Below, piece after piece: positions 1-24,780 of a stretch of DNA of 24,780 nt; position 1 is the stretch's first letter, and each line of letters starts with the position of its first letter. Origin of the DNA: a virus. The notes under the pieces are model-generated. The model saw nothing but the letters and a program-made list of their open reading frames with translations, was not told where the DNA came from and did no database searches. The stretch spans positions 1 through 24,780 of IMG/VR virus record IMGVR_UViG_3300025806_000210. One strand, written 5' to 3'. Made by a program: the position numbers and the translations under genes.

Positions 1-2
1 AG

Positions 3-353
3 CAACTATCCGTTGGACTTGATGGTGATGGTAGGGAAATAGGTAGGTATAGCCGTTATACGGAATTAATTGCACGTTATGAACTACCTAGGCCAATAAA
101 ACCAAAAGAGGCGGGTGAACTATACAATTTTGAGTGGACAGGAGATTGGAAAAGTAAAATGAAAGCTATTTTTTCAAACGAACGAGAATATGAGATATTA
201 AGCAGTGATGGCAAGCATAAGGAATTAATTGTCAAATACGGAGATGAAATTGTAAAACCAAGCGTAGACCTAAATGCATTTATAAACAAAAACATATTAA
301 AGCCTGGACTTTACCAGGAATTTGTAAACCGATTAAACAACGCAACAAAATGA
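3..353 (+). CDS. C-terminal part of a phage head/neck or tail-completion protein (5' end outside window)
   Basis: This frame is open from the first bases of the window to TGA at 353, giving at least 116 residues; the start lies upstream. An internal ATG at 159 would give only 64 residues, but the upstream part (GREIGRYSRYTELIARYELP) reads as normal protein, so I treat the gene as truncated by the window edge. The 'G..IG.YS..T' opening followed by 'ELYNFEWTGDWKSKM' resembles small neck or tail-completion proteins of Bacteroidota phages, from memory only. Position supports this, since it lies before a structural protein, a chaperone candidate and the tape measure gene, where gp10-like or tail-terminator genes usually sit. 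Its stop overlaps the next start as ATGA, so translation is probably coupled. Specific function is not established. Confidence 0.7.
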   Translation, partial: QLSVGLDGDGREIGRYSRYTELIARYELPRPIKPKEAGELYNFEWTGDWKSKMKAIFSNEREYEILSSDGKHKELIVKYGDEIVKPSVDLNAFINKNILKPGLYQEFVNRLNNATK

Positions 354-1180
354 AAAATATATTATTAATTTTTATAGTATTAGCAGCTTATTTAGGACAA
401 GCGCAAACAGTGGACCAATTTAGCTATTATGAGCGCATTATAAACGACTCATATGGCGATAATGCAAAAATATACAGTAAAGGTAAAACCCTGCGAAAGT
501 TTGGGAGAAACAATGATTTAGACACTGATGTCGAGGAGCAAATATGGGAACAAGGTGGATTTGAAATTATGGCAACGTCAAACAGCATTGACACTATGAG
601 CAGTTCAAGCGGAAGTGATACGCAAACTGTAACAATTGAAGGGCATTATTATGATGCTGACAATAACTTAATTTTTAGCATTCAGACAGCAATTTTAACG
701 GGTCAAACGAAAGTCACTTTAGCCACACCATTATCGCGTGCGACAAGGGTTTATAATACAGGCAGTACGGATTTAGTAGGCAATGTTTACGTATATGAGG
801 ACGGTGCAATTACAGCAGGCGTTCCTGACGATGCTGCGACTATCCATTTGTTTGCAACTGCAGGAAACCAACAAAGCTCAAAAGCAGCAACATCAACTTC
901 ATCTACGGATTATTGGGTTATTGTTAGGGTAAAATTTACAGTTGAAAAAACACAAACGTCAACGGTGGATTTTAAGGTACAAATTAGGGAGGCAAATGGT
1001 GTTTGGAGGTCGCAATTATTTGCAAGTTTAGCCGGTGCGCAAGGAACGTACCAAGTTGACTTAACCAATACGCCAATTATTATGAAGCCTAATTCAGACA
1101 TTAGGGTATTAGGAACTTCCAGTACCAATAATGTGATAGGAGGCGCGGAAATAGGAGGTTTTTTAGCAAAAGTTTTATAA
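350..1180 (+). CDS. Virion structural protein candidate with an N-terminal signal peptide
   Basis: The 276-residue protein begins with a basic residue and a hydrophobic stretch (residues 2-16) ending in LGQAQ, a typical Bacteroidota signal-peptidase I site after residue 18. From about residue 45 it carries 'KTLRKFGRNNDLDT' and 'EQIWEQGGF'. These recall a beta-rich structural protein common in marine phages, where FGRN.D.DT is followed by a W..GG segment. The remainder is Ser/Thr/Ala-rich and beta-like, with no enzyme motif. It sits where a major tail protein is expected, between a completion protein and the chaperone/tape measure pair, so a tail-tube or other virion role is possible. The start is fixed by ATGA overlap with the preceding stop. 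The signal peptide is odd for a cytoplasmically assembled virion component. Structural role is moderately likely; exact role unknown. Confidence 0.75.
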   Translation: MKNILLIFIVLAAYLGQAQTVDQFSYYERIINDSYGDNAKIYSKGKTLRKFGRNNDLDTDVEEQIWEQGGFEIMATSNSIDTMSSSSGSDTQTVTIEGHYYDADNNLIFSIQTAILTGQTKVTLATPLSRATRVYNTGSTDLVGNVYVYEDGAITAGVPDDAATIHLFATAGNQQSSKAATSTSSTDYWVIVRVKFTVEKTQTSTVDFKVQIREANGVWRSQLFASLAGAQGTYQVDLTNTPIIMKPNSDIRVLGTSSTNNVIGGAEIGGFLAKVL

Positions 1181-1779
1181 TGCTATACAGTGGAACGCAT
1201 GACATGCCAATATACCATTACACTAAATGTTTGGTAAACGACGAATTACGTTATATGGTAATAGGTTGGAATGAACGCGACGAGGTTGTGCTTCCAAAAG
1301 ACACTGAGGAAATATGGTTTGATATTTTTAACTCCTTTTGCACAAAAACAAGCACTAATGATACTGACACTTATTACGCCTTAATAAATGAATTAGACTA
1401 TTTGCGCAGGCGCTACAAAATGGTGGAAATATTAGTTAAGGAATTAAACGAAAATAATAGAGAAACTTACGGATATGAAATTAGTCAGTGGGAATTTAGT
1501 ATATTAGCAACTCCTATAAGTGAACAAAAAAAACATTTTGAAAAGCAGTTTAGGATAGCCAACCAGGATATTGAATTAAAACAAAGCGAAGTTGACAAGT
1601 GGTTAGAGGAAAACGACACAGGCGAGCCGGTAAAATTGTATAAGAAAAAAATTAGGTTGGAGCGCATCACAGGGCTCACAATTGATATAAAAACATGTGT
1701 TCTAGACGAATGGATAGAAATTATTAGCGAGGCTGATACCATTAACGAGGAATACTCAAAAGCGCACGCAAATGGCTAA
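1180..1779 (+). CDS. Putative tail assembly chaperone (gene immediately before the tape measure)
   Basis: This is a 199-residue, charged, mostly helical protein without signal peptide or membrane segment. Residues 45-75 contain a 'YYALINELDYLRRRYKMVEILVKEL' type helix (quoted in part), and residues 115-150 are rich in Glu and Lys. The start ATG shares its A with the TAA of the previous gene (TAATG), and the last 8 bases overlap the tape measure gene. A gene directly before and overlapping the tape measure is usually the tail assembly chaperone, which keeps the tape measure soluble during tail assembly; I assign it by position only, as I do not recognise the sequence. An 8-A run at 1526-1533 could in principle slip, but both alternative frames stop within a few codons, so there is no evidence for the classic programmed-frameshift extension. 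Confidence 0.75.
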   Translation: MLYSGTHDMPIYHYTKCLVNDELRYMVIGWNERDEVVLPKDTEEIWFDIFNSFCTKTSTNDTDTYYALINELDYLRRRYKMVEILVKELNENNRETYGYEISQWEFSILATPISEQKKHFEKQFRIANQDIELKQSEVDKWLEENDTGEPVKLYKKKIRLERITGLTIDIKTCVLDEWIEIISEADTINEEYSKAHANG

Positions 1780-4700
1780 AAATCCAATTACCGTAATTGA
1801 GGAAAGTAAACAGGAATTATCAGCCTTAAACCAAGTTTTAACAAGCACCAATACCTTAATACTTGAGATATCAGCCAATACACGCAAAGTAGGCAAGGAC
1901 TTTTTTAATGTTAAAAACCCAAAGCAAGCAAATGATGCATTGGCAAAACGAGCAAGCGCTGAAAGTAAGGTATTAACACTAATTAGGGAAAAGGAAAAGA
2001 TTAACAAAAGGTTAGCAGCAGGAGAAGCCAAAATTGCAGTGGCTATGACCTCGTCTAACAAACAATTAGCGCAGCAACGGTTTGAACTACAGGAGTTGAA
2101 TAGACGTGCAAAACAAGCAGCCGTTTTATCCTCAAGTTTGTCAACGGAATACCAAAAGCAAAGTGTCAGATTAATACAGTTACGAACAAAGTATAAGGAC
2201 GTCGCATTAACGCAAGGAGAATCCTCAAAAGCTGCTAGGGTATTACAGCGTGAAATCCAAAAATTAGATTTAAGGCTTAAAAGCGTTGATGGCAATGTAG
2301 GGCAATTCCAAAGGAGCGTTGGTAATTACGGTAAAGCGCTTAACGGTGCAGTTGGTGCAGCAAAAAAAATGGCAGGCGCATTAGGCTTAATGGGTGGTGC
2401 TTTTTTAGCAATTAGAATAGGACGAGATGCAATAAAAGTAATAAAGGACTTTGACAAAGCAAATGCCACATTGGCGTCAGTATTACAATTATCCAGGGAG
2501 GAAACACGAGGGTTGGCAGATGATGCGCAGCGCTTAGGTAGTATAACAGTAAAAACAGCACAGGAGGTGACTGAACTCCAAACAGCTTATGCGCGTTTAG
2601 GCTTTAACCAAACTGAAATAATTGATTTAACGGAAGCCACAATACAAGGCTCCATTGCTTTAAATAGTGAACTAGGCGCGACAGCTGAATTAACAGGTGC
2701 GTTGGTAAATACGTTTGATGAATTTGGCACAAATGACGCACCACAAATATTGGATATTTTATCCTTAGCAACGGCAAAATCCGCTTTAAACTTTCAAAAA
2801 TTACAAGCAGGTTTACCAATAGTTGCAGGAGCAGCCAATGCAGCAGGTGTACCGTTTACAAAGTTAGTGGCATTATTAGGAAAACTATCAGATGCAGGTA
2901 TTGATGTCAGTAGTTCATCAACAGCGCTAAGGAATATATTTATTGAGGCAGCGTCACAAGGATTAAATTACGAACAAATTTTAGATAAAATAAAAAGCAG
3001 CCAGGATAAGCTAACAGCATCCAACGATGAATTTGGTAAACGTGCCGCAGTTTCAGCCACTGTTTTAGCTGCAAATATAGCCGCTACCAACGAATTAGAC
3101 GTTGCCTTACAAAATGCAGCAGGAACGGCGCAAAGCATGGCAGATAAGGAGTTAGACACCTTAGACGGTGCTTTACAGCTATTAAAGTCAGCATGGCAAG
3201 GGTTTATACTAGGTGCAGACGGCTCAACGGGCGCTGCGGCTAAATTAAAAAGTGGTATCCAATTTTTAGCAGCAAATTTAGACAGGATATTAAAAGTAAT
3301 AATATTTGGCACAAAAGCATGGGTGGCTTATAAAACTGCATTACTATTAGCAAACGTTCAATCCAGGATATTTGCACTAACAGCATCGCAAACAGCAGCC
3401 GCAGCCACAGCACAAGCCGCAGCACAAACAGCAAATGCCGCAGCAACGACAGCAGCCACAACAGCTTGGCAGCGCTTTAATTTAGCATTAAAAGCAAACA
3501 TCATAGGAATATTGATTGGTTTAGCTATTGGCCTTTATACTGCAATACAAAGCCTTTATACTTCCTTAGAAGATAGCGTAAAAGCAACGGACGAGGCGAC
3601 GCGCGCATTTTTAGACCACGAACACGCGCTAAAAGCATCAGCAAATTCCACCAATACGCTGCTTGATAGGTATGATGAATTAACTAAAAAGCAAAAAGAA
3701 AATAAGGACGGTGCAAAACTTACAACAGCCGAGCAAAAGGATTTAGACGGAATAATAGTGCAATTAGCAAAGGATTATCCTAAAGCAACAGGCGAGATTG
3801 ACAAAAATACTGGAGCATTAATTATAAACACCGAACAAATTCGTAATAATTTAGCAGCGCAGGCTGGTGACATAAACAGCGCGCAAAAAAAGGCGCAGTT
3901 GTTAAAGGAAAATACTAATGAATTAAATTTGTTAGAAATGGCCCAAGAACGTTTAAATAAAACGGAGCGCGAGGGTGAAGCAGAAAAAATAGATAACATT
4001 GGTTTTGTTATACGCGAAGAAGGTAAACTTTACAAAGCAAAATTCCAAGCACAAACGAAATCATTTATAGCCACTAGGGAATTAAGCGTGGCAGAAATTG
4101 ATGCGGTAAATGCGGCAGTAGACGGCAATAGGGAATTAATTGCAACAAAAAAGGATTTTATACGTGAATTAAATGGCGAGAAAACGTCCAAGCAAATTAA
4201 CAATGAATTAACGGAAATTGAAAATAATTTAAAAGCTGAAAGCAAAAAACTAACAGACGAGGAAATTGACGTTGTGGCAAAATATAATGCTGAAATTGAA
4301 AAGCAAACGGATATCCTTAAAAAATTACGCGCACCTTTACAAGAGGAGGGAGGTAAAATAAACCCGTTAGACGAACAAGGTATAAAGGACGCTACAAAAG
4401 CACTAAACAACGCCAAAGCAGCGTTAAAAGAAATAACAGGTACCACAAAAGACAAAGACAAGGACAAGGATAACAGCGCGGGCAAACGGACAATTGATTA
4501 CCAATATAAAATAGACGAGGAAAGTTTAGAACAAGCTATTGCAGCAGACGAGGAAATTGCAACAGCTATTGACAACAACTTAAAAGATAGGCTTAAAGGC
4601 TTAGAGGACTTTGAAGCAAAATCTAAGGAGCTAGTAGACCTACGAAAAACGAAAGAAAAAGAAGATGTAAAAAGCAGCGTATTATCAGCAAAAGCAAAAG

Positions 4701-6079
4701 CCAAAGCCCTTGAATATATTGAACTGAAATACAAAGTTGTCTATACCAAAATACAAGAGGACAAGCAAAAAATAGCCGAAAAAATAATCAAAGACAGCAT
4801 TGATGCCGCTAAGGATTTTAAAACATTTGAGGAAACAGAATTAAGGCAAGCAAACGAAAAAGAGCTGCAAATTCGTAAAGATGCTTATGTAAAAGCTATT
4901 GAAGCTGCTGGCGATAATAAAGAGGCATTAAAAAAAGTAGAAGACGAATATACTGCTGATATTTTAGAAATAAAATTAAGGCAAGAATTAGCGATATTAG
5001 CACAGAAAAAAAAGTTCTTAGAAGCGCAATTAAAATTTGTTGTAGACCCTAAGAAACGCAAATTGATTGCGCAACAAATTGCAGGTATTGAAATTGCAAT
5101 GAGCACGCTAAAAACTGATTCGCAAATTAAAGACCTTAAACGTTTAAGAAACGCGCAGCAGGAAATAGATGATTTCAAACGCGACTCCTTAGCAGGTGCG
5201 TCAACAGTATTAGCCAATACCTTAAATATTGACGCCAATAATTTAAACATATTTTTACAAGGTGTTGTAGACGGATTTGATTCAGCCCTTGAGGGAATTT
5301 CAGCAGCTGCATTGGTTGCTGGAGATATTGTGAATGCTGTCTTTGAAGCTAAAATAGCCATGTATGACCAGGATATTGAAAAAAACAAAGCCTATTATGA
5401 TGCACTTTTAGACAACGAGGAATTAACGGATAAGCAGCGTACGGCATTAGAGGATAGAAAAGCAGCTAAGGAAGCTATTTTAGAGAAAAAGAAACGCGCA
5501 GCACGTAAAAAGCAAGCAGTATATGACAAGCTGTTTGGAGTGTTACAAGTTGGAATATCCACTGCCGTAGGTATACAAAAAGCTATCGCATCATTTCCAT
5601 TAACTGCTGGTCAACCTTGGGTTAGTATTATTGCAGCGCTTGGCGCAATACAAACGGCAGCAATATTATCACAACCAATACCAAACTATGCCACAGGGCG
5701 TGATGGTGGTAAGGCTGAATATGCTTATGTTGGTGATGGTGGCCGTAGTGAGATAATTGAGAAACCAAATAAAGACATCTACGTCACTCCTAATAATCCT
5801 ACATTAACTTACTTAGGTAAAGGTGACAAAGTTCACACAAGCCCACAAGCGTACCTTGACAGCGTATCTGATAAAGAATTATACAACAATATCCACAAGC
5901 ATGTAGCCATAGGAAATTTACAAGGGCAAACGGGTAGGTATTTATCAAACAGCACAGGCGCAAACAATAAGGAAATAGTAAAAGCAATTGAAAAAAACAA
6001 AGCAAGTGTAAAAGTTATCAATAATAATAATATAGGTGAGGAATTAAATTTTATCTTTAAACTGAACAGCACGTTATGA
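1772..6079 (+). CDS. Phage tail tape measure protein, TP901 family
   Basis: At 1435 residues this is the largest gene in the window. The N-terminal 220 residues are coiled-coil-like. Residues about 225-475 show the TP901 tape-measure core, including 'LGSITVKTAQEVTELQTAYA', 'ALVNTFDEFG' and 'KLVALLGKLSDAGID'. Hydrophobic segments lie near residues 195-215 and 574-596 (IIGILIGLAIGLYTAIQSLY), as expected for a protein that reaches the host membrane. Long Lys/Glu-rich helices follow. The C-terminus has the family's glycine-rich pattern (ATGRDGGKAEYAYVGDGGRS, then TPNNPTLTYLGKGDKV). The protein sets tail length; at the usual ~0.15 nm per residue this predicts a tail of roughly 215 nm. No sheath gene is visible, which fits a siphovirus. 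It overlaps the gene before by 8 nt and the gene after by ATGA. Confidence 0.95.
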   Translation: MAKNPITVIEESKQELSALNQVLTSTNTLILEISANTRKVGKDFFNVKNPKQANDALAKRASAESKVLTLIREKEKINKRLAAGEAKIAVAMTSSNKQLAQQRFELQELNRRAKQAAVLSSSLSTEYQKQSVRLIQLRTKYKDVALTQGESSKAARVLQREIQKLDLRLKSVDGNVGQFQRSVGNYGKALNGAVGAAKKMAGALGLMGGAFLAIRIGRDAIKVIKDFDKANATLASVLQLSREETRGLADDAQRLGSITVKTAQEVTELQTAYARLGFNQTEIIDLTEATIQGSIALNSELGATAELTGALVNTFDEFGTNDAPQILDILSLATAKSALNFQKLQAGLPIVAGAANAAGVPFTKLVALLGKLSDAGIDVSSSSTALRNIFIEAASQGLNYEQILDKIKSSQDKLTASNDEFGKRAAVSATVLAANIAATNELDVALQNAAGTAQSMADKELDTLDGALQLLKSAWQGFILGADGSTGAAAKLKSGIQFLAANLDRILKVIIFGTKAWVAYKTALLLANVQSRIFALTASQTAAAATAQAAAQTANAAATTAATTAWQRFNLALKANIIGILIGLAIGLYTAIQSLYTSLEDSVKATDEATRAFLDHEHALKASANSTNTLLDRYDELTKKQKENKDGAKLTTAEQKDLDGIIVQLAKDYPKATGEIDKNTGALIINTEQIRNNLAAQAGDINSAQKKAQLLKENTNELNLLEMAQERLNKTEREGEAEKIDNIGFVIREEGKLYKAKFQAQTKSFIATRELSVAEIDAVNAAVDGNRELIATKKDFIRELNGEKTSKQINNELTEIENNLKAESKKLTDEEIDVVAKYNAEIEKQTDILKKLRAPLQEEGGKINPLDEQGIKDATKALNNAKAALKEITGTTKDKDKDKDNSAGKRTIDYQYKIDEESLEQAIAADEEIATAIDNNLKDRLKGLEDFEAKSKELVDLRKTKEKEDVKSSVLSAKAKAKALEYIELKYKVVYTKIQEDKQKIAEKIIKDSIDAAKDFKTFEETELRQANEKELQIRKDAYVKAIEAAGDNKEALKKVEDEYTADILEIKLRQELAILAQKKKFLEAQLKFVVDPKKRKLIAQQIAGIEIAMSTLKTDSQIKDLKRLRNAQQEIDDFKRDSLAGASTVLANTLNIDANNLNIFLQGVVDGFDSALEGISAAALVAGDIVNAVFEAKIAMYDQDIEKNKAYYDALLDNEELTDKQRTALEDRKAAKEAILEKKKRAARKKQAVYDKLFGVLQVGISTAVGIQKAIASFPLTAGQPWVSIIAALGAIQTAAILSQPIPNYATGRDGGKAEYAYVGDGGRSEIIEKPNKDIYVTPNNPTLTYLGKGDKVHTSPQAYLDSVSDKELYNNIHKHVAIGNLQGQTGRYLSNSTGANNKEIVKAIEKNKASVKVINNNNIGEELNFIFKLNSTL

Positions 6080-8250
6080 GCCACCAAGTAGTCAAATTCA
6101 AATTAATAAACCACGACTCAGGTGCTATTTCTGGCAGCGGCTCAGACCCGTTTTTACCTACTGACCCTAAGGGTTATGAAAACAGTCAAAAAACGCTTAA
6201 AAGGAGTACCTCTAATTTTGGTGTATGGACTGAATTATCAAAGGATTTATTTTTTACAAAAGAAGGTGCGGACTTTTTAATTGATGCGTATACTGCAAAG
6301 TATATCCAAGCAAATGTCACACTTGAAGAATGGAGGCAGTTACCACACGAGGACGGCTTTTATTTATACAGCTCAGGCACATTTGATTTTAGTGAAATAG
6401 ACATACAAAAATTAGGAGTAAAAATACCATTTAAAACCGGTGGACTACATACAATAATTGAATCACAATTGACACAGGATTTTGAATTGCAGCGCTTAAC
6501 AAGTTTAAAAGGCGAGGTTTTGCCACCGTTGGAATTAAAAGACATACAACTAACAAGCCGGGCAATATTTTTATTAAGCCAATGGACTATTGAGGAGGGC
6601 AGTTTTTTAGGTATTGACCCACCAGGTGAGGGTTATTTTGGCTATGCCGGGCAATGGCGTACTCCAATGCTTAACATATTATCCAACAGTGATGCCGCCA
6701 ACGTGGCGCCCGTATTGCAGGAATTTATACCATGGACACTTTCAGGAAGTTTTGTACCTGAAGATTTAGCACCTGAGCCAATACATTTTTTTTATTTCCA
6801 AGTTGATTTAGCAAAAACAGTTAGGGTCTTAAATACAGCAACCTTAGAGGTTTTTGGTAGAAATGGCCAAAGCGTCAGTCTGTATATAATGCATACCGCG
6901 TTGGACTATTCGGTTACGGAGTTTAGGGAAATTTTTAGCTATCCATATAGTGCAGGAGATAGCATAAGGCAATATCCTATAAATGTTGATGAGGAGTTTG
7001 ATTTAATTGAGGGAGATAGCTTGATGTGGGTTTATAACATTGTAGCCAATGCTAGCGCCGGAGGCCAAGTTCAATGGGCCAGGTTTAGTGATTATGAAAT
7101 GTCATTAACAGAAGACAGTGTAGTGGACGACACTACCACAAAAGGGCTTTTAATACATGAGGCTGGTGAACGTTTAATGGAAATACTAACGGGTGAAACG
7201 GGCAGGTATTATAGTGAATTTTATGGTCGCACGGATATTGGATATGATGCTGATGGTGAATTTAGTTACACTGGATTAACTTATGGCTTTTGGATTAGAC
7301 AATTTTTTGAAAAGCAAATAACGCTTAATTGCAAGGAATTATTTGAAACTACCAATGCACTGCATGCAACAGGTTGGACAATTGATACAATAGACGGAGT
7401 TGAAGTTTTAGTCCACGAGGATTTAAAATATTTTTTCCAACAGCGCACTTTAATTAAGATACCTGGACAAGTAAGTAAGTATATGAAAAAGCCTGCTAAG
7501 GAATTTGTATATCCAAATGCTGAATGGGGGTACGACAAGGGTGGAGAGGACTATGATGAGGCGCATGGATTAGATGAATACAATGGTAAAATAAACCACA
7601 CGCATCCATTTGATAGGGTGCAAAAAGGATTAAAAGTAACAAGTCCTTCAAGGGGAGATAAATATGGTGCTGAATTTGCTAGACGCAGGCCAAAGGAAAC
7701 TTATCCACGCGAGGATACGTCATATGATAGTGACAAATGGGTATTGGATTTAAAAGAGGGATTAGGTACTTTTTTACAGGAACGCACCTGGGAGGATGAT
7801 TACGAGGAAGCGCCGGTAAATGTATACAGCCCTGAAACTGCTACTAATTTAAGGATAACACCTTTTAGGAATAGTGAGCGACATGAATGGTGGTATAGTG
7901 GTAGTATGAAAGCGTTTCAAGACGAGGTTATACGCTTTTCAAGTAACATAGGAAACAGCAGTTTAGGAACAAAAAAAGTTGGTGAAGTTATACGTTATGA
8001 GGACGGCAACAAAAACATAAACGAGCTTGAAAAACCACGCGTGCAATTTGAGTGGATAACATTTTCTTATCCCTTAAATTACGAACTATTAAACCAAGTA
8101 TATGGCAGGACTAACATTGACGGCAGGAGTGTACCAAATTACTTTGGATTAGTGGAATACTACAATGACAAAAACCAAAAAGAATACGGATATTTATTTC
8201 AATTAGAGCCTTCAAAAGAGGGTAAATGGAAACTATTAAAAGCATCATAA
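6076..8250 (+). CDS. Distal tail / baseplate protein candidate following the tape measure
   Basis: The 724-residue protein starts at an ATGA overlap with the tape measure stop. It has no signal peptide or transmembrane segment. It is rich in aromatic and acidic residues with alternating polar/hydrophobic stretches typical of beta-rich tail proteins, for example residues 30-60 (LKRSTSNFGVWTELSKDLFF). A Trp/Tyr-rich stretch near residues 385-415 (YTGLTYGFWIRQFFEKQ) and a C-terminal 'YGRTNIDGRSVPNYFGLVEY' stand out but match no motif I know. The gene directly after the tape measure normally encodes the distal tail protein that joins tube to baseplate or fibres. At this length it may combine distal-tail and tail-associated functions. 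The assignment rests on gene order. Confidence 0.75.
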   Translation: MSHQVVKFKLINHDSGAISGSGSDPFLPTDPKGYENSQKTLKRSTSNFGVWTELSKDLFFTKEGADFLIDAYTAKYIQANVTLEEWRQLPHEDGFYLYSSGTFDFSEIDIQKLGVKIPFKTGGLHTIIESQLTQDFELQRLTSLKGEVLPPLELKDIQLTSRAIFLLSQWTIEEGSFLGIDPPGEGYFGYAGQWRTPMLNILSNSDAANVAPVLQEFIPWTLSGSFVPEDLAPEPIHFFYFQVDLAKTVRVLNTATLEVFGRNGQSVSLYIMHTALDYSVTEFREIFSYPYSAGDSIRQYPINVDEEFDLIEGDSLMWVYNIVANASAGGQVQWARFSDYEMSLTEDSVVDDTTTKGLLIHEAGERLMEILTGETGRYYSEFYGRTDIGYDADGEFSYTGLTYGFWIRQFFEKQITLNCKELFETTNALHATGWTIDTIDGVEVLVHEDLKYFFQQRTLIKIPGQVSKYMKKPAKEFVYPNAEWGYDKGGEDYDEAHGLDEYNGKINHTHPFDRVQKGLKVTSPSRGDKYGAEFARRRPKETYPREDTSYDSDKWVLDLKEGLGTFLQERTWEDDYEEAPVNVYSPETATNLRITPFRNSERHEWWYSGSMKAFQDEVIRFSSNIGNSSLGTKKVGEVIRYEDGNKNINELEKPRVQFEWITFSYPLNYELLNQVYGRTNIDGRSVPNYFGLVEYYNDKNQKEYGYLFQLEPSKEGKWKLLKAS

Positions 8251-8251
8251 T

Positions 8252-10291
8252 ATGGCAAGCACATTATATTTCACAGTCAACAGTTTACCCGCATTAGACG
8301 AGGAGTTTTATGTTGATGTTACAATAGACGCGTCAACTATACAAACCCTGAGAGAAACTTTCAAATTAACTAGACGCCTAATAGGACAAAGCGCAATAGG
8401 TACTTCCGTAGCTGAATGCACAAATAACCTTTATACAGCAATAATGGCTGATTATAATAGTTATGGATTATATACAATCACTTATAATTTTGTAGCAGGC
8501 ACAATAACAGTAACAGCCAATAATCCAAGTGTGGAATTTGCTGTAACAAGCAACACCACGGGAGGCGCAGTAACAGTATCTGTCACAAATGATGCAACGG
8601 ATGCGATATCCGTAACAAGCGTTACAGGCGCTGAAGCTTTTTCAGACCCTTGTGATAACGTATTGCTAACAGTTACAACAAACGTCCAAGCGGATAATAT
8701 TACATCGCCAATATCCTCTCCTATATTTGCTAACCCTTTTGACATAACAGTTGCAAGGAGTCCAACTAACATGTATTTGGTAGCAAACTTAGGCAGCACA
8801 ACGGCAACTTATCCATTCCGATGCCCGCCTTTAGTTGCATCTTATTTTGATATTGACATAACAAATAATCCAACAGGTGCAGGTGTCAGCGTGCAATCAT
8901 TAAGCATTATGAGCGCAGGTGCTGGACCACTATTATTAACTTTAGAATACAGCTTGGACAACGTGCTTTGGCAAACGGGAAACAGTTGGAGTGGTTTAGC
9001 TGCTGATGACTATACTGTTTATATTAGGGACGGACTTGGCTGCCAAATATCAATTGATTTTACGGTAGAGGCTTTTAATCCTAACTATATTGACTATGAC
9101 CCTATTGCTGATATTAGCAAAATTAATCCTTTTGCCTTTAAAAAAGCTGAAACCATTAGTGACTGCGGCACGCAATTAAACCCGCTTAACACTTTATCAT
9201 ATGAAGAGAATACGCTGCTAAACAACAAAACGTTCAAACAAATTTTTCAAACGTGTGACAATATTAGCACGCAATTAAAAACCAATTATGATACCGTAAC
9301 TGCAAACCTAATTGACTGCGACGCAACCGAAACGCCAATTACTGTAATTAAAAAGACGGATAACATGGGTAAGACAGACGTTCGTGACTGTAAAATATAT
9401 TTGAGTGCTGGTAGTAGTGTTTGGATTTACTTTACAGTAGGCAACACGTATGACCCTGATACACTAATTGCAAATGGCAGTTATGATACCGGTGGTAATT
9501 TACCAACTTTTATAAATGAGGGAGATGCTGTCAGTTTAGAGGGCTTTGGTTGGGTAACAATTTTAGAAGTATTTCCAAGCACACCTGGTTTAACCTCAAC
9601 AGCACGCGCAAAAACGTCACTAGAGGATATTGACGGTATTTACACGAATGGTCAAACAATAAAATTAACAAGTGTCTACAATGTAGTAAATTATGAACGT
9701 TATGAATTTGATTTAGATATGAGCGCACTGCTTGGAGATTATTACATTCAAGTGGATTTAACGCATGTAGAATTTGCTGCATGTACCTTAGTAAGTGAAT
9801 GGTTTAATGTAAAAGCGCAGCAGCCAAAACACCATTTAATTGAATATTATAATAGTGAAAATAATGAGATTAATTTTGGTACAGGAATAACGTTTAAATT
9901 AAGGATACCTTATATTAAGCAAATGACGTTTCAACCTGCAACGGAAAAGGATACTTATATTACTGATACGCAAACGGTAAGCCTGGAAAGTAGAGGGCGT
10001 GAACAATATGCAATAACCTTTTTTCCAATGCCTACAATAATGGCTAGGAAAATTGCAGCGGTAATGGAGCAGGATAAGTTAATGATAGGAGGTTTATTAT
10101 ATGTCACGGAAGAGGAAACAAGCATAAACCGTTTAGGAAGCACAAATTTATACAGCGTTGAAGCCGTAATAATACGTTCGGATTATGTGTTTGAAACGCA
10201 AACAGGAACGTCACTTGATGAAATATTAGCAATTGAAAGCGCATTCCTGGAATTAGATGAAAATTCAAGTGGATTATTAAAAATAGATTAA
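8252..10291 (+). CDS. Tail/baseplate protein with a SprB-like Ig domain
   Basis: A 679-residue beta-rich protein starting one base after the previous stop. Residues 45-115 form a small domain ('SAIGTSVAECTNNLYTAIMA' then 'YNFVAGTITVTAN') of a kind seen in tail and baseplate proteins. Residues about 224-275 read as one Ig-like module: 'LEYSLDNVLWQTGNSWSGLA' followed by 'YTVYIRDGLGC'. This is the 'YS.dn..wq....f.gLaaG.YtVyV.D..GC' pattern of SprB repeats found in Bacteroidota gliding adhesins. The C-terminal ~140 residues are a separate region (PKHHLIEYYNSENNEINFGT, then ITDTQTVSLESRGREQYAIT). It likely sits at the tail tip and contacts the cell surface. The SprB-like reading is from pattern memory; the tail role is from gene order. 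Confidence 0.75.
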   Translation: MASTLYFTVNSLPALDEEFYVDVTIDASTIQTLRETFKLTRRLIGQSAIGTSVAECTNNLYTAIMADYNSYGLYTITYNFVAGTITVTANNPSVEFAVTSNTTGGAVTVSVTNDATDAISVTSVTGAEAFSDPCDNVLLTVTTNVQADNITSPISSPIFANPFDITVARSPTNMYLVANLGSTTATYPFRCPPLVASYFDIDITNNPTGAGVSVQSLSIMSAGAGPLLLTLEYSLDNVLWQTGNSWSGLAADDYTVYIRDGLGCQISIDFTVEAFNPNYIDYDPIADISKINPFAFKKAETISDCGTQLNPLNTLSYEENTLLNNKTFKQIFQTCDNISTQLKTNYDTVTANLIDCDATETPITVIKKTDNMGKTDVRDCKIYLSAGSSVWIYFTVGNTYDPDTLIANGSYDTGGNLPTFINEGDAVSLEGFGWVTILEVFPSTPGLTSTARAKTSLEDIDGIYTNGQTIKLTSVYNVVNYERYEFDLDMSALLGDYYIQVDLTHVEFAACTLVSEWFNVKAQQPKHHLIEYYNSENNEINFGTGITFKLRIPYIKQMTFQPATEKDTYITDTQTVSLESRGREQYAITFFPMPTIMARKIAAVMEQDKLMIGGLLYVTEEETSINRLGSTNLYSVEAVIIRSDYVFETQTGTSLDEILAIESAFLELDENSSGLLKID

Positions 10292-10310
10292 AATTCAATA
10301 CCTTTAAGAA

Positions 10311-11177
10311 ATGGGATTATTAGATGAAGTTTACAGTATATTAGCCAACTCCAAAAAAGGAAGTGAAGTGCCAACAGCTACATCGGTGTCTGGCAGTGAT
10401 TGGATATTGTTTTGGAATACAAGTACAAACCAATTGGAAAAAATATTAAACAGCAACTATTCAGCCTCAATTAGTGTATGGGCGCCTATTACTTTTGGCA
10501 CTGTAACAAGCGCAGGCACAACCACTACGGAAACAGAAATAGCCAACTATATCAACGCTGTTGGTTTTACAGTTAATGACAATGAAATACCATTATTAAA
10601 ACTAAATGTATATATCAACTTACAAGTGCAAAAGCGCATTTATGTATTAAAATCCAACGCGCCAGGTGACTACGGTACAGCGGCAGCAAACGAAATAGCC
10701 TACACTGACATTGAAATTATAACTGAAAGCGCTTTTAATACGTTCTCAGATACCTCAGAAACAATTGATTTAGGAGATATTGGCTCAGATACTATTGAGG
10801 ACCATTTGAACGCCTTAGTGGGCACCACACATGTTTTGTTAGATGACAAAATTTATATGTTTACATGTGTAAAGGACAGCCAAGCTGAAAGTTATTTATA
10901 CGTAGGCCCTTTACCAAACACCCTAGGTGATGGAGGCAGCACTGCTACCGCCAGCATGTTTTATTTATTTGTAACACCTGGTTGGATATGGATAGCAGAT
11001 TCCTGGGTACAAAAAGGAACAGGAAATAATAATACTACAATATTAGAGGCTGATGATATTGTATTTTATAAGCCGGTAACATATAATGCAAACAAACTAT
11101 CCTTAGTAGGTTGGAAATATGTTTCAGGAAACACAGGTTTACAAAGCAGCTATACTAAATTCTTAAATATCGCATAA
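10311..11177 (+). CDS. Tail fibre-associated protein, function unknown
   Basis: This 288-residue protein starts at ATG 10311, 19 bases after the previous stop. The N-terminus (MGLLDEVYSILANSKKGSEV) is a short helix. It is followed by 'PTATSVSGSDWILFWNTSTN', an S/T-rich segment seen at the start of many Bacteroidota phage fibre-like proteins. The rest is beta-rich with no catalytic motif, signal peptide or membrane segment. Its TAA is directly followed by the ATG of the next fibre-like gene with no spacer, suggesting the two are made together. It may be an adaptor or fibre component near the tail tip. I do not recognise a defined family. Confidence 0.7.
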   Translation: MGLLDEVYSILANSKKGSEVPTATSVSGSDWILFWNTSTNQLEKILNSNYSASISVWAPITFGTVTSAGTTTTETEIANYINAVGFTVNDNEIPLLKLNVYINLQVQKRIYVLKSNAPGDYGTAAANEIAYTDIEIITESAFNTFSDTSETIDLGDIGSDTIEDHLNALVGTTHVLLDDKIYMFTCVKDSQAESYLYVGPLPNTLGDGGSTATASMFYLFVTPGWIWIADSWVQKGTGNNNTTILEADDIVFYKPVTYNANKLSLVGWKYVSGNTGLQSSYTKFLNIA

Positions 11178-12479
11178 ATGAAAAAACTAATTTTATTTGC
11201 TGCAATACTTTTTTGCAGTGTATTACAAGCGCAGGACTGGCACTTTAACGGTGTTATTATACCTGGACAAACAACAGACCCAACAGGCATAAATGCCGGG
11301 CAAATAACGTGGGATACGGACGACTTTAAGTTTAGGTATTACAACGGTACAACGTGGGAGGATTTAACAAGTGAAACCTCATCTGAATGGTATGAATATA
11401 CAGACACAAGGGCAGCGGATTTAGTTGTAAAAATAGGCGATTATGACAGCTCTAGCAACGGTTTTCATACAATAACATCAGTAGAGGAACAGCTTTTCCA
11501 AGTAGTCAGTGATGCTTATGTAGGTGGTGCATTTACCGCAACTCCAATTTCCATGTCTATTTATGATGAAACAGGCGCAGGACCAGGAGGATTTACAGCA
11601 AGTTTTTCAAGTCAAAACACGGATATTACAGGAAATAGGGTTTATGATATTCCTGATGCAAGTGGCGTTTTAGCGCTTGAAGCTGATGCCTCAGGATTTA
11701 CAGGAAATTTAACTACTTCGGATAATACTTTGCAGGAAATTGCTGACGCTGTTGATGGGTTAGTTGTTGGAGGTGATGTGTCAGTAAACGGCACGCCCGT
11801 AGGAGGACAATTAGCAGTTTGGTGGACAGGTACACCTGCTACAATACGAGGAGATGGCGCTTTATGGTACACTGATGCGGCTGTCAAAGTATTAAGCGCA
11901 GGATTAGATGATACTGACCCGGGCAGTTTTAGAGGTTGGGGAGGTTCAGCAAGTGCAGGTGGTAGTGTTTTTTTGTATAGCGGTGCAACGGGCGACACTT
12001 TTACGGAGTATTACAAAATTGAAAACACGCAAGGAAATTTCAGCATAACGGATGAAACCGTTGATGTTTTAGAATACAATACACAGGACAATGATTGGAT
12101 GATGTCTGACTACGGTGGAGGTACGGTTACAGCGGGTTATCCCACATATAATTTGCAAGTAAACAGCCAAGGAGTAATAGTTGAAACGGGCGCAGTTTTA
12201 AATGATGTTAGCACATCACGCGCAATTATAAGCACTGACTCTGAAAACATTATTACATTAAACAACGCGGGCGCAGTTGCAGTTACAATACCGTCAAATG
12301 CCGCAGTTGATTTTCCAATTGGAACTAAAATAACATTGATAAATATAGGTGCAGGAACAGTGACAGTAGGTATAACTGACGACACATTAAGCAACAACGT
12401 TGGAGGCTTAACTTTAGCGCAGTATGACAAACGAACCCTAACAAAAATAACAGCGACCAACTGGATATTAGGATATTAA
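11178..12479 (+). CDS. Fibre-like / receptor-binding protein candidate with signal peptide
   Basis: The 433-residue protein opens with MKKLILFAAILFCSVLQAQD, a clear signal peptide with a predicted cut after LQA. Next is 'GINAGQITWDTDDFKFRYYN', a fibre-type motif in which a predicted observation is compared with 'GTTWEDL'. 'RVYDIPDASGVLAL' (about residues 154-167) is a phrase common in phage tail fibres. The C-terminal ~90 residues (SRAIISTDSENIITLNNAGA, then 'FPIGTKITLINIGAGTVTV') resemble the trimerising tip domain of many fibre proteins, ending in a conserved-looking WILGY. There is no S74 chaperone domain. It is probably a receptor-binding or fibre protein. As with the gene at 350, a secretion signal on such a protein is unexpected; it could instead be exported from the infected cell. 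Confidence 0.75.
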   Translation: MKKLILFAAILFCSVLQAQDWHFNGVIIPGQTTDPTGINAGQITWDTDDFKFRYYNGTTWEDLTSETSSEWYEYTDTRAADLVVKIGDYDSSSNGFHTITSVEEQLFQVVSDAYVGGAFTATPISMSIYDETGAGPGGFTASFSSQNTDITGNRVYDIPDASGVLALEADASGFTGNLTTSDNTLQEIADAVDGLVVGGDVSVNGTPVGGQLAVWWTGTPATIRGDGALWYTDAAVKVLSAGLDDTDPGSFRGWGGSASAGGSVFLYSGATGDTFTEYYKIENTQGNFSITDETVDVLEYNTQDNDWMMSDYGGGTVTAGYPTYNLQVNSQGVIVETGAVLNDVSTSRAIISTDSENIITLNNAGAVAVTIPSNAAVDFPIGTKITLINIGAGTVTVGITDDTLSNNVGGLTLAQYDKRTLTKITATNWILGY

Positions 12480-12532
12480 GTGCTTTTTAGATTTTTGATT
12501 TTGAGGGATTTCAAAAACCATAAAATAACATA

Positions 12533-12997
12533 ATGACACCAAAGGAACAACAAGAATTTGCAGCAATTTTAGTTAAAGAAATGCAAGCATCAGCACCACC
12601 GGTAAAAACTGCCGAAAGTTTATTTTTAAACAATAAAAACCTGCTGGATTTACTTTTTAAAGGCTTGCTAGGCTTATTAGTATGGATGGGCTCAGGTATG
12701 AAAACGGATTTAGAAAAAGTTATGACTGACGTAAACCAAATAAAGGTTGAACGCAAATATGACCAAACTGAAGTTGCAGTATTTAAGGAAGCGCTAAAGG
12801 AGCCTAGGTACACGAGGGAGGACCATTTATTGGAAACCAAACCTTTAGTAAACAGCGTGGCCAGGAATACTGCTGAATTGCAAACAAGAAACCCGATTAT
12901 AACGGAGAATACCAATGCCATAATAGCATTAAAGTATGACACGTCAAAAAACGCGGAAAACATTTCTGAAATATTAAAAATATTAAAAGCGAGATAA
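12533..12997 (+). CDS. Single-pass membrane protein with coiled-coil tail, unknown
   Basis: This 154-residue protein has a short polar N-terminus (MTPKEQQEFAAILVKEMQAS), one hydrophobic segment at about residues 37-55 (LLDLLFKGLLGLLVWMGSG), and a long charged helical region with heptad-like spacing. It lies after the fibre genes and starts a run of small membrane proteins, so a role at the host membrane, for example in lysis or holin-type functions, is possible, but I recognise no family. The 53-base gap before it holds only a weak AT-rich inverted repeat (TTTTGA/TCAAAA near 12501-12518), not a convincing terminator. The next gene begins 2 bases after its stop. Confidence 0.65.
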   Translation: MTPKEQQEFAAILVKEMQASAPPVKTAESLFLNNKNLLDLLFKGLLGLLVWMGSGMKTDLEKVMTDVNQIKVERKYDQTEVAVFKEALKEPRYTREDHLLETKPLVNSVARNTAELQTRNPIITENTNAIIALKYDTSKNAENISEILKILKAR

Positions 12998-12999
12998 GT

Positions 13000-13143
13000 A
13001 TGAAAAGCGAGGGTTTAGGCGATACCGTAGAAAAGATATTAAAACCAATTGTAAAGTTCACGTCGCGTTACAGTGCTGGTCCATGCGCCTTATGCGAGGA
13101 AAGGAAACAAAGTTTAAATAAAAAATTCCCGTATAAAAAATGA
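13000..13143 (+). CDS. 47-aa small protein with a CxxC motif
   Basis: A short gene with ATG at 13000 and TGA at 13141-13143, overlapping the next ATG as ATGA. The protein begins MKSEGLGDTVEKILKPIVKF and ends in 'PCALCEERKQSLNKKFPYKK'. The combination of GLGDT.EK at the N-terminus with a Cys-pair followed by (K/R)...LN..FPY recalls a tiny protein repeatedly seen near lysis or tail genes of Bacteroidota and marine phages. The CxxC pair could bind a metal only if partners supply two further ligands, or could be redox-active. Coupling by overlap to the membrane protein downstream supports it being translated. Function unknown. Confidence 0.65.
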   Translation: MKSEGLGDTVEKILKPIVKFTSRYSAGPCALCEERKQSLNKKFPYKK

Positions 13144-13442
13144 ACGACAACAAACAACTAACAACAGCAAAACCATTGGAAACGCAGGAAGGTTTATTTA
13201 TAATGAAATGGCGCAGTTTTGTTCCTATGATTATAGGCATTATATTAAGCACAAATACCGTATCCATATTTTATCAAAAGCAACAGCGGCATGACGAGGA
13301 GTTATTGCACCAAGCAGCATTAATTGAATATAATAAGGAACGCGCTGATAGGATAGCTGAACGCAAAAGCATGGAAGCAAAAGCGTATTATGACAATATG
13401 ATATTGAAATTGGAATTGCAAAAATGTAAAAACAGCCTTTAA
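13140..13442 (+). CDS. Small single-pass membrane protein with charged helical tail
   Basis: The 100-residue protein has a polar N-terminus, one hydrophobic segment at about residues 26-45 (SFVPMIIGIILSTNTVSIF), and a long charged helix (residues 47-95) rich in Glu, Lys and Arg. This layout of short cytoplasmic end, single membrane span and periplasmic coiled coil is shared by inner-membrane spanins and some holin accessory proteins, but the real lysis block is 3-5 kb downstream, so I give no function. It starts within the stop of the 47-aa gene (ATGA), and the next gene follows without a gap. Confidence 0.6.
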   Translation: MNDNKQLTTAKPLETQEGLFIMKWRSFVPMIIGIILSTNTVSIFYQKQQRHDEELLHQAALIEYNKERADRIAERKSMEAKAYYDNMILKLELQKCKNSL

Positions 13443-13670
13443 ATGGAAAAGCATGTTATTATAAAAAAAAGCAAGTGGATTGATAAAATATTAGCAAAGC
13501 AAACAAAATTTAGGAAAAACAACCTAAATAAATTAGCTTTACAAATGATAAAAGACGTGCCTTTGCACGAACGCAAAAGGATTGACAAATTAGATATTTT
13601 AGTAGGAATTGACACAGCAGAAAACAAACTACAAGGATATTTGACATATAAAAACGGAATGTTATATTAA
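13443..13670 (+). CDS. Small basic protein, unknown
   Basis: A 75-residue, strongly basic protein whose ATG follows the previous TAA directly. The N-terminal half is Lys-rich (MEKHVIIKKSKWIDKILAKQ), and the C-terminal half (DKLDILVGIDTAENKLQGYL) looks folded. There is no membrane segment or Cys pair. Tight spacing with its upstream neighbours indicates a shared transcript. The Lys-rich part could bind nucleic acid or the membrane surface, but this is only a possibility from composition. I do not recognise a family. Confidence 0.55.
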   Translation: MEKHVIIKKSKWIDKILAKQTKFRKNNLNKLALQMIKDVPLHERKRIDKLDILVGIDTAENKLQGYLTYKNGMLY

Positions 13671-13687
13671 TTTAAAAACGAGTAAAA

Positions 13688-14110
13688 ATGGCAGATTTAG
13701 TTTACAACAGCTTTAAAAGGGACATTATGGACGGCACCCTTGATTTAAGCACGCAAGACATCAAAGTGATGTTGGTCACAAGTGGGTATACACCTAATAT
13801 TGATACGGACGAATTTATTGATGACGTTACCAATGAGGTAGTAGGAACAGGATATACGGCAGGAGGACAGTCGTTAGCATCGAAAACGGTGGTGGTAGAT
13901 GATACAAATGACAGAGGTGTTTTTGATTCAGCAAACCCTGAATGGACAACGGCTACAATCACAGCGCGTGGTGCTGTTTTGTATTATGACACAGGCACAC
14001 CTGCAACATCTCCTTTAATTGGTTATTGGGATTTTGGAACGGACCAAACGTCAACCGCAGGAACCTTTACAATTAACATCAATGTAGTTGGAATTTTGAC
14101 ATTGACATAG
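13688..14110 (+). CDS. Conserved small phage virion protein
   Basis: The 140-residue protein opens with 'ADLVYNSFKRDIMDGTLDLS', then 'DIKVMLVTSGYTPNIDTDEF', and contains 'ITARGAVLYYDTG' and 'LIGYWDFGTDQTSTAGTFTI'. This is a widely distributed phage structural protein pattern (YNSFKRDLM...IKVMLVTSSYTPD...ITNEVTGTGYTAGG...ARGAVLYKDTG), known from many tailed phages as a small virion or tail-associated component; exact placement in the particle is not known to me. Length matches the family. A short AT-rich spacer with a hairpin follows before the large fibre gene, so it may be expressed separately from what follows. Confidence 0.8.
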   Translation: MADLVYNSFKRDIMDGTLDLSTQDIKVMLVTSGYTPNIDTDEFIDDVTNEVVGTGYTAGGQSLASKTVVVDDTNDRGVFDSANPEWTTATITARGAVLYYDTGTPATSPLIGYWDFGTDQTSTAGTFTININVVGILTLT

Positions 14111-14133
14111 TAAGTGTAATCACCAAGTATTAT

Positions 14134-14157
14134 ACCCTTAATTTTAGCATTAAGGGT
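14134..14157 (+). terminator. Hairpin between virion protein and fibre genes (weak terminator)
   Basis: ACCCTTAA (14134-14141) pairs with TTAAGGGT (14150-14157) around an 8-nt loop. Only a short TTTA follows instead of a real U-tract. It could attenuate transcription or protect mRNA ends; a strong terminator is unlikely because no promoter is evident before the fibre gene. Confidence 0.4.
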
Positions 14158-14174
14158 TTACCTTAATCACTATT

Positions 14175-16349
14175 ATGGCGCAGTTTCTTAGACCTTCATC
14201 AGACATAACGACTACAAATATAACCGGAACATTTGCCGATGTTGATGAAACGTCTCCAAATGATTCCGATTTTGTTGTTAGTCCTGATAATACTGCTGCC
14301 GTTTATGAAACGCTTTTAAGCAGTGCAATAGACCCAGGTGTTAATACAGGCCATACGATAAGAATACGCCATGCAAAAGCTGACACAGGCACACCTCCAA
14401 GCACTGATGGAAATACACAACTTGCTGATTTTGACTTATATCAAGGTGCCACATTAATTGCAAATTTAGGTAACAATGTTACATTAGGCGCTTGGACAAC
14501 AAGGACAATAAATATTACCACAATTGCCGCCTCTGCAATTACAGATTATTCAGATTTAAGGATTAGAATTACAATTCCAGCAAGTGGAGGTGGTTCTCCA
14601 ACTATTCGTAGAGGTGCAGCTGTTTCTTGGATTGAAATGGAAGTGCCTGATAACGTTGTTAATGTTACGGTTAATTCGGGTGTTTTCAGTATGACAGTCG
14701 ACCAAAAACTAATGAGAGTTATTGGGGAGGCAGTTTATGAAGCCAAACCTCTTACAGTAACGTCGGCGCTTCAAACAGCAACAGTAACATCAGGAGTAGG
14801 TGTTACAGTTAATGTAGGAATTTTAAATGCTGATTTCGTATTACAATCCTCGACAGTAACGGCAGGAGATGTCAATATTGATGTAGGCATTTTAAACGCT
14901 GTTTTTAGCTTATTAGCTACAACTGAAATAGGTGATGCTAATTATACAATTGGTGAAGATGCAGAACTAAATGTTAATGCCGATATTAGAACAGTAACAG
15001 TAACGACAACAAGCAATGTTTCAATTGATGTTGCAACTTTATCCGCTGAATTTAAAATATTACCGGTAACAATTACCACAATAAGCAATGTCAATTTTTT
15101 TGTACGAACTTTTTCTCTCAAATTGGCTTTACAAACTGCAACGGTAATCGGTGATGCTAATTATACAAACAAGGAATTGACTGCTGATTTTTTCCTTGCT
15201 CCTACAACGGTTTCAACGGCAGGAAATGTCAATATTAGCGTAGGTGTTTTAAATGCTAATTTTACACTTTTATTATCTGAGCCTTTTGGACAAAGGAACG
15301 TTTCAGTCAATACAGGTGTTTTAAGCGCGTCATTTACCTTAAACGCTGCGACAGTTTCAGCAGTAGACAATGTCTCATTTAATGCAGGTATATTGTCCGC
15401 AACTTTTACACAACAGTCGGCAACAGTAACAGCAACGGAAAACATCAGTATTGATGCAAACGTTTTAAACGCTGTTTTTAGTTTACAAGCTGCAACGGTT
15501 GAAACAGCAGGAAACGTCACAATATCCGTTAACACCTTAGAAGCTGTCTTAGCGCTTTTACCAACAGCCGTTGAAGCAAGTGCTACCACAGCGCCAAACG
15601 TTTTAGACGCGGCATTTGTGCTTCAAACAGCAACAGTTTCAACAGCAGGTAACGTTACAATTAGCGTAGGTATATTAAATGCGAATTTTAGCTTAGAAAC
15701 TGCGACAGTAACAGCGAATGAAAATACAAGCATTAACGTAGGCGTATTAAGCGTGTTATTTTCGTTAGAAGCAGCGACCGTTTCTACTGCTGGAAATGTG
15801 ACAATTAATGTAAACACCTTAAATGCCAATTTAAGTTTACAAGCGCCTACAATAACAGCAACAAAAAGCGTGGTTATAAATGTTGGCATATTAACTGCTG
15901 ACTTTACAATATTAAGCGCAAATATAAAAATTGACAAAAGCATTGACGCCAATGTATTAAACGGATTATTTGTTTTACACGCTGCGACAGTATCCACATC
16001 AGGAGGCGTTGTAATTAACGTTGGTACAAATAGTGCGGATATTGAATTGCAACCGGTAGTTATTACTATCCAAGCAAATGTAGCGGTAAATGAATTAATT
16101 GCTGAATTTGGAATATTACCGGTAGTAGTAACAGCAGGTGGAGCACCTAGCAGGTTAACGGGCTGTATTATTATTGACTATGTTAAACCTGAATTATATG
16201 CAGTTACAATAAAACAACCTAAAAAATATATTGTTATATTTGTAGAAACTACTGAAAGTCCAATAGTTTACAAAAGCCCTAAAAAATACAGCGTTACCTA
16301 TTTGGAACCTGCGCTGCAACAAATAACAGTTTTAAAACCTTGCAAATAA
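14175..16349 (+). CDS. Long repetitive tail fibre with N-terminal beta-sandwich-like domain
   Basis: The 724-residue protein has three parts. Residues 1-160 look like a beta-sandwich module, with 'HTIRIRHAKADTGTPPSTDG', 'LADFDLYQGATLIANLG' and 'RRGAAVSWIEMEVPD'. Residues about 210-654 are about eighteen 24-residue repeats of the type 'VTISVGILNANFSLETATV' plus a T.GN-like turn. The C-terminus (655-724) has two PKKY.V units ('QPKKYIVIFVE' and 'SPKKYSVTYLE'). Repeats of alternating hydrophobics with Asn/Gly turns suggest a beta-solenoid or similar shaft. This suits a fibre whose N-terminal module or C-terminal tip binds the particle or the host. Enzymatic motifs and a signal peptide are absent. 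The start at ATG 14175 follows a 64-base spacer; the stop shares bases with the next ATG (TAATG). Confidence 0.75.
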   Translation: MAQFLRPSSDITTTNITGTFADVDETSPNDSDFVVSPDNTAAVYETLLSSAIDPGVNTGHTIRIRHAKADTGTPPSTDGNTQLADFDLYQGATLIANLGNNVTLGAWTTRTINITTIAASAITDYSDLRIRITIPASGGGSPTIRRGAAVSWIEMEVPDNVVNVTVNSGVFSMTVDQKLMRVIGEAVYEAKPLTVTSALQTATVTSGVGVTVNVGILNADFVLQSSTVTAGDVNIDVGILNAVFSLLATTEIGDANYTIGEDAELNVNADIRTVTVTTTSNVSIDVATLSAEFKILPVTITTISNVNFFVRTFSLKLALQTATVIGDANYTNKELTADFFLAPTTVSTAGNVNISVGVLNANFTLLLSEPFGQRNVSVNTGVLSASFTLNAATVSAVDNVSFNAGILSATFTQQSATVTATENISIDANVLNAVFSLQAATVETAGNVTISVNTLEAVLALLPTAVEASATTAPNVLDAAFVLQTATVSTAGNVTISVGILNANFSLETATVTANENTSINVGVLSVLFSLEAATVSTAGNVTINVNTLNANLSLQAPTITATKSVVINVGILTADFTILSANIKIDKSIDANVLNGLFVLHAATVSTSGGVVINVGTNSADIELQPVVITIQANVAVNELIAEFGILPVVVTAGGAPSRLTGCIIIDYVKPELYAVTIKQPKKYIVIFVETTESPIVYKSPKKYSVTYLEPALQQITVLKPCK
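14802..16139 (+). repeat. Tandem ~72-bp (24-codon) repeats within the fibre gene
   Basis: About eighteen in-frame units are readable. The consensus is V-[TSN]-I-[SND]-V-[GN]-[IVT]-L-[NS]-A-x-[FL]-x-L-x-[AST]-[AP]-T-[VI]-x-[TA]-x-x-N. Units in the second half (15486-15840 and 15880-16090) are closest to consensus; early units and those near 14920, 15140, 15560 and 15930 are shortened or carry insertions such as GDANYT. The DNA repeats are diverged, so this looks like an old, selected protein repeat rather than a recent amplification. Confidence 0.85.
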
Positions 16350-16708
16350 TGACAACAATAACCAGAAAAATAGGTGCGTTTCACAATTTAGAATTCAAAA
16401 TAGATTTAACGCAATACGGCAAAACGTCAAGTGATATTGAGGATTATATTTTTAGCGTAAAAGCGCGCAAAAGCGACGCGGATAATTTGCTATTGCTTAA
16501 AAAGGAAACTACCGGAGGCATTACTGCTTCAGGAACGGATATAATTACAGCATTGGTTAGTTGGCCGTATGATGAATATGACAACTTTAAACCAGGCGAA
16601 TACCTAGCAGGATTATTTATTAAATTTACGGGTGATGCAGTTGCAGACGAAAACGTTTCGCAAACATTTGTCCTACAAATAACCGATGACTTTTTAAAAG
16701 ATAACTAA
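16349..16708 (+). CDS. BppU-like / fibre-associated small protein
   Basis: I choose ATG 16349, whose A is the last base of the fibre gene's TAA (TAATG), giving 119 residues; a TTG at 16340 is possible but unnecessary. The sequence (TRKIGAFHNLEFKIDL, then 'DYIFSVKARKSDADNLLLLK', then 'YDNFKPGEYLAGLFIKF') recalls the N-terminal domain of baseplate upper proteins (BppU), where an ideal-response phrase 'F.vk....D..ll.k' is followed by 'l.pG.Y...l'. There is no signal peptide or membrane segment. Tight coupling to the fibre gene suggests the two products meet in the particle, for example as a fibre-to-baseplate adaptor. The family call is tentative. Confidence 0.65.
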   Translation: MTTITRKIGAFHNLEFKIDLTQYGKTSSDIEDYIFSVKARKSDADNLLLLKKETTGGITASGTDIITALVSWPYDEYDNFKPGEYLAGLFIKFTGDAVADENVSQTFVLQITDDFLKDN

Positions 16709-16710
16709 AA

Positions 16711-17154
16711 ATGAGCAGTTTAAAACAATCAGATTTTATTATTAGCCACCAAGCAGTACCGGTGGTAATTATTGACAGGATACACGACCACCACTTTGTA
16801 GTGCTGCAAAAGGTTGATGATTTAGCGCCTTTTGATGTTTATCCTAGTTTAAAAAGTTGTTACCGACCTTATGTTTGGGAAATTGCAAGAGGCAGGAGTG
16901 GTAATAGCCAACATACATTTGGTGAACGGGCAATCAATATACTAGATGAAAAAGGTGCATGCGATATTACATGTGAAAATTTTGAACGCAATAAGGACGC
17001 GCTTTTGGACTTACTAATTAGGAACACACCGTACCTAAGGTTTGCGGTTTACAACAGCTTTATCCATGCTGATTACAAAAATACGCACAACGGAAAACGA
17101 TTATTATTTACATCTAACAGTTCAAGTAAATGGACGTTCGTTAAATTTGTGTAA
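16711..17154 (+). CDS. Endolysin, peptidase M15-like (zinc D-Ala/L-Ala peptidase)
   Basis: The 147-residue protein carries the M15 zinc motif in the variant form common in Bacteroidota phages. 'RGRSGNSQHTFG' supplies His68, 'KGACDITCENF' supplies Asp85, and 'SFIHADYK' supplies His119; together these would bind Zn. 'SLKSCYRPYVW' (46-56) corresponds to the substrate-binding 'SgYR' segment. The usual S.H..G.A.D spacing is widened by an insert between His68 and Asp85. Enzymes of this group cut peptide cross-links of peptidoglycan. It lacks a signal peptide, so release needs the holin encoded next. It starts 2 bases after the upstream gene and is followed by the holin and spanin-like genes, a standard lysis arrangement. 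Confidence 0.8.
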   Translation: MSSLKQSDFIISHQAVPVVIIDRIHDHHFVVLQKVDDLAPFDVYPSLKSCYRPYVWEIARGRSGNSQHTFGERAINILDEKGACDITCENFERNKDALLDLLIRNTPYLRFAVYNSFIHADYKNTHNGKRLLFTSNSSSKWTFVKFV

Positions 17155-17193
17155 ATTTGTTATTATATTTTATTACTAATTAAATACTTTATT

Positions 17194-17565
17194 ATGAAAA
17201 ATTTGAAACTAATTTTATTTTCAATGCTATTTTTAGCAGTAGGAATGACTGGATTTGCAATGACGCAAGACGCTCCAGCACCGTCACTAGAACCCTCAAC
17301 TATTGTAGGGTATTTGGCTCCGTTTATCACTTTAGGAGTAACAGCATTAATCCGTTGGGCAAAGCCTATGATGGGCTCAGGCATTACAATTATGGTTGTT
17401 GCCGGCTTATCCGTAGCAGTTGCCTGGATAGCTAATTTAACGTCAGATATGGACGGTGTAGCTTTCTTCATGCAGGTATTATACGGTTTATTGGCGATTG
17501 TTATTAACCAAATATACCGTGCTTTAAATGGCGGTAATGCTAAATTTGCGCGTGCAAAAAGCTAA
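17194..17565 (+). CDS. Putative holin
   Basis: The 123-residue protein consists largely of hydrophobic segments at about residues 5-21, 36-54 (IVGYLAPFITLGVTALIRWA), 63-81 (GITIMVVAGLSVAVAWIANL) and 89-110, then a short basic tail (NAKFARAKS). The first segment, MKNLKLILFSMLFLAVGMTG, could be a signal peptide cleaved near residue 22, leaving three membrane spans. Size, topology, basic tail and position directly after the endolysin fit a holin, which would form holes that let the M15 enzyme reach peptidoglycan. A 39-base AT-rich spacer precedes it, with no clear promoter. A terminator follows 8 bases after the stop. The call rests on topology and context; holins share little sequence. Confidence 0.65.
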   Translation: MKNLKLILFSMLFLAVGMTGFAMTQDAPAPSLEPSTIVGYLAPFITLGVTALIRWAKPMMGSGITIMVVAGLSVAVAWIANLTSDMDGVAFFMQVLYGLLAIVINQIYRALNGGNAKFARAKS

Positions 17566-17573
17566 CTAACCAG

Positions 17574-17600
17574 GCGCACTGTAAAAGGTGCGCTTTTTTT
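17574..17600 (+). terminator. Rho-independent terminator with GTAAAA hexaloop
   Basis: GCGCACT (17574-17580) pairs with GGTGCGC (17587-17593) around loop GTAAAA, followed by seven T's that run into the next ATG. It begins 8 nt after the holin stop. The hexaloop is the same as in several hairpins further on. Its position implies partial read-through or attenuation before the spanin-like genes, since no promoter is visible between. Confidence 0.75.
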
Positions 17601-17948
17601 ATGAAAACAAAATGGTACATAATAATAGGAGTAGTGATAGCGTCAATTATTGCTATATACCTATACAAGGGAGGCAGCAAAAGCCTTTTAGACATGGTTA
17701 AGGAACCTGAAATTGCTAAGATTAAGCAATTAAACGCAAAAATAGACAGTTTAAAGGCGTCGTTAATTATAAGCAAAGCAATACACGAAAACGACAAAGC
17801 GCTGTTGGAAAAGCAAAAAGAATCATTAAATATTGCACTATCACACCTAATTAAAAAGCAAAAGCAAAATGAAACAGATATTATTAATTATTCTGGTGAC
17901 TTTAACAGGCGTTTCCGTCAGTTCTCAGTCCTTGCCAATACAAACTAG
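17601..17948 (+). CDS. Inner-membrane spanin-like protein
   Basis: The 115-residue protein has one N-terminal membrane span (residues 5-22, WYIIIGVVIASIIAIYLY) and then a charged helix with heptad-like spacing (35-95, e.g. IAKIKQLNAKIDSLKASL). This is the layout of i-spanins (N-in, coiled coil in the periplasm), which work with an outer-membrane partner to destroy the outer envelope during lysis. The next gene overlaps its last 80 bases in another frame, as is typical for spanin pairs. It starts right after the terminator T-run, which is unusual. The call comes from topology and gene overlap only. Confidence 0.55.
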   Translation: MKTKWYIIIGVVIASIIAIYLYKGGSKSLLDMVKEPEIAKIKQLNAKIDSLKASLIISKAIHENDKALLEKQKESLNIALSHLIKKQKQNETDIINYSGDFNRRFRQFSVLANTN

Positions 17949-18291
17949 GTACCAAGGAGAAAACGCTGTAATTATTAGCGAGGCTCAAATGGACAATTTA
18001 AGTTTAAAGGTATTGGAATTAGCTTTGGCCAAAAATAAATTAGCAACTTTTCAAATTCAATTTAATTTGCTGCAAAAGGATTTGGCATTAATGCAAAGCA
18101 AATCCACATATTTGGAAGCGCTATCAAACAGCCAAGCGGATATAATTACTTCCTTACAAGAGGTAGCACAAAGCCAGGATAGGATTAACGAGGCTGAACA
18201 AATAAATTTAAAACAAAAAAACAAAAACAAGTGGGTCAGCTACCTAGTTGGTTTTGCAGTGGGTGCGACCGCTGTTTTAGTACTTAATTAA
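17869..18291 (+). CDS. Spanin-like exported coiled-coil protein with C-terminal anchor
   Basis: This gene lies 80 bases inside the previous gene, in another frame. The 140-residue product has a signal peptide (MKQILLIILVTLTGVSVSSQ, cleavage near VSS/Q), then 'YQGENAVIISEAQMDNLSLK', a long helix (about 40-115) and a C-terminal hydrophobic segment at 122-139 (WVSYLVGFAVGATAVLVLN). There is no lipobox cysteine, so it is not a classic outer-membrane o-spanin lipoprotein. Signal peptide plus C-terminal anchor is closer to a unimolecular or inverted-topology arrangement. With its overlapping partner it may be a diverged Bacteroidota spanin system. Function inferred from context. Confidence 0.55.
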   Translation: MKQILLIILVTLTGVSVSSQSLPIQTRYQGENAVIISEAQMDNLSLKVLELALAKNKLATFQIQFNLLQKDLALMQSKSTYLEALSNSQADIITSLQEVAQSQDRINEAEQINLKQKNKNKWVSYLVGFAVGATAVLVLN

Positions 18292-18459
18292 ATGGACCTA
18301 ATATTTCTACTTTGCGGCATTATATTGTTTACCAGATGGGTTGTGTTGAAAATTTTTAATGCAATTTTTTTAAGTAATAAGCCGCTAAAAGCCAAGGAAA
18401 TACATTATCATTACCATGATAACAGGCAAATCAACATACTTGATACGGAAGTAAATTGA
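18292..18459 (+). CDS. 55-aa membrane protein with His-rich tail
   Basis: A short gene whose ATG follows the previous TAA directly, ending with TGA at 18457-18459. The product has a hydrophobic N-terminal span (MDLIFLLCGIILFTRWVVLK) and a hydrophilic tail with 'EIHYHYHDNRQINIL'. The HYHYH run could bind metal, but there is nothing else to support that. It is the last gene before a strong terminator and probably the end of the late transcript. Tight packing and sensible composition support it being real; function unknown. Confidence 0.55.
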   Translation: MDLIFLLCGIILFTRWVVLKIFNAIFLSNKPLKAKEIHYHYHDNRQINILDTEVN

Positions 18460-18518
18460 AAATTAATTGCTATATTTACAATTGAAATGCAATTATTTCT
18501 ATATTTTAAGTTGGTTAG

Positions 18519-18557
18519 AATAGGCCGCTCTTTTACTAGGGTGGCTTATTTTTTTTT
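18519..18557 (+). terminator. Strong rho-independent terminator closing the lysis block
   Basis: AATAGGCCGC (18519-18528) pairs with GTGGCTTATT (18541-18550), with two G-U pairs in RNA, around a 12-nt loop. A run of T's follows to 18557. It lies 60 nt after the last lysis-block gene and just before the first promoter of the small-gene region, so it separates the late and the small-gene transcripts. Confidence 0.8.
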
Positions 18558-18575
18558 GATTATTTTAAAAAAACA

Positions 18576-18608
18576 TTTGGTAGGTATAAAGATAAGTTAT
18601 ATATTTAC
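18576..18608 (+). promoter_or_regulatory. Promoter P1 (Bacteroidota-type)
   Basis: TTTG (18576-18579), 20-nt spacer, then TATATTTAC (18600-18608). This matches the Bacteroidota -33 TTTG / -7 TAnnTTTG pattern except for A at the last position. The spacer (GTAGGTATAAAGATAAG) is nearly identical in P2 and P3. Start of RNA is expected a few bases downstream; the leader to ATG 18633 is about 20 nt. Confidence 0.8.
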
Positions 18609-18632
18609 AGTGTTAAACAAAAACAAAACATC

Positions 18633-18803
18633 ATGACAACGCAAAACAAAATAGACAATTTAAACTTAAAAGCAGACGCACTAGCAGAAAGAGCAAGCAT
18701 TTTAGAAAAAAAAGGAGACAACGTAGGCGCAATGAATTGCTGGATAGAGGAAAAAAAATTAGTTGAGCGTATTGAAAACTTAGAATTATTATTAACACTT
18801 TAA
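18633..18803 (+). CDS. 56-aa helical protein, unknown
   Basis: ATG 18633 follows promoter P1 and forms part of the AAAACATCA start element (18625-18633). The product (MTTQNKIDNLNLKADALAER ... WIEEKKLVERIENLELLLTL) is charged and amphipathic throughout, probably one or two helices and perhaps a small oligomer. There is no Cys pair, membrane span or known motif. It is the first gene of the small-gene region and would be strongly expressed from a perfect-looking promoter. The next gene starts 10 bases after its stop. Function unknown. Confidence 0.6.
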   Translation: MTTQNKIDNLNLKADALAERASILEKKGDNVGAMNCWIEEKKLVERIENLELLLTL

Positions 18804-18813
18804 AATAAAAATC

Positions 18814-18966
18814 ATGTCAAACATCACAAATTTACAAGCACGCGCAGAAGAATTAGCCATTAATGTATGGATAGGAACACCTGCACAAATAGAGGAAAGA
18901 AAAAAGGATTTTGTAGCAGCAAACGGAGGCACAGGAATTGACTACATGCTGAAGTATATGCATTAA
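18814..18966 (+). CDS. 50-aa small protein, unknown
   Basis: ATG 18814, ten bases after the previous stop, to TAA 18966. The product starts MSNITNLQARAEELAINVWI and ends 'GGTGIDYMLKYMH'. It is hydrophilic and has no recognised motif, but its first 15 residues echo those of the preceding gene (helix with A-R-A-E-E-L against A-L-A-E-R-A), so the two may be distant relatives. It is followed 7 nt later by a hexaloop hairpin. It was probably cotranscribed from P1. Confidence 0.55.
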   Translation: MSNITNLQARAEELAINVWIGTPAQIEERKKDFVAANGGTGIDYMLKYMH

Positions 18967-18973
18967 AAAAATA

Positions 18974-18993
18974 TGCGGGTGTAAAAGCCCGCA
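18974..18993 (+). other. Hexaloop hairpin followed by an A-run
   Basis: TGCGGGT (18974-18980) pairs with GCCCGCA (18987-18993) around GTAAAA. Unlike its relatives it is followed by A's, so it lacks the U-tract of a + strand terminator. The T-run instead lies on the opposite strand. It begins 7 nt after the stop codon at 18966. This makes a role in RNA protection or protein binding worth considering. Confidence 0.7.
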
Positions 18994-19021
18994 AAAAAAC
19001 AAACATTAAAAACCAAACATT

Positions 19022-19261
19022 ATGTCACAATTTGAAACAGTAGGATACGTCGTTGATTATTATATAGGTAATAAATACCAAGGGCACATAAGTATACCAG
19101 AACCAGACAGAGCAATAACAGGTTATGAAGGGCGCAAAAGAGCAACTTTAAATGAACCCGTAACACTTACAAAAGGCACAAAGTTAAACACGCTTAAAAA
19201 GGGCTCGCACGTTGTAACGGAGTTAATTCCTATAAATGGGCGTATAAAATTGCAGTGCTAA
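19022..19261 (+). CDS. 79-aa protein, unknown
   Basis: ATG 19022 is preceded by AAACATT. The product (MSQFETVGYVVDYYIGNKYQ ... 'ATLNEPVTLTKGTKLNTLKK') is mixed beta/alpha, with no Cys pair or membrane segment. It lies downstream of the A-flanked hairpin and upstream of a zinc-ribbon gene, and has no promoter of its own, so read-through from P1 is needed. Composition and clean start support a real gene. I do not recognise the family. Confidence 0.6.
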   Translation: MSQFETVGYVVDYYIGNKYQGHISIPEPDRAITGYEGRKRATLNEPVTLTKGTKLNTLKKGSHVVTELIPINGRIKLQC

Positions 19262-19278
19262 AAAAAACTTAAAAAAAA

Positions 19279-19458
19279 ATGAAAGCAAAATTTTATAGCA
19301 AACCAGAAAACGTATTATTTTATGACCCACTTACAAGATTATTAGCAAGGATATTTGGTGCTAAATACTTTGTAATTAAATGTAGGGTTTGTGGAAAGAT
19401 ACCTACTGAAATATACGGTGGAGTTTGTTTAGACCACAAAACTAAAGAAAATAATTAA
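19279..19458 (+). CDS. 59-aa zinc-ribbon-like protein
   Basis: ATG 19279 to TAA 19458, 17 bases after the previous stop. The product has 'IKCRVCGKIPTEIYGGVCLD' followed by His, i.e. CxxC (Cys35, Cys38) and CxxH (Cys50, His53). This is a complete set of four ligands for one zinc. The N-terminal part (YSKPENVLFYDPLTRLLARI) is a separate amphipathic segment. It may bind nucleic acid or be a protein-contact module. It is one of three Cys-pair proteins in this small-gene region. Confidence 0.6.
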   Translation: MKAKFYSKPENVLFYDPLTRLLARIFGAKYFVIKCRVCGKIPTEIYGGVCLDHKTKENN

Positions 19459-19476
19459 TAACTAAAATAGAAAAAG

Positions 19477-19542
19477 ATGAAAATCCTAGTCATACTGGCA
19501 CTTATCGTCATGTTGGTCACTTTATTAGAAAAAAAGTGGTAA
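19477..19542 (+). CDS. Possible 21-aa membrane peptide
   Basis: ATG 19477 to TAA 19542 encodes MKILVILALIVMLVTLLEKK plus a final Trp: a single hydrophobic segment with positive ends. This is a plausible toxin-like or membrane-acting peptide, or just a short chance frame. It sits between two supported genes and directly before promoter P2. Codons such as GTC, CTG and ATC contrast with neighbours, which mostly use A/T-ending codons. Confidence 0.35.
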   Translation: MKILVILALIVMLVTLLEKKW

Positions 19543-19547
19543 AATGT

Positions 19548-19580
19548 TATGGTAGTTATAAAGATAAGTTATATATTTAC
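19548..19580 (+). promoter_or_regulatory. Promoter P2
   Basis: TATATTTAC (19572-19580) is preceded by the P1-like spacer (GGTAGTTATAAAGATAAG). The -33 element is weaker (TATG at 19548-19551 in place of TTTG). The ACAGTGTT following the -7 element is shared with P1, P3 and P4. The AAAACATCA element (19607-19615) precedes ATG 19620. Confidence 0.75.
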
Positions 19581-19619
19581 AGTGTTGCAATAAAGCAATA
19601 ACAATTAAAACATCACATT

Positions 19620-19877
19620 ATGACAACTGAAACACTTAACATCAACTACGCAGGAACAGCAAACAACGGAGAATACAGCATTATATATGTTGAAACACAA
19701 TTTATGTTAGACGCTCCAGAAATCGGATTAACTTTTGAGGTTTGGGAAGAGGACGTTGACAGCCAGGAATTTAAAACTGCATATGACAACGCACTAATTG
19801 AATTCGCGCAAACGTTAAGAGCGCAATACGAGGCAAAATTTAACGGAATAGTAAACATAGTATTTGAAGGACTATAA
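19620..19877 (+). CDS. 85-aa acidic protein, unknown
   Basis: ATG 19620 follows promoter P2 and the AAAACATCA element. The product is strongly acidic, with a beta-rich first half (NGEYSIIYVETQFMLDAPEI) and an amphipathic C-terminal helix (YDNALIEFAQTLRAQYEAKF). Acidic small phage proteins of this kind are often DNA mimics or host-protein inhibitors, but there is no motif to prove it. It has its own promoter and its own strong terminator, so it is an independent transcription unit. Tandem TAA-TAG stops end it. Confidence 0.65.
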   Translation: MTTETLNINYAGTANNGEYSIIYVETQFMLDAPEIGLTFEVWEEDVDSQEFKTAYDNALIEFAQTLRAQYEAKFNGIVNIVFEGL

Positions 19878-19884
19878 TAGTAAA

Positions 19885-19914
19885 CAGCAGGTGTAACAGC
19901 CTGCTGCTTTTTTT
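19885..19914 (+). terminator. Terminator with GTAACA hexaloop
   Basis: CAGCAGGT (19885-19892) pairs with GCCTGCTG (19899-19906) around GTAACA, followed by C and seven T's. It begins 7 nt after the stop at 19877. This is a textbook rho-independent terminator for the preceding gene. Confidence 0.85.
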
Positions 19915-19935
19915 AATTAACTTAATTTATACATC

Positions 19936-20211
19936 ATGCAAAAATTAGCAAACAGCCTTAAAGGCAAAAAAACTGAAACAACTTTGCGCAACGGCAAAAA
20001 ACTACAAGGGTACGTGGCAGAGGTAGAGGAAAGGACTTTTCTGTCAATGGGATTAGACTTAAATATGTCGCCCGAAATTAACACCTGGTCCTTAGTGATT
20101 AAGCACTACGATACCAAAATGAAAAGGACAGTTGACTTAGGGCATAAGAAGCCCCTGACAGTAGACAATGTTAATGCAGCAATGCCATTGCACAAAGTAA
20201 GGTTCATCTAA
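19936..20211 (+). CDS. 91-aa basic protein, unknown
   Basis: The 91-residue product (MQKLANSLKGKKTETTLRNG ... 'EVEERTFLSMGLDLNMSPEI') is basic and probably beta-rich. The short 'TLRNGKKLQGYV' segment resembles an SH3-like or translation/binding fold turn, but this is not enough to assign a family. ATG 19936 lies 22 bases after the terminator of the preceding gene and has no visible promoter of its own, so it may depend on read-through. It is followed 7 nt after the stop by another hexaloop terminator. Confidence 0.6.
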   Translation: MQKLANSLKGKKTETTLRNGKKLQGYVAEVEERTFLSMGLDLNMSPEINTWSLVIKHYDTKMKRTVDLGHKKPLTVDNVNAAMPLHKVRFI

Positions 20212-20218
20212 CAGTAAG

Positions 20219-20249
20219 GAGGGCGTAAAAGCCCTCTTTATTTTTTTTT
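20219..20249 (+). terminator. Terminator with GTAAAA hexaloop
   Basis: GAGGGC (20219-20224) pairs with GCCCTC (20231-20236) around GTAAAA. The stem can extend outward by G-U and A-U pairs, and it is followed by TTTATTTTTTTTT. It begins 7 nt after the stop at 20211. Confidence 0.85.
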
Positions 20250-20268
20250 AATTTTTTTTTAAAAAACG

Positions 20269-20301
20269 TTTGGTAGTTATAAAGATAATATATATATTTA
20301 C
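20269..20301 (+). promoter_or_regulatory. Promoter P3
   Basis: TTTG (20269-20272), 20-nt spacer with GTAGTTATAAAGATAA, then TATATTTAC (20293-20301) and CAGTGTTGCAAT. The downstream ten bases are shared with P2. The AAAACATCA element (20327-20335) precedes ATG 20339. Confidence 0.8.
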
Positions 20302-20338
20302 AGTGTTGCAATGAAGCAGCAAACAAAAAACATCACAA

Positions 20339-20707
20339 ATGAAAACTTTAATTAATATCACAGCGCAGTACCAAGAGAATTATGCACATTACAACGGTGG
20401 GCAACATTGGAAAAATAAAGGAACAACAATATTCCAAGTAAAGGTAAACGACGGTTGTTTAATGTTCGACAATGATACCGTTGTCATAGCTATTAAAAAA
20501 ATATTGTTAAACGAGTGCAATGCTTTATGTCGTTACACTTACATCAGCCACGAGGCTATTTATAGTACTCCAGTAATTATTGAGGATAAAGTATTTGACA
20601 AAGCATATTTGCAAGCAGCGGAGGAGCGCGAGGAGCGCGAGGAAAAGGAGTTAATAGAAGGTGACTATCCTGAGTACCAAGACCCTGCTAACCATTGGGA
20701 TAGATAA
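20339..20707 (+). CDS. ITAQY-motif small phage protein
   Basis: The 122-residue product starts 'MKTLINITAQYQENYAHYNG', then 'QHWKNKGTTIFQVKVNDG'. The ITAQY.ENY...HWK.KG pattern recurs in proteins of many phages and mobile elements that have no known function. A C-terminal acidic stretch of EERE repeats (AAEEREEREEKELIEGDY, residues 98-115) is encoded by short GAGGAGCGC direct repeats. ATG 20339 is set by P3 and the AAAACATCA element. Three consecutive in-frame stops (TAATAATAG) end it, and a hexaloop terminator follows. It is probably an independent early transcription unit. Confidence 0.7.
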   Translation: MKTLINITAQYQENYAHYNGGQHWKNKGTTIFQVKVNDGCLMFDNDTVVIAIKKILLNECNALCRYTYISHEAIYSTPVIIEDKVFDKAYLQAAEEREEREEKELIEGDYPEYQDPANHWDR

Positions 20708-20713
20708 TAATAG

Positions 20714-20738
20714 ACGAGGGTTTAAAAGCCCTCGTTTT
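20714..20738 (+). terminator. Hairpin terminator with TTAAAA hexaloop
   Basis: ACGAGGGT (20714-20721) pairs with GCCCTCGT (20728-20735) around TTAAAA, followed by a short TTT. It begins 6 nt after the CDS stop. The short T-tract suggests moderate efficiency, and the next gene (20753) appears to lack its own promoter. Confidence 0.7.
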
Positions 20739-20752
20739 AATATACAGCAATT

Positions 20753-20875
20753 ATGAAAATGGACTATTGCAATAAGTGCTTAACAGTTACAGCCTGGAAA
20801 AGCAAAACAAACAACAAGCCAACATATTCGTATTCATATAAGGAATGCGTTATGTGCAAAACAAAAAAGAAATGA
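20753..20875 (+). CDS. 40-aa double CxxC (zinc-ribbon-like) protein
   Basis: ATG 20753 to TGA 20873-20875. The product has 'MDYCNKCLTVTAWKS' and ends 'YKECVMCKTKKK', giving two CxxC pairs (Cys6/9 and Cys32/35) that could hold one zinc. It is basic at the C-terminus, which would suit nucleic acid contact. Its stop overlaps ATG 20872 of the next gene as ATGA, indicating coupled translation. The function is unknown. Confidence 0.6.
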   Translation: MKMDYCNKCLTVTAWKSKTNNKPTYSYSYKECVMCKTKKK

Positions 20876-21051
20876 GAACTATTTTTATCACTCACGGAGG
20901 GCACAACTTCCAGGAAGAGAATTCAGAAACGGGTAGGATAAGCAAGTGTACCAATTGCGGCATACAAGGCGTACCTACCTCATTAACCACAATTGAACTA
21001 ACGGAGTTTTATTTGCAAGAGGCAATAGACCAATGTGGTTCGCAAACTTAA
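20872..21051 (+). CDS. 59-aa protein with a Cys-pair (KCTNCG)
   Basis: I choose ATG 20872, which overlaps the previous stop, over the ATG at 20845, which lies inside the preceding gene. The product (MRTIFITHGGHNFQEENSET, then 'ISKCTNCGIQGVPTSL') has one CxxC pair plus two His near the N-terminus (THGGH), so a mixed His/Cys zinc site is possible. The C-terminal helix is acidic. It lies two genes before the large terminase. I do not recognise the family. Confidence 0.6.
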   Translation: MRTIFITHGGHNFQEENSETGRISKCTNCGIQGVPTSLTTIELTEFYLQEAIDQCGSQT

Positions 21052-21056
21052 AAACA

Positions 21057-21296
21057 ATGGAACAAAAAACAACAGTTAAACGAACAAACAAAGTACAGCA
21101 AGTTTTAAACCACTTAAAAGCGCATGGGCAAATTACTTCCATGCATGCAATTAACCTTTATTCGGCTACCAGATTAGCTGCAATTATTTTTGTCTTACGG
21201 GAACGAGGACACAATATTGAAACTAAAATGGTAAAAAAATTAGACATAAATGGCTGGCCGTGCCAATATGCACTGTATCTTTATTCAAATAAATAA
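21057..21296 (+). CDS. Winged-helix / HTH_39-like DNA-binding protein
   Basis: I choose ATG 21057 (79 residues). An upstream ATG at 21033 would overlap the previous gene by 19 bases and add 8 residues. The core, 'KVQQVLNHLKAHGQITSMHA' followed by 'INLYSATRLAAIIFVLRERG', matches the helix-turn-helix pattern of the HTH_39 family (Q.VL.hL...G.It..eA....ga.RLaa.I..LR.rG), frequent in phages. A short beta wing may follow (INGWPCQYALYLY). It lies 5 bases before the terminase start region. It may therefore be a regulator or take the part of a small terminase subunit, which is otherwise not visible; that second role is inference. Confidence 0.7.
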   Translation: MEQKTTVKRTNKVQQVLNHLKAHGQITSMHAINLYSATRLAAIIFVLRERGHNIETKMVKKLDINGWPCQYALYLYSNK

Positions 21297-21301
21297 CAGC
21301 A

Positions 21302-22801
21302 TTGGAACAGGATAAAATTATAAACTTCCAACCTCAAAAGGGTTACCAATTAAGCGCTTTAAGCAGCTCTGCCGATATTGTAATTGGCGGAGGTGCTGCA
21401 GGCGTAGGCAAAACCTTTACACTATTATACGAATACCTTAGGAATAAGGACGTTAACAATTTTGGTGCAGTTATATTTAGACGCACCTCTCCACAAATAA
21501 GGGCTCAGGGAGGGCTATGGGACGCGTCAACGGAGTTATATAGTTATGTTTTAGATGCTGAACCTAAGCAAACAACGCTGGAGTGGAATTTTGGTGATAC
21601 GTCAAAGCTAAAATTTAGCCACTTGGAATATGAAAAAAACATATATGACTGGCAGGGTTCTGAAATACCGTTTATTGGCTTTGATGAATTAACGCACTTT
21701 TCACAAAAAATGTTTTTTTATATGCTAACAAGGAATAGGTCTACTTGTGGTGTAAAACCTTATATAAGGGCTACCTGCAACCCTGACCCTGATAGTTGGG
21801 TATCTGAACTAATTGAATGGTGGATAGGCGAAGACGGCTTTCCTATACCCGAACGCGAGGGCGTGCTGCGATACTTTGCAAAGGACGGTGACACATTTAT
21901 TTGGGGCGATACGGAACAGGAATGCGTTGACAAGGCATGGTATTTTTTAAAGCCATTAGTGGAGCGCAGCAACATTGACCCAAAACACTTTGTAAAATCA
22001 CTTACATTTATTGGTGGTGATATTTATGACAACAAGGCACTGCTAGACACCAACCCTGATTACCTAGCAAATTTAGCATCACAGGATGAACAAACCAGGT
22101 TGCAGCTATTAGAAGGAAATTGGAAAGTAGCATTAAACCCACAGGACGTTTATCCATACCTTGCGTTTAAGGACTTTTTTACTAACAAGTGGGTTCCTAC
22201 AGGACTAAAATGTATTTCAGTAGATGTGGCTATGTCAGGTGCCGACAAATTGATTATAATGTACTTTGACGGCAAGCGCTTGGAGGATATTGCAGTAATA
22301 CCAAAGTCAAGTGGAAAAGACGTGCTGGACCAAATACAGTTAATGCAAAACAAATATAGTGTACCTAATAGCAAAGTGACGTATGATGCAAATGGAGTAG
22401 GTGCATTTATAGGAGGGCAGGACAATGCATTTATACCTGGCTCAGAAGCATTTTTTAATAATGGGCGCATGAACTTTCAAGCTAATGACCCTAGGAAGTT
22501 TAAAAATTTAAAGGCGCAGTGCTATTTCTTAGATGGCGAGGACGAGGAACAATACATTTCTGAAAAAGTTGCAAACACCATGTATGACAATAAAATGACA
22601 GTTAGGCAAAGGTTTTTATTTGAGCGTAAAGCAATAAAGAAAAAAGCATTAATTGACGAGGAGCCGCTGCAAACAATTAAAAAAGATGAAATGAAAGAGA
22701 AGTGGTTAAGTGGCGACAGTCCAGATTTAATGGACGCGTATATGCAAAAGCGCCTATTTTACTTGGATAGGTACGAAAGTTTAGACGTTGATTGGAATTA
22801 A
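21302..22801 (+). CDS. terL: Terminase large subunit (TTG start)
   Basis: The 499-residue packaging motor carries Walker A 'GGGAAGVGKT' (29-38), Walker B 'IPFIGFDE' (122-129) and the coupling motif 'ATCNPDPDSW' (157-166). The C-terminal nuclease domain (about 300-490) has 'ISVDVAMSGADK' with Asp308, 'VTYDANGVG' with Asp362 and 'SPDLMDAYM' with Asp475 and Asp478. These match the ATPase and RNase H-like nuclease residues of phage TerL. Length fits the family. The start is TTG at 21302: there is no in-frame ATG before Walker A, and upstream TAA at 21290 excludes a longer protein. It translocates and cuts the DNA during packaging. It sits away from the portal and head genes, which lie outside the window. 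Confidence 0.93.
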   Translation: MEQDKIINFQPQKGYQLSALSSSADIVIGGGAAGVGKTFTLLYEYLRNKDVNNFGAVIFRRTSPQIRAQGGLWDASTELYSYVLDAEPKQTTLEWNFGDTSKLKFSHLEYEKNIYDWQGSEIPFIGFDELTHFSQKMFFYMLTRNRSTCGVKPYIRATCNPDPDSWVSELIEWWIGEDGFPIPEREGVLRYFAKDGDTFIWGDTEQECVDKAWYFLKPLVERSNIDPKHFVKSLTFIGGDIYDNKALLDTNPDYLANLASQDEQTRLQLLEGNWKVALNPQDVYPYLAFKDFFTNKWVPTGLKCISVDVAMSGADKLIIMYFDGKRLEDIAVIPKSSGKDVLDQIQLMQNKYSVPNSKVTYDANGVGAFIGGQDNAFIPGSEAFFNNGRMNFQANDPRKFKNLKAQCYFLDGEDEEQYISEKVANTMYDNKMTVRQRFLFERKAIKKKALIDEEPLQTIKKDEMKEKWLSGDSPDLMDAYMQKRLFYLDRYESLDVDWN

Positions 22802-22824
22802 TTTTGAAGTTTTTTTGAATATTG

Positions 22825-22856
22825 TTTGGTAGTATTAAAATAAACTGTATCTTTAC
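22825..22856 (+). promoter_or_regulatory. Promoter P4
   Basis: TTTG (22825-22828), 19-nt spacer (GTAGTATTAAAATAAACTG, close to that of P5), then TATCTTTAC (22848-22856) and AGTGTT. This -7 is close to the Flavobacteriia TATCTTTG form. The AAAACATCA element (22872-22880) precedes ATG 22885, which excludes an in-frame TTG at 22822. Confidence 0.8.
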
Positions 22857-22884
22857 AGTGTTAAACAATATAAAACATCACAAA

Positions 22885-23151
22885 ATGAATTACTTTATCA
22901 CATTAGGAAAAAACGCAAAGCAAAACGAAGCAGGACAAATAATCCAAGTGCCACAAGTGTTAAAAGCATTTACCAGTAAGTGGGAAAGAGAAGTTGGAGA
23001 AACAATTAATTATGAAGGAGAGCGTTGGTTAGTAATGGCAACGGAATTTGACACAAAGCAAGAGGCTCAAAATTGGGTAACTGAAACTGCAAATTTATAC
23101 GTGCAAAAAAATTACTGGAATGCGTCAACAAAAATAAAAGCAAATTTTTAA
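22885..23151 (+). CDS. 88-aa protein, unknown
   Basis: I choose ATG 22885 because promoter P4 and the AAAACATCA element lie inside the longer frame that would begin at TTG 22822. The product (MNYFITLGKNAKQNEAGQII ... 'FDTKQEAQNWVTETANLYVQ') has a beta-rich N-terminus and an amphipathic C-terminal helix, without Cys pairs or membrane spans. Its TAA overlaps the AAAACATCA element that precedes the next gene. I do not recognise the family. It may be an early host-takeover protein, judged only by promoter type and size. Confidence 0.65.
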   Translation: MNYFITLGKNAKQNEAGQIIQVPQVLKAFTSKWEREVGETINYEGERWLVMATEFDTKQEAQNWVTETANLYVQKNYWNASTKIKANF

Positions 23152-23158
23152 AACATCA
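23150..23158 (+). promoter_or_regulatory. AAAACATCA translation-start element (intercistronic copy)
   Basis: This copy lies between two genes without any promoter in between, five bases before ATG 23164. Matching copies lie at 18625-18633, 19607-19615, 20327-20335, 22872-22880 and 23505-23513, each 0-5 nt before its start codon. The intercistronic copy shows that the element belongs to the start region of the mRNA and not to the promoter. It is not a Shine-Dalgarno sequence. Confidence 0.65.
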
Positions 23159-23163
23159 CAATT

Positions 23164-23460
23164 ATGAAAACTTTCAAAATCACATTAGACACCAAAAGGT
23201 ATTACGATTCAATTGAAGCTGCTACATTTTCCATAGTGAATCCAAACGGAGGAGAAGTTACAATTAGCAAAATTAGAAAAAACAGATTTCCAAGCAAGCA
23301 CCAAATATTATTGCACAGGATATTTGACAATGCAAGCAAAAAAATAGAAAACGCTATTACACGCGAAGAAGGACTTATGATTGTTGAAATGGGCAAAATG
23401 AGTACTATGAACCCAACTAAGTTTTACAAGTTTTATTCAGAACAAAAAGTGTGGATATAA
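23164..23460 (+). CDS. 98-aa basic protein, unknown
   Basis: ATG 23164 follows an AAAACATCA element. The product (MKTFKITLDTKRYYDSIEAA ... 'ISKIRKNRFPSKHQILLHRI') is basic, with a central helix rich in Lys/Arg and a C-terminal 'KFYKFYSEQKVWI'. It lacks Cys pairs and membrane segments. It is probably cotranscribed with the preceding gene from P4. Its stop codon is followed directly by the -33 part of promoter P5. Function unknown; nucleic acid binding is possible from its charge only. Confidence 0.65.
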   Translation: MKTFKITLDTKRYYDSIEAATFSIVNPNGGEVTISKIRKNRFPSKHQILLHRIFDNASKKIENAITREEGLMIVEMGKMSTMNPTKFYKFYSEQKVWI

Positions 23461-23492
23461 TTAGGTCGCATTAAAATAAATGTTATCTTTAC
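23461..23492 (+). promoter_or_regulatory. Promoter P5 upstream of the folE group
   Basis: TTAG (23461-23464), 19-nt spacer, then TATCTTTAC (23484-23492). The spacer matches P4 at most positions (ATTAAAATAAA), so the two are close relatives, but the CAGTGTT sequence after the -7 is missing (AAAGTAA instead). The -33 element has one change. It would start a ~120-nt leader before folE. Confidence 0.7.
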
Positions 23493-23518
23493 AAAGTAAT
23501 AATAAAAACATCAGCAGT

Positions 23519-23620
23519 TTGAAGCATTTCAAAAAAATATATAAGGCAGTGGATTATAAAGGTTGTGATGTACCTTTGTTTGAAGCTGCCTTTCTTCATT
23601 TAAACCAAATAAAAATATGA
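23519..23620 (+). CDS. Possible 33-aa leader ORF before folE (TTG start)
   Basis: The AAAACATCA element (23505-23513) is followed by TTG 23519, and the frame runs to TGA 23618-23620, overlapping folE's ATG as ATGA. The product (MKHFKKIYKAVDYKGCDVPL, then 'FEAAFLHLNQIKI') has a natural composition. The frame is open to an ATG at 23480, but that lies in the -7 region of P5 and so would not be transcribed. If translated, this ORF would feed ribosomes onto folE and would pass through the nested dyad at 23543-23592. It could equally be part of a structured leader. Confidence 0.45.
   Translation: MKHFKKIYKAVDYKGCDVPLFEAAFLHLNQIKI
23543..23592 (+). other. Nested inverted repeats in the folE leader
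   Basis: AAGGCAG (23543-23549) pairs with CTGCCTT (23586-23592). Inside, AAAGGT (23558-23563) pairs with ACCTTT (23572-23577) around an 8-nt loop. Between the stems lie 8-nt unpaired stretches. It is not followed by a T-tract. It could be an RNA switch or simply a coding stretch with chance pairing. Confidence 0.4.
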
Positions 23621-24165
23621 GCAAAAACGACAAGCAAGTAGCAGAATATCACATGCGTGAATTCTTAACTGCAATGGGTCAGGACGTGACGCGTGAAGGG
23701 TTGCAGGAAACACCTAAAAGGTACGTCAAGTTTATGGAGGAGTTTTTAAGCCCTCCTAAGTTTAATTTCACAACGTTTGACAGCGAGGGTTATGATGAAA
23801 TGGTATTAGTAAACAATATACCTTTCTTCTCGTTCTGCGAGCACCATATAGCACCGTTTTTTGGTGTTGGTCATATTGCATATATTCCGGACAAAAAAAT
23901 AGTAGGTATTAGCAAGTTACCAAGGACATTGGATATGTTTTCGCAGCAGCTACAAAACCAGGAAAGGATTACCGAACAAGTTGCAGCAAAAATAATGGAG
24001 GAATTAAACCCACGAGGCGTTGCCGTAGTGCTAAAAGCGCGTCACATGTGTATGGAGATGCGAGGTGTAAAAAAACATGACACATGGACTACGACAAGCA
24101 AAATGGTAGGTGCTTTCAAAGAGGACTTAATTTGCAGGAATGAATTTTTAAATTTAATCAAATGA
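23617..24165 (+). CDS. folE: GTP cyclohydrolase I
   Basis: The 182-residue protein shows the GTP cyclohydrolase I core. The zinc ligands are Cys74 and His77 in 'FSFCEHHIAPFFGVGHIAYI' and Cys145 in 'KARHMCMEMRGVKK'. The adjacent His residues (His76, His143) are those of the family's active site. Additional family signatures are 'KIVGISKLPR' and 'QERITEQVA'. It converts GTP to dihydroneopterin triphosphate, the first step to folate, biopterin and 7-deazaguanine compounds. Length fits the short bacterial/phage form, which lacks the N-terminal extension. Its stop overlaps the next start (ATGA). In phages, folE usually serves DNA modification (via preQ0), though folate supply is also possible. Confidence 0.95.
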   Translation: MSKNDKQVAEYHMREFLTAMGQDVTREGLQETPKRYVKFMEEFLSPPKFNFTTFDSEGYDEMVLVNNIPFFSFCEHHIAPFFGVGHIAYIPDKKIVGISKLPRTLDMFSQQLQNQERITEQVAAKIMEELNPRGVAVVLKARHMCMEMRGVKKHDTWTTTSKMVGAFKEDLICRNEFLNLIK

Positions 24166-24503
24166 AAATGAATATAGTTGTTAAATTAGAATTAGAGGGT
24201 TTGCACCATTGGCCAAATTGTCCATTGCCTGAAGTTGCATATTTAAAGGATTTGCATAGGCATATTTTCCACATAGTTGCCAAAAAGGAAGTAATGCATT
24301 CTGACAGAGATGTGGAAATTATAATGTTTAAAAAACTACTAAAAGTATATTTGGTAAAACAATATTGGGATACGGATTATAAGTGCTGCAATTTTAGAAC
24401 ATTAAGTTGTGAAGCTATTGCGGAGGAATTATTAACAACATTTAAACTAACCTTTTGCAGCGTTTTAGAGGATAACGAAAACGGTGCTGAAATAACAAAC
24501 TAA
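24162..24503 (+). CDS. Divergent PTPS/QueD-like protein
   Basis: A 113-residue protein starting inside the folE stop (ATGA); an ATG at 24168 is also possible. 'YLKDLHRHIFHIVAKKEV' holds the position of the QueD/PTPS 'LHGHsY.v.v' strand, 'CNFRTLSCEAIAEELL' matches the 'LN...PTaE.iA..i' helix, and 'SVLEDNENGAEI' takes the place of the C-terminal 'v.v.Et'. It thus looks like a PTPS fold (6-carboxytetrahydropterin synthase-like) with altered zinc ligands. A similar short 'HHW..a...v.yL..pHRH.F' protein occurs in many phages. It would act after FolE on dihydroneopterin triphosphate or a derivative. Catalytic activity is uncertain because one canonical zinc His (HGH) reads HRH and the first ligand is unclear. 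Confidence 0.6.
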   Translation: MKMNIVVKLELEGLHHWPNCPLPEVAYLKDLHRHIFHIVAKKEVMHSDRDVEIIMFKKLLKVYLVKQYWDTDYKCCNFRTLSCEAIAEELLTTFKLTFCSVLEDNENGAEITN

Positions 24504-24504
24504 C

Positions 24505-24780
24505 ATGACAGACGATATCAAAAAGCAAATTGATGACATAGCTTTAAACTTGCCAGAATTTGCGTTTAAAAAAATTGACCAACATTTGCTGCTTGAAGAA
24601 ATCACATCAGGCAAAAACATTAAAACAGCAAAGCTACCTAGGATATACCAAATGGAAACCACGTCACGCTGTAATTTAGCCTGCCCGTTTTGTCCACGCA
24701 CTACGGATTTGGTTGCAAACGGAGTAAGGGATTTAAAATCCACTATGCCATTTGAGGACTTTGTAAAAGTGTTGGATAAG
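24505..24780 (+). CDS. Radical SAM protein, N-terminal part (runs off the window)
   Basis: ATG 24505 opens a frame that is still open at the window end (92 residues visible). The first 45 residues form a helical N-terminal extension. 'QMETTSRCNLACPFCPRTT' contains the CxxxCxxC motif (Cys56, Cys60, Cys63), which binds the [4Fe-4S] cluster that cleaves S-adenosylmethionine. The surroundings (E.TSRCNL.CPFCPR) resemble SPASM/MoaA-type radical SAM enzymes more than QueE, which has a 'GCNL.C.WCDT' pattern. It starts one base after the TAA of the QueD-like gene (24501-24503) and probably acts in the same pathway on a pterin- or nucleobase-derived substrate, or on a peptide. C-terminal domains are unseen. 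Confidence 0.8.
   Translation, partial: MTDDIKKQIDDIALNLPEFAFKKIDQHLLLEEITSGKNIKTAKLPRIYQMETTSRCNLACPFCPRTTDLVANGVRDLKSTMPFEDFVKVLDK

Follow-up and report, generated by a model that had tools for sequence, protein, structure and literature searches.

Signal-peptide leaders on two tail-block proteins of an uncultured Bacteroidota phage and a possible extracytoplasmic step in virion completion

In the textbook view, tailed phages are assembled in the cytoplasm, and tail-fibre genes are assumed to be devoid of export signals. The earlier note on this DNA had likewise started from the premise that tail and fibre proteins normally lack signals, which fails for a group of Cellulophaga phages. In five of these phages, 14 distal-tail proteins (phi19:1 gp101-104, phi18:3 gp85-87, phi10:1 gp91-94, phiSM gp08, and phi39:1 gp25-26; GenBank KC821607, KC821620, KC821618, KC821616, and KC821626, respectively) carry a Q-rule-type leader together with a GenBank note of MS/MS detection in the virion; this virion evidence consists of notes on phages other than the one studied here, not of spectra of N-termini. 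Glutamine occupies position +1 in 13 of the 14. In phi19:1, all four proteins of the fibre cluster have a leader, whereas the 10 other MS/MS-annotated proteins have none (Fisher p 0.001). Two further proteins, phiSM gp09 and phi10:1 gp95, have a leader and no MS/MS note, and secreted proteins could co-purify with particles.

Glutamine at +1 is a recognised hallmark of the signal peptidase I substrates of Bacteroidetes (PMC5837995). Phages of Porphyromonas gingivalis possess genes with such Bacteroidetes Q-rule leaders, as found here; however, their products are proteins of unknown function, possibly modifiers of the host envelope, and have not been tied to virion fibres (PMC10367356). The MAT fibres of Bdellovibrio are signal-peptide-bearing adhesins that resemble phage tail fibres, again as found here, but they are encoded on the chromosome of a predatory bacterium and are not parts of a phage particle (PMC10769870).

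The window, i.e., the whole stretch of 24,780 nucleotides analysed here (IMG/VR record IMGVR_UViG_3300025806_000210), comes from an uncultured phage (Table 1). It belongs to a marine flavobacterial phage. A second assembly from another metagenome (IMGVR_UViG_3300007276_000008, hereafter L015; 52,228 bp, with ends overlapping by 123 bp) differs from the window by four mismatches in 24.7 kb; both leader-bearing genes, at 350 and 11178, are present there and identical, with their leaders unchanged. As in the Cellulophaga clusters, leader-first genes of the adhesion type lie in or just after the tail block. However, apart from the leader and general fibre features, the Cellulophaga proteins are mostly unrelated in sequence to those of the window, and in the stretches read, those phages have no gene of the 350 type near the tape measure gene. 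The placement of both genes within a structural block, as claimed earlier, is borne out by their neighbours, namely the tail protein, the tape measure protein, and the two distal genes at 6076 and 8252, which match families labelled "virion structural protein".

Table 1. Features of the window (positions of the whole stretch)
Feature	Position	Strand	Basis
Tail protein gene, 3' part	1..353	+	phrog_6195 tail protein, E 1.3e-5; complete copy at L015:18741-19214
Virion-family protein with leader, 276 aa; beta-sandwich decoration or fibre type (predicted)	350..1180	+	phrog_8198, E 1.8e-8; relatives near capsid/tail genes
Sec/SPI leader of gene 350	350..403	+	18 codons, MKNILLIFIVLAAYLGQA; predicted cut before Q19; Q-rule site
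Pre-tape-measure gene, likely tail assembly protein	1180..1779	+	phrog_32987, E 3.2e-18; same position in JQ, Arctus_1, phi19:1
Tail tape measure protein	1772..6079	+	PF10145, E 7.7e-16; many PHROG tape-measure matches
Distal tail structural protein	6076..8250	+	phrog_15220, E 1.9e-86; 35% to Tenacibaculum phage JQ, ~24% to phi19:1 gp97 (MS/MS-annotated)
Distal tail structural protein	8252..10291	+	phrog_26672, E 9.3e-48; kin of JQ protein and phi19:1 gp98 (MS/MS-annotated)
Fibre or hub gene without leader; N-terminus conserved around NSKKGxxLP	10311..11177	+	N-terminal similarity to JQ, L021, L030 genes; L024 by eye
Leader-bearing fibre-like protein, 433 aa	11178..12479	+	C-terminal domain as in phage minor tail proteins
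Sec/SPI leader of gene 11178	11178..11231	+	18 codons, MKKLILFAAILFCSVLQA; predicted cut before Q19
Inner-membrane spanin-like gene (inferred)	17601..17948	+	N-terminal TM, coiled region, nested frame; overlapped by 17869
Spanin-like gene, third Q-rule leader	17869..18291	+	leader MKQILLIILVTLTGVSVSS, then Q; hydrophobic segment at C-terminus

The leaders of genes 350 and 11178 are confirmed as genuine in sequence, of the classical Sec/signal-peptidase-I type. Directly after the leader, the two proteins continue with QTVDQF and QDWHFN, respectively, and the predicted mature N-termini are QTVDQFSYYER (350) and QDWHFNGVIIPG… (11178). Both leaders show the Bacteroidetes Sec/SPI layout (a basic n-region and a hydrophobic h-region, then a small residue at -3, A/G/S at -1, and Q at +1), with G/A/Q at -3/-1/+1 in 350 and L/A/Q in 11178, where Leu at -3 is allowed by the applied rule, though it is not the strongest residue at that position. 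Under this fixed rule, Q-rule leaders were called in 13 of 517 forward ORFs and in none of the 342 antisense ORFs, and shuffling yielded 2 among 10,340 N-termini, which upholds the earlier assignment of GQA-Q and LQA-Q as Bacteroidota type I sites. A lipobox Cys at +1, as in SPII lipoproteins, is absent from both proteins, +1 being Q, and neither Pfam nor NCBIfam gave a match to a T9SS C-terminal secretion domain (Por_Secre_tail and kin).

The claim that the starts are fixed by coupling to the upstream genes also stood: the ATG of gene 350 shares ATGA (350-353) with the stop of the preceding tail gene, and that of gene 11178 comes immediately after the stop codon (TAA) of 10311-11177, leaving no space upstream in frame. 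One caveat concerns gene 350, in which a GTG at codon 21 is a possible start and would give a product resembling its leaderless relatives. It is nevertheless hardly credible that the start of 350 was mis-called and the stretch is untranslated, or that the hydrophobic segments are uncleaved membrane anchors or structural helices, given that any other start of gene 11178 would lie at codon 126 or later, that a Q-rule leader arises by chance in approx. 2 of 10,000 cases, and that an uncleaved helix leaves the glutamine at +1 unexplained.

Gene 11178 lies downstream of the distal tail genes, and its residues 332-430 match the minor tail protein family phrog_8780 (E 2.3e-10). Tblastn matches, to minor tail proteins of Gordonia phages and to Streptomyces phages (up to E 1e-10), are confined to the C-terminal ~100 aa, and no full-length homologue was found except in the same phage (the second assembly). 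Counterparts by position occur in a Winogradskyella prophage (L024) and a Flavobacteriaceae prophage (L030), which share with the window the tail module, the gene order, and a leader-bearing fibre or lyase gene directly after a leaderless hub gene. The L024 gene (16990-18522) has a Q-rule leader and, unlike 11178, a pectate-lyase-like body; the L030 gene (11543-12826) has a Q-rule leader and shares with 11178 the minor-tail domain at the C-terminus. Neither prophage showed a counterpart of gene 350. Prophages with phrog_15220 appeared in only five of the 399 Flavobacteriaceae genomes covered by a wide search, and the six-row alignment was too diverse to serve for collection scans. An apparent homology of the 11178 N-terminus to the MS/MS-annotated phi39:1 gp25 (E 4.5e-5 with the leader) was rejected, since nothing was obtained once the leader was removed; the mature N-terminus thus has no detectable homology to an MS/MS-annotated protein.

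Gene 350 belongs to a different family. Its residues 47-267 match phrog_8198 in a profile search, and the mature protein is a distant member of this cyanophage "tail fiber or virion structural protein" family (e.g., in Synechococcus phages MA01 and S-H9-1), with the KFG motif and a matching beta-rich layout. The family carries virion or tail-fibre annotation in cyanophages and adjoins presumed capsid genes in two of the sequences compared (L046 and L049). Identity is 39-43% to three relatives (L003, L045, and L046) and 19-26% to the others. Unlike gene 350, all examined members (13/13) are leaderless, a regularity seen here and not a published definition. The earlier note had taken homologues without the hydrophobic segment to speak against export; this is indeed the situation in the gene-350 family, where we read it as leader gain, whereas the genes at the position of 11178 in the two prophages do have leaders. 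Because the leader of 350 stops where the leaderless homologues start and obeys the Q-rule, sequence comparison points to a leader gained at the mature N-terminus and not to a mis-called start. The AlphaFold model of 350 reached pLDDT 38 from the single sequence and 71.8 with a 10-row alignment; in the latter, residues 1-18 are of low confidence and separate from a beta-rich body. Foldseek returned jelly-roll/beta-sandwich matches, those to phage proteins including a portal-tail chain of a cyanophage and a short tail fibre, but TM-scores were low throughout, and the matches served only to predict a beta-rich fold of virion type. Tblastn gave no match to gene 350 in isolated phages, and a sequence search of PDB chains with 350 and 11178 gave none.

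Comparison of phi19:1 with Nekkels_1 bears on selection and docking, in that the leader and the N-terminal ~40-200 aa are 82-100% identical, whereas identity in the remainder falls to 20-40%. Codon changes in the leaders of three pairs comprise two synonymous and no nonsynonymous, five and none, and one and two, respectively. Shared leader-anchor cassettes are found across different phage families and are exchanged between bodies, and leaders of differing type occur on non-homologous anchors. Such conservation of the leader-plus-anchor alongside exchange of the C-termini is typical of fibres docked to the tail. Not all flavophage fibres have leaders: the related flavophages JQ, Arctus_1, Freya_1, Danklef_1, and P12002L, as well as FCL-2, B40-8, and P2559S, possess a leaderless fibre block, and export is therefore inessential to such phages. 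Periplasmic O-glycosylation as a reason for export was rejected, as the motif D-S/T-[AILVMT] is not enriched (24 seen vs 42 expected in leader-bearing fibres, 28 vs 42 in leaderless ones), and cysteines do not differ between leader-bearing and leaderless fibres.

It is likely that the leaders of 350 and 11178 signify export during infection. With somewhat better than even confidence, we regard both products as virion adhesion or decoration proteins that leave the cytoplasm by Sec, lose their leader, and are added to virions in the periplasm or during lysis; for both, we infer export and cleavage, retention in the periplasm, binding to particles upon lysis, and virion membership. The chains would be exported to the periplasm while infection proceeds, and leader removal would make Gln19 the N-terminus, where it would probably cyclise to pyroglutamate. 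In the meantime, capsids and tails would be assembled in the cytoplasm without the exported parts, and the stored fibres would bind to the particles as soon as holin, endolysin, and spanins breach the cell. The broader proposition, that a group of tailed Bacteroidota phages completes its virions outside the cytoplasm in this manner, with adhesion parts passing through Sec, trimmed by host signal peptidase, waiting in the periplasm, and joining only at lysis, appears to us evenly balanced. In the literature, no paper was found on such export and late joining of phage adhesion proteins.

The earlier note had suggested decoy or exclusion roles or a part for the membrane in assembly, all of them candidate readings. 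The alternative corresponding to the former roles is that both are non-virion adhesins or depolymerases secreted to the periplasm or the surface of the infected cell, where they would cover receptors, prevent superinfection or re-adsorption to debris, or loosen the capsule, the virion detections elsewhere reflecting co-purification. This agrees with the interpretation of the Q-rule proteins of Porphyromonas phages as host-envelope modifiers (PMC10367356), with the leader-bearing proteins of phiSM and phi10:1 that have no MS/MS note, and with the pectate-lyase-like nature of several leader-bearing proteins. However, 14 leader-bearing proteins in five phages are annotated as virion components, the leader-plus-anchor is conserved while C-termini are swapped as is typical of tail-docked fibres, and gene 350 falls in a virion protein family. 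We consider this alternative unlikely, albeit of some weight. Because leader-bearing proteins are annotated as virion components by MS/MS in Cellulophaga phages, the leaders can be explained without decoy or exclusion roles, and virion adhesion proteins passing through Sec are the simpler reading. The two functions might also coexist, i.e., export in excess, with part of the product coating the producer cell and debris against re-adsorption and part being fitted to virions at lysis. Such a scheme accommodates both the export signal and virion membership, and the tool results do not separate it from our preferred explanation; it is nonetheless quite improbable, since the proteins showed no signal for sorting to the outer membrane (no secretion C-terminal domain by Pfam), which leaves surface exposure before lysis unexplained. 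Still less probable, in our estimate very much so, is that the leaders are neutral baggage, brought in when genes of secreted adhesins or lyases were captured from the host. Bacteria do export phage-fibre-like proteins such as the Bdellovibrio MAT fibres (PMC10769870), and the leader of 350 has been joined onto a leaderless family; against this, leader codon changes are exclusively synonymous in two of the three pairs while the downstream parts were replaced, and differing leaders sit on non-homologous anchors with the +1 glutamine kept in 13 of the 14 MS/MS-annotated proteins.

If the favoured reading of virion proteins exported through Sec is true, completion of the flavophage virion includes a periplasmic or lysis-time step, and host signal peptidase and glutaminyl cyclase are used in phage production. 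This would provide a handle on the timing of phage infectivity and on how progeny avoid adhering to their own cell. The question is directly testable in cultured Cellulophaga phages, for which virion proteomes exist. It also bears on annotation: leader-bearing fibre or pectate-lyase genes of Bacteroidota phages are filed as morons (the PHROG label of one such family is "moron, auxiliary metabolic gene and host takeover"), yet several encode MS/MS-annotated virion proteins.

The window contains a third Q-rule leader, absent from the earlier note, on the spanin-like gene at 17869. The nested spanin-like pair 17601/17869 has the same layout in L030 (16115/16386).

The record of 24,780 bases, which the window takes up entirely, belongs to a phage that is also represented by IMGVR_UViG_3300007276_000008 (52,228 bases, different metagenome), with 4 mismatches across the full window. 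Because the latter is circularly permuted relative to the window and carries identical 123 bases at both ends, it is probably the complete genome, about 52.1 kb, of a phage recovered twice from different metagenomes. Relatives of its tail module are flavophages: Tenacibaculum JQ, Leeuwenhoekiella Arctus_1, Cellulophaga phi19:1 and Nekkels, and Polaribacter Freya, Danklef and P12002L.

Features of the window
Feature	Position	Remark
tail protein	1-353	phrog_6195
gene 350	350-1180	between tail protein and pre-tape-measure gene
pre-tape-measure gene	starts 1180	
tape measure	1772-6079	
two distal tail proteins	start 6076 and 8252	
leaderless hub/fibre gene	starts 10311	last before gene 11178 in tail block
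gene 11178	11178-12479	
repeat protein	14175-16349	724 aa
spanin-like pair	17601-17948 and 17869-18291	overlapping
GTP cyclohydrolase I gene	23617-24165	PF01227, E 1.4e-65

The hydrophobic leaders that an earlier note had seen on the products of genes 350 and 11178 are real features of the sequence. The N-termini read MKNILLIFIVLAAYLGQA/Q and MKKLILFAAILFCSVLQA/Q (slash, predicted cleavage site), and Gln occupies +1 in most Bacteroidetes signal peptidase I substrates (PMC5837995). Under a fixed rule devised for the present analysis (basic n-region, 8 uncharged residues, small residues at -3/-1, Q at +1), leaders are found in 13 of 517 forward ORFs of related phage stretches, in none of 342 antisense ORFs and in 2 of 10,340 shuffled N-termini; the +1 residue statistics of the listed leaders rest on hand-chosen sites and are illustrative only. 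Throughout the 52 kb genome, only three genes have such Q-rule leaders, namely 350, 11178 and the spanin-like 17869. The placement of both starts by upstream coupling also stands, as each is coupled to the stop of the preceding gene; gene 350 might in principle start instead at a GTG at codon 21.

The premise that fibre proteins normally lack signals does not hold for Cellulophaga phages. All four phi19:1 genes 3' of the distal tail genes have such leaders, and their products are annotated in GenBank as 'structural protein, experimental MS/MS proteomics'. Leaders and MS/MS virion annotation likewise coincide in phi10:1 gp91-94, phi18:3 gp85-87, phiSM gp08 and phi39:1 gp25-26, giving 14 proteins across five phages, with virion membership taken from GenBank notes for phages other than the window phage. 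The five span Assiduviridae, Pachyviridae and two unclassified genomes, including phiSM, whose close relative phi3ST:2 has a tail-sheath gene. No leaders occur in the core head and tail proteins of these phages (in phi19:1, 10 of 10 further MS/MS proteins lack them), and the leaders therefore mark the adhesion cluster specifically. Leaders on virion proteins are a habit of flavophages; several related phages manage without them.

It is possible that the leader-bearing proteins are secreted and merely co-purify with particles in MS/MS samples. However, tail fibres that dock by their N-termini usually combine a constant N-terminus with exchangeable C-termini, and the match of the leader-bearing proteins to this pattern argues that they are parts of the particle. 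Over their first ~120-200 residues, gp101 and gp102 of phi19:1 share 82-100% identity with their Nekkels_1 counterparts; beyond that, the sequence is replaced. The gp103 leader-anchor (down to 34-63 aa, of which 19 are leader) fronts widely differing bodies, and in phi46:3 gp81 it is joined to a gp102 body. The leaders themselves look to be under selection: their codons differ by 2 and 5 synonymous and no nonsynonymous changes in the gp101 and gp102 pairs, and by 1 synonymous and 2 nonsynonymous changes in a third pair.

Relatives of gene 350 come from viral contigs and from cyanophages; those of cyanophages carry the annotation 'tail fibre' or 'virion structural protein'. In two compared stretches (L046 and L049), the relatives adjoin presumed capsid genes. 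None of the 13 relatives examined has the hydrophobic segment, which might have spoken for a mis-called start. In the alignment, however, the leader ends ahead of where relatives such as L003 (MAVTTEQTPSEF) start, so that cleavage would give a mature protein resembling them; the leader was thus gained. Structure prediction gives a beta-rich body from which the leader stands apart; fold matches are weak.

The C-terminal 100 residues of the gene 11178 product resemble phage minor tail proteins. At the corresponding site of the module, directly 3' of the hub gene, a Winogradskyella prophage (L024) encodes a leader-bearing pectate-lyase-like protein, and a Flavobacteriaceae prophage (L030) encodes a leader-bearing protein sharing this C-terminal domain, followed by a further pectate-lyase-like gene. 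Another stretch, L021, has no such extra gene after the hub. Part of its hub protein is similar to 11178 over residues 45-157 of the latter (pairwise E 1e-6; E 0.03 for a search space of 10 million residues), a hint that this domain can be incorporated in a leaderless fibre.

The leader, the Q-rule site, gene context, conservation and recurrence on MS/MS-annotated virion proteins are observed. In the most likely course of events, the chains would be exported by Sec, trimmed and held in the periplasm (neither lipobox nor T9SS domain was found in them), and would join tails or heads when lysis lets particles reach them. In phages such as T4 and P22, tail fibres and tailspikes are added late to finished particles, which makes joining at lysis physically plausible. 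Candidate benefits include avoidance of premature sticking, blocked re-adsorption to debris, or a need for periplasmic folding; no support was found for O-glycosylation as the reason for export.

In the open-access literature, no paper was found connecting Sec leaders with tailed-phage virion fibres. Porphyromonas phages have Q-rule leader genes of unknown function (PMC10367356), the paper defining Assiduviridae lists two pectate lyases among core genes and leaves signal peptides unmentioned (PMC8776804), and Bdellovibrio exports phage-like fibres (PMC10769870).

Small leader-bearing proteins also occur in head gene regions of Tenacibaculum phage JQ (L009:9181-9639, MKKLLLLALLLWGINTNA/Q) and Croceibacter phage P2559S (L056:12432-12935, MKLKSTLFILLVAAIGLTCNA/A), both phages with leaderless fibres. 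Stretch L023 encodes a 140-aa protein (1594-2016, MKKLVIFLVAIFAFVAFANA/Q) directly 3' of a presumed capsid gene (phrog_7231 virion structural protein); like gene 350, it has the look of a decoration protein with a leader. A 952-aa fibre-like protein (12776-15634, MKKLILFLGLFIIGLNLLS/Q) lies 3' of the tail genes there; inspection by eye suggests similarity of its C-terminus to an S74 chaperone, but there is no Pfam match.

The 17869 product has a Q-rule leader and a C-terminal hydrophobic segment in place of a lipobox, and is possibly a Bacteroidota kind of non-lipoprotein outer spanin; prophage L030 has the same nested arrangement (16115-16456 and 16386-16748). The repeat protein contains about a dozen units of ~24 residues (such as INVGILNANFSLETATVTANENTS). 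It has no family match apart from a weak beta-solenoid hit and is perhaps a repetitive fibre shaft. The GTP cyclohydrolase I gene suggests 7-deazaguanine/queuosine-type nucleotide modification, and Cellulophaga phage phi3ST:2 likewise has annotated queuosine genes.
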